From an uncultured Rhodospirillales bacterium (GTDB lineage: Bacteria > Pseudomonadota > Alphaproteobacteria > ATCC43930 > CGMCC-115725): 64,000 nucleotides of DNA. The notes under the pieces are model-generated. The model was given only the letters and a program-made list of their open reading frames with translations. It did not search any database and had not been told where the DNA came from. Both the position numbers and the translations under genes were made by a program. Positions within the stretch are counted from its first letter, which is position 1. Each line of letters starts with the position of its first letter. Shown one piece after another: positions 1 through 64,000 of the stretch. The stretch spans positions 1-64,000 of the forward strand of contig CAIJOA010000001.1 in assembly GCA_903822185.1 (NCBI GenBank). Direction: 5' to 3'.

Positions 1-871
1 CGGCAGGCGCAGCGGCGCGCGGCGCGGCCGCACGCGGCGCGGCGGCAACCGGTGCGGGGCCGGCCGAATTGAAATTGCGGTTGGCGAGGCTCGGGCCGTA
101 GAGCTGGCCGTTCTGGATCGCCAGTGCCAGGGTTACGAGGTTGTTGCGCTCGTTCGCGACATAGCCGCTCTGGCGATTGATGTCGTCGCTCAGATTATTC
201 AAAAGCTGATCGACGTTGGTCAGCGAGCCCTGAGTCTGGACTTCGGTCTGGCGCAGTGCGTCGCGATCGGATTCGATGCCGCCCTGCAGGGCGTAGGCCG
301 ACCGGATTTCACCCAACAGGTAATTGCCGAACGAGGCGTCGGCCGCGACCGAGTTCGCCGCCGTGTTCAACCGGGCGACATCCGTACCCATGCGGTCGAG
401 CAGCGATTGCGCCTGGCCCCATTGGGCGACGAGTTGCGGATTGCCCGGCGTCGTGCCGCCTTGGAGCCGGGCATTGATGCCGGCGATCAAGCTGAAATAG
501 GACGAAGCGGTACCCGACAAGCTCTGGCGCGCGGCCTGCGCTTCCTGCTGGTGACGGCTGATATTGCCCTGCAGTTGGCCCAGTTCGGAGCGGAGCGTCT
601 GAACCTTTTGGCCGACGAAGGTGGTGCCGCCGCTATAGGTCGTCGTGCTCGTGGTTGTACTGCCCACGGCGGGCGCGAGCGTTGACGAGGAGATGGTCGG
701 ATCAGCGGCCCGTTCTGCGGCCGACGGGGCGATCGGAATGCTGAGGCTCGAACTAGAGTTCGTGGGCGACGTCGTGCCGGTCGCCCAGTCGAGGACGTTA
801 TCGGTGTAGGAACAGCCTGACAGAGCAAGCGCGGCAGCGAGCGCTAGGTATTGGGATCGCGAACCACGCAT
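1..871 (-). CDS. OmpA-family-type outer-membrane lipoprotein, N-terminal part (runs off the window)
   Basis: An open minus-strand frame runs from an ATG at 869-871 to the window edge. It begins with a short hydrophobic signal and the lipobox LSGC, so the product should be a lipoprotein. A Ser/Thr-rich linker follows, then a long helical stretch of about 170 residues (VGQKVQTLRSELGQLQ ... LLNNLSDDINRQSGYV), then an Ala/Pro-rich segment at the edge. I recall this helical-plus-Ala/Pro arrangement from alphaproteobacterial lipoproteins that carry a C-terminal OmpA peptidoglycan-binding domain. That domain would lie outside the window, so the family is an inference. The gene is cut by the window end, not truncated in the genome. 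Confidence 0.7.
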   Translation of the reverse strand, partial: MRGSRSQYLALAAALALSGCSYTDNVLDWATGTTSPTNSSSSLSIPIAPSAAERAADPTISSSTLAPAVGSTTTSTTTYSGGTTFVGQKVQTLRSELGQLQGNISRHQQEAQAARQSLSGTASSYFSLIAGINARLQGGTTPGNPQLVAQWGQAQSLLDRMGTDVARLNTAANSVAADASFGNYLLGEIRSAYALQGGIESDRDALRQTEVQTQGSLTNVDQLLNNLSDDINRQSGYVANERNNLVTLALAIQNGQLYGPSLANRNFNSAGPAPVAAAPRAAAPRAAAPA

Positions 872-1094
872 GCGAAAAAGCCACCCTCGTGCCATTTTAT
901 TTTCAGTCTGCAAACGCACCGCTATTTGCAGGCAGCCCCCGCTGGACACTTCGTCTAACGATCAAAGTCCGGCAAGCAACCAATACTACGCCGAGGTCGA
1001 TCTTAAGCAAGGAGAGGCGAGGCGACAAGCCGCTTTCGGTCCATTTCGGTGCCCCGCGACGTTCTTGCGCGCGGGCCCGCCCGGCAGCGGTGAC

Positions 1095-1123
1095 TTGCTA
1101 TCCGAAGGCCTTGCCGCTAGGGT
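1095..1123 (+). promoter_or_regulatory. Possible sigma70-type promoter of tRNA-Arg
   Basis: TTGCTA (1095-1100) and TAGGGT (1118-1123) are 17 bases apart, and the tRNA starts 24 bases downstream. The -10 match is poor. This is the best candidate in the 275-base spacer 872-1146, which otherwise shows no gene. Confidence 0.3.
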
Positions 1124-1146
1124 CGCGCCCGCTTCGACAGCGGAAT

Positions 1147-1223
1147 GCACCCGTAGCTCAATTGGATAGAGCACCAGACTACGAATCTGGGGGTTGGGAG
1201 TTCGAGTCTCTCCGGGTGCGCCA
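1147..1223 (+). tRNA. tRNA-Arg (anticodon ACG)
   Basis: The acceptor stem GCACCCG (1147-1153) pairs with CGGGTGC (1213-1219), followed by discriminator G and an encoded CCA (1221-1223). The anticodon stem CCAGA/TCTGG encloses the loop CTACGAA with anticodon ACG at 1181-1183. The T arm contains GTTCGAGTC. ACG, read as ICG after deamination, decodes CGU, CGC and CGA. Confidence 0.97.
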
Positions 1224-1303
1224 CGTCTTTTCGCCGTTTTGCGCCGCGATTATGGATGTTGGAGAAGCGCGCTGACCAAATCAGCAATGCGGGGCTATCG
1301 CCC

Positions 1304-1672
1304 TTAAGCCGCTTTCGGCTCGATGGTTTGCAACAATTCGGCAATGATCAGCGGCTTGCGCAGCACGCCGATGGCGCCGTTCGCCAGCGCGGTATCGACC
1401 AACTGCTCGACGCTGAAGCCGGTCATCATCATCACCCGCGCGTCCGGGCGCAGTTTACGCAGCTCGAAAAACGCATCGACGCCGTTCATGCCCGGCATCT
1501 TCACGTCCATCAGGACGAGGTCGTATTCGCCATCGCGGAAGCAGGCGATGCCGGCTTCGCCGCTGCCGGCGAGCGCGACTTCATGGCCGCGCAACGCCAC
1601 GATATCGGCGATGCTTTCGGCATGGTCCTGGTCGTCATCGACGATGAGAATGCGATGGGTCATTTGGTCCAA
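1304..1672 (-). CDS. Single-domain response regulator
   Basis: The 122-residue product is a lone receiver domain with no output domain. The acidic triad DDD is at residues 12-14, the phospho-acceptor Asp is D56 in MDVKMPG, the switch Thr is T84 in MMMTG, and the conserved Lys lies in LRKPL. Met4 is an equally possible start. Such proteins usually act as phosphorelay intermediates or bind a target protein directly. No histidine kinase is adjacent, so the partner is unknown. It is 115 bases downstream of queG on the same strand and may or may not share its transcript. Confidence 0.9.
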   Translation of the reverse strand: MDQMTHRILIVDDDQDHAESIADIVALRGHEVALAGSGEAGIACFRDGEYDLVLMDVKMPGMNGVDAFFELRKLRPDARVMMMTGFSVEQLVDTALANGAIGVLRKPLIIAELLQTIEPKAA

Positions 1673-1787
1673 GTCCGGCGCCCTCGATGGGAAGTGGCCT
1701 TAACGGGCGCACGGCATTCCACCATCAAGCGCAATCGTCCTGAACAAATCGTAAAGAGGCAGCGAATTAGTCAGTAAATGCGCGTCT

Positions 1788-2894
1788 TTATTGCCATTCC
1801 GCGCATATCTGGGCGTCCTGTTCGCGCGGAAGATGTATCGCCCGCAACGCCGCGAATTCCGCCGCATCGAGCAGCTGTCCCAAGGCCCAGACGGCCATCG
1901 CCCGGACCAGCGGCGAGGCGTCCGCCAAACGTTCGGTAACAAGCGGGGCAAGGCTCCGGTCGCCGCCATTGCCGATGGCGATCAGGGCGTTGCGCAACAA
2001 CCGGTCCCGGCCGGTCCGTTTGACCGGTGTCCCGGCGAAACGCAGTCGGAAAGCCGCGTCGTTCAGTTGGATCAGGCTGGCCAGTTCCGGCAGCGCGGTT
2101 CGGGCGACGAAATGGCTGTCATGAGCGGTTTTGGCGAATTTGTTCCAGGGGCAGGCGGCCAGGCAGTCGTCGCAGCCATAGATGCGATTGCCGATCCCCG
2201 GACGCAGATCGGCCGGGATGTGGTCCTTGTGTTCGATGGTCAGGTACGAGATGCAGCGCCGGGCATCGAGCCGGTAGGGCGCGGGAAAAGCGTTTGTCGG
2301 GCAGGCGTCGATGCAGGCGTGGCACTGGCCGCAATGGTCGGTTTCGGGTGTGTCGGGCGGCAGCTCGATGCTCAGGTAAATCTCGCCGAGAAACAGCCAC
2401 GAGCCAAATTCGCGCGAAACCAGATTGGTGTGCTTGCCCTGCCAGCCGAGGCCGCCCTCCATCGCCAGCGGCTTTTCCATCACCGGCGCGGTATCGACGA
2501 AGACCTTGAGGTCGCCGGGCCATTTCGCCGCGATCTGCCGCGCCAGGGCCTTGAGGCGCGATTTGACGACATCGTGATAATCGCGCCCGCGGGCATAGAC
2601 CGAGATGTTTCCTAATGCAGGATTTTCGAGGCCGGCCAGCGGATCGCCCTCGGGTGCGTAATTGACGCCCAAGACGACGACGGTTTTGACCTCGGGCCAG
2701 AGGGTCTGCGGCGCGGCGCGTTCGTCGAACCGGGTCGCCAGCCATCCCATATCGCCGTGATAGCCCTGGGCGAGGAAATCGGCGAACCATTCGCGGACAT
2801 TTCCGGCCAGTTCGGGCCGGGCGAAGCCCACCGCATCAAATCCCAGATCGAGCGCCGCCTGGCGGATCGCCGCCCGGGCGTCCGCCGGCACCAT
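1788..2894 (-). CDS. queG: Epoxyqueuosine reductase QueG
   Basis: This enzyme makes the last step to queuosine in tRNA, reducing epoxyqueuosine with cobalamin and two [4Fe-4S] clusters. The start MVPADARAAI is chosen because upstream sequence of the frame lies inside queF and does not resemble the family. Cluster motifs are C188-x2-C191-x2-C194-x3-C198 and C241-x2-C244-x3-C248, with another Cys in RRCISY. The presumed catalytic Asp is in VFVDTAPV near residue 134. The C-terminus resembles a HEAT-like repeat. It is the last gene of queA-tgt-queF-queG, starting 2 bases after the queF stop. Confidence 0.95.
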   Translation of the reverse strand: MVPADARAAIRQAALDLGFDAVGFARPELAGNVREWFADFLAQGYHGDMGWLATRFDERAAPQTLWPEVKTVVVLGVNYAPEGDPLAGLENPALGNISVYARGRDYHDVVKSRLKALARQIAAKWPGDLKVFVDTAPVMEKPLAMEGGLGWQGKHTNLVSREFGSWLFLGEIYLSIELPPDTPETDHCGQCHACIDACPTNAFPAPYRLDARRCISYLTIEHKDHIPADLRPGIGNRIYGCDDCLAACPWNKFAKTAHDSHFVARTALPELASLIQLNDAAFRLRFAGTPVKRTGRDRLLRNALIAIGNGGDRSLAPLVTERLADASPLVRAMAVWALGQLLDAAEFAALRAIHLPREQDAQICAEWQ

Positions 2895-2896
2895 GG

Positions 2897-5525
<2,629 letters not shown>

Positions 5526-5608
5526 GGCGGCCCGCTCTACAGGGAAGCTGCGGCCATGGGAAGCACGGCCTTGCTCCTAGGGTGCGAACCAGCGAGAGTC
5601 GCGGTCCC

Positions 5609-6763
5609 ATGACCGATCTTCAACATTATGGTTCTTCCTTGCGCGGCGAATGGCCGCTCGCGCCGGGAATCACTTATCTCAATCACGGTGGCTTCGGCCT
5701 GACCCCGCGCACGGTTCTGGCGGCGCAAAATCGCTGGCGCGACAAAATCGAAGCCGACCCGACACATTTCCTGACCTTTGAGGTCGAAGACTATCTGCGT
5801 GCTGCGACGGTGCCGGTGGCCACCACCATCGGCGCGTCGGCGAACGATGTGGTCTTCGTCGATAACGCGACGACGGCGCTCAACGCGGTGCTGCGCTCGC
5901 TCGATTTCGAGCTGGGCGACGAAATTCTCATCACCAGCCTGACCTATCCCGCGATCCGCAAGGCGGCGCAGTACACGGCGCTGCGCAGCGGTGCGCGGCT
6001 GATCGAGGTCGAGATTCCTTTGCCGTTGACCGATGAAGCAGCGGTGCTGAAAGCCGTCGCGCAAGGACTTACGCATCGCACCAAGCTCGCGATTTTCGAT
6101 CACATCGCCTCGCACAGCGCGCTCGTCTTGCCGGTCGTGGCGCTGACGGCCATTGCGCACGAGGCGGGCGCGATGGTGCTGATCGACGGTGCGCATGCGC
6201 CGGGCATGGTGCCGCTCGATGTGACGCGGATCGGCGCCGACTGGTATGTCGGCAATCTGCATAAATGGTATTTCGCCCCGCGCGCCTGCGGCTTTCTCTG
6301 GGCCGCGCCGGCGGCGCAGTCGCTGATCCATCCGCTGGCGATTTCGCATGGTTATGGCGAAGGCTTTCGCACCGAATTCGAATGGACCGGGACGCGCGAC
6401 GTGACCCCGGCCTTGGCCGCGCCGGATGCGCTCGCGTTTCATGCACAGCTCGGCGGCGCTGCGTTGATGACGCGCAACATCGCCTTGGCGCGCGATGCAG
6501 GGACGATGCTCACCGCGCGCTGGAAAACGGAAATGACTGGTCCGCTCGATTCATACGCGGCTATGGCGGCGGTGCGTCTGCCGCTCACGGGTGAGATTAC
6601 GGCTGCGCGCGCCTCGGCGCTGATGCGTGATCTATCACAAACGCATAAAATCGAAGCCGCCGTTGTCCTGCTCGCGGGCGCTTTGTGGATACGCGTTGCG
6701 GCGCAGGCCTATAACGAAATGTCCGATTACGAAAGACTTTGCAGCATCTTCATGCCGACATGA
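5609..6763 (+). CDS. Class V aminotransferase (PLP), isopenicillin-N-epimerase-like
   Basis: The 384-residue protein has a class V aminotransferase fold: N-terminal TYLNHGGFG, the cofactor-binding block LIDGAHAPG (Asp193, His196) and the Schiff-base Lys219 in GNLHKWYFAP. Relatives include isopenicillin-N epimerases, cysteine desulfurase-like enzymes and amino-acid racemases; the substrate is not evident. A longer frame begins at 5390, but MTDLQHYGSS follows the spacer and fits the family. The stop overlaps the next gene by ATGA, suggesting joint translation with the membrane sulfatase-fold protein. Confidence 0.88.
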   Translation: MTDLQHYGSSLRGEWPLAPGITYLNHGGFGLTPRTVLAAQNRWRDKIEADPTHFLTFEVEDYLRAATVPVATTIGASANDVVFVDNATTALNAVLRSLDFELGDEILITSLTYPAIRKAAQYTALRSGARLIEVEIPLPLTDEAAVLKAVAQGLTHRTKLAIFDHIASHSALVLPVVALTAIAHEAGAMVLIDGAHAPGMVPLDVTRIGADWYVGNLHKWYFAPRACGFLWAAPAAQSLIHPLAISHGYGEGFRTEFEWTGTRDVTPALAAPDALAFHAQLGGAALMTRNIALARDAGTMLTARWKTEMTGPLDSYAAMAAVRLPLTGEITAARASALMRDLSQTHKIEAAVVLLAGALWIRVAAQAYNEMSDYERLCSIFMPT

Positions 6764-8454
6764 TCCGCGCCAGAAAGCCTTATGGGCTCAGACTTCTTTT
6801 CGGCATCGCCCTGATCTGGGCGTTGTTCCTGCCGGTCGCGAGCGAGCGCGGCTTTACGCTGGATGCGCGACCGCCCATCGCCTTGCTGATCGCCTTGGGT
6901 TTGATCGCCGTCTGTGCGCTAGCCGGTCGCGGTCTCTGGACGGCGGTACGCTGGCTGCTCGCGATCACGCTGATCGTTCTCGCAGGACTTCAGGTCGTCA
7001 ATGCGACGGTCGATCGGATGCTCGACCGGCCGCTCGATCTTTATTTCGATCTGCGCCATGTGCCGAGTCTGCTCGGGCTTTATCTCGGTGCGGCTGGCTG
7101 GCGCGGCATGGTCGTGATCGCTGGGGTAGTCGTCGCGTTGCTGTTCGGTATCTGGCTGCTTGCATCGTCGCTGAAAGCGATCGAGCGGGCGGCGACGCGG
7201 CCGTTCTTCGCCATTGCATCGCTTTGCGTTGCGGTGATCGGGTTGGTGGTGGCCGCAATGCCGATCGATGCGGTGAACGGCCGGGCTATCGCCGTGACGG
7301 CGCATCAGGCAAGCGAATCCTGGCGCAGCTTCGCTGTGCTGCACGGGATCAACCATGAATATGACGCGGCGTTGCAGGTGCCGCAGAAGCCGTTCGGGCC
7401 CTTGCCGGGACTCGATGGCCACGACGTCTATCTCGTCTTTATCGAGTCATACGGCACAGTGGGATTGGACGATCCGGCCTATCACGCGACGCTCGCGCCG
7501 GCGCTCGCTGATTTCGCGACGACGGTCGAAGGTTCTGGCTATCACCTCGTTTCCAACCGTCTCGTCTCGCCGACCTATGGCGGCGGTTCGTGGCTGGCGC
7601 ATGGCACGATGTCGAGCGGCGTCAAACTCGATTCATTGCTGAACGAACTGGTGTTGAACAGCGATCGCAAAAGCCTGCCGCGTTATCTAAAAGCTGCCGG
7701 TTATCGCGCGATCGAAGTCATGCCGGGCATTAAGAAACCCGCGCCGGAGGCCGCTTTCTGGGGCTTCGACAAAGACTATGACGCGGCGACGCTCGGTTAT
7801 GCCGGGCCGGAATTCGGCTGGTTCGACGTGCCCGACCAATACACCTTGTCGCAAGTCTCGGCGCGTGAACTCACGCCCGGTCATGCGCCGCTCTTCGCGC
7901 AGATCGTGCTGGTGTCGAGTCACACCCCGTTCGCGCCGGTGCCGCCGTATCTCGATGATTGGAACGATGCGACGGAATTCAAATCGGTGCCGATGGCCGA
8001 TTGGCCGCGCATCTATGCGCCGCCCGACTGGAACAATCTCGATAAGCCTTATCTCGACAGCGTTGCCTACGATCTGAAAACGCTGGGCGCGTGGCTGTCG
8101 CATCTCGACAACAACGCGCTGGTGATCATCCTCGGCGATCATCAGCCGCCCGAGATCACGCGCGGCGCGAACCAGGCTTGGACGGTGCCGGTCTATGCAT
8201 TGTCGCGCGAGGCGTCGTTGATTCGCCCCTTCGAGGCCGAAGGCTATGTCGCGGGTGACGATCCGCCGGCGACGGACCATCCGATCGGCATGGAAAAGTT
8301 TCTGGGGATGTTTCTCGATGCCTATGGGCCGTGCATGCCGTCGCCCGATGCGGCGGCGGTGGTGACGCGGCCGGCCTGCGCTACGCCGAATGCGTCAGCA
8401 CGCGCCGCAGCGCCGCCGCAAAGCCCAGACGCTCCGCCGGTGTCCCAACCGTAA
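6760..8454 (+). CDS. Membrane-anchored sulfatase / LTA-synthase-like protein
   Basis: About five transmembrane helices occupy residues 10-170. A large extracytoplasmic alkaline-phosphatase-fold domain follows. Metal and catalytic motifs visible are FIESYG (Glu229), the Gly-rich nucleophile loop GGGSWLAHGTMSSG, VSSHTPF and GDHQPP. Such enzymes transfer or hydrolyse phospho-alcohol or sulfate groups on envelope polymers; the substrate is unknown. The start at 6760 overlaps the aminotransferase stop; an in-frame ATG at 6739 is less likely. The last 24 codons overlap hisC on the other strand and encode low-complexity Ala/Pro/Ser. Confidence 0.88.
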   Translation: MIRARKPYGLRLLFGIALIWALFLPVASERGFTLDARPPIALLIALGLIAVCALAGRGLWTAVRWLLAITLIVLAGLQVVNATVDRMLDRPLDLYFDLRHVPSLLGLYLGAAGWRGMVVIAGVVVALLFGIWLLASSLKAIERAATRPFFAIASLCVAVIGLVVAAMPIDAVNGRAIAVTAHQASESWRSFAVLHGINHEYDAALQVPQKPFGPLPGLDGHDVYLVFIESYGTVGLDDPAYHATLAPALADFATTVEGSGYHLVSNRLVSPTYGGGSWLAHGTMSSGVKLDSLLNELVLNSDRKSLPRYLKAAGYRAIEVMPGIKKPAPEAAFWGFDKDYDAATLGYAGPEFGWFDVPDQYTLSQVSARELTPGHAPLFAQIVLVSSHTPFAPVPPYLDDWNDATEFKSVPMADWPRIYAPPDWNNLDKPYLDSVAYDLKTLGAWLSHLDNNALVIILGDHQPPEITRGANQAWTVPVYALSREASLIRPFEAEGYVAGDDPPATDHPIGMEKFLGMFLDAYGPCMPSPDAAAVVTRPACATPNASARAAAPPQSPDAPPVSQP

Positions 8455-9478
8455 CCCGGATCAACCGGTCCAGCGGCGCAACACCCGGCATCCGCAAGAA
8501 CACGGCTTCGTCTTCTAAGAGGCGCGCCAGCGTCTGCCGCGCGCGGTCGCCGTCGCCCATATCCATCGCAACGAAATTGGTCGAAGACGGCAGCGGTTTG
8601 AGGCCCAGTTCTTCAGCGAGGACGGCATAGTCGCGCCGCCCTTCGGTCACGCGCTGGCGGACATCGGCGATGTAAGCGGGATCGTTCAATGAGGCGAGCG
8701 CGGCTTCTTGCGACAGCCGTGTTACGCCGAAGTGATGGCGAATCTTGTCGAAGGACGCGATCAGGCTCTTTGCGCCGATGGCATAGCCGACGCGCGCACC
8801 GGCCATGCCGTGCGCTTTGGAAAAGGTGCGAATGCGGATGACCCGCGGGTCTTCGGGATCGAGTTCCGGCAGCGAGCCTTCGGGCGCAAAATCGCTATAG
8901 GCCTCGTCGAGGACGAACAGCGCGCCGGGCGGCAGCTTGGCGAGGATCGCTTGTTGTTCCTCGACCGACAGCCAGCTTCCGGTCGGATTGTCGGGATTGG
9001 ACAGATAGACCAGCTTGGCATTGCTGGCCGCGGCGGCATCGGCCAGCGCCTGGGCGTCGTTGCGGAAATCGCGATAGGGCGGGGTGACGAATTTTCCACC
9101 GAACCCGGCGACATGGAAGGCGAAGGTCGGATAAGCGCCGTGCGACATCACCACCGGATCGCCCGGATCGATCATCGACCGGACAACAAGCCCCAGGATG
9201 TCGTCCGCGCCGATGCCGAGGCCGATATTTTCGCGGGCGACGCCGTGATGCCGGGCCAGCGCCTCGCGCAATACATAGCCTTCGGGGTCGCAATACCAGT
9301 TGATTTGATGCGCGGCAGCCTTGATTGCCTCGACCACTTTGGGCGAGGGGCCGAATGCGCTCTCGTTGGCGCCGATACGAATTTTGATGGGATGGCCCAG
9401 TCGCCGCTCGAAAGCTTCTGGCGGCACGAAGGGCACGACGGCCGGCAGGGCGCCGACCAGATGCGAATAACGGAGCAT
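8381..9478 (-). CDS. hisC: Histidinol-phosphate aminotransferase-type enzyme
   Basis: This PLP class I/II aminotransferase matches the HisC layout: IGANESAFGPSP near the start, SNPDNPTGSW, VLDEAYSDF, and the Schiff-base Lys in TFSKAHGMAGARVGYA. HisC converts imidazole-acetol phosphate and glutamate to histidinol phosphate; close relatives also act on aromatic amino acids, so specificity is inferred. The start MLRYSHLVGA at 9478 avoids overlap with tatA, which the in-frame ATG at 9538 would cause. It follows tatA by 19 bases and overlaps the convergent sulfatase-fold gene by 74 bases. Confidence 0.87.
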   Translation of the reverse strand: MLRYSHLVGALPAVVPFVPPEAFERRLGHPIKIRIGANESAFGPSPKVVEAIKAAAHQINWYCDPEGYVLREALARHHGVARENIGLGIGADDILGLVVRSMIDPGDPVVMSHGAYPTFAFHVAGFGGKFVTPPYRDFRNDAQALADAAAASNAKLVYLSNPDNPTGSWLSVEEQQAILAKLPPGALFVLDEAYSDFAPEGSLPELDPEDPRVIRIRTFSKAHGMAGARVGYAIGAKSLIASFDKIRHHFGVTRLSQEAALASLNDPAYIADVRQRVTEGRRDYAVLAEELGLKPLPSSTNFVAMDMGDGDRARQTLARLLEDEAVFLRMPGVAPLDRLIRVTVGTPAERLGFAAALRRVLTHSA

Positions 9479-9497
9479 CGGCCGGGAAGCCGCGGAA

Positions 9498-9731
9498 TCA
9501 GGTCCGGTCGCGTACGGTGGTGACGTGTTCACCAGCAACGGTGGGCGCTGGCGGCGTCACTTGCGGCGCCGGCGGGGTCACGGCTTCGTCTTCGCCGTCT
9601 TTCATGCCGGACTTGAAGGCCTTCAGGCCTTTCGCAAAATCGCCCATGACGCGCGGCAGCTTACCGGCCCCGAACAGGAGCAGGACGATAAGCAGCACGA
9701 TCATCCAATGCATCAAGCTGAAGGAGCCCAT
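9498..9731 (-). CDS. tatA: Sec-independent translocase subunit TatA
   Basis: The small 77-residue protein has one N-terminal membrane helix ([15 protein letters not shown]), the hinge FGAGKLP, the amphipathic helix [17 protein letters not shown], and an acidic then Pro/Ala-rich tail. It forms the pore-type subunit of the twin-arginine export system. The start at 9731 is preferred over 9737 because GAGG lies 8 bases upstream of it. tatB and tatC are not in the window, so the Tat genes are split in this genome. Confidence 0.95.
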
Positions 9732-9871
9732 CGGCATATCCTCAAGAGGCGATTTCCGTGCGTCTATGGCGCAGGCCAAGCCCCGGGTTGTCAAGGGAAA
9801 ACCCCCTGGGGCGTCACGCAACCTTGGCCTTCATGTAGCGTCTCGGGAGGACCGATGCTAGGGTTCGCGCC

Positions 9872-10750
9872 GTGCAAAAATACGTTTTGGCGATTGCGGC
9901 GGGACTGGCCAGCATGGCGGTAGGTGCCGCCATCGTCGTGCTCGAACGCCATGTCGTTTCCCGGCCGGGATCGAGCACGATCGTCTCGGTTCCGCTGCCG
10001 GTGCCGGTCGAGTTGCCGCCCGAAGCGCCTGTGCCCGAACCTGTTCCGGATGCGCCACCCGAAGCCTTGCCTCCGGCGGCGGCAGACAAGGGTTCCGACC
10101 TGCCGGTGGTCGAGGTGCCGAACCGCATCGTCCATACCGTACCGGACGTCGATACCCCTGCGCCGAAGATGACGGTCTTCGATTCGCGCGGAAACGAACT
10201 CAAGCCACGCTCAGACACGCCGCCGCCGTCCTATACGCCCTCGCCGGCCTTTTCCCAGGGACCGGCCTTCGCGCCGAACGGGCGGCCGCAAAGCCAGGCC
10301 TATGCATCCCAAGGTTATGCGCCGCCATCGTCCTATACGCCGTCACCGGTGGCGCAGCCGTCGGCCGGTAATTTCGGCGGGCCGGGCCGGGCGCTGGGCG
10401 GCACGGTCGTCAGCGTCGGTAACCGCAATGTCCATCTCTTCGGTATCCGCGTCGCCGAACCGCGCGACAAATGCGGCCTTGGAACCGGTGATCAACGCTC
10501 TTGCGCCGATGTCGCGCGCGATAGCCTCGCGCAACGTCTGCAACGTTATCCGACCTTGGCCTGCCGCGTGCCGCCGGGACAACGCGGCGATCCAGGCGTG
10601 GTCTGCACCGACAATAGCGGCACCGATCTCAGCAGCTTCCTGGTTTCGGAAGGCTTGGCGCTTGCCGATACCGCGCAGAGCTATGAATATTTCGGACCGG
10701 AAGGCGCGGCGCGCGCCAACCGGCGCGGCTTGTGGCGGAACCGCCAGTGA
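9872..10750 (+). CDS. Membrane-anchored thermonuclease (SNase)-like protein
   Basis: A GTG-started 292-residue protein. Residues 1-25 form a signal anchor, residues 40-170 a Pro/Ala/Ser-rich linker, and the C-terminal 110 residues resemble a staphylococcal-nuclease-like fold (GGTVVSVGNRNVHLFGIRV ... SEGLALAD ... ARANRRGLWR). The usual catalytic Arg/Glu pair is not clearly recognisable, and four cysteines in the domain suggest disulfides in the periplasm. It may be a nuclease or only a binding module. It is followed 30 bases later by the MoxR-type ATPase. Confidence 0.75.
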   Translation: MQKYVLAIAAGLASMAVGAAIVVLERHVVSRPGSSTIVSVPLPVPVELPPEAPVPEPVPDAPPEALPPAAADKGSDLPVVEVPNRIVHTVPDVDTPAPKMTVFDSRGNELKPRSDTPPPSYTPSPAFSQGPAFAPNGRPQSQAYASQGYAPPSSYTPSPVAQPSAGNFGGPGRALGGTVVSVGNRNVHLFGIRVAEPRDKCGLGTGDQRSCADVARDSLAQRLQRYPTLACRVPPGQRGDPGVVCTDNSGTDLSSFLVSEGLALADTAQSYEYFGPEGAARANRRGLWRNRQ

Positions 10751-10780
10751 TTGATTGACCGTAATCAAAAGGCAGACGAG

Positions 10781-11632
<852 letters not shown>

Positions 11633-11656
11633 GCGGCCTGCGATGTTTTTCGATGT

Positions 11657-11724
11657 CCCCCTCACCCTCCCGCTAACGCGGGTCCCTCCCTCTCCCCGCC
11701 GGGGAGAGGGTTGGGGTGAGGGGG
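11657..11724. repeat. Palindromic intergenic repeat with nested hairpins
   Basis: Outer arms CCCCCTCACCC (11657-11667) and GGGTGAGGGGG (11714-11724) are perfectly complementary. Inside are CCCGC-TAAC-GCGGG (11669-11682) and a 10-base stem CCCTCTCCCC / GGGGAGAGGG (11688-11697, 11701-11710) with a 3-base loop. It can fold as a cruciform or a three-way RNA. Near-identical elements are scattered in many alphaproteobacterial genomes from memory; here only one copy is seen. It sits in the gap between the MoxR and CoxE-like genes. Confidence 0.85.
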
Positions 11725-11745
11725 CTACATCCTGCGGCCATCGTC

Positions 11746-12921
11746 ATGTTTGAAGGATTCCTCTACGAGTTGCGGGACGCGAAGGTTCCTGTCTCGCTGA
11801 AGGAATTCCTGACGCTGATGGCGGCGATGAAACAGAACGTCGCCGGCTATGACATCACCGATTTTTATTATCTCGCCCGCACGGCGCTGGTGAAAGACGA
11901 GCGGCATCTCGACAAGTTCGACCGCGTCTTCGGCCATTACTTCAAGGGTATCGAGACGCTCGGCGAGGTGGAACCCGTCATCCCTGAGGAATGGCTGAAA
12001 AAGCTCGGCGAGAAGCTGCTGACCGAGGAAGAAAAAAATCAAATCGAGGCGATGGGCGGCTGGGACAAGCTCATGGAGACGCTGAAACAACGTCTCGACG
12101 AACAAAAAGAACGCCACGACGGCGGCAACAAATGGGTCGGCACCGCGGGCACGTCGCCTTACGGCGCTTATGGCTACAATCCCGAAGGCGTGCGCATCGG
12201 TCAGGAAGAGAGCCGCAACAAACGCGCGGTGAAGGTCTGGGACAAGCGCGAGTTCCGCAATCTCGACGATCAGGTCGAAATCGGCACGCGCAACATCAAG
12301 CTGGCGCTGCGGCGCTTACGGCAGTTCGCACGCTCCGGCGCCGATATGGAACTCGACCTCGACGACACCATCCGATCGACGGCGCGCAATGCGGGTTGGC
12401 TCGATCTCAAATTAGTGGCGGAAAAACGCAACGCGGTGAAGGTGTTGCTGCTGCTCGATATCGGCGGCTCCATGGACGGCCATATTCGCACCTGCGCCCA
12501 ACTTTTTTCGGCAGCCTCGTCCGAATTTAAAAATCTGGAATATTTCTATTTTCACAACTGCCCTTACGAGGCGTTGTGGCCCGATGCGGCGCGGCGTCAT
12601 GTCGAGCGCGTTGCGACGAACGAGATTCTCCGCACCTACGATCAAAGCTGGAAGCTGATCTTCATCGGCGACGCGAGCATGAGTCCCTACGAGATCGAGA
12701 CTCCGGGCGGTAGCGCCGAACATTGGAACGACGAGGCGGGCGGCGTCTGGCTCGACCGGATCGTGACGGCCTATCCCAAATCGGTATGGCTCAACCCGGT
12801 ACCCGAACGTCACTGGCAGGGCACAGAATCGATCGGCATGATTCGGGAAACGATGGCGGGACGAATGTTCCCGCTAACGCTGGATGGCCTCGACCACGCG
12901 ATGCGGCGGCTTATCCGCTAG
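11746..12921 (+). CDS. CoxE-like von Willebrand factor A protein
   Basis: The 391-residue protein begins MFEGFLYELRDAKVP and has a helical N-terminal half ending in a charged segment (residues 90-125). The C-terminal VWA domain carries a MIDAS of the form DIGGS (238-242) followed by MDGH, where Gly replaces the first Ser of canonical DxSxS. It is the expected partner of the upstream MoxR ATPase. A start at 11716 would lie inside the palindromic repeat and is rejected. The role in cofactor insertion is inferred from family pairs. Confidence 0.9.
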   Translation: MFEGFLYELRDAKVPVSLKEFLTLMAAMKQNVAGYDITDFYYLARTALVKDERHLDKFDRVFGHYFKGIETLGEVEPVIPEEWLKKLGEKLLTEEEKNQIEAMGGWDKLMETLKQRLDEQKERHDGGNKWVGTAGTSPYGAYGYNPEGVRIGQEESRNKRAVKVWDKREFRNLDDQVEIGTRNIKLALRRLRQFARSGADMELDLDDTIRSTARNAGWLDLKLVAEKRNAVKVLLLLDIGGSMDGHIRTCAQLFSAASSEFKNLEYFYFHNCPYEALWPDAARRHVERVATNEILRTYDQSWKLIFIGDASMSPYEIETPGGSAEHWNDEAGGVWLDRIVTAYPKSVWLNPVPERHWQGTESIGMIRETMAGRMFPLTLDGLDHAMRRLIR

Positions 12922-12943
12922 TTTGGCCCGCTAGGTTGCAACA

Positions 12944-12974
12944 GCCGGCCCGAAACACCCCGTTTCAGGCCGGC
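12944..12974. terminator. Hairpin between convergent genes
   Basis: GCCGGCC (12944-12950) pairs with GGCCGGC (12968-12974), and GAAAC (12952-12956) with GTTTC (12962-12966), with one mismatch between the two stems. There is no T run on either side, so it may stop transcripts or only stabilise the ends of the CoxE-like gene and gcrA. Confidence 0.5.
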
Positions 12975-12986
12975 CGTGCAGTTCCC

Positions 12987-13328
12987 TTAAGCGGCGTTGT
13001 GCTGGTTTTTCGGCGCGACGTACGCCATGGCCGCATGCTCGGTGCAATAGGGTTTCCCCGACACCGGGCGCTTGCCGCAGAAATGAAAGCCTGCCTCGCC
13101 GGGATGACCCAGCGGCCAGGTGCAGCTCGGCGCGGTCGTGCTGACCACGCGCCGGGTCGGCGGCCGCTTCAGCGGCGACGGACGCGGCGTAAGATTGAGA
13201 CGGTGCGCCTTACCGACGACCGCATTTTTGCTGATATTGAGCCGGCGACCAATTTCGGCCGTGGAATGACCCTCGGCCCATAGCGCCGCCAACTGCTCCA
13301 TGAGCTCCGGCGTCCACATCGATTCCAT
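12987..13328 (-). CDS. gcrA: GcrA-type cell-cycle regulator
   Basis: GcrA is an alphaproteobacterial factor that binds sigma70-RNA polymerase and activates promoters methylated at GANTC by CcrM. The N-terminal DNA-binding helix-turn-helix reads MWTPELMEQLAALWAEG ... NISKNAVVGKAHRL. The conserved C-terminal block CTWPLGHPGE ... FCGKRP ... YCTEHAAMAY is present. The start at 13328 is preferred because AGGGG lies 5 bases upstream. At 113 residues it is shorter than the Caulobacter protein as I remember it, mainly through a short linker. Confidence 0.93.
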   Translation of the reverse strand: MESMWTPELMEQLAALWAEGHSTAEIGRRLNISKNAVVGKAHRLNLTPRPSPLKRPPTRRVVSTTAPSCTWPLGHPGEAGFHFCGKRPVSGKPYCTEHAAMAYVAPKNQHNAA

Positions 13329-13404
13329 GACTGCCCCTACCGCATCCTGTGGATAACTGGTCTCTCGACCCCAAGATATGGTAGCATCATCCTTAATGAG
13401 ACGC

Positions 13405-13419
13405 GAATCCTTTCGAATC
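13405..13419. promoter_or_regulatory. Two GANTC sites one helical turn apart upstream of gcrA
   Basis: GAATC occurs at 13405-13409 and 13415-13419, 77-91 bases before the gcrA start. A third site GATTC lies at 13321-13325 within the first codons. GANTC is the CcrM methylation target read by GcrA, so methylation-dependent autoregulation is possible. The motif is common by chance, so this is suggestive only. Confidence 0.4.
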
Positions 13420-13480
13420 GCGCGCATAGCTGTGGGGGTGTCAGGAACGCGGTCACGCTAAATGTTGTAGAGTCAGCGTG

Positions 13481-14005
13481 CTACGAGGCGAGTTGAACGG
13501 AAATCGCTTCCCGGCCCCGCCGGGCGTCGGCGACCTCGATACGAACATTTTGTCCCGGCAACAGCTCTTCGATGCCGGCGCGCCGCAATGCGGTGATGTG
13601 GACAAACACGTCCTTGCCGCCGTCGTGCGGCAAAACAAACCCGAATCCGCGAGCGGCGTCGTACCACTTCACGACTCCACCCATCGACTCGGTGGGGCCG
13701 GATTCGTCGTCGCGCCGTGGCCGGCTTGCCCCGTCACCGCGTGGGGATTTTGCCTGCGCCGTCGAGGTGTCGAGACTGATCACTTGGGTTGCGGACCGGC
13801 CCTTGGGGCCTTCCATCCATTCAAAAGTAATGTCGGCCCCATCGGGCGGTTCACCAAAACCGGCGCGATCGAGGACGGCACCCGGCAGGAAGACATCGCC
13901 CTGGCCGTCGCTTGGGATAATGAAGCCGAAGCCTTTGCTCCGGTTGAACCATTTGATTTTGCCGGAGAGACGGGAACCGTCGGACCCGGTCGGGAAAGCA
14001 CACAT
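13481..14005 (-). CDS. Two-domain cold-shock protein
   Basis: Two cold-shock domains are joined by a charged Gly/Arg linker. Domain 1 has the RNA-binding motifs KGFGFI (24-29) and VFLP (38-41); domain 2 has RGFGFV (119-124) and VFVH (133-136). The double arrangement is typical of alphaproteobacterial cold-shock proteins that bind single-stranded nucleic acid. The start at 14005 is an ATG preceded by GCAGG; a TTG at 14023 is less likely. Confidence 0.92.
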   Translation of the reverse strand: MCAFPTGSDGSRLSGKIKWFNRSKGFGFIIPSDGQGDVFLPGAVLDRAGFGEPPDGADITFEWMEGPKGRSATQVISLDTSTAQAKSPRGDGASRPRRDDESGPTESMGGVVKWYDAARGFGFVLPHDGGKDVFVHITALRRAGIEELLPGQNVRIEVADARRGREAISVQLAS

Positions 14006-14091
14006 AAGGAACCTGCACGACAAAATGTTCTGTCGTCAGACCTGGAGGTTCCGCTCGCAAACCCCCCGGTTGCGACGCAAGAAGTCTATTT

Positions 14092-14859
14092 CTAGTTGGG
14101 TTTTCGAGCAAACAGTAAATAATTGACACTCAAGTCGGGTGCCAGCGACCAGCGATCGCGCAAGGGGTCGAAGACCATGCCGGTCATGTCTTCGAGGGTC
14201 AGTCCGGCGCCGCGAACCCCGGCAGCCAATTCGGACGGCCGGCGGAATTTCTTGAAGTCATGCGTGCCGCGCGGCAACCAGCGCAGCACATATTCCGCAC
14301 CGACGATCGCCATGAGATAAGCCTTCGGCGTCCGATTGATGGTCGAGGCGACCAGGGCCCCGCCAGGCCGGACCAGCGTACCGGTCGTGGCCAGAAACAA
14401 CGCCGGGTCGGCGGTATGCTCGACGACTTCCAGCGCCAGGACGGCATCGAAGCGTTTGGCTTCGCCCGCCAATTCCTCGCTGGTGGCGGCGCGATATTCG
14501 ATCTCGAGGTCCTGGCCCTCGGCGTGATCGCGGGCGACCGCCAAAGCGGCCTCGTCGGCGTCGATCCCGGTCACGGTGAAGCCCAGCCGGGTCAAAGGCT
14601 CGCACATCAGCCCGCCGCCACACCCGATATCGAGCAACGTCAGACCGGCAAACGGGCGCGGCTTGTTGATGTCCCGGCCGAAATGCGCTGCCAGCCTATC
14701 GCGGACATATTCGACCCGGGTTGGATTGAGATGATGAAGCGGCCGGAACGGGCCATCGGAATCCCACCATTGCGGGGCGATGACGGCAAAACGCCCGACT
14801 TCGGCGGGGTCGATGGATGAGGCGGCTTGGATGGAGGAAGAGGGGCGGGAAACGGCCAT
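14092..14859 (-). CDS. ubiG: Ubiquinone biosynthesis O-methyltransferase UbiG
   Basis: UbiG performs both O-methylations of ubiquinone synthesis with SAM. The 255-residue protein shows WWDSDGPFRPLHHLNP near the start, the SAM-binding loop LLDIGCGGG (75-83), and the family blocks EVVEHTADP and STINRTPKAYLMAIVGAEYVL. It is divergent from lysC across a 131-base spacer; this head-to-head pair is common in alphaproteobacteria. Confidence 0.96.
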   Translation of the reverse strand: MAVSRPSSSIQAASSIDPAEVGRFAVIAPQWWDSDGPFRPLHHLNPTRVEYVRDRLAAHFGRDINKPRPFAGLTLLDIGCGGGLMCEPLTRLGFTVTGIDADEAALAVARDHAEGQDLEIEYRAATSEELAGEAKRFDAVLALEVVEHTADPALFLATTGTLVRPGGALVASTINRTPKAYLMAIVGAEYVLRWLPRGTHDFKKFRRPSELAAGVRGAGLTLEDMTGMVFDPLRDRWSLAPDLSVNYLLFARKPN

Positions 14860-14990
14860 TCTGTCTCGGCTATGATTGCCTTCGCGAGCGGGAGTATGTA
14901 TAGCGGCGCGAGGGTCGGCAACGCACTTGTCGGCTTATTTTTCGAATAATTGGTCCCTTTTTCAGGGGCATAGGCGGAGCTCCAAGGCGC

Positions 14991-16205
14991 ATGGCGCGCA
15001 TTGTGCAAAAATTCGGCGGCACCTCGGTTGCCGACATCGATCGGATCAAGTCCGTGGCGCGCCGCGTTCAACGCGAAGTCGCGGCCGGCAATCAGGTTGC
15101 GGTCGTGGTGTCGGCCATGTCCGGCGTGACCAATCAACTCGTCGGCTGGACCAACGCGGTCGCGGCGTTGCCCGATCAGCGGGAATATGACGCCGTGGTC
15201 GCCTCGGGCGAACAGGTGACGGCGGGGCTGACGGCGCTGGCGTTGCAGGAATTAGGACTGAAGGCGCGCTCCTATGCGGGCTGGCAGATCCCGATCCGCA
15301 CAGACAGCGCGCACGGCAAGGCGCGTATCGAGTCGATTTCGACCGAAGGCATGATCGCCGGCATGGAAGCGGGCGAGGTCGCGGTGGTCGCGGGCTTTCA
15401 GGGGATTGCCCCGGGCGAGCGGATCGCGACGCTGGGCCGCGGCGGCTCCGATACCTCGGCGGTCGCCTTGGCGGCGGCGCTGAAGGCGGATCGCTGCGAT
15501 ATCTTCACCGATGTCGATGGCGTCTATACAACCGATCCCCGGATCGTTGCGAAGGCGCGTAAGCTCGATAAGATTACCTATGAAGAGATGCTCGAAATGG
15601 CGTCGCTCGGCGCGAAAGTGCTGCAGACGCGCTCGGTCGAGCTGGCAATGAATCATCGCGTACGTGTCCAGGTGCTGTCGAGCTTCAACGATTTGCCTGG
15701 AACGTTGGTCGTGGACGAGGACGAAATCGTGGAACAGCAAGTTGTAAGCGGCATCGCCTATAGCCGTGACGAAGCCAAGGTAACGCTGGTGAAGGTGCCG
15801 GACCGGCCGGGCGTCGCCGCCGCGATCTTCGGACCGCTGACCGACAGCGCGATCAATGTCGATATGATCGTCCAGAACATCTCGGAAGACGGCACCACCG
15901 ATATGACCTTCACGGTGACGAAGGCCGATCTGGCCCGCACGGTGAAGGTGATCGAAGGCGCACGCCCGACGCTCGGTTTCAAAGAACTGAAGCCCGATTC
16001 CAACGTCGTGAAGATCTCGGTGATCGGCGTCGGCATGCGCAGCCATGCCGGCATCGCCCAATTGATGTTCAAGACTCTTGCGGATAAGGGCATCAATATT
16101 CAGGTGATCTCGACCTCGGAGATCAAGGTGAGCGTGCTCATCGCCGAGGAATATACCGAGCTTGCTTTGCGTGCCCTCCACACCGCCTACGGCCTCGATG
16201 TATGA
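14991..16205 (+). CDS. lysC: Aspartate kinase
   Basis: This enzyme phosphorylates aspartate, the first step to lysine, methionine, threonine and diaminopimelate. The kinase motif KFGGTSV is at 7-13, followed by VVSAMSGVTN, GRGGSDTSAVALAAAL and FTDVDGVYTTDPRI. Two ACT domains (from about residue 265) provide feedback inhibition. At 404 residues it is the monofunctional class. Its stop overlaps the next gene by ATGA, and no homoserine dehydrogenase part is fused. Confidence 0.97.
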   Translation: MARIVQKFGGTSVADIDRIKSVARRVQREVAAGNQVAVVVSAMSGVTNQLVGWTNAVAALPDQREYDAVVASGEQVTAGLTALALQELGLKARSYAGWQIPIRTDSAHGKARIESISTEGMIAGMEAGEVAVVAGFQGIAPGERIATLGRGGSDTSAVALAAALKADRCDIFTDVDGVYTTDPRIVAKARKLDKITYEEMLEMASLGAKVLQTRSVELAMNHRVRVQVLSSFNDLPGTLVVDEDEIVEQQVVSGIAYSRDEAKVTLVKVPDRPGVAAAIFGPLTDSAINVDMIVQNISEDGTTDMTFTVTKADLARTVKVIEGARPTLGFKELKPDSNVVKISVIGVGMRSHAGIAQLMFKTLADKGINIQVISTSEIKVSVLIAEEYTELALRALHTAYGLDV

Positions 16206-17323
16206 CATCTGGGGTCGAGCCGCGCAGCGCGTTTAAGCCGGCCACCGGTAGCGACCCGCGCGTGCTTGGCAACGCGCGCCGTCTTCTCGACGTCCTGTGG
16301 AAGACAGGTACGGAATTCCTCGGCTGCGAACTCGCAATCCTCGGCGGCGCTATGACCTGGGTGTCCGAGCGTAATCTCGTCGCGGCGATCTCGAACGGCG
16401 GCGGTTTCGGCGTGATCGCTTGCGGCGCGATGACGCCGTTGCAACTCGAAGCGGAAATCATCGCGACGCGCGCGCTGACGACGCGGCCCTTCGGCGTCAA
16501 TCTCATCATTATGCATCCCGATCTCGCCGCGCTGATCGATGTATGCACACGGCAAAAGGTCGGTCATATCGTCCTCGCCGGCGGTTTGCCCAATGCGATG
16601 ACGCTGACGCGGATCAAGGAATCGGGCGCGAAGGCGATCTGTTTCGCGCCGGCTTTGGTGATCGCGAAAAAATTAGTGCGCATGGGCGCGGATGCGATCG
16701 TGATCGAGGGCATGGAGGCGGGCGGTCATATCGGGCCGGTTTCGACCAGCGTGCTCGCCCAGGAAATCCTGCCGGCGCTGCGCGACGAAGTGCCGGTCTT
16801 CGTTGCCGGCGGCATCGGTCGCGGCGAGGCGATGGCGTCTTATCTCGAAATGGGCGCCGCCGGTGTTCAACTCGGCACGCGCTTCGTCTGCGCCCATGAA
16901 TCAATTGCGCATCCGCGTTTCAAACAGGCGTTCCTGCGCGCCGATGCGCGTCATGCCGTGCCGTCGGTGCAACTCGACCCACGCTTTCCGGTCATTCCGG
17001 TGCGCGCGCTCGCCAATGACGGCACCCATGCCTTCTTGGAGATGCAACGCGGGGTGATCGATCGTTTCATGCGCAGCGAAGTCTCGCGCGAAGACGGGCA
17101 GCTCGAAATCGAACGGTTCTGGGCCGGCGCGCTGCGCCGCGCGGTGATCGACGGCGATGTGGAGGGCGGTTCGGTCATGGCCGGGCAAAGCGTCGGCTTC
17201 GTCACGCGCGAACAATCGACGCGCGCTATTCTCGATGAACTGGTCGATGAAGCCGTGATGGCGCTTAGTTTGCGCGCGCGTGTTGCGTTCGGCGAACCGC
17301 CACCCTTGGACCTCGCGCGCTGA
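16202..17323 (+). CDS. Nitronate monooxygenase-family flavin oxidoreductase
   Basis: An FMN-dependent TIM-barrel enzyme of the nitronate monooxygenase / enoyl-ACP reductase II superfamily. Visible are GGAMTWVSERNLVAAISNGG near the N-terminus, the flavin-phosphate loops IEGMEAGGHIGP and VFVAGGIGRGEAMASYLEMGA, and GVQLGTRFVCAHES. Physiological substrates of these enzymes are often unknown. It overlaps lysC by four bases and ptsP by one base, so it is translated with them, yet has no evident link to either. Confidence 0.88.
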   Translation: MTSGVEPRSAFKPATGSDPRVLGNARRLLDVLWKTGTEFLGCELAILGGAMTWVSERNLVAAISNGGGFGVIACGAMTPLQLEAEIIATRALTTRPFGVNLIIMHPDLAALIDVCTRQKVGHIVLAGGLPNAMTLTRIKESGAKAICFAPALVIAKKLVRMGADAIVIEGMEAGGHIGPVSTSVLAQEILPALRDEVPVFVAGGIGRGEAMASYLEMGAAGVQLGTRFVCAHESIAHPRFKQAFLRADARHAVPSVQLDPRFPVIPVRALANDGTHAFLEMQRGVIDRFMRSEVSREDGQLEIERFWAGALRRAVIDGDVEGGSVMAGQSVGFVTREQSTRAILDELVDEAVMALSLRARVAFGEPPPLDLAR

Positions 17324-19584
17324 TGGAGCAGGTCTCCATCTCACGCCTCGTACTGCGTCGCTTGCGCGACGTGATGGCAGGCCAGGGGACCGCGCAGGAT
17401 CGGCTCAATACGATTGTCCGCATTATCGCCGCCGACATGGTGGCGGAAGTTTGCTCTTGTTACATCATGCGCGCCGGCGAAGTGCTCGAACTCTTCGCCA
17501 CCGAAGGCTTGCGCCCCGAAGCCGTCCATCGCACCCGTTTGCAGGTCGGCGAAGGTCTCGTCGGTGCCATCGCCGCCAGCGCGCGGCCGCTGGCCTTGGC
17601 CGATGCGCAATCCCATGCCGACTTCGCTTATCGCCCGGAAACCGGCGAAGAGATTTTCCATTCGCTGATGGGCGTGCCGATTCTGCGCTCGGGCCGCGTG
17701 CTCGGCGTACTCGTGGTCCAGAACCGCACCACGCGGCACTACAGCGAAGACGAAATCGAGGCGCTGCAGACCATCGCGATGGTGCTGGCCGAATTGGCCG
17801 CCTCGGGCGAACTGGTCAATCCGCTTGAACGCCAACAGCCGTCGGGCACCGGGCAATTGCCGGCGCGTTTGGAAGGCGTGAAGCTCAATGGCGGTCTCGC
17901 GATCGGCCAGGCCATGCTGCACGAGCCGCGTCTCGTCATTCGCCAGGTCGTCGCCGAAGATACGGGTGCCGAACTCGATCGCTTGCGCCACGCCGTCGAT
18001 GCGATGCAGATCGCGATCGATACGCTGCTCGAAGCCAGCGATGTTCTGCGCGATGGTGAGCATCGCGACATTCTCGAAACCTATCGCATGTTCGCCGCCG
18101 ATCGCGGCTGGATGCACCGTATCACCGAGGCAGTGAAGGGTGGTCTTACCGCCGAGGCCGCGGTGCAGAAGGTTCAAAGCGATATGCGTATTCGCATGAA
18201 CCAGATGACCGATCCTTATCTGCGCGAACGGCTGGCCGATCTGGAAGATCTGACCAATCGTTTGCAGCAGCATCTTGCCGGTCGTCCCTTCGCGCCGGTC
18301 GCGGCGGAACTGCCCGAAGAATTCATTCTGGTCGCGCGCAATATGGGCCCGGCGGAACTGCTCGATTATGACCGCAGCCGCTTGAAGGGCATCGTTCTCG
18401 AAGAAGGGTCGCCCAACGCGCATGTCGCCGTCGTCGCCCGTGCGCTCGATATTCCGGTGGTCGGCCGGGTCAAGGACGCGCTCGATCGTGTCGAGCCGGG
18501 CGATATCATCGTTATCGACGGTGATGAAGCGGCCGTCGTGTTGCGCCCCAGCGAAGACGTACAGCAGGCGGTCGATAACCGTATCAAAGCGCGGCAGGGT
18601 CAACGCGCGCAATATGCTGCCTTGGCTGATCTTCCCGCCGAGAGCAAAGACGGCGTGCGCGTCGAATTGCTGTTGAACGGTGGCCTCTTCATCGATCTGC
18701 CCTATCTCGACGAAACGCGCGCCGCTGGCGTCGGACTCTTCCGCACGGAATTGCAATTCATGCTGCGCGACACGTTTCCGACCGTCGCGCAACAGGCCGC
18801 GCTTTATCACCGCGTGCTCGAACAAGCGGGCGATAAGCCGGTCACGTTCCGTACCCTCGATGTCGGCGGCGACAAGCTGTTGCCTTATATGGACAGCATC
18901 GCCGACGAGAATCCGGCGATGGGTTGGCGCGCGATTCGGATCGCGCTCGATCGCCCGGCGATGCTGCGCCAGCAATTGCGGGCGCTGATTCAAGCGGCGT
19001 CCGGCCGGCTGTTGCGGGTTATGTTCCCGATGATCGCCGATCTTTCCGAATTCACCGCGGCGCGCGCCATTCTCGATCTGGAACTGGACCGTCAGCGTAA
19101 AGCCGGGGCCGAACTGCCGGTGAAGGTCGAAGCGGGCATGATGCTCGAAGTGCCGGTGATGCTGTGGCAATTACCGGCGATGATGGACCGTGCCGATTTC
19201 ATTTCTGTCGGCACCAACGATCTGGTGCAGTTTCTTTTTGCCGCAGATCGCGGCAACCCGCGCCTGACCGGCCGTTACGATCCCTTGTCGCCGCCGGTCC
19301 TCAAGGCGCTCGGCGAAATCGTGCGCGCGGGCGCGGCTCGGAATGTCTCGGTGACCGTCTGCGGCGAGATGGCCGGCGACCCGATCGAGGCGATGGCGCT
19401 GGTCGGGCTCGGCTTCCGCTGTCTGTCGATGGCGCCGTCGTCGATCGGACCGGTCAAGGCGATGATCCGCAGTCTCGAAGTCGGGACTTTGGCGGAATTC
19501 ATGGGCTCGCTGACCGAAATTCCGTCGCCCAGCCTGCGCGGCAAGTTCCAGGACTTTGCACGCGACCGCGGCATCACCATTTGA
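17323..19584 (+). CDS. ptsP: Phosphoenolpyruvate-protein phosphotransferase PtsP (EI-Ntr)
   Basis: The 753-residue enzyme starts the nitrogen phosphotransferase chain, moving phosphate from PEP to NPr. An N-terminal GAF domain (about 1-165) is followed by the EI domains. The phosphorylated His is expected at H367 in SPNAHVAVVARALDIP, and the PEP-binding domain ends with VTVCGEMAGDP, holding the catalytic Cys. It starts within the stop of the flavin oxidoreductase gene (TGATG). NPr and EIIA-Ntr genes are not in the window. Confidence 0.96.
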   Translation: MEQVSISRLVLRRLRDVMAGQGTAQDRLNTIVRIIAADMVAEVCSCYIMRAGEVLELFATEGLRPEAVHRTRLQVGEGLVGAIAASARPLALADAQSHADFAYRPETGEEIFHSLMGVPILRSGRVLGVLVVQNRTTRHYSEDEIEALQTIAMVLAELAASGELVNPLERQQPSGTGQLPARLEGVKLNGGLAIGQAMLHEPRLVIRQVVAEDTGAELDRLRHAVDAMQIAIDTLLEASDVLRDGEHRDILETYRMFAADRGWMHRITEAVKGGLTAEAAVQKVQSDMRIRMNQMTDPYLRERLADLEDLTNRLQQHLAGRPFAPVAAELPEEFILVARNMGPAELLDYDRSRLKGIVLEEGSPNAHVAVVARALDIPVVGRVKDALDRVEPGDIIVIDGDEAAVVLRPSEDVQQAVDNRIKARQGQRAQYAALADLPAESKDGVRVELLLNGGLFIDLPYLDETRAAGVGLFRTELQFMLRDTFPTVAQQAALYHRVLEQAGDKPVTFRTLDVGGDKLLPYMDSIADENPAMGWRAIRIALDRPAMLRQQLRALIQAASGRLLRVMFPMIADLSEFTAARAILDLELDRQRKAGAELPVKVEAGMMLEVPVMLWQLPAMMDRADFISVGTNDLVQFLFAADRGNPRLTGRYDPLSPPVLKALGEIVRAGAARNVSVTVCGEMAGDPIEAMALVGLGFRCLSMAPSSIGPVKAMIRSLEVGTLAEFMGSLTEIPSPSLRGKFQDFARDRGITI

Positions 19585-19657
19585 GCCTTGTTGCGACTCG
19601 CGGTGGCGATTGGTAGAAAAGCTGCGCAAATCGCCGGTTTATTGCGCTGATTTCAGG

Positions 19658-19670
19658 GTGGTCTGACCAC
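19658..19670. promoter_or_regulatory. Perfect palindrome directly before the rodZ-like start
   Basis: GTGGTC-T-GACCAC ends one base before the ATG at 19672. A second inverted repeat, GCGCAA (19624-19629) with TTGCGC (19642-19647), lies upstream. The first could be an operator or a start-masking hairpin. No clear ribosome-binding site is otherwise visible. Confidence 0.4.
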
Positions 19671-19671
19671 A

Positions 19672-20679
19672 ATGCCGCTGTTTAGTCGATCGCCGAAAGC
19701 AGGGGGCGAGGGCGGTGCGCCTGCCACGGGCGATGGCGAGGCGTCGGATACCCGCCATACGATCGGCGCCCTCCTCCGTCAGACGCGGCAAAGTTATGGC
19801 GGTGAGCTCGACCGGATCGCGACCACCCTCCGAATCCGTCCGTCCTATCTCGAAGCCATCGAGGAATGCCGTTACAGCCGGCTGCCCGGGCCGGTCTATG
19901 CGCTTGGTTTCATCCGCGCCTATGCGATCCATCTGGGGCTCGACGGCGATGAGGCGGTACGCCGTTTCAAACAGGAAATCGCCGGTTCCGAAGGCCCCCG
20001 CGACCTGACATTCCCCCTGCCGCTGAGCGAGCGGAGCATTCCCGGCGGCTCGATGCTGCTGGCGGCCTTCATCCTGGCGATCTGCGGCTATGGGCTTTGG
20101 TATTACGTCTCGAGCGGCGAACGCGCCCGGCCGGAACGGGTCAGCGAAGTGCCCGCCGATCTGGTGCCGCCACCACCCCGGGTCGAGACGCCGCCGGTCG
20201 CCGAACTGGCTCCACCGCCGTTGCCCGCGGTCACCGTCAACGAGCCGCCGGCCAGTCTAACCCCGGCTAACCAGGCGACGGCACCGGTCGTTGCCGCACC
20301 GGTTCTGACTCCGCCGCCGCCCGCCAAGCCGGTTCAGGCACCGGCGCCGGCTGCCACACCCGCCGCCCCGCCCACGCCCGCGGATGCGCGAACATTCGGT
20401 GTGCCGGCCGATCAGCCGTCGCGGATCGCGATCCGGGCGAAGGCCGAAAGCTGGGTTCAGGTGCGTGATTCGACCCATGTCGTCGCTGACCGGACCATGC
20501 GTGTCGGCGACTTCCTGCGCTTACCGGATGCGCCGGGCCTGGTTCTGGAAACCGGCAACGCCTCGGGCCTGGAAATTGTCATCGACGGCAAAGCGCAACC
20601 CGCGCTTAGCGGGCGAATCCGGCGCGGCATCGCGCTCCAGGCCGGTCCCGCGGGCAACAATGCCGCACGCGGCCAGTAG
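19672..20679 (+). CDS. RodZ-like HTH membrane protein with DUF4115
   Basis: The 335-residue product has a cytoplasmic Cro/CI-type helix-turn-helix (about 30-95, including LRIRPSYLEAIEE and YALGFIRAYA), one membrane helix (about 127-147), a Pro/Ala-rich periplasmic linker and a C-terminal DUF4115 domain (about 250-325). This is the architecture of RodZ, which links MreB to the wall-elongation machinery. Sequence divergence keeps the function tentative. It lies directly upstream of ispG, a neighbour order seen in many alphaproteobacteria. Confidence 0.88.
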   Translation: MPLFSRSPKAGGEGGAPATGDGEASDTRHTIGALLRQTRQSYGGELDRIATTLRIRPSYLEAIEECRYSRLPGPVYALGFIRAYAIHLGLDGDEAVRRFKQEIAGSEGPRDLTFPLPLSERSIPGGSMLLAAFILAICGYGLWYYVSSGERARPERVSEVPADLVPPPPRVETPPVAELAPPPLPAVTVNEPPASLTPANQATAPVVAAPVLTPPPPAKPVQAPAPAATPAAPPTPADARTFGVPADQPSRIAIRAKAESWVQVRDSTHVVADRTMRVGDFLRLPDAPGLVLETGNASGLEIVIDGKAQPALSGRIRRGIALQAGPAGNNAARGQ

Positions 20680-20724
20680 GGTTTCCCGGCCTCCTGAAAC
20701 GCGCTATAACTCCCTATATGTTTC

Positions 20725-20741
20725 AAGCCCGTAGAGGGCTT
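20725..20741 (+). terminator. Small hairpin between rodZ-like gene and ispG
   Basis: AAGCCC (20725-20730) pairs with GGGCTT (20736-20741) around a 5-base loop, followed by ATTT. An overlapping inverted repeat TGAAAC/GTTTCA lies at 20695-20725. It is weak as a terminator and may be an attenuator or irrelevant. Confidence 0.3.
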
Positions 20742-20761
20742 ATTTCCCGCGAGGTTCTGCG

Positions 20762-21889
20762 ATGAGCGTGCGTCCTTACCGCGACATTCAACGGCGTCGC
20801 TGCCGGCAGATTCATGTCGGCAAAGTGCCGGTGGGCGGCGATGCGCCGATCACGGTTCAATCAATGACCAACACGCTGACGCATGACGTCAAAGCGACGG
20901 TCGAGCAGATTCTGGCGCTGGAACGCGCCGGTGCCGACATCGTCCGCGTCTCGTGCCCCGACGAGGAATCCTCGGCGGCGCTGAAAGACATCGTCAAACA
21001 GGTGAATGTGCCGATCGTTGCGGACATTCACTTTCACTATAAGCGCGCGATCGAGGCGGCCAAGAACGGCGCCGCCTGCCTGCGCATCAATCCCGGCAAT
21101 ATCGGTTCGGCCGAGCGTGTGAAGGAAGTCGTCAAAGCGGCGAAGGATTACGGTTGCTCGATGCGTATCGGCGTCAATGCCGGTTCGCTCGAACGCGAAT
21201 TGCTGGAACGCTATGGAGAACCCTGCCCCGAGGCGATGGTCGAAAGCGCGCTGACCCACGCCAAGATTCTCGAAGACAACGACTTCTTCGAATTCAAAAT
21301 CTCGTGCAAGGCCTCGGACATCTTCCTCGCCGTCGCGGCTTATCAGCAACTGGCCGATGCCTGCGATTACCCGCTCCATCTCGGCATCACCGAGGCCGGC
21401 GGCTTGATGAGCGGCACGATCAAATCCTCGATCGGCATGGGCTCGCTGCTCTGGGCCGGCATCGGCGACACGATCCGCGTCTCGCTCTCGGCCGAGCCTG
21501 TCGAAGAAATCAAAGTCGGCTTCGACATCCTCAAATCGCTGGGTCTGCGCCGCCGCGGCGTCACGGTCATTTCCTGCCCGTCCTGCGCGCGTCAGCAATA
21601 TGAAGTCATCAAGACCGTCGAGGCCGTGGAAAAGCGCCTGTCGCACATCACCACGCCGATGACGCTGTCGATCATCGGTTGCGTCGTCAACGGTCCCGGC
21701 GAAGCGCGCGAGACCGACATCGGTTTCACCGGCGGCGGCAACGGCACGCATCAGGTCTATATCGCCGGCGTCCCGGCGCATCGCCTCAAAGACGAAAGCA
21801 TCGTCGATCATCTCGTCGGCCTCGTCGAAAAGAAGGCCGCCGAAATCGAAGCGAAGAAGAAAGAAGAGACGGCCGAACCCGTCGCTTAA
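20762..21889 (+). CDS. ispG: 4-hydroxy-3-methylbut-2-en-1-yl diphosphate synthase IspG
   Basis: IspG converts methylerythritol cyclodiphosphate to HMBPP in the non-mevalonate isoprenoid pathway. Its [4Fe-4S] ligands are C272 and C275 ([10 protein letters not shown]), C307 and E314 ([11 protein letters not shown]). The TIM-barrel half shows [11 protein letters not shown] and LRINPGNIG. The 375-residue length is that of the bacterial two-domain form. GAGG precedes the ATG. hisS follows after 9 bases. Confidence 0.97.
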
Positions 21890-21898
21890 GCAATCTCG

Positions 21899-23143
21899 AT
21901 GGCAAGTCTTCAACCGGTTCGCGGCACCCAGGATCTCCTGCCGGATGCCCAGCGGCGGCATCGTGCCGTGATCGACACGGCGCGCGATCTTGCCGCGCGC
22001 TACGGCTATCAGGAAATCGCGACGCCGATTTTCGAGTTCACCGACGTGTTCTCGCGGCCGATCGGCGAGACGTCGGATATCGTCTCGAAAGAGATGTACA
22101 CTTTCACCGATCGCGGCGGCGAAGAGATCACGCTGCGGCCGGAATATACCGCCGGCATCGTCCGCGCGATCATGTCGAACGGCCTGACGCAAAGCCTGCC
22201 GCAAAAGCTGTTCGGCGCCGGCCCGATGTTCCGTTACGAGCGGCCGCAGAAAGGCCGCTTCCGGCAATTCCACCAGATCGACGTCGAATTGATCGGCGTG
22301 GCGCAGCCCTTGGGCGATGTCGAGATCATCAGCCTCGCGGCCAACATTCTCGATGCCTTCGGTATCCTCAAGCGCACGGTGCTGGAACTCAACACGCTGG
22401 GCGACACCGCCAGCCGCGTCGCTTATCGCGCGGCGCTGGTCGAATATTATGCCGGTCATCGCGACGGCCTGTCGGAAGACAGTTTGCGCCGCCTCGAAAA
22501 GAATCCGCTGCGCATCCTCGATTCAAAGGATGAAGGCGACAAGCGCATCAACGCCGACGCGCCCTTGTTCGAAAAATATCTGACGCCTGAGGCGCAGGAT
22601 TTCTTCGGCAAGGTGAAATCGGGACTCGATACGCTCGGCATCGCCTATCAGGTCAATTCGCGCCTCGTGCGCGGGCTCGATTACTACTGTCACACCGCGT
22701 TCGAATTCGTGACCACCGATCTCGGCGCGCAAGGCACCGTCCTCGCCGGTGGCCGCTATGACGGCTTGATGGGCGTGATGGGCGGTCCGGAAACGCCGGG
22801 CGTCGGCTGGGCCGCGGGTATCGAACGGCTCGCGCTGTTGATCGACGAGCCCGCGCCGCCGCCGCGTCCGATCACCCTCGCACCGCTGGGCGACAAGGCT
22901 GAGGCGATCGCGCTGGGCATCGCGCAGTCGCTGCGCAAGGCCGGCTTCAATATCGATCTTGGTTTCTCGGGCAATCTCAAGCGCCGGATGCAGCGTGCGG
23001 ACAAGATCAAGGCGCGCGCCGTGGTCATCCTCGGCGACAACGAAATCGAAAAACAGATTGCCGCCGTGCGCGATCTCGATACCGGCGAACAAGTCGAAGT
23101 CGCTCTCGGCCTTCTCGAAGAGCGTCTCAAACCTTTCCGATAG
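21899..23143 (+). CDS. hisS: Histidyl-tRNA synthetase
   Basis: A class II synthetase that charges tRNA-His. Motif 1 lies near TPIFEFTDVFSRPIGE, motif 2 at GPMFRYERPQKGRFRQFHQID, the histidine-specific block at LVRGLDYYCHTAFEF, and motif 3 at GVGWAAGIERLALL. The C-terminal anticodon-binding domain follows. The 414-residue length is normal. It lies in the ispG-hisS-hemA-prfA-prmC run. Confidence 0.97.
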   Translation: MASLQPVRGTQDLLPDAQRRHRAVIDTARDLAARYGYQEIATPIFEFTDVFSRPIGETSDIVSKEMYTFTDRGGEEITLRPEYTAGIVRAIMSNGLTQSLPQKLFGAGPMFRYERPQKGRFRQFHQIDVELIGVAQPLGDVEIISLAANILDAFGILKRTVLELNTLGDTASRVAYRAALVEYYAGHRDGLSEDSLRRLEKNPLRILDSKDEGDKRINADAPLFEKYLTPEAQDFFGKVKSGLDTLGIAYQVNSRLVRGLDYYCHTAFEFVTTDLGAQGTVLAGGRYDGLMGVMGGPETPGVGWAAGIERLALLIDEPAPPPRPITLAPLGDKAEAIALGIAQSLRKAGFNIDLGFSGNLKRRMQRADKIKARAVVILGDNEIEKQIAAVRDLDTGEQVEVALGLLEERLKPFR

Positions 23144-23154
23144 CGGAGACCCCG

Positions 23155-24420
23155 ATGCCCGGCGCCAATGCGGCCGGGACGGGTGAAGACTTGCTCGTCA
23201 TCGGCATCAATCATCGAACCTCTCCACCGGAACTCGGGGATCGCTTCGGCTTGATCGAAGCCGATCTCGACGCCGCGCTCGATGAATTGAAATCGCGCGG
23301 CTTGCGCGATGCCGTTCTTCTCGCGACCTGCGACAGGATCGAATTGCTGAGCCGCGACCGGCTCGCCGCGGAATTCTTCGCTCCGGTTGTCGCCGCACGC
23401 CTCGGCGTCGGCGCGGGCGTGATCGAAGCGGCGCTCTATCGCCATGACGGCGCGGCGGCGTTGCGGCATCTCTGCGCCGTCGCCAGCGCGCTCGATAGCC
23501 AAGTGCTCGGCGAGCCACAAGTGCTGGGCCAATTGCGCGTGGCGCATCGCGCCGCGGTCGAGCAGGGACTGGTTGGCGATGAACTCGAGGGCGCGCTCGA
23601 TACGGCGTACGCTGCGGCGCGGCGCGTGCGGCGCGAGACCAAGATCGCGCAAGGTCCGGTGTCGCTCGCGGCGGCGGCTTTGTCGCTGGCGCGCGACATT
23701 CACGGCGACCTGACGGAACGCGCCGCACTGCTGATTGGCCCGTCGGAAATGGGCGAACTAATGGCCGAGCAATTTCGCCGCGCTGGGCTGACGCGTCTCG
23801 TTGTCTGCGGACCCGAGCAACGCGCGCGCCGCGCGGCGCAGCTTTTGTCCAGCAATGTCGTGCCGTTTGAAGAACTGGAAACGGCCGTGGCCGCCGCGGA
23901 TATCGTCATCGCCTCTTTCGGCAACGGCCGCGCGATTCTAACCAAGGCGGGCGTTGCGACGGCGTTGCGCAAGCGTCCCTTGAAGCCGATCTTCGTGATC
24001 GACGCCGCGATCCCCAGTGATTGCGAACCGGGGATCAACGACCTCGACGGCGCATTCCTTTATGGTCTCGGTGATCTGGAACGTGCGGCGATGGCCGGCC
24101 GGGCCGAACGCGAAGCGGCCTCGGTCGCGGCCTGGGCCATCATCGATGCCGAGATTGCGGCGCATGCGGCGCGGCAAAGCGAACGCCGTGCCGTGCCTGC
24201 CGTGGTCGCGTTGCGACGTCATGTTGAAAGTCTGCGCGATCAAGCCTTGGCCGAAGGCGGCGATGCCGAAGCGGTGACGCATCGCCTGATCAATCGACTA
24301 TTGCACGATCCGTCGGAAGTCTTGCGTCAGCTTGCGGGTTCGGCGGACGACATCGCGGCGATGGAACAATTATTGCGCCGGCTGTTTCGGCTCGGTGGTG
24401 AAGAAAAGAGGCAAGAGTGA
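23155..24420 (+). CDS. hemA: Glutamyl-tRNA reductase-family protein, divergent
   Basis: GluTR reduces glutamyl-tRNA to glutamate-1-semialdehyde in the C5 route to heme. The catalytic Cys59 (LATCDRIEL), His97 and the block [14 protein letters not shown] are kept. Several signatures differ: TCNR is TCDR, the NADPH loop GAGEMG is GPSEMG (195-200), the NRT strand end is CGPEQ, and the PRD motif is PSD (287-289). Most alphaproteobacteria make aminolevulinate with ALA synthase, so this may be a functional C5 enzyme or a diverged paralog. It overlaps prfA by four bases, the same hemA-prfA-prmC order as in E. coli. Confidence 0.88.
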
Positions 24421-25496
24421 GCGCGCCCACACAATTCGATATCAAGCTGGACAGAGTCGTGAGGCATCACGCCGAGCTGGGTCATAGCCTGGCCGATCCG
24501 TCACGGGGGGCCGGCGATTTCGCTAAGCTCTCGAAGGAATATAGCGATCTGACGCCGATCGTTGAGGGCATCAACGCACTGCAGAAGGCGAAGACGGAGC
24601 GCGAGGAATTGGAGATGCTGATCGGCGAAGGCGATGCCGAGATGCGCGACATGGCCGAAACCGAAATGCGCGCCCTCGACAAGCGCATTCCCGAACTCGA
24701 AATTCAACTCAAGCTGTTGCTGCTGCCGAAAGACGAAGCCGACGAGCGCAACGCCATTCTCGAAGTGCGCGCGGGCACGGGCGGCGACGAGGCGGCTTTG
24801 TTCGGCGCCGAACTCTTTCGCATGTATCAGCGCTACGCGGCGGTTCATGGCTGGCGCTTCGAGGTGATGGAAATCGTCGAGACCGGCATCGGCGGCTTCA
24901 AGGAAGCGATCGCTTCGATCACCGGTTCCTATGTGTTCCATCGGCTCAAATTCGAATCCGGCGTGCATCGGGTGCAGCGCGTGCCGGAAACCGAAGGCTC
25001 GGGGCGCATCCATACCTCGGCGGCGACGGTAGCGGTTCTGCCCGAGGCCGAGGAAGTCGATATCAAGATCGAGGACAAAGATCTGCGCATCGACGTCTTC
25101 CGTTCCAGCGGTCCCGGCGGGCAGTCGGTCAATACGACCGACAGCGCGGTGCGCATCACCCATCTGCCGACCGGCCTCGTCGTGCAACAGCAGGACGAGA
25201 AATCGCAGCATAAGAACAAGGCGAAGGCGCTGAAGGTCTTGCGCGCCCGGCTCTATGAGCGCGAACGGCAGGAGAAAGATGCGGCGCGCGCCGCCTCGCG
25301 CAAAAGCCAAGTCGGCACGGGCGACCGCTCGGAACGCATCCGTACTTATAATTTCCCGCAAGGCCGGGTCAGCGATCACCGCATCAATCTGACGATCTAT
25401 AAAATCGACAAGGTGATGACCGGCGAAGCGCTCGACGAAATCATCGATGCGCTGATCGCCGAGGATCAAGCCGCGCGGCTGGCCGAGGCGGAATGA
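24417..25496 (+). CDS. prfA: Peptide chain release factor 1
   Basis: RF1 terminates translation at UAA and UAG. The peptidyl-hydrolysis motif GGQ is at 234-236 ([11 protein letters not shown]), and the stop-reading PxT element is PET in RVPETEGSG. The start is GTG, overlapping the hemA stop. It overlaps prmC, whose product methylates the GGQ glutamine. Confidence 0.97.
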
Positions 25497-26344
25497 CCGA
25501 ACGGACCATCGCCGCTGTTTTGGCTATGGCGCTGCCGCGCCTCGCTGCGGCGGACATTCCGGATGCGCGGCGCGAGGCGCGCCTGATCCTCGCGTTGGCG
25601 CTTGGCGTCGATCAGGCCGTCATATTGGGCCATCCCGAACGACCTGTGCCGGATGCCGTCTTTGATCGTTTCGATAAGCTGGTGACGCGAAGGGCGGGGC
25701 ACGAACCCTTCTCCCGGCTTTTGGGAAAGCGCGAATTCTGGAGTCTCGATTTCGCGCTCTCGGCCGACACGCTCGATCCGCGACCGGACAGTGAAACCTT
25801 GATCGAAGCGGTCCTAGCCGAATACCCGGACCGCACCGCGCCGCTGCGTATCGTCGATTACGGCACGGGCAGCGGGTGCCTATTGCTGACGCTGCTCAGC
25901 GAACTGCCGCAGGCGACGGGGCTGGGAATCGATCTCTCGGTGGGGGCCGTCGAGACGGCCCGGCGCAATGCCGAGTCGCTGGGGTTGAGCGGACGGGCTT
26001 CCTTTTGCCAGGGCGACTGGTCGCAGGAAACACAGGGACCGGCCGATGTAATCGTCTCGAACCCGCCTTATATCCCGTCAGAAGAGATTGCTCGCCTCGC
26101 GCCCGAAGTCGCGCATTTCGAGCCGCGTCTTGCCCTGGATGGTGGCGAAGACGGTCTCGATGCTTACCGAAAGCTAATCCCTGTGGCGAAAGAACGATTA
26201 TCTCCCCTAGGAATAGTATTTTTTGAGATTGGCGCCGGCCAAACAGAAGACGTAACGCACTTACTGACGGAAAGCGGCTTTCGGCTGAAGTCCGTTCGGC
26301 GCGACCTCGCCGGGATTGAGCGTTGCCTTGTAGCAACGGTTTAA
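25493..26344 (+). CDS. prmC: Release-factor glutamine methyltransferase PrmC
   Basis: PrmC N5-methylates the GGQ glutamine of RF1 and RF2 with SAM. The SAM loop is [10 protein letters not shown] (121-130) and the catalytic NPPY motif is at 190-193. An N-terminal helical domain (1-80) docks the release factor. It overlaps prfA by ATGA, so enzyme and substrate are made together. Confidence 0.96.
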
Positions 26345-26388
26345 GGGTGGTCCTGAAAAGGCCGCGAGAATTAAAAAAAACCTTTGGA

Positions 26389-26480
26389 TTATGGGCACTT
26401 CCCGTTTAGGGTGACCCCCATAAAAGAACAGGAGCCGTGAGGCTCTGCGCCCCGAGGGGCGCCGGCATTTCTCCCTGCCG
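26389..26480 (+). promoter_or_regulatory. Structured leader with four consecutive hairpins upstream of DUF4167 gene
   Basis: In order: TTATGGG (26389-26395) with CCCATAA (26417-26423), extended by CAC/GTG; GAGCC-GTGA-GGCTC (26432-26445); GCGCCCC/GGGGCGC (26447-26453, 26456-26462); CGGCA/TGCCG (26463-26467, 26476-26480). The 240-base gap 26345-26584 contains no convincing gene. The run could be a 5' regulatory RNA, a small RNA or a processing site. Confidence 0.5.
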
Positions 26481-26584
26481 TGACGATGTTCAGCTCGATG
26501 CGAACGTCTTGGGGGTCTCTAAAATACGAAAAATCGTCAACCGCAAAACCAAAAGAGCACATGCATCAAGATTTCAAAGGTGTC

Positions 26585-27073
26585 ATGAGACCCGGCCAGA
26601 ATAAGCGTTCACGTGGCCGTGGGCACAATCCGAATAATGTTAATGGCGGCGGTGGCGGTGGGGGCCATCAGAACAACAATAACAATAATAACAACAACAA
26701 CCGCGGCCCGCGTCCGCCGCACCGGTCTCAGACCTTCGACAGCAACGGACCGAGCGTCAAAATCCGCGGCAACGCCTATCAGGTGTTCGAGCGCTATATC
26801 GCGCTGGCCCGGGAAGCGTCCTCGTCGGGCGACCGGATCGCGGCCGAGAATCTCTATCAGCACGCGGAACATTATTACCGGATCATGCAGGCGAATGGCG
26901 AAGGCCAGAATATGGGCCCGCCGCGCGCCATGACGCCGGCCGACACCGAAATGAACGCTGAAACCGAAGGCGAGTTCGCGCAGCAGGGACAGCAGCCGGC
27001 ACAAGTGCAGCAGGCTGAGGTCGTCCAGCAGCAACCGCCGGTCGAGCAGCCGGACACAGATTCGGTCGCCTGA
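26585..27073 (+). CDS. DUF4167 protein with poly-Gly/poly-Asn tract
   Basis: The N-terminus MRPGQNKRSRGRG is basic, as in the alphaproteobacterial DUF4167 family. Runs of 7 Gly and 10 Asn follow, then the conserved core PSVKIRGNAYQVFERY ... ENLYQHAEHYYRIM, and an acidic Gln-rich tail. The core looks helical and the rest disordered. RNA or ribosome binding is only a guess from the basic patch. The start at 26585 has AAGG 4 bases upstream; an ATG at 26561 is an alternative. Its function is unknown. Confidence 0.88.
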   Translation: MRPGQNKRSRGRGHNPNNVNGGGGGGGHQNNNNNNNNNNRGPRPPHRSQTFDSNGPSVKIRGNAYQVFERYIALAREASSSGDRIAAENLYQHAEHYYRIMQANGEGQNMGPPRAMTPADTEMNAETEGEFAQQGQQPAQVQQAEVVQQQPPVEQPDTDSVA

Positions 27074-27143
27074 TCATTCGTCGGGCCGCCGGTCTCCGGC
27101 GGCCTTATCTGACGAAGATCTATGACGAAGAAGGGGGCGGCCT

Positions 27144-27172
27144 CTTGGCCGGCAACCCGCGTGACCCCATAT
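27144..27172 (+). promoter_or_regulatory. RpoH (sigma32) heat-shock promoter of clpB
   Basis: CTTGGCC (27144-27150), a 14-base spacer and CCCCATAT (27165-27172) match the heat-shock consensus CTTGAAA-N13/14-CCCCATNT except for the AAA. It lies 69 bases before the clpB start, which fits a normal 5' leader. Confidence 0.8.
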
Positions 27173-27240
27173 CTGGTACGGAAGACGCAGGAGGTTGCCT
27201 CTCGAGGGACCGACACGCGCCGTTTCGATAAGGGGTTATG

Positions 27241-29835
<2,595 letters not shown>

Positions 29836-29852
29836 GTCTCAGCATCAACGAC

Positions 29853-29891
29853 AAAGGGCCAAGCGGTGCGATCCGCTTGGCCCTTTCTTTT
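29853..29891 (+). terminator. Rho-independent terminator of clpB
   Basis: AAAGGGCCAAGCGG (29853-29866) pairs perfectly with CCGCTTGGCCCTTT (29873-29886), loop TGCGAT, followed by CTTTT. It may also serve the convergent M23 peptidase gene. Confidence 0.95.
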
Positions 29892-29922
29892 CGCCCGCGC
29901 GCTCGATGCGCGGAAGTAAGCT

Positions 29923-31260
29923 TTAGTTCTTGGTGGCGACGGCGCTGTTCGGGCGCAGCGATGCGACGCGCTGGGCGACGCTGGTCTGCAGCTTCTGGAA
30001 GGAAGCGAGTTCGCGGCCTTCGAGCTTCTGACCGACCGGCATCTTAATGCTCAGCGGATTGATCGCATTGCCCGAGACGCGCACTTCGTAATGAAGATGC
30101 GGGCCGGTGGCGAGGCCGGTCATGCCGACATAGCCGATGGTCTCGCCTTGGCGGACATGCTGGCCGGCATGGATGCCTTTGGCGAAGCGGCTCATATGGC
30201 CATAGGCGGTGGAATAGGTCGCGTTGTGCTTCAGCACGACAAGATTGCCGAAGCCGTTGCTCCAACCGGCCGAAACGACCGTCGCGTCGCCCGACGCCAT
30301 GATCGGCGTGCCCTGCGGCACGGCGAAATCGACGCCCTTATGCATGCGGGTGTAACCGAGAATCGGATGGCTGCGCGAACCGAAGCTGGAGCTGATGCGG
30401 GCGCCATCGACCGGCGTGCGCAGCAGGGCTTTCTTCACGCTGCTGCCGCCGGCATTGAAATAGCCGGTGGTGCCGCCGTTGGGCGTGTAGCGATAAAGCT
30501 GCATGGTCTTGCCGCTCAACGTCATCGACGCATAGGCGACATCGCCGACGCCGACGACCTTGCCGGTTTTGCTTTCGACCAGATGCTCGAACATCACTTC
30601 GAAGCTATCGCCGGGCTGAACTTCGCGCTGGAAATCGACGTCGTAGCTGAAGGCATGGATGACATCGGCGAGAACGGCGGCGGGCATGCCCGCCTGGGTC
30701 GCGGCGTCGAAAAGGCTGGTGACGATCTTCCCGCCGACGCGCCACGGCACGCGGATCAGATCGCGCGACAAAGCCTTTGCTTCATAACGGCCATCGGGGC
30801 GGCGGCTGAGCACGACATTGCGCTGCAGATCGGGCGATGTTTCGAGACGGGTCAGACCTTTGTCATCGAGGCTCAGGGTGATTTCTTGGCCGATCTTGAG
30901 GTCGCGTGGGTCCCAGGTGCTTTTGAGGGATTCGACGACCGACTGGGCAACGGTGGGGGAAAGGCCCTCGTGCTGTAACAGCACGGCCATGGTGTCGCCC
31001 GATTGAACGGTGACGGTATGAGGCTTGTTGGTTTCCGCTATGGCCGGCGGCAAGGCCGGAACGACCGGCGGAACGGTTTCCGTTTCGTGGGCTGCGATTT
31101 CGGCTTTCTCATGCGGCGCCGGGAGACGCGCACCTGCCGTCGGATCAAAGGCAAGCGCGAGGACGAAGAACAGCCCCAGGACGGTCAGCGCGAGTGCTGA
31201 TTTGCGTGAGTGGGTAACCAAGCGCTTCCCCCGGACGATGATAGGCCGTTCCAGCGACAT
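29923..31260 (-). CDS. M23 metallopeptidase with N-terminal membrane anchor
   Basis: The 445-residue envelope protein has a membrane anchor (about 20-38), a Pro-rich stretch, a LysM/OapA-like region (HTVTVQSGDTMAVLLQHEG), and a C-terminal peptidase domain. Zinc-site motifs are H307-x3-D311 (MHKGVDF) and H388-L-H390-YE. All ligands are kept, so it should cut peptidoglycan cross-links (NlpD/ShyA/MepM type). The start at 31260 (MSLERPIIV) follows family layout; the ATG at 31299 is less likely. Confidence 0.92.
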   Translation of the reverse strand: MSLERPIIVRGKRLVTHSRKSALALTVLGLFFVLALAFDPTAGARLPAPHEKAEIAAHETETVPPVVPALPPAIAETNKPHTVTVQSGDTMAVLLQHEGLSPTVAQSVVESLKSTWDPRDLKIGQEITLSLDDKGLTRLETSPDLQRNVVLSRRPDGRYEAKALSRDLIRVPWRVGGKIVTSLFDAATQAGMPAAVLADVIHAFSYDVDFQREVQPGDSFEVMFEHLVESKTGKVVGVGDVAYASMTLSGKTMQLYRYTPNGGTTGYFNAGGSSVKKALLRTPVDGARISSSFGSRSHPILGYTRMHKGVDFAVPQGTPIMASGDATVVSAGWSNGFGNLVVLKHNATYSTAYGHMSRFAKGIHAGQHVRQGETIGYVGMTGLATGPHLHYEVRVSGNAINPLSIKMPVGQKLEGRELASFQKLQTSVAQRVASLRPNSAVATKN

Positions 31261-31399
31261 GTTGCGCCGCAACCAAAGATCAGGAATGCCAGAAATCACA
31301 ACGGGTTGTCAACCTTCAAGGGTGGCTTTCTTGGGTTGACTTTTGACTCGTTTTTGCGAGCGTTTTCGCCCCGTTATCCCGTCTAAAAAGTTGCTCCGA

Positions 31400-32188
31400 T
31401 TAACCGTTGGAATGCAGGCCCAAACCGCTCAGGAATCGCAGGCATTCTGCGTCATAGGCCGCCGGCGCTTCGAGGTTACAGGCATGGCCGACTTCGGGCA
31501 GGAAAACCAATTCCGACCCCTTGATCCGTTTTTGCAGCTCGAAGCTGGCCGGCTTGGTCCGGTCCAGATCGCCGATCACGATCAGGGTCGGCGCGGTGAT
31601 GCCGTCATAAAAGGACGGATCGGGCCGGTGGCCCAACGCCTCGTTATTGGCGACGATGCTGTCGAGCGTCCCGGCATTGCTCAGCGCTGCGACTATCCTG
31701 GCGTAATGCTGCAGGGTCGGGTTCTCGCGGCTGACCGGGGCGAAATGATCCAGCAACTGGGCGTGCCGCAAGGCGATGCCCTCGGTGCGATAGCGATCGG
31801 CCCAACGCAGGAAGACCTCGGGAGTCGGGACATAGCCGCAGCCTGACAGGATAAGTGCCTTGGTCCGATGCGGCTGGCGTTGCGCCATATGCATCGCGAC
31901 TTCGCTGCCCATCGAGTTGCCGTGGATGATCGCACCGCCGCTGGTCATGCGATCAACGATCTCCCAGCAGGCATCGGCATGGTCTTCGATCGTGACGCCG
32001 GCCTGCACCGCTGGTGACCGGCCATAGCCGCCGAGATCGACGGCGATGGTGCGGTACCAGTTCGAGAAATGCGCCGTCTGATAGAGCCACAGCCGATGAT
32101 CGTCCGGCGTCGAATGGAGGAAGATCATCGGCGTCCCGGTCGCTCCGAGTTGTGCGAAATAGAGCGGTCCGGGAATGTGGCTGGCCAT
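31400..32188 (-). CDS. Alpha/beta hydrolase
   Basis: The 262-residue hydrolase has nucleophile Ser92 in the elbow GNSMGS, acid Asp207 or Asp209 in IGDLDR and His235 in VGHACNLE. It resembles meta-cleavage-product hydrolases and esterases of catabolic clusters; the substrate is unknown. It is the last gene of the run flavin reductase - MetE-like - dienelactone hydrolase - binding protein - hydrolase. Confidence 0.88.
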   Translation of the reverse strand: MASHIPGPLYFAQLGATGTPMIFLHSTPDDHRLWLYQTAHFSNWYRTIAVDLGGYGRSPAVQAGVTIEDHADACWEIVDRMTSGGAIIHGNSMGSEVAMHMAQRQPHRTKALILSGCGYVPTPEVFLRWADRYRTEGIALRHAQLLDHFAPVSRENPTLQHYARIVAALSNAGTLDSIVANNEALGHRPDPSFYDGITAPTLIVIGDLDRTKPASFELQKRIKGSELVFLPEVGHACNLEAPAAYDAECLRFLSGLGLHSNG

Positions 32189-32194
32189 TTTGCG

Positions 32195-33280
32195 TCAGTG
32201 ACCCGCGACGAGCTTCGCGAGTTCGGCGTTCTGCTTCTCGATGCCTTCATGGCTGCGCCACCAATCCATCGTCACGTCGATGGTTTTGACGCCGCGCGCC
32301 TTCAGTTCGGCGACCTGCTTGCCGATATGCGAATCGGGATAGCTGTCGAGATCCTGGCCGTAATAATCCCACATCACTTTTTCCTGCCCGTCATGCGAGA
32401 TCATGTAGAGGGTGAAAAGGATGCCGGCATTCGGATGCGCCGCGTTGCTCAGGACGGTCAGATAGGCGTAACGGCGCTGCGCCATGTCGTCGATGATCTG
32501 CGCCGCTAGCACGCCCTTGTCGCGATATTTCAGCGTGTTCGCCCAAGTGCCCGAGCAATCGACGACCAGCGCGTCGAACTCGCCCGAGGCGATGCGGTCA
32601 TGGCCACCGCAGAACAGCAGGCCACCGATCTGATCGGCGAATTTGGTAATGAAGGTGCGCGTCTTCTCGACGCCCCAGACTTCCGGCGCCAGCAGGGCGT
32701 CGAAGCCGCCAAGGAACGGCGTGGTGACGAACTTGCCTTTGTATTGCGGCTTCAGAAGATCCTCGGTCGTATGAATGTCGGCGACCCACTTGGCGTTCTT
32801 CGGGTTGTAGATGATGGCGGGCAGGGCGTCGGCGATGCGCAGGGCGTGCTTGTCGCCTTCGACCATCTCGGCCGTGACGCGCGACGGCTCGATCTTGGCC
32901 CAATCGACTTCCTTGAAGAGGCCTTTGCTCAGATACGGTAGAATCTGCGCCGGTGTGGCGTAATAAACGTCGGCGCTTGCGGTCGTGCCGGCTTGATATT
33001 CCTGATAGAGCTGCGCGGCGAGCGGGCCGAACGCGCCGGCCGGGCTCCACTCCACCGGAATATCGACACCGAACTGTTCCTTGATACCGATCTGCGCGAT
33101 GCGCGCGCCGTCCGGGCCGCCGATTGTCGTCGGCGCGTGGCGCAGGACCAGCTTGCCCTCTTTCTTCGCGCCTTCGATGATCTTGGCCAGTTCCGGCGTC
33201 ATCGGCACTGTCTGCGCCTCAGCAGCGCCGACAGCGAGAAACGCGGTCGCGGCCGCAGCGATCAACCAAGTCTTATTCAT
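32195..33280 (-). CDS. Orphan periplasmic substrate-binding protein (Fbp/spermidine-type)
   Basis: A signal peptide (about 1-22, ending AEAQ) precedes an extracellular solute-binding fold. Typical blocks are IIEGAKKEGKLVL, GFDALLAPEVWG, ASGEFDALVVD and SNAAHPNAGILFTLY. It is clearly paralogous to the product of 40371-41465 (shared GAKKEG, GGxxGAR, GIK, HPNA and WWxSHE). No permease or ATPase gene is nearby. It may work with a distant importer or as a sensor. It lies 16 bases after the dienelactone hydrolase gene and 6 bases before the hydrolase gene. Confidence 0.88.
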   Translation of the reverse strand: MNKTWLIAAAATAFLAVGAAEAQTVPMTPELAKIIEGAKKEGKLVLRHAPTTIGGPDGARIAQIGIKEQFGVDIPVEWSPAGAFGPLAAQLYQEYQAGTTASADVYYATPAQILPYLSKGLFKEVDWAKIEPSRVTAEMVEGDKHALRIADALPAIIYNPKNAKWVADIHTTEDLLKPQYKGKFVTTPFLGGFDALLAPEVWGVEKTRTFITKFADQIGGLLFCGGHDRIASGEFDALVVDCSGTWANTLKYRDKGVLAAQIIDDMAQRRYAYLTVLSNAAHPNAGILFTLYMISHDGQEKVMWDYYGQDLDSYPDSHIGKQVAELKARGVKTIDVTMDWWRSHEGIEKQNAELAKLVAGH

Positions 33281-33296
33281 AGTCAACGAACCCCTG

Positions 33297-34028
33297 TTAC
33301 AGCCGTCCGGCGAAAGCGTCGGCGATGAAATGATGCGCCCAATCGTAAGCTTGGCGCGCGGCATGCCCATCATACTGCGCCTCGGGCGGAACGTTGATAC
33401 CCACGTCGGTAAAAGAGTGATAGAGCCCGCCGAAGGTGAGCATCTGCCACTTTGCACCACATGCTTGCATCTCGGCCTCGAATGCATCGCGCCGCGCTTT
33501 CGGGGCGATCGGATCGTCCGAGCCATGGATGGCGAGCATCGCGGCTTTGATATCGCCGGGACCGGCAGGAAACGCGCCGGTCAGATCGCCATGCACGGAC
33601 ACCGCTGCCTGCAAATCGCCACCGGCGCGGGCCAGTTCGAAAACGCCGCCGCCGCCGAAACAGAAACCGATGCCAGCGCGCTTGCTGGTATCGGCGATGC
33701 CGCGCCGCTCGCCCTCGGCAACGGCGCGATCGAGCGCAACCTGCATCCGCCGTCGCCATTCCGGCGTATCGGCGCGCTGCATGTTGGCCATCGCCGCCGC
33801 TTCCGGGCGATTGGCAGGACGCTTGCCCTCGCCGAAGACATCGACCAGCAAAGCGATATAGCGATCACCGGCAAGAACACGCGCGCGCTCGGTCCATTCC
33901 GGTGTCACACCGAACCAGTTGGGCGCTACGAGCAGGATCGGGCGTTTGCCCGATACCGTCTCGTCATAAATCAACTCGCTGCAGAAACTTTCGCCGGAGA
34001 CCGCGTAGCGGATGACCTCGACCGTCAT
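33297..34028 (-). CDS. Dienelactone hydrolase-family protein
   Basis: The 243-residue hydrolase has a Cys nucleophile, Cys123 in GFCFGGGG, acid Asp171/Asp172 in HGSDDPI, and His204 in GLYHSF. Dienelactone hydrolases open lactones made in ring-cleavage pathways, but the family also includes other ester hydrolases. It overlaps the MetE-like gene by four bases. Confidence 0.9.
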   Translation of the reverse strand: MTVEVIRYAVSGESFCSELIYDETVSGKRPILLVAPNWFGVTPEWTERARVLAGDRYIALLVDVFGEGKRPANRPEAAAMANMQRADTPEWRRRMQVALDRAVAEGERRGIADTSKRAGIGFCFGGGGVFELARAGGDLQAAVSVHGDLTGAFPAGPGDIKAAMLAIHGSDDPIAPKARRDAFEAEMQACGAKWQMLTFGGLYHSFTDVGINVPPEAQYDGHAARQAYDWAHHFIADAFAGRL

Positions 34029-35179
34029 TTAGCCCACAGCTCTTTCGACGCGATGCGCGCGCCTTCGGCCAACGAACCCAACTTTGCCCAGACGATCGAG
34101 GGATGAATCTCGTGCGACGAGGCGAAGGTCGCGAAGCCGCAATCGGAACCGGCGATGACGTTCTCGCGCCCGACGATCTTGGCGAAACGCAAGATCCAAT
34201 CGGCGATCAGACGCGGATGCTCGACCAGCATTGTCGTGTGCGAGATGACGCCGGGGATGATGATCTTGCCGTCGGGAAGTTTCGTGTTTTCCCAAACGCG
34301 CCATTCATGCTCGTGGCGTGGGTTGGCGGTCTCGAACGAATAAGCGCCCGCTTTGATCTTCAGCATGATATCGACGAGGTCCTTCAGCTCCATGTCATGG
34401 ACGCGCGGACCCATATTGATGCTGTAACAGGTGTGGAAACGGATGCGGTCTTCGGGGATGCCTTTGAGGGCATAGTTCAGCGCCTCGGCACGAATCTCTG
34501 CCCATTTGCGGCATTCCTCGAGCGAGACTTCGCTCATTGCGTAATAAGTCGCGAAGCGCGGATCATCGACCTGCAGCAGGAAACCGGCATCGACGATGGC
34601 TTTGTATTCGACATGCATCGCGTCGGCGATGGCGTAGAGATATTCCTCGCCGGTCTTGTAGTACTCGTTCTTCTGCCACTCCTCGATATTGGCAATCGAG
34701 ATCGCGGGGATGAAGGCATCGCCCGGATCGGCGCCGTTGAGCGCGGCTTTGAAATTATCGAGATCGTTCTGCAGCGCCGCCTGACCCTTGTAGGTGACGG
34801 GTCCGGTGCAGACCATTTTGATCGCCGCCGCCGGACCGCCGCCGCCGCGCACCAACTGCTCGTAATATTCCGGGAAGGCTTTCACCTCGCGCGAACCGGC
34901 CCAGGGGCTGCCGCGCGGTCCGCGGGGTTCATAGCCGCCGAGGCGTTCGTTGACATAGGTGAGGAAGCTCGGCTTGCCTTGCTCGCCGTCATCGACGATG
35001 TCGATGCCCAATTCGCGCTGCTTGGCGACGATGTCTTTGACCGCCTGTGCGTTGCGCGCCTTGTAGGCGGGATCGACCTTGCCGGTCTTCTCCTTCGCCA
35101 TCATCATTTCCAGCCAATCGTCGGGACGCGGCAGGCTGCCGGCATGGGTGGTCAGGATCTTGTCGGTGCTGTGCTTCAT
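34025..35179 (-). CDS. MetE-like zinc methyl/alkyl-transferase family protein
   Basis: The 384-residue TIM barrel resembles the C-terminal half of cobalamin-independent methionine synthase. Likely zinc ligands are H249 and C251 (FHTCYS), E283 (SFETAN) and C347 (GSDCGF), so the site looks complete. Proteins of this size lack the MetE N-terminal half and include epoxyalkane:CoM transferases. It probably moves an alkyl group to or from a thiol; the substrate is unknown. Its neighbours are a flavin reductase and a dienelactone hydrolase. Confidence 0.85.
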   Translation of the reverse strand: MKHSTDKILTTHAGSLPRPDDWLEMMMAKEKTGKVDPAYKARNAQAVKDIVAKQRELGIDIVDDGEQGKPSFLTYVNERLGGYEPRGPRGSPWAGSREVKAFPEYYEQLVRGGGGPAAAIKMVCTGPVTYKGQAALQNDLDNFKAALNGADPGDAFIPAISIANIEEWQKNEYYKTGEEYLYAIADAMHVEYKAIVDAGFLLQVDDPRFATYYAMSEVSLEECRKWAEIRAEALNYALKGIPEDRIRFHTCYSINMGPRVHDMELKDLVDIMLKIKAGAYSFETANPRHEHEWRVWENTKLPDGKIIIPGVISHTTMLVEHPRLIADWILRFAKIVGRENVIAGSDCGFATFASSHEIHPSIVWAKLGSLAEGARIASKELWAK

Positions 35180-35200
35180 GGTCGCGTCTCCCGGTGTCGA

Positions 35201-35845
35201 TCAGTGTTCTTTGAACATCCCGCGTTCGCGCTTGAGGAAAGCCTCGACCTCGGGGCCTTCATAGGGCACGTCGGCGGGAACTTTCTCATAGGCGGCGACG
35301 AACTGCCCACCATAGGGCGCGCCGCAATAATGGGCGGATTTCACTTTGTCCCACAGGACATAGCCTTCGGCATCGACGCAGTCGGCATCGACCGAGGCGG
35401 CGACGACCTTGCCGACGATCATCAGCCGGTTCGACCATTCCTTGGTCCATTCGACCGTGCATTCGAAATGGCGCGGACATTCGGCGATGCGCGGCGGCTT
35501 CACGATGGTCGAGGGAATGGCCGTTAGGCCGGCTTTATCGAGTTCGCTGACGCCCGGTGGAAAAGGCAGGCCGACGATACGGACCTTCTCCAAACTTTCC
35601 TGATCGAAGCGCGGCAGGTTCACAACGAAGGCGCTGCCGGCGAGGATGTTGTTCGCATTGTCGGCGCCGACATTGGCGGTGAAGGCAATGCCCATCGGCT
35701 CGTGGTGAACGCGGGTGCAAGTGCCATAGGACGCGGCGTTGACCCGTCCTTGCCCATCGACCGTCGTGATCATGGCGAGAGCGGAGCTGGGGGCGAAAAG
35801 CCGGTCCCAATATTTGCGCGGTTGGTCGAGCTTCGTCGGCGGCAT
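35201..35845 (-). CDS. Flavin reductase-like FMN-binding protein
   Basis: The 214-residue protein has the split-barrel flavin reductase fold, with TTVDGQGRVNAASYG, MGIAFTANVGADNANNILA, FVVNLPRF and HFECTVEW. Such reductases supply FMNH2 to two-component monooxygenases, and the two LLM monooxygenases of this island are obvious candidates. The start at 35845 has GGGAG 5 bases upstream; an ATG at 35857 would include that site. It heads the five-gene minus-strand operon. Confidence 0.87.
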   Translation of the reverse strand: MPPTKLDQPRKYWDRLFAPSSALAMITTVDGQGRVNAASYGTCTRVHHEPMGIAFTANVGADNANNILAGSAFVVNLPRFDQESLEKVRIVGLPFPPGVSELDKAGLTAIPSTIVKPPRIAECPRHFECTVEWTKEWSNRLMIVGKVVAASVDADCVDAEGYVLWDKVKSAHYCGAPYGGQFVAAYEKVPADVPYEGPEVEAFLKRERGMFKEH

Positions 35846-36000
35846 TGTCGCTCCCATCGATCGTCGCTCGAACGGCGACGCGTTGCGAACGTTAAGGCGG
35901 GTCCGTGCGAGGGTCAACGCGGTGCGTGCCACGGCGATATCATTCATGGTATGGCTTGACCAAAGCGCCGAATGACGCGGCGAAATCGGGGGGAAGAATC

Positions 36001-37389
36001 ATGTCTGCTCAGGAAATGCCGGCCGAAATGTCGCTCGACGCCCGCCTCGTCGCGGCGCGGATCGAACGCTTGCCATTCACCGCCTGGCATCTCGGAGTCG
36101 GCATCATCATCGCCAGCGCCTGGTTCTTCGATGCGGTCGATGCCCTCGCCATTGCCTATGTCCTACCGGTGCTGAACGGGCTCTGGAAACTTACGGCGAC
36201 CCAGACCGGGTTGTTGATCTCGGCCGGTTATGCCGGTCAGGCGATCGGCTCGATCACCGCCGGCTGGGCGGCCGAGCGCTGGGGGCGGACGCCGGTCCTC
36301 CTGGTGACGCTGCTGGTCTTCAGTCTGATGAGTATCGCCTGCGCCTTCGCCTGGAGCTTCGAATCGATGATGTGGTTCCGGCTGATCCAGGGTATCGGCC
36401 TTGGCGGCGAGGTGCCGATCATGATCGCCTATATCAATGAATTCTCAAAGGCGCAGGGGCGTGGCCGCTTCGTCCTTGGCATCCAGGTGCTGTTCGCGGC
36501 GGGGCTCGTCGCCAGCGCCCAATTGGGTGTCTGGGTCGTGCCGCATCTCGGCTGGCAATGGATGTTCTATATCGGCGCGCTGCCGGCGCTGCTCGCCTTG
36601 CCGCTGCGTTTCATGCTGCCGGAATCGGCGCGCTGGCTCGCCAGCAAAGGGCGCTTCGAAGAGGCGGATCGGGTGTTGAGAAAGATCGAGGCGATCGCAA
36701 CACGGCGCGGCCATGTTCTGCCGCCATTGGAGCCGGGCCTGCCGGTGGCGCAACGCGCACCGTGCCGCTTCGGCGATCTGTTCAGAGGGATCTATCTCAA
36801 GCGCACGCTGACCGTGTGGTGTCTGTGGATTTGCTGTTTTGCGACTTCTTACGGCGTCAGCACCTGGCTGCCGTCACTCTATCGCTCGGTCTTCAATCTG
36901 CCTCTACCGCAGGCACTTCACTATGGTCTGCTGCAAACGGTTTCGACGCTGGTCGGAACGATCATCACCGTCTTCATCATCGATATCGTCGGACGTAAGC
37001 CATTGTTCATCATAGGTCTTGCCGGCACGGCGTTGCCGTTCCTGTCGTTCCTCTTTATCGATGCGACGAGCCCCGAAAGCGTTCTCGTGCGCGTCTGTAT
37101 CTCGTACTTCTTCCTGTCGGCGCTGGTGCTGGCGCTGGGCATGTACACGGCGGAACTTTATCCCAACAACATGCGCGCGCTGGGCAGCGGCGTTGCCGCC
37201 GCGTGGCAGCGCAGCGCGGCGACTCTTGGGCCGTTGGTGATCGGCAGCCTGATGCCAAGTCTCGGTCTCGATACGGCCTTCGTGGTCTTCGGCGTGCTGG
37301 CCAGCATCGCGTTCTTCATCTGCGTGTTCTTCGCCATCGAAACGCGCGGCCGTGTGCTGGAACAGTTATCGCCTCAACTCGAGGGATGA
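36001..37389 (+). CDS. MFS transporter, aromatic-acid/H+ symporter type
   Basis: The 462-residue protein has 12 predicted membrane helices and the MFS loop motifs AERWGRTPVLL (loop 2-3) and DIVGRKPLFII (loop 8-9). The WHLGVGIIIASAWFFDAVD start, with an Asp in helix 1, is typical of AAHS-like carriers for aromatic or small carboxylic acids. The start at 36001 follows a GGGGGGAAG site. It is divergent from the flavin reductase operon and is followed 77 bases later by an LLM monooxygenase gene. Confidence 0.9.
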   Translation: MSAQEMPAEMSLDARLVAARIERLPFTAWHLGVGIIIASAWFFDAVDALAIAYVLPVLNGLWKLTATQTGLLISAGYAGQAIGSITAGWAAERWGRTPVLLVTLLVFSLMSIACAFAWSFESMMWFRLIQGIGLGGEVPIMIAYINEFSKAQGRGRFVLGIQVLFAAGLVASAQLGVWVVPHLGWQWMFYIGALPALLALPLRFMLPESARWLASKGRFEEADRVLRKIEAIATRRGHVLPPLEPGLPVAQRAPCRFGDLFRGIYLKRTLTVWCLWICCFATSYGVSTWLPSLYRSVFNLPLPQALHYGLLQTVSTLVGTIITVFIIDIVGRKPLFIIGLAGTALPFLSFLFIDATSPESVLVRVCISYFFLSALVLALGMYTAELYPNNMRALGSGVAAAWQRSAATLGPLVIGSLMPSLGLDTAFVVFGVLASIAFFICVFFAIETRGRVLEQLSPQLEG

Positions 37390-37466
37390 CTCGAAGACGG
37401 GCGTTCTGGCCAAGCTTTTACCGGCGCGCTAGAGGTAGAGCCTCTATCGTGTAGGAGAAAAAGCCG

Positions 37467-38819
37467 ATGGCCGACCGTAACGAGCAGCTGAAATTCGCCG
37501 TCTTCATGTCGGGCGACTCGAATTACCATTTGGCCGGGTGGCGCTTGCCCGAGGCTCATGCCGATTCGGGGCTGAAATTCGAGCGGTGGGCCGAATTCGC
37601 CAAGACCATGGAACGCGGCAAGCTCGATATGCTGTTTATCGCGGACAGCATTGGTCTGGCCGATGCCGACGATCCGGTCGCGACCTCGCAGAATCCGCAA
37701 ACCGACCGGCTCGAGCCTTTCACGATCCTGTCGGCGCTCGCCGCCGTGACCAAACATATCGGCCTCGCCGCGACAGCCCACACCAACTACAACGAGCCGT
37801 TCCACATCGCGCGCAAATTCGCCTCGCTGGATCATATCAGCGGTGGCCGTGCAGGCTGGAACTTCGTCACTGGCGCCAATGCCCAGGACGCGCTGAATTT
37901 CAGCCAGGACGAGCACACGGCGCATGGCGATCGTTATGACAAGGCAGAAGAATTCGCCGATATCGTCAAAGGTCTCTGGGACAGTTTCGAGGACGGTGCT
38001 TTCACCCGGAACAAGGAAACAGGTCAGTATGTGGATGCCAGCAAGCTCCATGTTCTGAATTACAAAGGCAAATTCTATCAGGTCAAAGGCCCGCTCGGCA
38101 TGGCGCGGCCGCCGCAGGGTCATCCCGTCCTGATCCAGGCCGGCAAGTCGGAACCGGCGAAGGAAATCTCGGCGCGGGTCGCCGACGCCGTCTTCACCTC
38201 GCAATCGACGATGGAAGACGCGAAGGTCTTTTACGACGATGTGAAAGGCCGGCTGGCGAAATTCGGCCGCACGCCCGATCAGTTGAAAATCATGCCCGGC
38301 TGCGTCGTCTTCACCGGCCGCACCGCCGAAGAAGCCGAAGAGAAATACCAGCGTCTCGATTCGCTGATCAGCCAGCCGGCGGCGCTGCGGCTGCTGCAGG
38401 AACGCATGGGCGGCGTCGATCTTTCGCCCTATCCGTTCGACGGGCCGCTGCCGGATTTCGAAGGCAATAAGAACCGCATGAGCAATCCGCCGGCGCTGGC
38501 GAAACTGGCGCGGCGTGAAGGCCTCACCATTCGCGGGCTCGCCCTGCGCTTCGCTGCGGCGCGCGGCCATCTGATGTTGCGCGGTACGCCGTCGATGATC
38601 GCCGACCAGATGGAGCATTGGTTCAAAAGCGGTGCCTGCGACGGCTTCATCTTCATGCCGGTCTATCTGCCGGGCGCGCTCGACGATTTCGTCGATCAGG
38701 TCATCCCCGAATTGCAGCGCCGTGGCCTCTTCCGCAAGGAATATGAGGGCAAGACGCTGCGCGAAAATCTAGGCCTTGCCCGGCCGCCGAACGGTTTCAC
38801 GGTCGCGAAGACAAGTTGA
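37467..38819 (+). CDS. LLM flavin monooxygenase, NtaA/SnaA/DszA family
   Basis: The 450-residue TIM barrel has the family blocks AGWRLPEAHAD, IADSIGLAD, FASLDHISGGRAGWNFVTG and HPVLIQAGKSEPA. Members use FMNH2 from a separate reductase to oxidise C-N, C-S or similar bonds (nitrilotriacetate, dibenzothiophene sulfone and others). The substrate cannot be told. A reductase gene lies 1.6 kb away. It is convergent with the tautomerase gene, with only 9 bases between them. Confidence 0.92.
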   Translation: MADRNEQLKFAVFMSGDSNYHLAGWRLPEAHADSGLKFERWAEFAKTMERGKLDMLFIADSIGLADADDPVATSQNPQTDRLEPFTILSALAAVTKHIGLAATAHTNYNEPFHIARKFASLDHISGGRAGWNFVTGANAQDALNFSQDEHTAHGDRYDKAEEFADIVKGLWDSFEDGAFTRNKETGQYVDASKLHVLNYKGKFYQVKGPLGMARPPQGHPVLIQAGKSEPAKEISARVADAVFTSQSTMEDAKVFYDDVKGRLAKFGRTPDQLKIMPGCVVFTGRTAEEAEEKYQRLDSLISQPAALRLLQERMGGVDLSPYPFDGPLPDFEGNKNRMSNPPALAKLARREGLTIRGLALRFAAARGHLMLRGTPSMIADQMEHWFKSGACDGFIFMPVYLPGALDDFVDQVIPELQRRGLFRKEYEGKTLRENLGLARPPNGFTVAKTS

Positions 38820-38828
38820 TTCTGATCG

Positions 38829-39239
38829 TCACAAAAGAAACTGCAGGGTCTGCGGCGGGCCGAGATCGCGTTGGGCGCGCGTGAGACCCCCGCGGCCATA
38901 TGAGGCCGGGTCGATTTCGTGAATGACGATATAGGTTTCGTCCCGTAGCGCGGGTCCGAGGACGGTGCGCAAGAGGGCCATCATGTCCGCCATGAATTCC
39001 GCTTTCTCGGCTCTGCTGTTCGTCCCTTTGCCGATTACTGCATCGACCTGCGCTGCCAAAGACACGGGCTCGCCGGCGATGCTCCAACCGCCGTGGCCGA
39101 TTTGTTCGACAACAACCGACGTGCCGTCGATGGGTTTGCGCATCCCCGATGTCATAAGATCGGTGGTGCCACGCTGTAGATGTGTGACTTGCTGCACGGT
39201 GAGGGCGGGCCCGAACACGGTAATGCGAATGAACGGCAT
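38829..39239 (-). CDS. Tautomerase-superfamily protein
   Basis: The 136-residue protein starts Met-Pro-Phe, giving the N-terminal catalytic Pro after Met removal. Two beta-alpha-beta units are recognisable (IRITVFGPALTVQQ and YIVIHEIDPASYG), the length of a fused dimer of 4-oxalocrotonate tautomerase. It probably isomerises a ring-cleavage or keto-acid intermediate. It lies downstream of the LysR gene on the same strand. Confidence 0.85.
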   Translation of the reverse strand: MPFIRITVFGPALTVQQVTHLQRGTTDLMTSGMRKPIDGTSVVVEQIGHGGWSIAGEPVSLAAQVDAVIGKGTNSRAEKAEFMADMMALLRTVLGPALRDETYIVIHEIDPASYGRGGLTRAQRDLGPPQTLQFLL

Positions 39240-39315
39240 TGTTTTTCTCCGTTGAACGATACGGGAAAATTACGCCGCTCTCATCGTCTCGAAAAATCGA
39301 TATTTCTTAATCGGA

Positions 39316-39336
39316 TCGTTCAGAAAAACTGAACGA
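39316..39336. promoter_or_regulatory. Inverted repeat upstream of the tautomerase gene
   Basis: TCGTTCAG (39316-39323) and CTGAACGA (39329-39336) are perfectly complementary around AAAAA. Neither side has a T run, so an operator is more likely than a terminator. It lies 77 bases before the tautomerase start and 10 bases after the lysR stop. Confidence 0.5.
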
Positions 39337-39345
39337 AGAAAATTG

Positions 39346-40221
39346 CTATCGCCGCGCAGACGATAGGCTCGGCGGGATCGTCTCCAGGAGAATTTCTCTT
39401 AACCGCGCCGATGCCGGCGTCAGCGGCCGGCCGCCACTATCAAGACACAGCTTGACGGTGGGGAGCCGCGGCAGACCGGAGCGGCCCTGAAGCGTGACCA
39501 GATGGCTTGGCACGCTTGGGCTCGTCCGAACCGTAATGCCGAGTCCGGCATCGACCGCCGACCAAAGCGCGGAAAGGCTGAGGCTGGTAAACTCGACCCG
39601 CCATGGAATCTTGGCAGCGTCGAGGGCGGCGATCGCCGCCGCGCGGAAAAAGCAGGGCGGATTGAACAAAGCGAGCGGTACCGGCTTCACGCGCGGCCAG
39701 GGCGTTTCCTTGCCGACCCACATCATCGGAAGCGTCGCGATGACCTCTGCATCCGGCCGCGCTTTAAGGCACCAGATCACAGCGAGGTCGAGTTGCCCCT
39801 TATCGAGACGTTCGGTGAGCACATAATTCCGGTCAACGGCTGCTTCGACGCGGACGTTCGGATGCGCCCGCTTGAAGCGGCCAAGCGCCGCCGGCAACCA
39901 GCTCTCGGCGAAATCGCCCTGTAATCCGATCCGTACCTTACCGTCGATGCCAACGCCTTTGACGGCTGCAACCGCTTCGTCATTAAGTTCGATGACCCGG
40001 CGCGCATAAGTGAGAATGACCTCGCCCGCTTCGGTCAAAACCAGGCCGCGTCCCTGTTTGCGAAACAGCGGTTCGCCGATGCGCTTTTCAAGCTTGTGAA
40101 TCCGCTGGCTGATCGCGGATTGAGACCGGCCCACTTGTTCGGCTGCACGGTTGAAGCCGCCGAGATCCTGCGCCACGACAAGCGTGCGCAGGACATCCAT
40201 GTCGAGATCGATCCGGGGCAT
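39346..40221 (-). CDS. LysR-family transcriptional regulator
   Basis: The 291-residue regulator has an N-terminal winged HTH (about 8-66, with GGFNRAAEQVGRSQSAISQRIHKLE) and a periplasmic-binding-type effector domain. It is divergent from the binding-protein/aldolase pair at 40371-42308 across a 149-base spacer, the usual position for a LysR activator of that pair. It may also act on the tautomerase gene behind it. Confidence 0.93.
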   Translation of the reverse strand: MPRIDLDMDVLRTLVVAQDLGGFNRAAEQVGRSQSAISQRIHKLEKRIGEPLFRKQGRGLVLTEAGEVILTYARRVIELNDEAVAAVKGVGIDGKVRIGLQGDFAESWLPAALGRFKRAHPNVRVEAAVDRNYVLTERLDKGQLDLAVIWCLKARPDAEVIATLPMMWVGKETPWPRVKPVPLALFNPPCFFRAAAIAALDAAKIPWRVEFTSLSLSALWSAVDAGLGITVRTSPSVPSHLVTLQGRSGLPRLPTVKLCLDSGGRPLTPASARLREILLETIPPSLSSARR

Positions 40222-40237
40222 GGCTAAGGTTCTCCAC

Positions 40238-40250
40238 GATAAGCTTTATC
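40238..40250. promoter_or_regulatory. Candidate LysR operator
   Basis: GATAA-GCT-TTATC is an interrupted dyad 17-29 bases upstream of the lysR start in the divergent spacer. It resembles the T-N11-A box of LysR sites. Confidence 0.45.
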
Positions 40251-40370
40251 AAATGACTCTTTTCTCGATGGGCGCAAGTCTCGTTACTCGACGATGACCG
40301 TTCGCCGCGATTAAACTATCCGAAAGCCGATCAAATAAACGATCGCGCAAACGAACTTGGGGAGGACGAG

Positions 40371-41465
40371 ATGGCTGTTCGATTCATCTCTTTGCGATGC
40401 GCGATGGCGGCATGGCTCTGTCTTGCGGCAACCGTCACCTCGGCACAAACGATCCCGATGTCGCCGGCGCTGCAAGCGGTTATCGATGGGGCGAAGAAAG
40501 AAGGGTCACTGACCCTTTCCCATGGCGCGAACGTCCTGGGCGGCGCCGAAGGCGCGCGGGTCGCGGGGGCGGGCATCAAGGCGATGTTCGGGATCGACAT
40601 CACCATCAATTACGTGCCCGGTGCGTCTTTCGGCATTCTGGCGAGCCGCATTTACACCGAGATGCAGGCAGGGCAGCCCGCGACGACGGACGCCTATAAC
40701 GGCACGGCGGTCGAGATCACGCCTTATCTTAATCGCGGCCTGTTCCGAAAAATTCCCTGGACCGAACTCTATCCCAGCCGCATCACCGCTGTGATCGATG
40801 AAGCGGATGGCCGCGCTTTGCGGGTCACAACTAAGCTGCCCGGTATTCTCTACAATAAGCGCACCGCGCCGGAATTCGGCAAGGCCGTGGTCATGGCCGA
40901 TCTGCTCAAGCCCGAGTTCAAAGGGAAGGTCATCACCGAGCCGTATCTCGCCGGCTTTGACGTCCTCGTGGCGAAGGATGTGTGGGGATACGAAAAGATC
41001 GCCGCCTTTGTTCGCGATCTCTCGCAAGTCATCGGCGGTCTTGCCGATTGCGGCGCGGCCGGGCGCGTGGCTTCAGGCGAGTTGCCCGCACTCGCCCTTT
41101 CCTGCGCCGGGGTGCCGGCCCACACGAAGACCTATCGCGATGTCCTCGGCGAAGTCGTTTTGCGGGACGCGGCGATGCGACGCTACGACTATATCGCGAT
41201 CCCGACGAACGCCGCACATCCGAACGCCGCGATCCTCTTCGGCCTCTATATTTCGTCGCCCGAAGGACAGCAGAAAATCATGCACGACCTCTTCGGCGGC
41301 GAACTCGATCTTTACGCCGACACCGAAACGCATCGGCAGATCGCGGCGTTGGAGAAAGAGGGGTTTCAGTTTACCAACGTGACGATCGATTGGTGGGGCT
41401 CGCACGAGACGATCAGCGCGGATTTCGGAAAACTGACCAAGATTATCGCCGACCGGGCGCGATAG
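40371..41465 (+). CDS. Orphan periplasmic substrate-binding protein, paralog of 32195-33280
   Basis: The 364-residue protein has a signal peptide ending at TSAQ and the same family blocks as its paralog: IDGAKKEG, GGAEGARVAGAGIK, LLKPEFKGKV, GFDVLVAKDVWG, TNAAHPNAAILFGLY and DWWGSHE. GGGAGG precedes the start. No permease or ATPase lies nearby. It is the first gene of a two-gene unit with the class II aldolase, probably under the divergent LysR protein. Confidence 0.88.
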   Translation: MAVRFISLRCAMAAWLCLAATVTSAQTIPMSPALQAVIDGAKKEGSLTLSHGANVLGGAEGARVAGAGIKAMFGIDITINYVPGASFGILASRIYTEMQAGQPATTDAYNGTAVEITPYLNRGLFRKIPWTELYPSRITAVIDEADGRALRVTTKLPGILYNKRTAPEFGKAVVMADLLKPEFKGKVITEPYLAGFDVLVAKDVWGYEKIAAFVRDLSQVIGGLADCGAAGRVASGELPALALSCAGVPAHTKTYRDVLGEVVLRDAAMRRYDYIAIPTNAAHPNAAILFGLYISSPEGQQKIMHDLFGGELDLYADTETHRQIAALEKEGFQFTNVTIDWWGSHETISADFGKLTKIIADRAR

Positions 41466-41558
41466 CTTTCCGACGGCTGAATCATTGACCGCGGGAAGAC
41501 GATTCCTCTAACTGTGTCTCGCCGGACCGCAGTTTCCGGGAATGAAGGAGCGAGCATC

Positions 41559-42308
41559 GTGAGCGATCTGGAACGCAGCTATAAAGACTTGGTCATTGCC
41601 AACCGCGTTCTGGCGAATCAAGGCGTGGTCGATGCCTATGGCCATGTCAGCATGCGTCATCCCACCAATCCCGAACGGTTTTTCCTCTCGCGCTCGCGCA
41701 GCCCCGAACTGGTCGAGGAACGCGACATCATGGAATTCACCCTCGACGGCAAGGTCGTCGGTGACGATCGCCGTCCGCCCTATCTCGAACGCTTCATCCA
41801 TGCCGGTATCTATGAGGCGCGGCCCGAGATTACCTCGGTGGTGCATAGCCATGCCGAAGAGACGCTGCCTTTCGGTCTGACCGACGTAGCGATGAAACCG
41901 ATGATGCATGTTGGCGGGCTGCTGGGTCACTCCGTGCCGGTCTGGGATATTGCCGAGAAGTTCGGTTATGAAACCAACCTGCTGGTCACCAATACCGACC
42001 ATGGCCGCGACCTCGCCAAACGGCTGGGGCAGGGCAAGGTGACCTTGATGCGCGGCCACGGCTTTGCCGCGGCGGGGACCACCATCCAAGAAGCGGTTCG
42101 CTTGTCGATTATTCTGCCGATCAACGCGACCGTTATGACCGGGGCGATGGGCCTCAGCGACCGTTTCAAACCCCTGGCACCGGGCGAGATTGAAATACGC
42201 CGTGTCTATGATCCGGCCGCTTCCGAATCCTGGCGTGCCTGGGAATATTGGGCGCGTTGCGCCGGCGTCACCGATCTTCTCGGCGAGGCGCCGCAAAGCG
42301 CCCGATAG
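41559..42308 (+). CDS. Class II aldolase/adducin-family protein
   Basis: The 249-residue protein has the zinc-site motifs VHSHAEE and RGHGFAAAG and the family opening YKDLVIANRVLANQGVVDAYGHVSMR. It could be a fuculose-phosphate-type aldolase or a decarboxylase/lyase of a non-sugar acid; the catabolic surroundings favour the latter but do not prove it. The start is a GTG at 41559 with AAGGAG 8 bases upstream; the GTG at 41514 is less likely. Confidence 0.88.
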   Translation: MSDLERSYKDLVIANRVLANQGVVDAYGHVSMRHPTNPERFFLSRSRSPELVEERDIMEFTLDGKVVGDDRRPPYLERFIHAGIYEARPEITSVVHSHAEETLPFGLTDVAMKPMMHVGGLLGHSVPVWDIAEKFGYETNLLVTNTDHGRDLAKRLGQGKVTLMRGHGFAAAGTTIQEAVRLSIILPINATVMTGAMGLSDRFKPLAPGEIEIRRVYDPAASESWRAWEYWARCAGVTDLLGEAPQSAR

Positions 42309-42319
42309 GCGAGTCCCGA

Positions 42320-42347
42320 CCGATCGGGGACGATTTATCCCGATCGG
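42320..42347. terminator. Inverted repeat after the aldolase gene
   Basis: CCGATCGGG (42320-42328) pairs with CCCGATCGG (42339-42347) around a 10-base loop. There is no T run, so termination is uncertain. It lies 12 bases after the stop codon. Confidence 0.45.
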
Positions 42348-42451
42348 GGCACATAAACCACAGTCCTGCCGAACAGTTTCACGGACCGGACACAATCTAG
42401 CCGCATAGCTGGACAAACCTGCACCCAACGAATTTTCGCCGAGTGTAGCGC

Positions 42452-42745
42452 ATGACCCTTCAAACCGCCGAAGCCCACAACATCCCCAGCACGATGTCGT
42501 CCCTGATGGGATGTTCCTATCAGCAGGGATCGGAGGTTCGGCTTTGGCCATCGGCGGGGTCCTTGCCGAAAGCGCCGGCCAACGATCGCGCCAAGGCGGA
42601 AGCCGGCGCTATCGATCCAAGCAAAAAATCCCGCGCGCTTTATTACGCGACTCGTTTTGCCATCGCCGGGGTGTTTCTGACCGTTACGGCAGCCGCTCTA
42701 CCCGTCTGGATGATCTACAGCTTTATCTGGCTCAGCAAACTCTGA
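42452..42745 (+). CDS. Small hypothetical protein with one C-terminal membrane helix
   Basis: The 97-residue product has a polar N-terminal half and one membrane helix (about 70-93) near the C-terminus. Third-position base choice resembles the neighbouring real genes. The ribosome-binding site is weak. I do not recognise a family. It begins an envelope-type cluster that continues to 45408. Confidence 0.55.
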   Translation: MTLQTAEAHNIPSTMSSLMGCSYQQGSEVRLWPSAGSLPKAPANDRAKAEAGAIDPSKKSRALYYATRFAIAGVFLTVTAAALPVWMIYSFIWLSKL

Positions 42746-42884
42746 GTTCTCACGTCTGTAACCAAAAAGAAAACAAAACGACCGAGGAAGAACCTTTGCT
42801 CTCTACTCAGAGCCCAACCCTTCAAGTCCCGACAACCCTCGCACCTCTCTTACCCGCACATCTTTTTCAAACCCAGGAGTTCAC

Positions 42885-43355
42885 ATGTCACTTAAACGTT
42901 TTTTGATCACGACGTCCCTCATCGCCATCACTTCAGTCGGCGCTTCGCTGGCCCAGGCTCAAAACGCCACCCCGAATGCCGGCCCGAACACGGGCACGAT
43001 GAGTGGCCCAGCCGGCGCCCGCACGACCAACACCAGCGGTGAAGGCGGCGGCGTTCAGAACCCGACCCTCGCGACCCCGCCGGCCCAGCCGTCGATGGGC
43101 TTGAACGGCACCGCTTCCGCGCCGATGCCGATGCATCATGGCCGCACCATGCACCATCGTGCGGCGCGCAGCGGCAGCAACGCCGTGAAGCAGGCTCAAA
43201 CCGCGCTGAAAGACAAAGGCCTTTATGACGGCAGTATCGACGGCAAGATGGGCCCGAAGACGCACAGTGCGCTGAAGCAATATCAGGCGCAGAACAAGCT
43301 GCACCAGACGTCGAATCTCGATCGTGCGACGATGCGCAGCCTGCGCGGCAGCTGA
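42885..43355 (+). CDS. Secreted peptidoglycan-binding-domain protein
   Basis: A signal peptide (1-25, ending LAQAQ) precedes a low-complexity Asn/Pro/Thr/Gly stretch and a His-rich patch (PMHHGRTMHH). The C-terminal 60 residues form one PG-binding-1 repeat (VKQAQTALKDKGLYDG ... ALKQYQAQNKL). It has no catalytic domain, so it probably only binds the wall. AGGAG lies upstream of the ATG and a strong terminator follows. Confidence 0.85.
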   Translation: MSLKRFLITTSLIAITSVGASLAQAQNATPNAGPNTGTMSGPAGARTTNTSGEGGGVQNPTLATPPAQPSMGLNGTASAPMPMHHGRTMHHRAARSGSNAVKQAQTALKDKGLYDGSIDGKMGPKTHSALKQYQAQNKLHQTSNLDRATMRSLRGS

Positions 43356-43386
43356 TCTTCCCACGAACGAAGCTACCTCTAACGCG

Positions 43387-43418
43387 AAGGGCACCGGTAA
43401 CACGGTGCCCTTTTTGTT
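43387..43418 (+). terminator. Rho-independent terminator
   Basis: AAGGGCACCG (43387-43396) pairs with CGGTGCCCTT (43403-43412), loop GTAACA, followed by TTTGTTT. It ends the peptidoglycan-binding protein transcript. Confidence 0.93.
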
Positions 43419-43543
43419 TGTGCCTTGCAGTTAGGCAATACGGCGAAAGTGTCATTCTTATTCTTAATTTCGCCGCGCCGAATCCTCGTTCCGCCATGGT
43501 GCCTGGATAATTCTCATCCTGTCTTTTTGTTTAGGAGGAAGCC

Positions 43544-43708
43544 ATGGGGCTGTTGCTCATTATTGTTTTGTTCTTGCTGTTGTTCGGCGGCGGGTTTCAC
43601 GGCTATCGCCGCCAATACTACGGTGGCGGCGGTTTCGGCATCATCGGCGTCATTCTCGTCGTGCTGCTGGTCGTCACGCTGCTCAACCGCCCTTTGATCG
43701 GTTACTAG
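43544..43708 (+). CDS. DUF3309-like micro-protein, two membrane helices
   Basis: The 54-residue protein reads MGLLLIIVLFLLLFGGG at the start, a short Tyr/Gly-rich loop (HGYRRQYYGGGGFG), then a second hydrophobic helix (IIGVILVVLLVVTLL). This fits the small DUF3309 family. A perfect AGGAGG lies 5 bases before the ATG, strong support for translation. The function is unknown; neighbours suggest the membrane or stress response. Confidence 0.82.
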   Translation: MGLLLIIVLFLLLFGGGFHGYRRQYYGGGGFGIIGVILVVLLVVTLLNRPLIGY

Positions 43709-43779
43709 CGCGCCGGTCGCATCCCTTCGCCCACCTCGAGTGTTTTTGAATTACAAACCGCAACGGAAGGAACTGCATC

Positions 43780-43857
43780 ATGGGACGTGGAATTCTGCTT
43801 TGGCTTTTGGGCGTGCCGATTCCGATCATCATTCTCTTAGCTCTCGTCTGGCATTGA
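43780..43857 (+). CDS. 25-residue single-helix membrane peptide
   Basis: The frame starts MGRGILLWLLGVPIP, continues as one hydrophobic helix and ends ALVWH. GGAAGG lies 9 bases upstream. I recall near-identical tiny frames in other proteobacteria, which supports a real gene, but I cannot check. It stands 4 bases before the next gene, so translation may be coupled. Confidence 0.65.
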   Translation: MGRGILLWLLGVPIPIIILLALVWH

Positions 43858-43861
43858 TATC

Positions 43862-44884
43862 ATGTCGATGGCAAGAGATTCACTTGGGGTATCACGCGCA
43901 AGCGTGATCATCCCAAGCCTGGAAGAAACAGCCGCTTTGTCGGTATCGGCCGTCTCGTGGGCGGCCGTACTGGCAGGCGGCATTGCCGCGATCGGCACGA
44001 CAATCATCCTTCTCGAACTGGGGGCAGGTCTCGGCTTCGCCTCCGTTTCGGCGTGGAGCGGTGTCGGCGCGCGTGCGGCGACCGTCGGACTCGTCGGCGG
44101 CCTCTGGCTGATTTTCGCGCAATGGATTTCGGCGGCGATCGGCGGCTACTTGGCCGGACGCCTTCGGACCAAATGGACTGGGCTTCACACCAATGAAGTC
44201 TTTTTCCGTGACACGGCGCATGGCTTCTTGTCGTGGTGTGCCGCAACCGTAGTGACCGTGATTGTCATCGCTTTGGTGGCCGGTTCTGCCGTTCGCGCCG
44301 GCAGCAATGTTGCTGGCGGTGCGGCGCAAGGCGCCACGCAAGGCGCGGCGATTGCGGCGGGTACGTCTGCCGGTCAAAATTCATCGGACAATTCGATGTA
44401 TTTTACCGACATGCTGTTCCGTCCGGCGCCGACCACCAGCGGTGCGGCTTCGACGGCTCCCGCGACCCCGGCTCCTGCGGCAACTGATCTGACGGCGACA
44501 CCGCCGTCGGCTCAGACGGCAATGGCCGGTACGGCCTCGGGTTCGGCGCAAAATGCCGGTCCCGCCAATGCCGCCGCACGCGGCGAGATCAGCCGCGTGA
44601 TGACGCGTGACCTAGCCAAAGGCGATCTGACGCCCGACGACCGCACCTACATCGCCCAGACCGTTGCCGCGCGCACCGGGATGAGCCAGGCGGACGCCGA
44701 GAAGCGGGTCGATCAAGTCGTCGCTCAAGTGAAAGATGCCGAAAACCAAGCCCGTCAGGCGGCCGAAAAGGCCCGCAAGACGGCGGCGACGGTTTCGATC
44801 ACCACCGCCTTGGCCATGCTCGTTGGCGCCTTCATCGCCAGCATCGCGGGTGCCTTGGGTGGCCGTCTTCGCGACGAAATCTAA
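43862..44884 (+). CDS. Membrane protein of unknown function (four-helix, Ala-rich)
   Basis: The 340-residue product has three N-terminal membrane helices (about 33-58, 70-98, 120-142), a long Ala/Thr/Pro-rich extramembrane part, a charged helical stretch (about 285-310, QVKDAENQARQAAEKARK) and a C-terminal helix with small residues. Met3 is an alternative start. I recall similar proteins annotated as PhnA-like, without real relation to PhnA. It shares a transcript with the micro-protein and ends at a strong terminator. Confidence 0.8.
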   Translation: MSMARDSLGVSRASVIIPSLEETAALSVSAVSWAAVLAGGIAAIGTTIILLELGAGLGFASVSAWSGVGARAATVGLVGGLWLIFAQWISAAIGGYLAGRLRTKWTGLHTNEVFFRDTAHGFLSWCAATVVTVIVIALVAGSAVRAGSNVAGGAAQGATQGAAIAAGTSAGQNSSDNSMYFTDMLFRPAPTTSGAASTAPATPAPAATDLTATPPSAQTAMAGTASGSAQNAGPANAAARGEISRVMTRDLAKGDLTPDDRTYIAQTVAARTGMSQADAEKRVDQVVAQVKDAENQARQAAEKARKTAATVSITTALAMLVGAFIASIAGALGGRLRDEI

Positions 44885-44902
44885 ACGACGATACCGTGAT
44901 CG

Positions 44903-44938
44903 CGGCGCCCGATGGGGAAACCCATCGGGCGCCGTTTT
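44903..44938 (+). terminator. Rho-independent terminator
   Basis: CGGCGCCCGATGGG (44903-44916) pairs perfectly with CCCATCGGGCGCCG (44921-44934), tetraloop GAAA, followed by TTTT. Confidence 0.95.
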
Positions 44939-44950
44939 CATGTCGGCGCC

Positions 44951-44977
44951 GGCAACAAAGCCAACCTCAATCGCGTT
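44951..44977 (+). promoter_or_regulatory. Possible EcfG general-stress promoter of the PRC-barrel gene
   Basis: GGCAAC (44951-44956), 17 bases, then CGTT (44974-44977) resemble the alphaproteobacterial EcfG promoter GGAAC(C)-N16/17-CGTT with one mismatch. It lies 42 bases upstream of the PRC-barrel start. PRC-barrel genes are frequent members of that regulon. Confidence 0.4.
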
Positions 44978-45018
44978 TATGACACGAGCCTAAAACCGCG
45001 CATTTTGTGGAGAGTTTG

Positions 45019-45408
45019 ATGACATCAACCATTCAACCGCTTTCGACCGCACGCGAATCGTCGCGTTTGATCTCGTCCGAGAAAGTGACCGGCAGTAAGG
45101 TCGAGAACACCAAGGGCGATAGCCTCGGTCATATCGAAGAGATCATGATCGATAAGATTTCCGGCCGGGTCGGCTATGCGGTTCTGAACTACAACAGTTT
45201 CCTCGGCATGGGCGGAAAACTCTTCGCACTGCCGTGGGACGTGTTGAAATTCGACACACAGCGCGATGCTTACATCATCGGAATTCCCGAGGAACGGTTG
45301 AAGACCGCGCCGAGCTTTGACGCCGGTATCCTGCCGGATATGGGCGACCCTGCCTGGGGTAAGGCGGTGCACGATTATTACGGATCGGGCGCCGACTGGT
45401 ATCTCTGA
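45019..45408 (+). CDS. PRC-barrel domain protein
   Basis: The 129-residue protein has one PRC-barrel (about 25-95: VENTKGDSLGHIEEIMID ... VGYAVLNYNSFLGMGGKLFALPWDVL). PRC-barrel proteins of this stand-alone type bind partner proteins or RNA and are often stress-induced. The start at 45019 has GGAGAG 5 bases upstream; a GTG at 45007 is less likely. It has its own promoter region and terminator. Confidence 0.9.
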   Translation: MTSTIQPLSTARESSRLISSEKVTGSKVENTKGDSLGHIEEIMIDKISGRVGYAVLNYNSFLGMGGKLFALPWDVLKFDTQRDAYIIGIPEERLKTAPSFDAGILPDMGDPAWGKAVHDYYGSGADWYL

Positions 45409-45419
45409 CTAATGCGATA

Positions 45420-45450
45420 ACGGGCCGCTCTTTGAAGCGGCCCGTTTCTT
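45420..45450 (+). terminator. Rho-independent terminator
   Basis: ACGGGCCGCT (45420-45429) pairs with AGCGGCCCGT (45436-45445), loop CTTTGA, followed by TTCTT. It separates the PRC-barrel gene from the convergent binding-protein run. Confidence 0.92.
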
Positions 45451-45456
45451 ATAAGC

Positions 45457-46560
45457 TCAACGCGCGGCCTTGCGGGTGTCGCCGACGAAACGAATCGCCG
45501 CTTCAAGATCGTCGGCGTGATCCTCGCGCTGCGTTTCGAGGTAGGTCGCGCCTTTGACCGGCTGACGCTCCGGCTCGGACACCGACGACAGATCCTGACG
45601 GCGCGAATCCTGCAGCGTCGCTTTGGCCAAGCCCAGCTGGATCTCTTTGCTCAATACCCAATTGATGAAGACGCGCGCCGCGTTCGGGTGCGGGCGGTTG
45701 TTATAGACATAGAGCGATGACCCGCCGGTGCCCATCTCATTGACTTCGGGCTGATTGCCGAAAGCGCGGACATCCATTTTGACGCCGGCGGCGAGATAGG
45801 TCTCAAGATGAGCGCGGACGAAGGGACCGATTCCGACCCAGCCATTTCCGCGCGCCAGCGCTTCCACGACTTGATCTTGTTGCGGCAGAAAGACAACCTT
45901 CTGTTCAGTGATCAGCTTGGCGAGTCCATCGTCACCGAGGCGCGACCGCAGGACGTAAGCGAAAGTCTGTCCCGAGCCCGACAAGGTCGGATCGTGCCAA
46001 ATGATCTTCCCTTTAAGCTCCGGCTCCAACAAAACCTTGAGACCCAGTTTGGCGATCTTGTCGGGCGAGACTTGCGCGGTGTTGTAGTAGGGCGACTTCA
46101 GCGCGGCGGACATGCCGAACACATACTTGCCCTGCTTGTCCATAAAGACATGGTCCCAACTGCCCCAGGTGGCCGCGTCCTTGATATCTGCTGCGACAAA
46201 TTCAGGCGCCAACGGGTCCAGCGCGCCGTCCTTGGCGAGGAGATATCCGGCTGCCGCGCCCGATACCGAGACATCCCATAAATATTTGCCGACCGACCGC
46301 TCGGTTTTGACGCGCGCCACATATTGCGCGCCGGGGATCGACGAGACGGACAGCGCGATCTTCGGATAGGCCTTCGCCCATTCTTCCTGAACGTATTTGC
46401 GCATCTCGATGTTGGGTTGCGAATCCAGCACCAGCGCGCCTTCTTCGTTCGCCGCAGCGACGGTCTTGTCCCAGCCGGCTGTGTCTTGTGCAAAAGCCGG
46501 CTTCATTAGAACGAACGATGCGAGCAGCATCGCGGCGTACGAAATTCCACGCAGGGTCAC
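45457..46560 (-). CDS. Orphan periplasmic substrate-binding protein (Fbp-type)
   Basis: A signal peptide ending AFAQ precedes a 340-residue solute-binding fold with VAAANEEGALVL, LLEPELKGKIIW, TGGSSLYVYNNRPHPNAARVFINWVLSKEIQ. It belongs to the broad Fbp/spermidine-binding class but is more distant from the two paralogs at 32195 and 40371. No permease or ATPase gene is near. It is the last gene of a seven-gene minus-strand run that contains three further binding proteins. Confidence 0.86.
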   Translation of the reverse strand: MTLRGISYAAMLLASFVLMKPAFAQDTAGWDKTVAAANEEGALVLDSQPNIEMRKYVQEEWAKAYPKIALSVSSIPGAQYVARVKTERSVGKYLWDVSVSGAAAGYLLAKDGALDPLAPEFVAADIKDAATWGSWDHVFMDKQGKYVFGMSAALKSPYYNTAQVSPDKIAKLGLKVLLEPELKGKIIWHDPTLSGSGQTFAYVLRSRLGDDGLAKLITEQKVVFLPQQDQVVEALARGNGWVGIGPFVRAHLETYLAAGVKMDVRAFGNQPEVNEMGTGGSSLYVYNNRPHPNAARVFINWVLSKEIQLGLAKATLQDSRRQDLSSVSEPERQPVKGATYLETQREDHADDLEAAIRFVGDTRKAAR

Positions 46561-46620
46561 GGGGTGCCTCCTTGGTTGGGGCGTCGGTGATGTCGTCAGG
46601 AAGACTCCGCGGGGTGCGGA

Positions 46621-47016
46621 TTAGATCGTGATGCCGGCCCAGGATTCTTCGGGATCGGCCACGTCGAAGACGATGCCGAACGGATCGCGATATTTGGTTT
46701 CGAGGTTTTGCCCGGCGCGCGCCTGCATATGGAATTTGCCGCCATTGTCCTTGATGCGCTGATCCATGCCGGCCATTTCGACCGGGTCATCGACGACGAA
46801 GCCGAGATGATGCAGCCCGACGAAATCCTTGCCGCGCTCGTCGCCGGCCAGTTCGTCGGACCGGAACTTCAGCAGAGTGACGTTCATCACCCCGTCCGAC
46901 ATGCTGCAGGAATGATCGGTTTCGCGATGTTTCTTGAAGCCGAAGACGGTTTCATAAAACGCCGCTTCGCGCTTGATGTCGCTGACCGTGATCGCGATGT
47001 GCCGCAGCTTGGCCAT
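46621..47016 (-). CDS. VOC (glyoxalase/dioxygenase-fold) protein
   Basis: The 131-residue protein has the paired beta-alpha-beta-beta-beta fold of the VOC family: LRHIAITVSDIKREAAFYETVFGF in two halves, then HHLGFVVDDPVEM and KYRDPFGIVFDVADPE. Possible metal ligands are His7 region, His70 region and a late Glu. Members are dioxygenases, isomerases or lyases; activity is not predictable. It sits between two binding-protein genes. Confidence 0.85.
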   Translation of the reverse strand: MAKLRHIAITVSDIKREAAFYETVFGFKKHRETDHSCSMSDGVMNVTLLKFRSDELAGDERGKDFVGLHHLGFVVDDPVEMAGMDQRIKDNGGKFHMQARAGQNLETKYRDPFGIVFDVADPEESWAGITI

Positions 47017-47092
47017 GTTCCACCCTATTTTATATTTATCGTGCCGTGTCGTCTTTGCGCGATCCTATCCGAAAGCGGCTGGCGCTGTCGAT

Positions 47093-48097
47093 CTATTGCA
47101 GCGGTACGACATAGCGTTTGTCGATGAGGTCATCCGCATTGACGTCGGCCTTCACCATGCGCTGCGACTTGTACCAATCGATCTGGCGCTTCACATCGCC
47201 CACATCGAGACGTGCCTGCCCATCGATATAGGGAATGGTCCGGCGGATGAGATCGGGTGACTGGCCGACGTCCTTGGCGATCAAAGCGACGATGTCTCCG
47301 GCCTCAGCAGAGTCGCGTGGCTTCTCGTCGGGGCCGGTGAAGGCGTCGTGATATTCCTGCGCGCCTCTGCGGAAGGCCTTGAGGAACCGTTTGATCGTGT
47401 CGCTTTTGTCGTTGGCGGTTTTGGCCGTGGCGAAGATGCCGCCGATCTGGATGCCCAATTCATCGCCGGCCCAGCCAAGCACCTTGGCGCTGCCCTTTTG
47501 CACCAAGGGCATGACCGGCGTGCCGGGGCTGATCATCATATCGACCTGATTGCCGGCCAGCGCCGATAGCATGTTCGAATTGGATTGCAGCGGCACGATA
47601 CGAACCTTGGCCAGATCGACATGATATTTCGCCGTGATCAGGGCCAGCACATAATGACCGACGCCGCCCATCTGACTGATGCCGACGGAACGGCCCGACA
47701 GATCGGCATAGGATTTGAGGCCGTTCTCGGCGGCCTGGTTGGAGATGGCGAAGACCCAACCCTGGAAGTTCGGCACCTCGCGGACATAGCCGCCGATGAG
47801 ATGGACCGAACGTCCCAGGTTGTAGAGACCCGCGGTGAGGCCCGCGATGCCGATATCGATGTCGCCCGAGGTCACCGCGACGGCGATCGGCTCGCCGGTT
47901 TCGAAATAGACCGGCTGAAGATTGATGCCCTCGGCGGCGAAATAACCCTTATCCAGTCCGATGAAGGTCGGTCCGCTGCTGGCGATCTTTATGAAGCCGA
48001 CTTTCAGATCTTCCGCCGCGGCGGGTTTGCCGACGGCGACCGCCAGCAATACGGCCAGGCTTATCGCGATCCGATTGCGGCCTATTCCCCCAAACAT
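47093..48097 (-). CDS. Orphan NMT1/TauA-type substrate-binding protein
   Basis: A signal peptide ending PAAAE precedes an NMT1-like fold: DLKVGFIKIASSGPTFIGLDKGYFAAEGI, VAVTSGDIDIGIAGL, LSGRSVGISQMGGVGHYVLA. The class binds nitrate, taurine, sulfonates, thiamine precursors and aromatic acids, so the ligand is open. It lies 28 bases downstream of another binding-protein gene of the same class. Confidence 0.88.
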   Translation of the reverse strand: MFGGIGRNRIAISLAVLLAVAVGKPAAAEDLKVGFIKIASSGPTFIGLDKGYFAAEGINLQPVYFETGEPIAVAVTSGDIDIGIAGLTAGLYNLGRSVHLIGGYVREVPNFQGWVFAISNQAAENGLKSYADLSGRSVGISQMGGVGHYVLALITAKYHVDLAKVRIVPLQSNSNMLSALAGNQVDMMISPGTPVMPLVQKGSAKVLGWAGDELGIQIGGIFATAKTANDKSDTIKRFLKAFRRGAQEYHDAFTGPDEKPRDSAEAGDIVALIAKDVGQSPDLIRRTIPYIDGQARLDVGDVKRQIDWYKSQRMVKADVNADDLIDKRYVVPLQ

Positions 48098-48125
48098 CGA
48101 TATCCCCTGTTATGCGTCGAAACGG

Positions 48126-49154
48126 TTACGGCAGCGCCGGCGGCAGGCCGACGCGTTTGATGGCGGCGTCGATGAACGATAGATCGGCATGTTTCGCGAC
48201 GTCGAGTTTGGTTTTGACGAAGCCCAGCTCATACATCGCATCGAGATTGCTTTGCAGCGCAGCGGTGTCGGGCCGCGCGCTCGGGTCGCGATAAACATCC
48301 TCGCCGGGCAGCAGGTAATAGGTCGCGATCGTCTCGGGCGATTGTTTCGTCGCCTTGGCCAACATCTGGATGGCTTCGTCGCGATTGCCGGGGACGCGCA
48401 TCCAACGCGTTACCCGCACCACGTCGTCGAAAAAGTCGGCCAGTGCTGCCCGGTTCTTATCGAGGAATGGGGTGCGTGCGCAGTAGAAAGCGAACTCGGT
48501 CACGCCCAGCGCGTCGCGTTCCTTGAACAGGCTGCGGGTCTGTGCCGCAACTTTCGGATCGTGGGTATAAAGCGCATTCATCGTGACGAGGTCGGCTTTG
48601 CCCTGCACCAGCATCGGGGCCATGTTCGGCAGGGACGCCTCGATCAGGGAATAATCTTTTTTATCTTCGAGTCCGTGCTTTTTCATCATATAGCGCATGG
48701 CGATATCGACGACGCTGCCGGCGCCGTTCGAGGCCAGCACCTTGCCCTTCAGGTCCTCGATTTTCCGGATCGGACTGTCTTTGAGCACCATGAAGTCGTT
48801 GGAATAGGAACCGGCGACGCCGTCGCGATAGCCGTCGGCGATGAGGCGGAGGTCGTCCATCTTGGCCCCGTCGAGGGCGATGCCGAACGAGGAATAGCCC
48901 AGCGTCGCGATGTCGATGTCGCCGGTGGCGAGGGCCGTGATCTCGACCGACGAGGCCTGGAATAGCACCATCTCGACGTGGTAGCTTTTGCCAAGTTGTG
49001 GCGCGATGTCGGACCGGTGCAGCAGGAACGCCGTCATCTTTTCCGGCGTCGCCTGATAGCCGATGCGGATTTTCAGGGGATTGGCATGGGCGGCAGCGGA
49101 CAAGACGCCGATGGCGGTCAGCATGGCGATGAGACTCGATACGGTTCGCTTCAA
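48126..49154 (-). CDS. Orphan NMT1/SsuA-type substrate-binding protein
   Basis: A signal peptide ending AAHAN is followed by LKIRIGYQATPEKMTAFLLH, a SsuA-like opening, then VEITALATGDIDIATLGYSS, IEDLKGKVLASNGAGS and a helical C-terminus. It resembles sulfonate- or taurine-binding proteins most, but this rests on the general class only. Neither SsuB nor SsuC genes are present here. It follows the MetE-like gene by 30 bases. Confidence 0.88.
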   Translation of the reverse strand: MKRTVSSLIAMLTAIGVLSAAAHANPLKIRIGYQATPEKMTAFLLHRSDIAPQLGKSYHVEMVLFQASSVEITALATGDIDIATLGYSSFGIALDGAKMDDLRLIADGYRDGVAGSYSNDFMVLKDSPIRKIEDLKGKVLASNGAGSVVDIAMRYMMKKHGLEDKKDYSLIEASLPNMAPMLVQGKADLVTMNALYTHDPKVAAQTRSLFKERDALGVTEFAFYCARTPFLDKNRAALADFFDDVVRVTRWMRVPGNRDEAIQMLAKATKQSPETIATYYLLPGEDVYRDPSARPDTAALQSNLDAMYELGFVKTKLDVAKHADLSFIDAAIKRVGLPPALP

Positions 49155-49184
49155 GAAAACCTCCTCGGTCGAATTCGCGCGGCG

Positions 49185-50285
49185 TCAGATTTCGGCAACG
49201 GCCTTATGCAGATCGAGGACGTCACCGATTGTCTCGGGCGTCGCGCGCTTCAATTCCGGCGTCGGCGGATGGGTATGCGTGATCGCCCCGAAGGCTTGCG
49301 GTGTCGGGGGGCGGCCAAGGCCACAGAACGTGCCGACGCCGAAGTCCGAGACGACGGCTTCGGCCATCGCGATGCGCTTTCTGGCACCCTCGACGCCGTC
49401 GGCGAGATTGATGAGGCCGATATAAAGCTTCGTGCCTTTGGGCAGCTTCAACGCTTTGAAATGGGCGTAATCCTCGGGCGTATGTTCCGGAATGACCGGC
49501 ATATGCACATAGCCGACCGGGCGGGTGAGTCGGTCGAAGATCGCGTTGGCCGCATCGACCAGAACGCGATTGTCCTGACCGCCTGCCGGATCGTGATGCC
49601 AGATCGAGCAGACATGAAAGCCAAGCTCGACCTGCGACGGGATGCGATTGGCGAGCCAGGCGACGGAGTCGGCCATTTGCTCGAGCGTCCAGTGGAAGAC
49701 TTTGTGCAGCGGCTGGTCCCAGGCATCGGGACGGCGCAGATATTCCTCATGCTCGGCTTCCATGCCGATATCGAGTTGGATGGTCAGATCCTTGGCCGGA
49801 ATGGCGGCGACGATGCCTTCGACTTCATGCAGCAACGCGGCGCGCGACAGCGGAAGCAATTGCTCGGCTGGTAATTCGATGCAGAAGGCCGAGGTGCCGG
49901 GACCCGCCAGAGTCGCCTGATAGCGCGTGCCGGCGGGGATAACGCCCTTGTCGCGCAGCGCCTTGAACTTCGCATAAGACGCGGCGTGGTTTTCGGCATA
50001 ACCGTAAGGGCCGAGTTTCAGGTCTTTGACGTCGCAACCGGCCTTGAGGCGGAAGATATCGACCGGGTCCTTGCCGCCGGCATTGAGCGGCACCTTCTTG
50101 TATTTCTCCAACATCGGATGCGCTTCGAAGGTACGGCGCGCGGCGCCGGACCAGCCGATCTGCTCGCCGTCGGGAATACGCGGCGCCAACGGACCAAGAT
50201 GCTCGGCGACGCATTCGAAGACGTTTTCCGCGCCGCGCAGCGGCACGCTTCCGGTCAGCAAAACTTCACGCGCCTGCTTCGCCAT
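49185..50285 (-). CDS. Second MetE/UROD-like TIM-barrel protein
   Basis: The 366-residue protein is a distant MetE/uroporphyrinogen-decarboxylase superfamily member. Candidate zinc ligands are H224 and C226 (GFHVCSIWHH) and C321 (GVGTFCGLGRPP). It differs strongly from the MetE-like protein at 34025-35179, so it is another branch and not a recent duplicate. The start at 50285 has GGGAG about 6 bases upstream. It lies between an LLM monooxygenase gene and a binding-protein gene. A thiol-alkyl transfer role is inferred only. Confidence 0.8.
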   Translation of the reverse strand: MAKQAREVLLTGSVPLRGAENVFECVAEHLGPLAPRIPDGEQIGWSGAARRTFEAHPMLEKYKKVPLNAGGKDPVDIFRLKAGCDVKDLKLGPYGYAENHAASYAKFKALRDKGVIPAGTRYQATLAGPGTSAFCIELPAEQLLPLSRAALLHEVEGIVAAIPAKDLTIQLDIGMEAEHEEYLRRPDAWDQPLHKVFHWTLEQMADSVAWLANRIPSQVELGFHVCSIWHHDPAGGQDNRVLVDAANAIFDRLTRPVGYVHMPVIPEHTPEDYAHFKALKLPKGTKLYIGLINLADGVEGARKRIAMAEAVVSDFGVGTFCGLGRPPTPQAFGAITHTHPPTPELKRATPETIGDVLDLHKAVAEI

Positions 50286-50344
50286 GGCGTTCTCCCTCAT
50301 GCTATTGCGTGAAGACGCGTCCGGGCGTCCTCATCGGAAATCGT

Positions 50345-51538
50345 TCAGGCGGCCACATCTTCCAGCGGCACGCGCTTGACCTCATGCGCCTTCAGCGCCG
50401 GCAGAACGTCGCGGGCGAAGCGCCGGATCTGCTCGATGAACATTTCGTGGGGCATGGCGCCGCGATTGAGACTGACCTGGATGCTGTTGGCCCCGGCGGC
50501 CTCGGCGCGGGCGATGATGCGCCGGGTCACTTCCTCGGGCGTGCCCAGCGGCATGGTCTCGGCGCTGCGCTCGAAATCGGCCAGCGTCATGTTGCGATAG
50601 GCTTCGCGCGACCGTGCGGCCGATTTCATGTTCTCGGGGCGGACGTAATCGCTCGACCCTTGCGAAACATAACCGGCGTCGCGCTGCTTCGCGGTTTCGG
50701 TGAAGTTGCCGTGGCTGAACAGCGTCTGGTTGAAATAAAGGAAGTAGGGCGCGTATTCACGCACTGCCGCCGCCTTGCTGTCGGCGACATAGGCGCTGAT
50801 GCCGATCGACAGATGTTTCGGCGTAATCGTATGGCCGTGCGCGGCAAGGCATTTGGCGTAATAGCGGACGATGTCCTGTTCCAACCCGCCGGGGACGAGG
50901 CCGGGCGTTATCGTCAGGTTATGCTTGCCGGCGAATTCCAGCGATTCCTTGCTGCCGGAAATCGGCACCCAGATCTCGGGCGAGTTTTGCACCGGGCGCG
51001 GCCACATCGCCACGTCTTTGTAGGACCAGAATTTTCCTTCGTAGGAAAAGACTTCTTCCTTCCAGGCGCGAGTGATGATCTCGAACGCTTCTTCGAAACG
51101 CGGCCGCGAATCCGCCATGGCGACGTTATGGACCTGGTATTCGCGGGGGATGCCGCGGGCGAAACCGGCGATCAGCCGCCCGTTCGACATGCAGTCGATC
51201 ATCGACAGTTCTTCGGCAAGACGCAGCGGCTCGTGCAGCGGCAGCAGATTGCCATAGATCAGCAGTTTGAGATTCTTCGTCCGTTGCGCCGCCGCGGCGG
51301 CCATCAGGTTCGGCGAATTCATCAGCCCATAGGGCGAGCAATGATGTTCGTTGAAGCCGATGCCGTCGAAGCCCAGCTTGTCCATTTCCTCCCAGGCGTC
51401 GAGATGCTCGGCATAGGTCTTCGTCGCGACCTTCGGGTCGAAGAATTTCTTCGGCAGCGGATAGGGCAGCTCGCCATTCACCTTCAATGAATCGAGATGC
51501 TGGCCATAGGGCAGAAGATCGAAGACGAAAACTTTCAT
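50345..51538 (-). CDS. LLM-class flavin-dependent monooxygenase (luciferase-like)
   Basis: The 397-residue barrel has FDGIGFNEHHCSPYGLMNSPN, LLPLHEPLRLAEELSMID, NGRLIAGFARGIPREYQ and PEIWVPISGSKESLE, all typical of bacterial luciferase-like monooxygenases. It differs from the NtaA-type enzyme at 37467. Reduced flavin could come from the reductase at 35201-35845. The substrate is unknown. It follows the binding-protein gene by 13 bases. Confidence 0.92.
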   Translation of the reverse strand: MKVFVFDLLPYGQHLDSLKVNGELPYPLPKKFFDPKVATKTYAEHLDAWEEMDKLGFDGIGFNEHHCSPYGLMNSPNLMAAAAAQRTKNLKLLIYGNLLPLHEPLRLAEELSMIDCMSNGRLIAGFARGIPREYQVHNVAMADSRPRFEEAFEIITRAWKEEVFSYEGKFWSYKDVAMWPRPVQNSPEIWVPISGSKESLEFAGKHNLTITPGLVPGGLEQDIVRYYAKCLAAHGHTITPKHLSIGISAYVADSKAAAVREYAPYFLYFNQTLFSHGNFTETAKQRDAGYVSQGSSDYVRPENMKSAARSREAYRNMTLADFERSAETMPLGTPEEVTRRIIARAEAAGANSIQVSLNRGAMPHEMFIEQIRRFARDVLPALKAHEVKRVPLEDVAA

Positions 51539-51551
51539 GCGCGTTACTCGA

Positions 51552-52529
51552 TTACGGCTTCACGGGCGTGAATTTGGTCGTGTACATCATCTCGTCCTTG
51601 GGCTTTTCCTGCAGAATGCCCATGTCGAGGAACGAGTCTTTCAGCATTTCGACTGCCTTCGGGTTGAAACTGCCGTCGCTGCTGATCGAGGCGATCTCAT
51701 AATCATAGGTCCTGCTCATCACCGCCTCGGTTTGGTTCAGTTGCTTGGCGGCGAGGGCGACGGTTTCGGCCTTGTGGGTCTTCATGTAAGCGACGCCCGC
51801 GAAGGTGGCCTTGAGGAAGCGTTCGACTTGGTCGGGATGCTCTTTCAGGAAGCTGTTCCGCGCATAGACGACCTGGGTGATGAAGTCGGGTACGTACTGC
51901 GCCATGCCGACGAGGATATGGCCGCGGCCGTTTTCTTCGAGCTGATAGCCGGCCTCGGTTGCGCCCATAAAGCCATCGACCTGATGGGTAAGGGTGGCGG
52001 CAAGGCTCGCCTCGAAGGCGCCGGTCGCATTGGTGCGGATGCCGTCGGGCCCCCAGCCCTGATGAATCGACAGCCGGCGGACCAGCCATTGCGGTACCGA
52101 GCCGTTGCTGGCGACGGCCAACAGCTTGCCCTTCAGGTCATCGACGGTCTTGATCGGCGAATCTTTGGCCAGCACGACTGAGAAGCTGGTCGGGGCGCCG
52201 ACCAAGGAGGCGACCGCGATTTCCGGCGCGCCCTTCGAAACAAACGCCATGGTCGGGCCGCCGCCGAAGCCCATATCGACGCTGTCCGCGGTGATCGCCG
52301 CCTGCAGCTTGGCGTCGCCGGTCAGGGTGATGATCTCCACGTCGAGCCCATATTTGGCATAGATGCCCTCCGCCACGGCAACATCCGCCGGCAGAAGGGT
52401 GAAAAGGATGTTGATCCCTTTGCCGAGACGGATCTTGTCGGCGGCATGGCTGGGTAGAGGCGTCATGACCAGCAGCAACGTCGCGGCGATCAGCAGACGG
52501 CGGGTCAGGGAGGCGGGACGGGAAGACAT
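51552..52529 (-). CDS. Orphan NMT1/SsuA-type substrate-binding protein, first gene of the run
   Basis: The start at 52529 is set by TAGGAG 5 bases upstream; an ATG at 52571 is rejected. A signal peptide ending PSHAA leads to DKIRLGKGINILFTLLPADVAVAEG, LQAAITADSVDMGFGGGPT and VDDLKGKLLAVASNGSVPQW. The ligand is unknown. It is the promoter-proximal gene of the seven-gene run ending at 45457. Confidence 0.88.
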   Translation of the reverse strand: MSSRPASLTRRLLIAATLLLVMTPLPSHAADKIRLGKGINILFTLLPADVAVAEGIYAKYGLDVEIITLTGDAKLQAAITADSVDMGFGGGPTMAFVSKGAPEIAVASLVGAPTSFSVVLAKDSPIKTVDDLKGKLLAVASNGSVPQWLVRRLSIHQGWGPDGIRTNATGAFEASLAATLTHQVDGFMGATEAGYQLEENGRGHILVGMAQYVPDFITQVVYARNSFLKEHPDQVERFLKATFAGVAYMKTHKAETVALAAKQLNQTEAVMSRTYDYEIASISSDGSFNPKAVEMLKDSFLDMGILQEKPKDEMMYTTKFTPVKP

Positions 52530-52860
52530 GCTTGCTCCTAAGGCGGCACGAACGCCGCTGGCGAAGATCATTGAAAGGAAAAGGATTCGTGGGGGTTTGG
52601 TGAGCGCAAAAGCGGCACGCGGACGCAGATGCTGCGCAAATCTCCTCCCATAATATTGCCGTCTCGCCCTTGTTATGGCGGCGGTGCTTCGGCCGGTAGT
52701 TGAGCATTTGGCCCGGCTCGGCGCAACCCTGACGCGGGCACCGGGTTATCTACGGAATGTGGCATAGATTGCCCACGTGGTGGGCTGGAGCTGTTGATCA
52801 ATCAGCCTACCTGATGCCTAATCGTTCTAAGGTCCACACACTCTCTCAAAGGGCGTGCCC
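52530..52860. other. Divergent intergenic region, no gene seen
   Basis: This 331-base spacer separates the minus-strand binding-protein run from the BLUF gene. It contains the 8-base palindrome TTGATCAA near 52795 and a TATTAT on the minus strand near 52654 that could be a -10 element. I see no convincing reading frame, tRNA or strong hairpin. Confidence 0.6.
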
Positions 52861-53277
52861 ATGATCACCCTCGTTTATGTCAGCGCCGCACGGCGGCTTT
52901 TCAGTCCGGAGAAACTGTCTGAATTGCTCGCGATATCGCGACGCAATAATGAGGCAAAGGGACTCACCGGAATGCTGCTTTATGCCGACGGCAATTTCAT
53001 GCAGGCTTTGGAAGGCGAAGCGGAGATCGTGGATGCGGTAACGGCAAAGATCGAACGCGATCCACGTCATCACGCCATGAACCGACTCATCCGTATGCCG
53101 ATTACCGAAAGACAGTTCGGCCACTGGTCGATGGCCTTACGCCAACTTGATGATCTGCCCGAAGCCGATCGGCTCTCCTGTGAAGCACTTGTATCGGCAA
53201 AGCTCGATGGAAAGCAGTCAGACACGCCGAGCGTTGCGCTTAAATTATTGCAAAGCTTTCGCCAGTCGATGAAATAG
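52861..53277 (+). CDS. Stand-alone BLUF blue-light sensor
   Basis: The 138-residue protein is a BLUF domain that would bind FAD. The photochemically needed residues are present: Tyr6 (LVYVS), Asn30 (RRNNEAKGLTG), Gln48 (FMQALEG) and Trp89 (FGHWSM). A helical tail of about 40 residues follows, with no enzymatic output domain, so it must signal by protein contact. The start at 52861 has AAAGGG 7 bases upstream; a GTG at 52855 is less likely. It is a single-gene unit with its own terminator. Confidence 0.93.
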   Translation: MITLVYVSAARRLFSPEKLSELLAISRRNNEAKGLTGMLLYADGNFMQALEGEAEIVDAVTAKIERDPRHHAMNRLIRMPITERQFGHWSMALRQLDDLPEADRLSCEALVSAKLDGKQSDTPSVALKLLQSFRQSMK

Positions 53278-53291
53278 AACCCAGAAGCGAT

Positions 53292-53320
53292 AAGGCCGCG
53301 CCTGTCAGCACGGCCTTTTT
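53292..53320 (+). terminator. Rho-independent terminator of the BLUF gene
   Basis: AAGGCCG (53292-53298) pairs with CGGCCTT (53311-53317), with a 12-base loop, ending in TTTTT. Confidence 0.85.
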
Positions 53321-53325
53321 CGGCT

Positions 53326-53577
53326 TTAGCGTGATGTGCCGCTTCGAATTTGCGGGTTGGGCGTACGCGCGGCGACCGCCGGCAGCAGGTAAGGCGGATT
53401 AGGGCCTGAGAGGCCGGTCACGTTTTCAGGTGCCGCCGCGATGCTGGGGCCGGGTTGGGTCAAGCTTTGGGTGACGCCGGTTTGATTCGGAATCGTCGAG
53501 CTCGATTGTGCAGACGCTAAGCCGGAAATGCCGGCGGTCAGGCTCATCGCAATGATCAGAACTGTTCCACGCTTCAT
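53326..53577 (-). CDS. Small secreted Pro-rich protein, unknown
   Basis: The 83-residue product has a clear signal peptide (1-23, cleavage near ASAQS) and a Ser/Thr/Pro/Asn-rich mature part with no recognised domain. GAGAGG lies 7 bases upstream of the ATG. The mature style resembles the first half of the peptidoglycan-binding protein at 42885-43355, but there is no binding domain. It is convergent with the BLUF gene. Confidence 0.7.
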   Translation of the reverse strand: MKRGTVLIIAMSLTAGISGLASAQSSSTIPNQTGVTQSLTQPGPSIAAAPENVTGLSGPNPPYLLPAVAARTPNPQIRSGTSR

Positions 53578-53773
53578 TTCAATGCCTCTCTGATGACAGC
53601 AGTTACCCTTCCAACGCGGAAAAGGAAATTCGGTTCAATTTTCCGCAATCTGATGATTGCACGGCGATGCGATGCAATATTTAGGGGCAAATCCGGTGCA
53701 GGCAGCACGATTCCAGCTCTCTATTGTGTGAAGACTGGCAACGGTTTAGCTTTGGTGACGGCAACAAAATGTC

Positions 53774-54868
53774 ATGTCAGACCAGACATATCTGGCGATA
53801 GACAACCTTTCGGTTGGCTCGGGGAGGAATGCGGTGATACCTCTATTGGATCGATCTCCCGATACGCTTGACCGGTGGCAATTTCCGGTGCGGCATATTT
53901 TCGAGACGAAGCGGTTTGAAGCCGCGCGCAAACATGTATCTCACCGCACTCATGGTCGTTGCGAGATCGCGACAGATTCGCGCAAAGGCTTTCATTATGG
54001 ACTTTCCGCGGCGCCGCTGAAGCGCACCGGCATCGTCCTTCTCAGCACGGACTCGGAATGCGAGTGGGATTCGGTCAATCGCTTGCCGGATGTTTCGCCG
54101 TTATCGCTGCATGTGTCGTTGAGCGGCTCTTACGATGTCGAATGGCGTCAGGCCAAAACCAGCGTTGTCGCCGGCAACGCTCTTTTCCTCGGCCAGGGCA
54201 GTCGAGTCGTCAAACATCACGCGCGCGGTCAAAGCGAACAGATTTTGGTCTTGTTCGACATCAAATCGTTCGAACGCGTACTCGCAGACGAATTCGACGT
54301 GCGGCTCGACCGCGCCTTACAGTTCGAACCGATGCACGCGCTTGAAATCAGCAGTCATCCCTTTCTGTTCGATTATCTGCGGCTGGTGATACGCGATTTT
54401 TTCTGCAAAACGCCGATGGGTGCTCATCCCGTTCTGAAATCCCAGAACGAGAATCTTCTCTTGTCGCTGTTGTTGCGGGTCGTTCCGCATAACTATTCGC
54501 GGCATCTCGACGTGGTGGGCGCCGCCGTGCCAGTTCACGTCAAACGCGCGGAACGGTTTCTGGTCGATAATTTCGATCGGGATCTGACGCTGGAAGAGGT
54601 GGTTCGGTCGGCCGGCACGAGTGTCCGAACGTTGCAATATTCCTTCCGGGATTTTCGCGGCACCACGCCGATGCGTTTCCTGAAAGAGCTGCGTTTGAAC
54701 GCTGCGCGCGATCTCATTCATCGCATGAGCGATGGAGTGCATTCGCTCGGGAATATTGCGGCGAAAGCCGGTTACCCCGACCTTTGCAAGTTTTCACGCG
54801 ATTATAAAGAACGGTTCGGCGAGCCGCCGTCGACGACGCGAAAACGGCTCGCTTTACTCAGGGACTAA
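53774..54868 (+). CDS. AraC-family transcriptional regulator
   Basis: The 364-residue regulator has an AraC-binding-like N-terminal domain of about 200 residues and a C-terminal double helix-turn-helix (about 265-358: DLTLEEVVRSAGTSVRTLQYSFRDFRGTTP and LGNIAAKAGYPDLCKFSRDYKERFGEPP). The layout resembles regulators of aromatic catabolism. It is convergent with the nitroreductase gene, with only 8 bases between stops, so its target is more likely elsewhere in the island. Confidence 0.92.
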   Translation: MSDQTYLAIDNLSVGSGRNAVIPLLDRSPDTLDRWQFPVRHIFETKRFEAARKHVSHRTHGRCEIATDSRKGFHYGLSAAPLKRTGIVLLSTDSECEWDSVNRLPDVSPLSLHVSLSGSYDVEWRQAKTSVVAGNALFLGQGSRVVKHHARGQSEQILVLFDIKSFERVLADEFDVRLDRALQFEPMHALEISSHPFLFDYLRLVIRDFFCKTPMGAHPVLKSQNENLLLSLLLRVVPHNYSRHLDVVGAAVPVHVKRAERFLVDNFDRDLTLEEVVRSAGTSVRTLQYSFRDFRGTTPMRFLKELRLNAARDLIHRMSDGVHSLGNIAAKAGYPDLCKFSRDYKERFGEPPSTTRKRLALLRD

Positions 54869-54876
54869 ACGCGCGG

Positions 54877-55596
54877 TTATTCGCCTTTACGCTTCGTGTG
54901 GTAAGCGTGCATCGTCTTGCCGCGCAACTCATACAGAAACTCGACCACGTCCTTGTTCGACATGTATTTGCTGTGATCGTATTGGTCGTAGTGAACGATG
55001 TCTTCCAGCGGTCGGTGTACGCTGGGGCGGCGATCAATCGCTGAAAACCCAATCGGCACGATGTGATGGACCAGCAGAAGGTCGGGCACATCCAGCACAC
55101 GTTTGAACGGTTCCTGAACGTGAATCGTGACATGCTGCGAGGCGAGGCCGAGCGACGTCGCCGCCAGATGCATCAACATCGCGGCGTTCGACAGCGCATC
55201 GGTGAAGTGGCTCTGATGCCGGCCATAGGATAGCGCGCCTTGAACGGTGCCCCATTGCCGGCGTCCGTCACCCAGGATGACGAGCAGGACAGGCGCATCG
55301 GTCCATTTCGCGCCGCGGTCTTGGACGCGTTTCTGCTGCTGTTCCGCATCGACGTCCCCGACTTGAAAGGCGGGATGACGCAGTTCGGGAATGCGCATCT
55401 GCTCCATCCAGAAGATGAAGTCGTTGTTGTCGTGGGTATAGGCATGGCCCAACGCGTCTTTTACTTTCTGATCGCGGATGACCATGAATTCCCAAGGCTG
55501 TGAATTCGCGCCCGACATGGCCCAGCGTCCCGCTTCCAGAATCTTGTCGATATATTCATCCGGCACCGGGTCTGAACGCAGATCGCGGATGCTCAT
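54877..55596 (-). CDS. Nitroreductase-family flavoprotein, 5' end apparently frameshifted
   Basis: The 239-residue frame carries AGRWAMSGANSQPWEFMVI, VLLVILGD, SNAAMLMHLAATSLGLAS and a helical tail, typical of FMN nitroreductases. The frame starts MSIRDLRSDPVP, which skips the usual N-terminus. Upstream in the same frame EIITRR precedes MSIRDL, the normal FMN-phosphate motif, but no start codon follows from the stop. Another frame begins with ATG at 55655 (MNNESSTVLYDQL) and ends at 55593. One extra base near 55611-55616 would join them. Either a sequence error, a real mutation, or a short start at 55596. Confidence 0.85.
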   Translation of the reverse strand: MSIRDLRSDPVPDEYIDKILEAGRWAMSGANSQPWEFMVIRDQKVKDALGHAYTHDNNDFIFWMEQMRIPELRHPAFQVGDVDAEQQQKRVQDRGAKWTDAPVLLVILGDGRRQWGTVQGALSYGRHQSHFTDALSNAAMLMHLAATSLGLASQHVTIHVQEPFKRVLDVPDLLLVHHIVPIGFSAIDRRPSVHRPLEDIVHYDQYDHSKYMSNKDVVEFLYELRGKTMHAYHTKRKGE

Positions 55597-55876
55597 GCGC
55601 CGCGTGATAATTTCCTGAGCTGATCGTAAAGGACGGTTGAGCTTTCGTTGTTCATGGTCGTCATCCCGAATAGGTCAGTGAAGCGCGCAACCTATCATCG
55701 ACGTTTTACCGGCGGTATGAGGCGCGCGCCTTCGACAGGCCGATTTCGCAAACAATTGCGTTTTTCGACAAGTCGTTCCCTTCCGAACAAATGGCATCTC
55801 GTCCAGGATAAAACGGCAATCGTCCCTAACCTTCGCGCGACAGGGCTTTCAATTTTCGAGGACATGGTTTCAGACA

Positions 55877-56695
55877 ATGACGGATAAGACACCGGCTGCC
55901 GGCGACGCGAAACACACCGAATCACCGCTGTTGTTGGAGACGAAGGGTCATGTCCGGATCATGACCATGAACCGTCCCGAGCGGCGCAACGCGCTTAGCC
56001 CGCAATTGATCCATGGCCTGCTCGAAGCCTTCGTCGAAGCCAATGTAGATCCCGAAGTGCGTGTCATCATCCTGACCGGCGCTGGCGACTTGGCGTTTTG
56101 CGCAGGCGCCGACCTCAAAGAGCGCAAAGGCGCCGACGAACAGGGCAAGCCTTTCATCCCATTCACCTCGAACGTTACGCGTTATCTGTTCGAGGCTGTG
56201 CTGGAGACGACCAAGCCGGTGATCGCTGCTTTGAACGGCCCTGCCGTCGCCGGCGGGTTCGAGCTGGCGCTGGCCTGCGACATCCGAATCGCTGCCGACC
56301 ATACGGTGTTCGGCTTGCCGGAAGCGAAACGCGGCATGGGCGCGCATTTCGCCACTGTCATCTTGCCCCGTCTTCTGCCGATGGGTATCGCGCTCGAAGC
56401 GCTCTACACAGGCGACTATTTCAATATCGACGAGGCGAAACGTTGGGGTCTGGTCAATCATGTCGTCCCAAAGGGCGGCGCGCTCGATAAGGCGATGGAA
56501 CTAGCGACGAAGATCGCCGCCAACGCTCCGGTGTCGGTGCGCCGCATGAAGGAAACCGCGATCAAGGCGTCGGGCATGCCCTTTGCTGCCGCGATCCGTC
56601 TCAATGAGGGCGTCAGCCCCTATCAGAGCGAAGACCGGATCGAAGGCATCCGTGCCTTTGTCGAAAAGCGCGAACCGGAATGGAAAGGGCGTTGA
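55877..56695 (+). CDS. Enoyl-CoA hydratase/isomerase-family protein
   Basis: The 272-residue crotonase-fold protein has the oxyanion-hole blocks FCAGADLKERKG and NGPAVAGGFELALACDIRIA, and the acid position in LPEAKRGMGAHF. It likely hydrates or cleaves an acyl-CoA made by the ligase encoded next. It starts the plus-strand run 55877-64000; the stop overlaps the ligase start by one base. Confidence 0.93.
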   Translation: MTDKTPAAGDAKHTESPLLLETKGHVRIMTMNRPERRNALSPQLIHGLLEAFVEANVDPEVRVIILTGAGDLAFCAGADLKERKGADEQGKPFIPFTSNVTRYLFEAVLETTKPVIAALNGPAVAGGFELALACDIRIAADHTVFGLPEAKRGMGAHFATVILPRLLPMGIALEALYTGDYFNIDEAKRWGLVNHVVPKGGALDKAMELATKIAANAPVSVRRMKETAIKASGMPFAAAIRLNEGVSPYQSEDRIEGIRAFVEKREPEWKGR

Positions 56696-58752
56696 TGTCG
56701 CCCAAAATCGCATCGCTTTCGGCTCTCTTCGAAGCGCGTTCGATCGCTATCGTCGGCCTCTCGGAAGATGCGCGCAAGCAGGGGCGGATCGTTCTGCGCA
56801 ATGTGCTGAATGCCGGCTTCGAAGGGGTGGTCTATGGCATCGGCCGGAACGTTACCGAAGTCGGCGCGGTCAAATGTTTTGCCTCGCCGGCGGATTTGCC
56901 GGAACCGGTCGATGTCGCCTTCGTGGCGCTTCCCGCCTCGGCGAGCACCGTCAGTCTGCGCGAACTCGCGGCGGCAAGGGTGAAAGTCGCGATCCTCGGC
57001 GCGTCGGGCTTTGCCGAAGCGGGCGACGAAAAAGGTATCGCGCGCCAGAACGAGCTGAAAAAGATTTCGGCGGAAACCGGCATCTGTCTCGTCGGCCCTA
57101 ATTGCAACGGTGTCTATAACGCCAACGCCCGACTCTCGATCGGCTTCAACACCGCCCATTCGAAGCGGCTGCAGGCCGGTGACATCGCGATTTTCTCGCA
57201 CAGCGGCGCGCTGTTCGACGCAATGGTCGGTCAACTGGACCGGCTCGGCGCGGGCATATCGATTTTCGCTTCGGCGGGGAACGAAGCCGATCTCGACCTG
57301 CTCGACTATCTCGAATATGCGATCGGCGACAAGCAAAGCCGCGTTATTGCACTGCTGCTCGATTCATTGTCGGACGGCGATCGTTTTCGTCGGCTGGCCC
57401 ATCGCGCGGCACAGGCGGGGAAGCATATCGTCGTGCTGCAGATCGGTACGTCGGAAATCGGCGCGCAGGCGGCGGTGGCTCATTCCAGCCGTCTCGCCGG
57501 CAATGCAGCGGCCTACGCCGCCTTGTTCGAGGCGGCAGGCGTTCCCGTCGTGTCCTCGATCGAAAGTTTGATGACCGCGGCGGCGCTGTTGTCCTTCTAC
57601 GGCAAGGTCGAGGGTGGCCTCGCCGGGATGTCGTCCTCGGGCGCGGGCGCGTCTCTCATCGCGGACCTCGCCGCCAAATATGGATTGAGCCTCGCGCGCT
57701 GGAATGCGGATTCGATCAAGACGCTGAAAGAAATCAGCCCGATCACGGCGACCAACAATCCGATCGATCTCGGCAATTTCCAGGGCGTCGAACGCCGCCC
57801 CGAAATCCCCTCGGTGGTCGCCGCCGATCCGGGTGTCGGCGCGTTGATGGCGCTGGTGCAATCCTTCCCGTTGGGCGCGCATCCGATTTTCAAGCCCGTC
57901 TCGATGGCGCGGGCTTCGTCGAAAAAGCCGTTCGTGATCGTTGCGCCCGGGGGCTTCCCCGCCGACGAGCAGGAACAGTACGTCGCCAACGGCCTGCGCA
58001 TCTTTGGCGAGACCGAAAATACGATGCAGGGTCTAGCGGCGATGTTCACCGCCTCGCGGCCTTATCCGGAAGTCTCGACGCCGCCGGCCTCATCCCCGGC
58101 GCGTGACGAGCCACTGTTCGGACTAAAACGCGCGCTGACAGAGCCCGAAAGCCTGTCGCTGCTGCGCCGTTTCGGCATCGATACGGTCGAAACCCATATC
58201 TGCCGCACGGTCGATGAAGCCGTGATCGTCGCCGAAAAGCTCGGCTGGCCGGTTGTCTTGAAGGCGGCGGTCGAAGGTGTCGCGCATAAGAGTGATCTCG
58301 GCTTCGTCCATGTCGGCGTACCGAACGCGGATGCGCTGCGTAAGGCCCACGCGTCCTTTCCGGCGGGCGCCACCGCGATGGTCCAGGCGATGATTCGCGG
58401 CAAGCTCGAAGTCATTGCTGGCATCACCCGCGCCCAAGGGGTGGGACCGCTGCTGCTCGCCGGCCTCGGCGGCGTCCATGCCGAGGCGATCGATGCCGTG
58501 ACGCTGTGGCCGATCCCGACGATCCGCGCCGATATCGAACGCAAGCTTGCCACCAGCGCCCTCGGCCGGATTTTGAGCAGCCCGCGCTGGACCGATGCGT
58601 CGAGCCAGAAGGTCCTGGTCGATAGCCTGATGGCGCTGCAGGACTTCGCGCTCTGGGCCGGCGATCGTTTAGAAGCCGTCGATATCAATCCGATCATGTT
58701 GGGCAACGGGCGAGCGGTCGCGGTCGATGCGCTTGTCGTTCCGTCCAAATAA
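56695..58752 (+). CDS. ADP-forming acyl-CoA ligase (single-chain)
   Basis: The 685-residue protein joins a CoA-binding domain (about 8-135), ligase-CoA domains (to about 470) and a C-terminal ATP-grasp domain (about 480-685, VVLKAAVEGVAHKSDLG and DINPIMLGNGRAVAVDAL). The phosphorylated His is expected at H263 (AVAHSSRLAG, compare the usual SHTGxLAG). It makes an acyl-CoA from a carboxylic acid with ATP. The start at 56695 lies within the stop of the preceding gene. Confidence 0.92.
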   Translation: MSPKIASLSALFEARSIAIVGLSEDARKQGRIVLRNVLNAGFEGVVYGIGRNVTEVGAVKCFASPADLPEPVDVAFVALPASASTVSLRELAAARVKVAILGASGFAEAGDEKGIARQNELKKISAETGICLVGPNCNGVYNANARLSIGFNTAHSKRLQAGDIAIFSHSGALFDAMVGQLDRLGAGISIFASAGNEADLDLLDYLEYAIGDKQSRVIALLLDSLSDGDRFRRLAHRAAQAGKHIVVLQIGTSEIGAQAAVAHSSRLAGNAAAYAALFEAAGVPVVSSIESLMTAAALLSFYGKVEGGLAGMSSSGAGASLIADLAAKYGLSLARWNADSIKTLKEISPITATNNPIDLGNFQGVERRPEIPSVVAADPGVGALMALVQSFPLGAHPIFKPVSMARASSKKPFVIVAPGGFPADEQEQYVANGLRIFGETENTMQGLAAMFTASRPYPEVSTPPASSPARDEPLFGLKRALTEPESLSLLRRFGIDTVETHICRTVDEAVIVAEKLGWPVVLKAAVEGVAHKSDLGFVHVGVPNADALRKAHASFPAGATAMVQAMIRGKLEVIAGITRAQGVGPLLLAGLGGVHAEAIDAVTLWPIPTIRADIERKLATSALGRILSSPRWTDASSQKVLVDSLMALQDFALWAGDRLEAVDINPIMLGNGRAVAVDALVVPSK

Positions 58753-58767
58753 AGAAGAGGCATCATC

Positions 58768-59724
58768 ATGTCCGATCTGCCGAAATCCGTCTCGATCAAT
58801 GAAGAAGGCCCGCGCGAAGGCTTTCAGATTGAAAAAGGCCCGATCACGACCGACCGTAAGGTCGAGTTGATCGATGCGCTGTCGGAAACGGGTCTTAAGC
58901 AGATCCAGATTGTCTCCTTCGTCAGCGCCCAGGCGGTGCCGGGGATGGCCGACGCCGAAGAGGTGGTACAGCGTTTCAAACCGAAGGACGGCATTCGTTA
59001 CAAGGCGTTGTGGCTCAACGATCGTGGCCTCGAACGTGCCTTGCAGGCAAAACCGCTGCATGTGACCGGTGCTGTGTCGCTGACGGCATCCGAAACTTTC
59101 CTCAAGCGTAACCAGCGCCGGACCCTCGCCGAGAATCTGGCGGCGCAGCACAAGACGATGGAGATGTTCAAGGGCAACAACGTGCCGGTCGAGCGCGGTT
59201 CGATCATGGCGGCGTTCGGCTGCAACTTCGAAGGCGATATTCCGATATCGACAGTGCTGATGCAGGTGCAGCAGATCCTCGATGTTGCGGCGGAACACAG
59301 CCTGACGATCAAGGAACTCAACCTCGCCGATACGATGGCCTGGGCGACACCTTTGTCGATCAAGCGCGTCGTCGGCGCCGTGCGCGAAAAGCATCCGCAG
59401 TTGCGGATCAATCTGCATCTTCACGACACACGGGGCATGGGCGTCGCCAATGCTTATGCCGGGCTGGAGATGGGCGTCGATAGTTTCGATGCTTGCGTTG
59501 CTGGTCTTGGTGGCTGCCCTTTCGCGGCCCATGCCAGCGCGGCGGGGAATGTCTGCACCGAGGATCTGGTCTTCATGTGCCAAGAGATGGGCATCGAAAC
59601 CGGGATCGATCTCGACCGGATGATCGAAGTGGCGAAGCTGGCCGAGGATATCGTCGGCCACGATCTGCCGGGGGCGGTGATGAAAGGCGGCAGCCTCACG
59701 GCGCTGCGCGCCAAGCTGCATTGA
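58768..59724 (+). CDS. HMG-CoA lyase-like (DRE-TIM) aldolase
   Basis: The 318-residue TIM barrel has the metal ligands H217 and H219 (NLHLHD), and the active-site Cys250 block GLGGCPFAAHASAAGNV. The N-terminal signature reads EEGPREGFQ, with Glu17 replacing the metal-binding Asp of GPRDGLQ in HMG-CoA lyases. It likely cleaves a 3-hydroxy-acyl-CoA, but not necessarily HMG-CoA. GAGG precedes the start. It is the third gene of the operon. Confidence 0.9.
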   Translation: MSDLPKSVSINEEGPREGFQIEKGPITTDRKVELIDALSETGLKQIQIVSFVSAQAVPGMADAEEVVQRFKPKDGIRYKALWLNDRGLERALQAKPLHVTGAVSLTASETFLKRNQRRTLAENLAAQHKTMEMFKGNNVPVERGSIMAAFGCNFEGDIPISTVLMQVQQILDVAAEHSLTIKELNLADTMAWATPLSIKRVVGAVREKHPQLRINLHLHDTRGMGVANAYAGLEMGVDSFDACVAGLGGCPFAAHASAAGNVCTEDLVFMCQEMGIETGIDLDRMIEVAKLAEDIVGHDLPGAVMKGGSLTALRAKLH

Positions 59725-59740
59725 GCGGGAGAGCATAAAA

Positions 59741-60736
59741 ATGAACCACGCAATGCCGATGTCGCCGCTCGGTCCGGTCAAGATGGCGATCACCGTCGAT
59801 GACCTGTTTCTCTTTCATGGCTCGCCGATGCCGCAGGGATATGATTCGCATATCACCGCGCGCGGCCTGACCAAAGCGTTCAAAAGTCATGGCGCGAAAG
59901 GCGTCTATGCTTTCTCGAACACCGCGCCGACCGAGAACAATACCGACCTGTTGCGCGTCTTCGATCATTGGGTCGAAGAAGGCCATCACGTCGCCAACCA
60001 CACCCATCATCATGCCAGCCTCAACTGGGTCGATGCCAAATCCTATATCGGCGATATCGAACGCTCGGCCGAGATCATCGAGCCCTGGATCGCCAAGGCG
60101 CCGAAACGCTGCTTTCGCTATTGCATGGATATGTGGGGCGATACGCAGGAAAAGCTCGAGGCGGTTTCAGCCTATCTGAAAAGCGCCGCCTATACGCCGG
60201 TGCCGATCAGCGTCGGCTTCCACGATGCTCGTTTCGTCGCGTCCTATTGGCGGACGCTGAAGGCGGACGATAAGGAAGGCGCGGCTTGGATGCGGCGCGG
60301 TTATATCGACGCCGCTCTGCACGAATTGCGGCTTCACTGTGCCAGTGCTCGCGCCGTGTTCGGCCGCGATCCGGTTCATATCTGGCTGATCCACGGCACG
60401 CCGATCGCCAGCGATTGCCTCGGCGAAATTCTCGACGCTTTCCAGGCGGCGGGTGTCGAATTCGTTTCTCTGGACGAGGCTTTGGCCGATCCGATGAATG
60501 CGGATGTGCCGCCACGTCTCAGCCCGGAATTTCTGCACCAGGTCGAGAAATGGGCGATCGTCAAAGGTGTGCCGGTCGATGACCGTCCGCCGTCCATTCT
60601 TGCGGATATCGAAAAGCTTCATCCGGCGCCCGGCGAAAGCGGCGCCGAGGTCTTTCGCCGCATGACCAGTCAACTACCGGGCCGGCTCGGCGCAACCGTG
60701 ATGCCGTTCCCGTTGGCCGATTGCCAGCGCGGATGA
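59741..60736 (+). CDS. Polysaccharide-deacetylase-fold (NodB) hydrolase
   Basis: The 331-residue protein has the NodB metal motifs TVDD (18-21) and HTxxH (H87 to H91 in NHTHHHAS). There is no signal peptide, so it works in the cytoplasm. That and the catabolic operon argue against a wall polysaccharide substrate; the CE4 fold also serves small amides and ring compounds. It follows the aldolase gene by 16 bases and precedes the importer genes by 52 bases. Confidence 0.88.
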   Translation: MNHAMPMSPLGPVKMAITVDDLFLFHGSPMPQGYDSHITARGLTKAFKSHGAKGVYAFSNTAPTENNTDLLRVFDHWVEEGHHVANHTHHHASLNWVDAKSYIGDIERSAEIIEPWIAKAPKRCFRYCMDMWGDTQEKLEAVSAYLKSAAYTPVPISVGFHDARFVASYWRTLKADDKEGAAWMRRGYIDAALHELRLHCASARAVFGRDPVHIWLIHGTPIASDCLGEILDAFQAAGVEFVSLDEALADPMNADVPPRLSPEFLHQVEKWAIVKGVPVDDRPPSILADIEKLHPAPGESGAEVFRRMTSQLPGRLGATVMPFPLADCQRG

Positions 60737-60788
60737 CGATGCGATCGGATAAACGACGGTATAAACCATCAAAATATCAGGGGGGATC

Positions 60789-61946
60789 ATGACGCGGTCA
60801 TTATTGGTTGCGACGGCTTTTGCGGGACTGATCGCGGCGGCGCCGGCACATGCCGACAAGACGCTGTTTCTCGGCGGTATCGGCGATCTTAGCGGGCAGG
60901 GCGCGGTCTGGGGACAGGCGCTGCAAGGCGCACTCCGCATGGTGCAGCAAGAGGTCAACGACGCAGGCGGCATCAAGATCGGCAACGAGACCTATAAGAT
61001 TTCCACGACGACCTACGACGATGCCTATCAGTCGCAGAAAGCGGTCGCCGCGGCGAACCGCCTGATCGATCAGGACGAAGCCAAATTCGTGTTGGGGCCG
61101 TTGGCGGCATCAGGCGCGATCGCGGCCAAGCCGATCTTTGAGCAGAACCAGGTCATCGACCTTGTCGTCGGCGCTTATTCGCGCAAGGTGATGGAAGGAA
61201 ATCCGAAATATATCTTCCGTGTTTCCAACACACCGGTCGAATTCATCAAGCCGATCCTGACCTGGCTGAAGGCAAATAACGGCGACAAGATCAAACGCGT
61301 CGTCGTCATGAATCCCAATGACGAAGCCGGTTGGGACATGCAGGAGCTCGAAACCAAAAGCTATGCCGAACATGGTTTCGATCTCGTCGCGAAAGAACTC
61401 TACGAACGTTCGACGAAAGATTTTCAGCCGATTCTGACCCGGCTGATCGCGCAGAATCCCGACATGATCGACATGGCCGGTTCGTCGCCGGCCAGCGCAG
61501 GCCTCATCGTCCGGCAGGCGCGCGAGATGGGTTACAAGGGAAAGTTCATCAAGATCGGCGGGCCGGGTCCGCGTGAAATCCTGACGGCGGCCGGCAAGGA
61601 AGCCGCTGAAGGCGTGATGCAATATATCCCGGCCGATCCCTCGACCGAGGGATACAAGAAGCTCAGCGAACGCTTCGCCAAGCTCTACGGTCACGACATG
61701 GACCCCAGCGCGCTGACCAATTACGACGCGTTGAAAATCCTTCTCGCTGCGATGCAGAAGGCCGGTTCGATCGAGACCGACAAGGTAGCGGCCGCCATCC
61801 CGCAGGTGATGCCGTTCAAGTCGATTGCCGGCGGCGACATCGTCCTCGGCGGCAAAAGCGATTACGGCAGCGATCATCAGTTCATCAATCCCATCTTCGT
61901 GGGGACGACGACCGATGGCGGCCTCAAGATCGTGCAGATGCAGTAG
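60789..61946 (+). CDS. Branched-chain-type ABC substrate-binding protein
   Basis: The 385-residue protein has a signal peptide ending PAHA and a LivK-like Peripla_BP fold: DKTLFLGGIGDLSGQGAVWG, GALRMVQQEVNDAGGIKIG, TTTYDDAYQSQKAVAAANRLI. This family binds branched amino acids, amides, urea and aromatic acids. GGGGGG lies before the ATG. It feeds the two permeases and the ATPase that follow. Confidence 0.94.
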   Translation: MTRSLLVATAFAGLIAAAPAHADKTLFLGGIGDLSGQGAVWGQALQGALRMVQQEVNDAGGIKIGNETYKISTTTYDDAYQSQKAVAAANRLIDQDEAKFVLGPLAASGAIAAKPIFEQNQVIDLVVGAYSRKVMEGNPKYIFRVSNTPVEFIKPILTWLKANNGDKIKRVVVMNPNDEAGWDMQELETKSYAEHGFDLVAKELYERSTKDFQPILTRLIAQNPDMIDMAGSSPASAGLIVRQAREMGYKGKFIKIGGPGPREILTAAGKEAAEGVMQYIPADPSTEGYKKLSERFAKLYGHDMDPSALTNYDALKILLAAMQKAGSIETDKVAAAIPQVMPFKSIAGGDIVLGGKSDYGSDHQFINPIFVGTTTDGGLKIVQMQ

Positions 61947-61985
61947 TGCCGCACGAGACGCGTTAAGCACGAAAGCAGCCCCCCG

Positions 61986-62843
61986 GTGGGTCAACTTCTG
62001 GCGCAAATTCTGGTCAACGGCCTGATTTCAGGTTCGACCTACGTCCTGGTCGCGCTCGGCTTCACGATGATTTCGGGCATCATGCGGGTGCTGAATTTCG
62101 CGCATGGTGAGTTCTATATGATGGGGGCCTACGGCGTTTACGTTCTGACGCAATATGGCCTCGGCTATTTTCCCGCCTTGTTGATCGGCGCGATTATCGT
62201 CGGCGCCTTCGGCGTTGTCATGGAGCGGCTGATTTTCCGCTGGGTGATTGGGCGCGAGGTCAACGGCCTCATCGTTGCGCTCGGCCTCTCCGTCGTGTTG
62301 AAGGCCCTGGCCTTGATCATTTTCGGACCGGTTGAATTGGCTGTCACGCGTCCGGTGCATGGCACGCTCGATCTCGGCTCGGTGTCGATCCCGTACGATC
62401 GTCTTCTGGTTGGCGGATGCGCCTTCGGCATCATGCTGCTGTTCTACTTCTTCCTCACCTTCACCCGCGTCGGTCTTGCGATGCGGGCTGTGGCCCAGGA
62501 TGAAAAGATCGCGGCGATCCAGGGTGTCCGTCCCAGCTTCATCCACGCGGCGGCGTTTGGTCTCGGCTGTCTGCTCGCCGGCTTGGCCGGCGGATTGATG
62601 GCGCCGATCTATACCGTCAATCCGACGATCGGCGAGCTGCCGATGGGTAAGGCCTTCGTCATCGTCATCCTCGGCGGGCTTGGCAGCATCCCGGGCGCGG
62701 TCGTCGGCGGCCTGCTGTTGGGCATTGCCGAATCTTTCTTCTCGACGCTGATCGACGGCACGGTTTCCGCGATGTTGGTCTTTGCGCTGGTCGTCCTCGT
62801 GATCATCGTCCGGCCGCAAGGGCTGATGGGCCGTTCGTTATGA
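61986..62843 (+). CDS. Branched-chain-type ABC permease, LivH-like
   Basis: The 285-residue integral membrane protein has about eight helices and the LivH signature TYVLVALGFTMISGIMRVLNFAHGEFYM. The conserved coupling-loop region is RVGLAMRAVAQDEKIAAIQG. The start is a GTG at 61986, with no clear ribosome site. It overlaps the next permease gene by four bases. Confidence 0.94.
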   Translation: MGQLLAQILVNGLISGSTYVLVALGFTMISGIMRVLNFAHGEFYMMGAYGVYVLTQYGLGYFPALLIGAIIVGAFGVVMERLIFRWVIGREVNGLIVALGLSVVLKALALIIFGPVELAVTRPVHGTLDLGSVSIPYDRLLVGGCAFGIMLLFYFFLTFTRVGLAMRAVAQDEKIAAIQGVRPSFIHAAAFGLGCLLAGLAGGLMAPIYTVNPTIGELPMGKAFVIVILGGLGSIPGAVVGGLLLGIAESFFSTLIDGTVSAMLVFALVVLVIIVRPQGLMGRSL

Positions 62844-63781
62844 GGCTCGGCCGGTTCGCCTTGGTTTTTGCGGCGGTCATGGCGGTACTCGTCGCCGTTC
62901 CGTTCTATTTTCCGCAGCGTTACATCATCCATATCTGCGTCATGACCGCGCTATTCGTGACGTTGGGCCTCAGCATGAATTTGATGTTGAGGACCGGGCT
63001 CGTTTCACTTGCCCATTCGGCCTTCATGGCAATCGGGTCCTATACCTCGGCGCTGTGCATGATGCGGCTGGGATGGCCGTTCTCGGTATCGTTTCTCGCA
63101 TCGGGCCTGATGGTCGCGCTGCTCGCGCTGGTGAGCGGACCGATCTTTCTGCGCATCAAGGGCGTCTATTTCATCCTGCTGACCTATGCCTTGAGCCAGG
63201 TCGTGATGCTGAACTTCATGGAATGGGTCAGCCTTTTCGGCGGCAATAGCGGCCTCAGCGACATTCCGCGGCCCGTCCTGTTCGGCATGGTCTTCAACAC
63301 GGCGCGTCAGTTCTATTGGATGGCGCTTGCCTTGGCGGGGGTGAGCTTTCTGGTGGCGCGAACGATCTATCGCTCGGCGCTCGGAACGATCATCGATGCG
63401 ATCAAGGAAGAAGAACGGTTGGCGTCTTCTCTGGGCCTCAACGCGATGGGCTTTCGCGTTCTGATCTTCTGCATCAGCGGTTTCATCGCCGGGCTCAGCG
63501 GCAGCGTCTATGCGCATTATATGACGTTCTTGTCGCCTGAGGCCTTTACCGGTGTGATGATCGATGTGATTCTGATCAACGTCTTCGGCGGGGCAGCATC
63601 GCCGATCGGCCCTGTCCTCGGGGCCATTATTCTGATTCCGCTGCCCGAATTGCTGCGTGACGCGCAGGAATATCAGATCCTCGCCTACGGCATTCTTTTG
63701 ATCGCGCTGCAGCTGTTCCTGCCGGAAGGGCTGATCGGGCTTTGCCGACGCATCCTCAGTGCGCGGTGGCGCCGGTCATGA
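62840..63781 (+). CDS. Branched-chain-type ABC permease, LivM-like
   Basis: The 313-residue protein has about nine helices with the LivM blocks LGLSMNLMLRTGLVSLAHSAFMAIG, GPIFLRIKGVYFILLTYALSQ and SALGTIIDAIKEEERLASSLG, the ATPase-coupling loop. The stop overlaps the ATPase start by ATGA, so the subunits are translated together. Confidence 0.94.
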   Translation: MRLGRFALVFAAVMAVLVAVPFYFPQRYIIHICVMTALFVTLGLSMNLMLRTGLVSLAHSAFMAIGSYTSALCMMRLGWPFSVSFLASGLMVALLALVSGPIFLRIKGVYFILLTYALSQVVMLNFMEWVSLFGGNSGLSDIPRPVLFGMVFNTARQFYWMALALAGVSFLVARTIYRSALGTIIDAIKEEERLASSLGLNAMGFRVLIFCISGFIAGLSGSVYAHYMTFLSPEAFTGVMIDVILINVFGGAASPIGPVLGAIILIPLPELLRDAQEYQILAYGILLIALQLFLPEGLIGLCRRILSARWRRS

Positions 63782-64000
63782 CGGCGGTCCTCAGCGTCAC
63801 GGATATCTCGCGCCAGTTCGGCGGCCTGCAAGCCTTGTCCGATGTGGCTTTCACCACAGTGCCCGGCGAGATCTTCGGCATCATCGGGCCGAACGGGGCA
63901 GGGAAGACGACGCTCTTCAACGTCATCACCGGTGCCTTTCCACCTTCGACCGGCAAGGTCGTGTTCGAAGGCACGCCGGTGGCGGGCCTATCGATGGACA
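63778..64000 (+). CDS. Branched-chain-type ABC ATPase, LivG-like (cut by window end)
   Basis: The first 74 residues are in the window: TAVLSVTDISRQFGGLQAL, then Walker A GPNGAGKTT in IIGPNGAGKTTLFN. The rest lies beyond the edge. Being the fourth subunit, it completes the importer with the binding protein and permeases; a LivF partner probably follows. Confidence 0.93.
   Translation, partial: MTAVLSVTDISRQFGGLQALSDVAFTTVPGEIFGIIGPNGAGKTTLFNVITGAFPPSTGKVVFEGTPVAGLSMD

Follow-up and report, generated by a model that had tools for sequence, protein, structure and literature searches.

The seven-gene run

The window (the whole stretch of DNA analysed here, 64,000 nt) contains a run of seven minus-strand open reading frames between positions 45457 and 52571 (Table 1), separated, in transcription order, by 13, 44, 30, 28, 76 and 60 bases according to the ORF listing. 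A previous sequence-only reading of this DNA had reported a seven-gene run with spacings of 13 to 76 bases, and had assigned three of the four solute-binding proteins (SBPs) to the NMT1/SsuA type and one to the Fbp type; both descriptions hold, the latter on the Pfam scores. Translation of SBP1 may in fact begin at an in-frame ATG at 52529 (Met15 of the longest frame) and not at 52571. No terminator-like site was found on the minus strand in 45000–53300 (6 found in all, against 8.9 expected by shuffling), and there is one minus-strand promoter-like match, at 47091–47062 (4 found in all, against 2.5 expected). These counts weigh little for or against co-transcription; the run is probably expressed as one transcript.

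Table 1 Predicted genes of the run, in order of transcription.
Gene	Product	Position	Strand	Evidence
SBP1	NMT1-type solute-binding protein, subfamily sub0, first gene of the run	51552..52571	-	PF09084, 93.5 bits
LLM	LLM-class flavin-dependent monooxygenase	50345..51538	-	PF00296, 173.6 bits
MetE-like	MetE/UROD-superfamily protein	49185..50300	-	Fold match to MetE
SBP2	NMT1-type solute-binding protein, subfamily sub1	48126..49154	-	PF09084, 54.1 bits
SBP3	NMT1-type solute-binding protein, subfamily sub2	47093..48097	-	PF09084, 66.0 bits
VOC	VOC (glyoxalase/dioxygenase superfamily) protein	46621..47016	-	PF00903, 52.6 bits
SBP4	Fbp-type solute-binding protein (SBP_bac_8)	45457..46560	-	PF13416, 45.6 bits

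No permease or ATPase gene adjoins the run, as had also been claimed before, and a Pfam search placed none of the 84 PF00528 permease domains of the genome on the 78.6-kb contig (C1) that carries it. The nearest other transporters are a Liv-type importer at 60804–65257 (named by eye) and an MFS gene at 36016–37389.

The AlphaFold model of SBP1 (pLDDT 92.6) adopts the NMT1/SsuA/THI5 fold, and a fold search with this model ranked Thi5 first and also listed DszB (including its C27S mutant), SsuA and TauA. These matches would be in keeping with orphan SBPs being newly enzymatic, on the fold common to Thi5 and DszB, or else decaying duplicates. However, SBP1 contains no cysteine and hence no counterpart of DszB residue Cys27, and a DszB-like enzyme was rejected for SBP1 on this ground. 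For SBP4, the nearest solved chains in the PDB are iron-binding SBPs (E 1e-4).

Enzymes of the run and conservation of the gene set

The LLM monooxygenase scores under every listed NCBIfam cut-off, reaching for example 29.5 bits against TIGR03565 (alk_sulf_monoox, cut-off 518.2), and has full-length orthologs (69–76%) in 15 other genomes of the family. The MetE-like protein matches no Pfam family, PF01717 included, even at E≤10, and a search of the named genomes' contigs with it as query found no relative. A Foldseek comparison nevertheless matched it to core MetE, the B12-independent methionine synthase (3rpd; E 9.2e-8, TM 0.55, 13% identity). Residues H229-x-C231, H266 and C326 are invariant in 25 aligned sequences, and this H-x-C...C pattern resembles the metal site of MetE. 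By its predicted fold and these putative H-x-C / C metal ligands, the protein is a member of the MetE superfamily.

In the SsuEADCB sulfonate utilisation locus, an SsuA-type SBP likewise lies next to an LLM monooxygenase. Unlike that locus, the run has no SsuB or SsuC, its LLM protein falls far below the SsuD, SfnG and NtaA/DmoA cut-offs, and a MetE-like protein is added.

The sequence-only reading had suggested that the run could mark an undescribed uptake/catabolic system. A self-contained, conserved system of this kind would fit the tight gaps and common strand, as well as the adjacency of a MetE-like gene and a sub1 SBP, which recurs at C48:151249–153299 in the same genome and at G001:C2:630591–633668, G001 being a same-genus genome (an uncultured Rhodospirillales MAG). 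However, G001 carries its orthologs of the LLM and MetE-like proteins (71% each; L087 and L039) at two separate places with different surroundings, and it has no ortholog of SBP1, whose best match there is 55%. LLM orthologs elsewhere have other neighbours: across the 15 stretches (3.4–19 kb) around full-length orthologs, the SBP profile gave clear hits to NMT1-type SBPs in G001 alone, plus a single weak one (30 bits) in G006. The gene set is thus not kept together in the relatives examined; a conserved seven-gene module was rejected, and a self-contained system is very improbable.

Genome-wide expansion of NMT1-type receptors

The 4.27-Mb genome encodes at least 209 NMT1-type SBPs (the union of Pfam PF09084 and PF13379 matches), a lower bound that comes from scoring 150 of 252 and 150 of 227 candidates, respectively. 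A custom NMT1-type profile identified 217 SBPs in 113 fetched stretches, of which 207 are also Pfam matches; it added 10, two of them fragments of 96 and 155 residues, and missed 2 members of the union. Genes were called with a home-made codon-score caller, which leaves start positions uncertain and makes some errors (e.g. at L304). By a crude test, the N-terminus resembles a signal peptide in 185 of the 217, compared with 256 of 690 neighbours.

These SBPs form tandem arrays of up to 17 members; when 217 genes were placed at random 2000 times among an assumed 4200, no run on one strand exceeded 5, against the 17 observed. With a 150-base gap rule, co-directional runs devoid of importer genes contain 177 of the 217, and 22 runs with such genes contain the other 40, a count that misses the importer at C11:143544–148177, 294 bases from its SBPs. 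Of the 217, 169 have no PF00528 domain within 3 kb. The largest BLAST clusters (named by eye) among the 235 non-SBP genes in SBP runs are permeases (27), ATPases (23), LLM proteins (9, including that of the window), amidohydrolases (7) and Rieske proteins (5).

First-look candidates number 252 in this genome and 281 in G001, against 4–121 in 23 family genomes of other genera; in a phylum search with a strict E-value, 43 of whose 299 rows were listed, there are at most 43 in any listed genome apart from this one (250). This is a strong excess over relatives of other genera, and it goes along with arrays in tandem and a scarcity of membrane partners. An alignment of the SBP1 type spans 79 loci, from which own-genome records may be omitted; three loci of Umea3_bin-2224 match at 46–55% over nearly the full query, and the others at no more than 36%, often over short segments. 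Two other expansions were considered and rejected: an Fbp-type one on the NMT1 scale, as the genome has 18 PF13416 matches (16 over the cut-off, SBP4 being among the 18), and one of TTT/Bug receptors, as PF03401 exceeds its cut-off 3 times in the genome and the SBPs of the run match PF09084/PF13416.

Reciprocal-best comparison with the fetched G001 stretches yielded 36 SBP pairs with a median dN/dS of 0.24 (median dS 0.93; pairs from outside the window), and 10 such pairs in the 17-SBP array (C48:85763–103208) are collinear between the two genomes. These observations indicate that NMT1-type SBPs are maintained. Together with the lack of any internal stop in the 150 listed PF09084 matches, the dN/dS values argue against decay, and the orphan SBPs are very unlikely indeed to be degenerating copies or new enzymes.

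Judged from the genes, then, the genome has undergone an expansion of receptors, divided into subfamilies with few importers and with an array conserved between two species, and the run is one product of it. The earlier remark that its binding proteins are not simple duplicates stands for the four among themselves, which are mutually unlike, but each NMT1-type SBP belongs to a set of 27–54 paralogs in its own genome. Clustering with a 68% average-distance cut gave subfamilies of 54 members for SBP1 (sub0), 28–29 for SBP2 (sub1, an extra member on C12 lying beyond the 217-SBP set) and 27 for SBP3 (sub2). The best own-genome paralog of SBP1 is C48:97263–98225 (55%).

Subfamilies and candidate shared importers

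A permease lies within 3 kb of 24 of the 183 SBPs of large subfamilies, against 24 of the 34 of small ones (Fisher p 2e-11), counts based on fetched flanks of 2.6 kb, which may miss importers that are farther off or of other permease families. Near the 17-SBP array, a mixed operon at C48:110013–121471 consists of five SBPs, an ATPase, two permeases and four SBPs. At C11:343152–350534, five SBPs accompany an ATPase and a permease, and two sub1 SBPs lie directly upstream of the importer at C11:143544–145845. The same arrangement is found at a G001 locus (L336: two sub1 SBPs, ATPase, two permeases), in a genome with 25 sub1 SBPs.

In other genera, a sub1-type SBP adjoins an ATPase and a permease in 11 of 26 loci and 10 of 15 genomes (26 of 45 matches were examined, with 1.5 kb around each). 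All 11 importers find their best match, among 907 genes fetched near SBPs from the window's genome (not all of its 53 permease loci), in that of C11:143544–145845, with 52–67% for the permease and 66–79% for the ATPase; other importers reach at most 40% and 53%. SBP2-type receptors are thus paired with an importer in relatives, on the evidence of gene order and similarity. The sequence-only reading had named permease and ATPase genes beside homologous copies as evidence against its view, and they occur for the SBP2 subfamily, though not for the whole locus. The other 15 loci show no ATPase-permease importer within 1.5 kb, and none was seen at the examined sub1 loci of G009, G014, G020, G044 and G046; importer-less sub1 SBPs are therefore not peculiar to the genus of the window.

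The orphan SBPs might instead sense or buffer periplasmic ligands (in chemotaxis, two-component systems or regulation) without feeding importers, as proposed for orphan TTT receptors. The predominance of runs without importer genes is consistent with this, as is a two-member neighbour cluster that by eye resembles a membrane sensor protein (C30:116205–118502), and Rosa et al. (2018; PMC5994714) report that TTT SBPs occur close to histidine kinases and refer to sensing by BctDECBA. However, no sensor-like cluster of three or more occurs among the 235 non-SBP genes, and the linkage of the SBP2 subfamily to importers in relatives also argues against sensing, which I regard as rather unlikely. The earlier reading had left the choice between distant shared importers and such a periplasmic role; the former is the better supported.

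Many receptors served by few shared importers probably best explains the orphan SBPs of the run, the sharing being what I infer. Each NMT1-type SBP would be an additional, diverged receptor for an ABC importer whose permease and ATPase genes occur at one or a few other sites in the genome, and the added receptors would let a small number of pumps take up a broader set of ligands. SBP2 would dock on the importer at C11:143544–145845, SBP1 on that at C48:114054–116421, and SBP3 on one at C46 (~75.5–76.3 kb and upstream) or C42 (143.7–145.4 kb); the importers of SBP1 and SBP3 are proposed from neighbourhoods in the same genome and, for SBP1, also in G001. These proposals cover the three NMT1-type SBPs, with none for SBP4. 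The run is probably a lineage-specific catabolic cluster that recruited spare receptors. Its LLM monooxygenase, perhaps with FMNH2 from a flavin reductase such as that at 35201–35845, would oxidise the imported ligands, and the MetE-like, putative zinc protein may then dealkylate or thiol-transfer them. Docking, ligands and enzyme chemistry, like co-transcription, are inferred.

More broadly, it is conceivable, with nearly even chances, that uptake in this alphaproteobacterial genus follows a hub-and-spoke plan. Tens of diverged receptors would then depend on each of a handful of ABC importers (~28 on one, up to 54 on another), with the receptor genes dispersed among catabolic operons and arrays of 10 to 17. 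Receptors would evolve independently of importers, and importers would have been lost in places where receptors persist.

Relation to known systems

The known partners of NMT1/SsuA-type receptors are ABC importers, of which the textbook form has one receptor per pump, and orphan receptors in metagenomes usually carry sulfonate/nitrate/taurine family labels. A literature search turned up no description of an expansion of NMT1-type receptors, which is not proof of absence from print. The closest parallel is Rhodoplanes sp. Z2-YC6860, for which Rosa et al. (2018; PMC5994714) give 434 TTT (TctC/Bug) SBPs in 8.2 Mb and a longest array of 9. There as here, one receptor family is expanded in an alphaproteobacterium, at similar density; its genes stand in tandem arrays, and membrane partners are scarce. 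In contrast, the receptors here are of the NMT1/SsuA type, the longest array is 17, and individual subfamilies can be given a candidate hub importer. The NMT1 type is thus a second family, after TTT, with extreme receptor expansion.

Several receptors for one ABC importer, as proposed here, are also described for Pseudomonas aeruginosa DppBCDF, with five receptors DppA1–A5 (PMC4206461), and for the Borrelia Opp system, with five oligopeptide-binding proteins (PMC5736914). Here, however, 28–54 receptors of another SBP family, mostly unlinked, would fall to each proposed importer. If tens of receptors do serve one pump, the diet could be widened through duplication of the inexpensive periplasmic component alone, and orphan metagenome receptors could be assigned to pumps by subfamily, not by neighbourhood. 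The orphan sub1 receptors are homologous to the C11 importer's own SBPs, as expected for a multi-receptor ABC importer, and would dock on it and stimulate it.

The seven-gene run and its proteins

ORF analysis of the window resolved the run as seven genes with intergenic gaps of 13–76 bases, and a Pfam scan found three NMT1-type and one Fbp-type solute-binding proteins (SBPs; SBP1–SBP4 in transcription order) and confirmed the LLM and VOC proteins. The order, tight spacing and SBP types described in the sequence-only reading are thereby borne out, as is the absence of an adjacent permease: a search of the genome with the ABC permease model PF00528 gave zero matches on the window's contig, C1. 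A BLUF blue-light sensor gene (window 52855–53277) points away from the run, and at 53774–54868 there is an AraC-type regulator; either could regulate it.

Gene clusters and arrays in the window and elsewhere in its genome
Feature	Position	Cluster, strand or loci
SBP1, LLM monooxygenase, MetE-like protein, SBP2, SBP3, VOC protein, SBP4 (the run)	window 45457-52571	minus strand
Fbp-type SBP	window 32195-33280	second cluster, 31400-42308
Dienelactone hydrolase	window 33297-34028	second cluster, 31400-42308
MetE-like Meth_synt_2 protein	window 34025-35179	second cluster, 31400-42308
Flavin reductase	window 35201-35845	second cluster, 31400-42308
MFS transporter	window 36016-37389	second cluster, 31400-42308
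LLM monooxygenase	window 37467-38819	second cluster, 31400-42308
SBP-like protein, weak match below Pfam cut-offs	window 40371-41465	second cluster, 31400-42308
17 tandem NMT1-type SBPs, then one ATPase and two permeases flanked by nine SBPs	C48:85763-121471	L040, L041, L042

The MetE-like protein (49185–50300) gave no NCBIfam match at E≤0.001, and Pfam, even with the threshold relaxed to E≤10, recognised neither it nor any of the three members of its branch that were scanned. In a fold search with its predicted structure (pLDDT 86.4), the best matches were B12-independent methionine synthases (3rpd, E 9.2e-8, TM 0.55). Residues H229, C231, H266 and C326 are invariant across 25 aligned sequences, a pattern expected for a zinc thiol-alkyl transfer site like that of MetE. 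Together with loci L009–L038, the protein represents a MetE/UROD superfamily branch bearing H-x-C and C ligands, with 42 matches spread over 20 of the 146 genomes.

Conservation of the gene set

That the run might be an undescribed, conserved seven-gene system was not borne out: the seven genes do not form a conserved module, as the LLM and MetE-like orthologs have other neighbours and SBP1 has no ortholog in G001 (a same-genus uncultured Rhodospirillales MAG). The best G001 matches to SBP1 (55%) have closer relatives among other genes of the window's genome, and the G001 MetE-like ortholog (71%) adjoins a TRAP-like SBP gene as well as another UROD/MetE-like gene (neighbours named by eye). Fifteen further genomes of the family carry full-length LLM orthologs (69–76% identity), with differing neighbours in the fetched stretches of 3.4–19 kb; an MFS-type gene lies within ∼2 kb in at least six of the 15 (by eye), and an SBP profile detected clear NMT1-type SBPs only in G001, with one weak match in G006. 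One sub-arrangement does recur, an SBP of the SBP2 subfamily (sub1) adjoining a MetE-like gene, at C48:151249-153299 and at G001:C2:630591-633668.

A genome-wide expansion of NMT1-type receptors

The run reflects a genome-wide SBP expansion. The union of PF09084 and PF13379 marks at least 209 genes in the window's genome, which holds 84 PF00528 domains of all kinds. First-look NMT1 candidates number 252 in this genome and 281 in G001, 4–121 in 23 other-genus genomes of the family, and at most 45 in 16 order or class relatives. Tandem SBP arrays of 17, 10, 5, 5, 5, 4, 4 and 4 genes were found, plus shorter ones, and 2000 random placements produced no same-strand run longer than five. Across 921 kb fetched as 113 stretches, with 907 called genes, a profile built from the array proteins identified 217 SBPs. 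Clustering them at a 68% distance cut gives 35 subfamilies; the seven largest have 54, 28, 27, 25, 18, 15 and 11 members, with SBP1, SBP2 and SBP3 belonging to the first three, respectively. Best within-genome paralogs share a median identity of 54% and none reaches 90%, suggesting that the expansion is old. The 6.5 Mb genome G014, from another genus, has 121 first-look candidates and 11 sub1 SBPs, perhaps a second, smaller expansion.

The nearest published case found is the TTT-receptor expansion of Rhodoplanes, with 434 receptors in 8.2 Mb and one array of nine (PMC5994714). The receptors described here differ in belonging to the ABC-linked NMT1/SsuA family, in forming longer arrays (up to 17), and in being assignable to candidate importers. 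Small-scale receptor sharing is reported for DppA1–A5 (PMC4206461) and Borrelia Opp (PMC5736914).

Receptors and importers

Receptors greatly outnumber importers in the window's genome. Among 142 co-directional SBP-bearing runs, 120 (177 SBPs) contain neither permease nor ATPase, 21 (39 SBPs) contain both, and one (1 SBP) an ATPase only. A permease lies within 3 kb of 24 of 34 SBPs of small subfamilies, versus 24 of 183 of large ones. All seven of the largest subfamilies nevertheless include members within 3 kb of a permease, at 1–4 loci per subfamily. The clearest hub found, on contig C48, reads five SBPs, ATPase, two permeases and four SBPs, all in one direction, 6.8 kb from the 17-SBP array; both sit among TauD-like, amidohydrolase, FAD monooxygenase and hydantoinase genes. 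Its nine SBPs are the sole importer-linked members of SBP1's subfamily, while SBP3's subfamily has three, two at C46 and one at C42. In the G001 counterpart of this locus, three SBPs accompany the ATPase and two permeases, and the array has eleven SBPs; ten reciprocal-best pairs between the two arrays are collinear. Across 36 reciprocal-best SBP pairs of the two genomes the median dN/dS is 0.24, so the paired receptors are under purifying selection. A further array, of ten tandem SBP genes (C39:70154-80348, L048), belongs to the 25-member subfamily sub3. A single permease locus, C39:31881-34022, has sub3 members within 3 kb, and three of these adjoin it.

For SBP2, the sub1 profile was searched over 61 genomes at E≤1e-50, giving 29 matches in the window's genome, 25 in G001, 11 in G014, 7 in G009 and 1–5 in each of 13 further genomes of the family; the remaining 44 gave none. 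Of the 45 other-genus matches, 26 were examined as loci: 11 of them, spread over 10 of the 15 genomes, have the SBP adjoining an ABC ATPase and permease, and in 15 no such importer lies beside it within the ∼1.5 kb looked at. Among genes fetched from the window's genome, all 11 importers best match C11:143544-145845 (permease 52–67%, ATPase 66–79% identity; other importers ≤40% and ≤53%), directly downstream of two sub1 SBPs; in G001, locus L336 carries sub1 SBPs with ATPase and permeases, the same unit. SBP2 therefore comes from a receptor family with a dedicated importer in many relatives, for whose 28–29 receptors here one homologous importer locus was found. The SBPs at seven of the 11 importer-linked loci are nearest to C5:8070 (48–56%), on a contig with no PF00528 match.

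Possible catabolic partners

The orphan receptors probably differ in the ligands they capture, and members of one subfamily would share its few importers as docking partners; the run's LLM and MetE-like enzymes would then act on the imported compounds; from the enzyme classes, one might guess at organosulfur or alkylated ligands. LLM genes are the commonest non-transport partners in SBP runs (nine, including the window's). The second window cluster, which is without an ABC importer, also brings together SBP, LLM and MetE-like genes, so the combination recurs. Eight genomes of family genera g6 and g11 (G006, G015, G019, G020, G024, G049, G050 and G051) have 57–80 first-look LLM candidates each (12 per genome scored), and the family may have undergone a separate LLM monooxygenase expansion.
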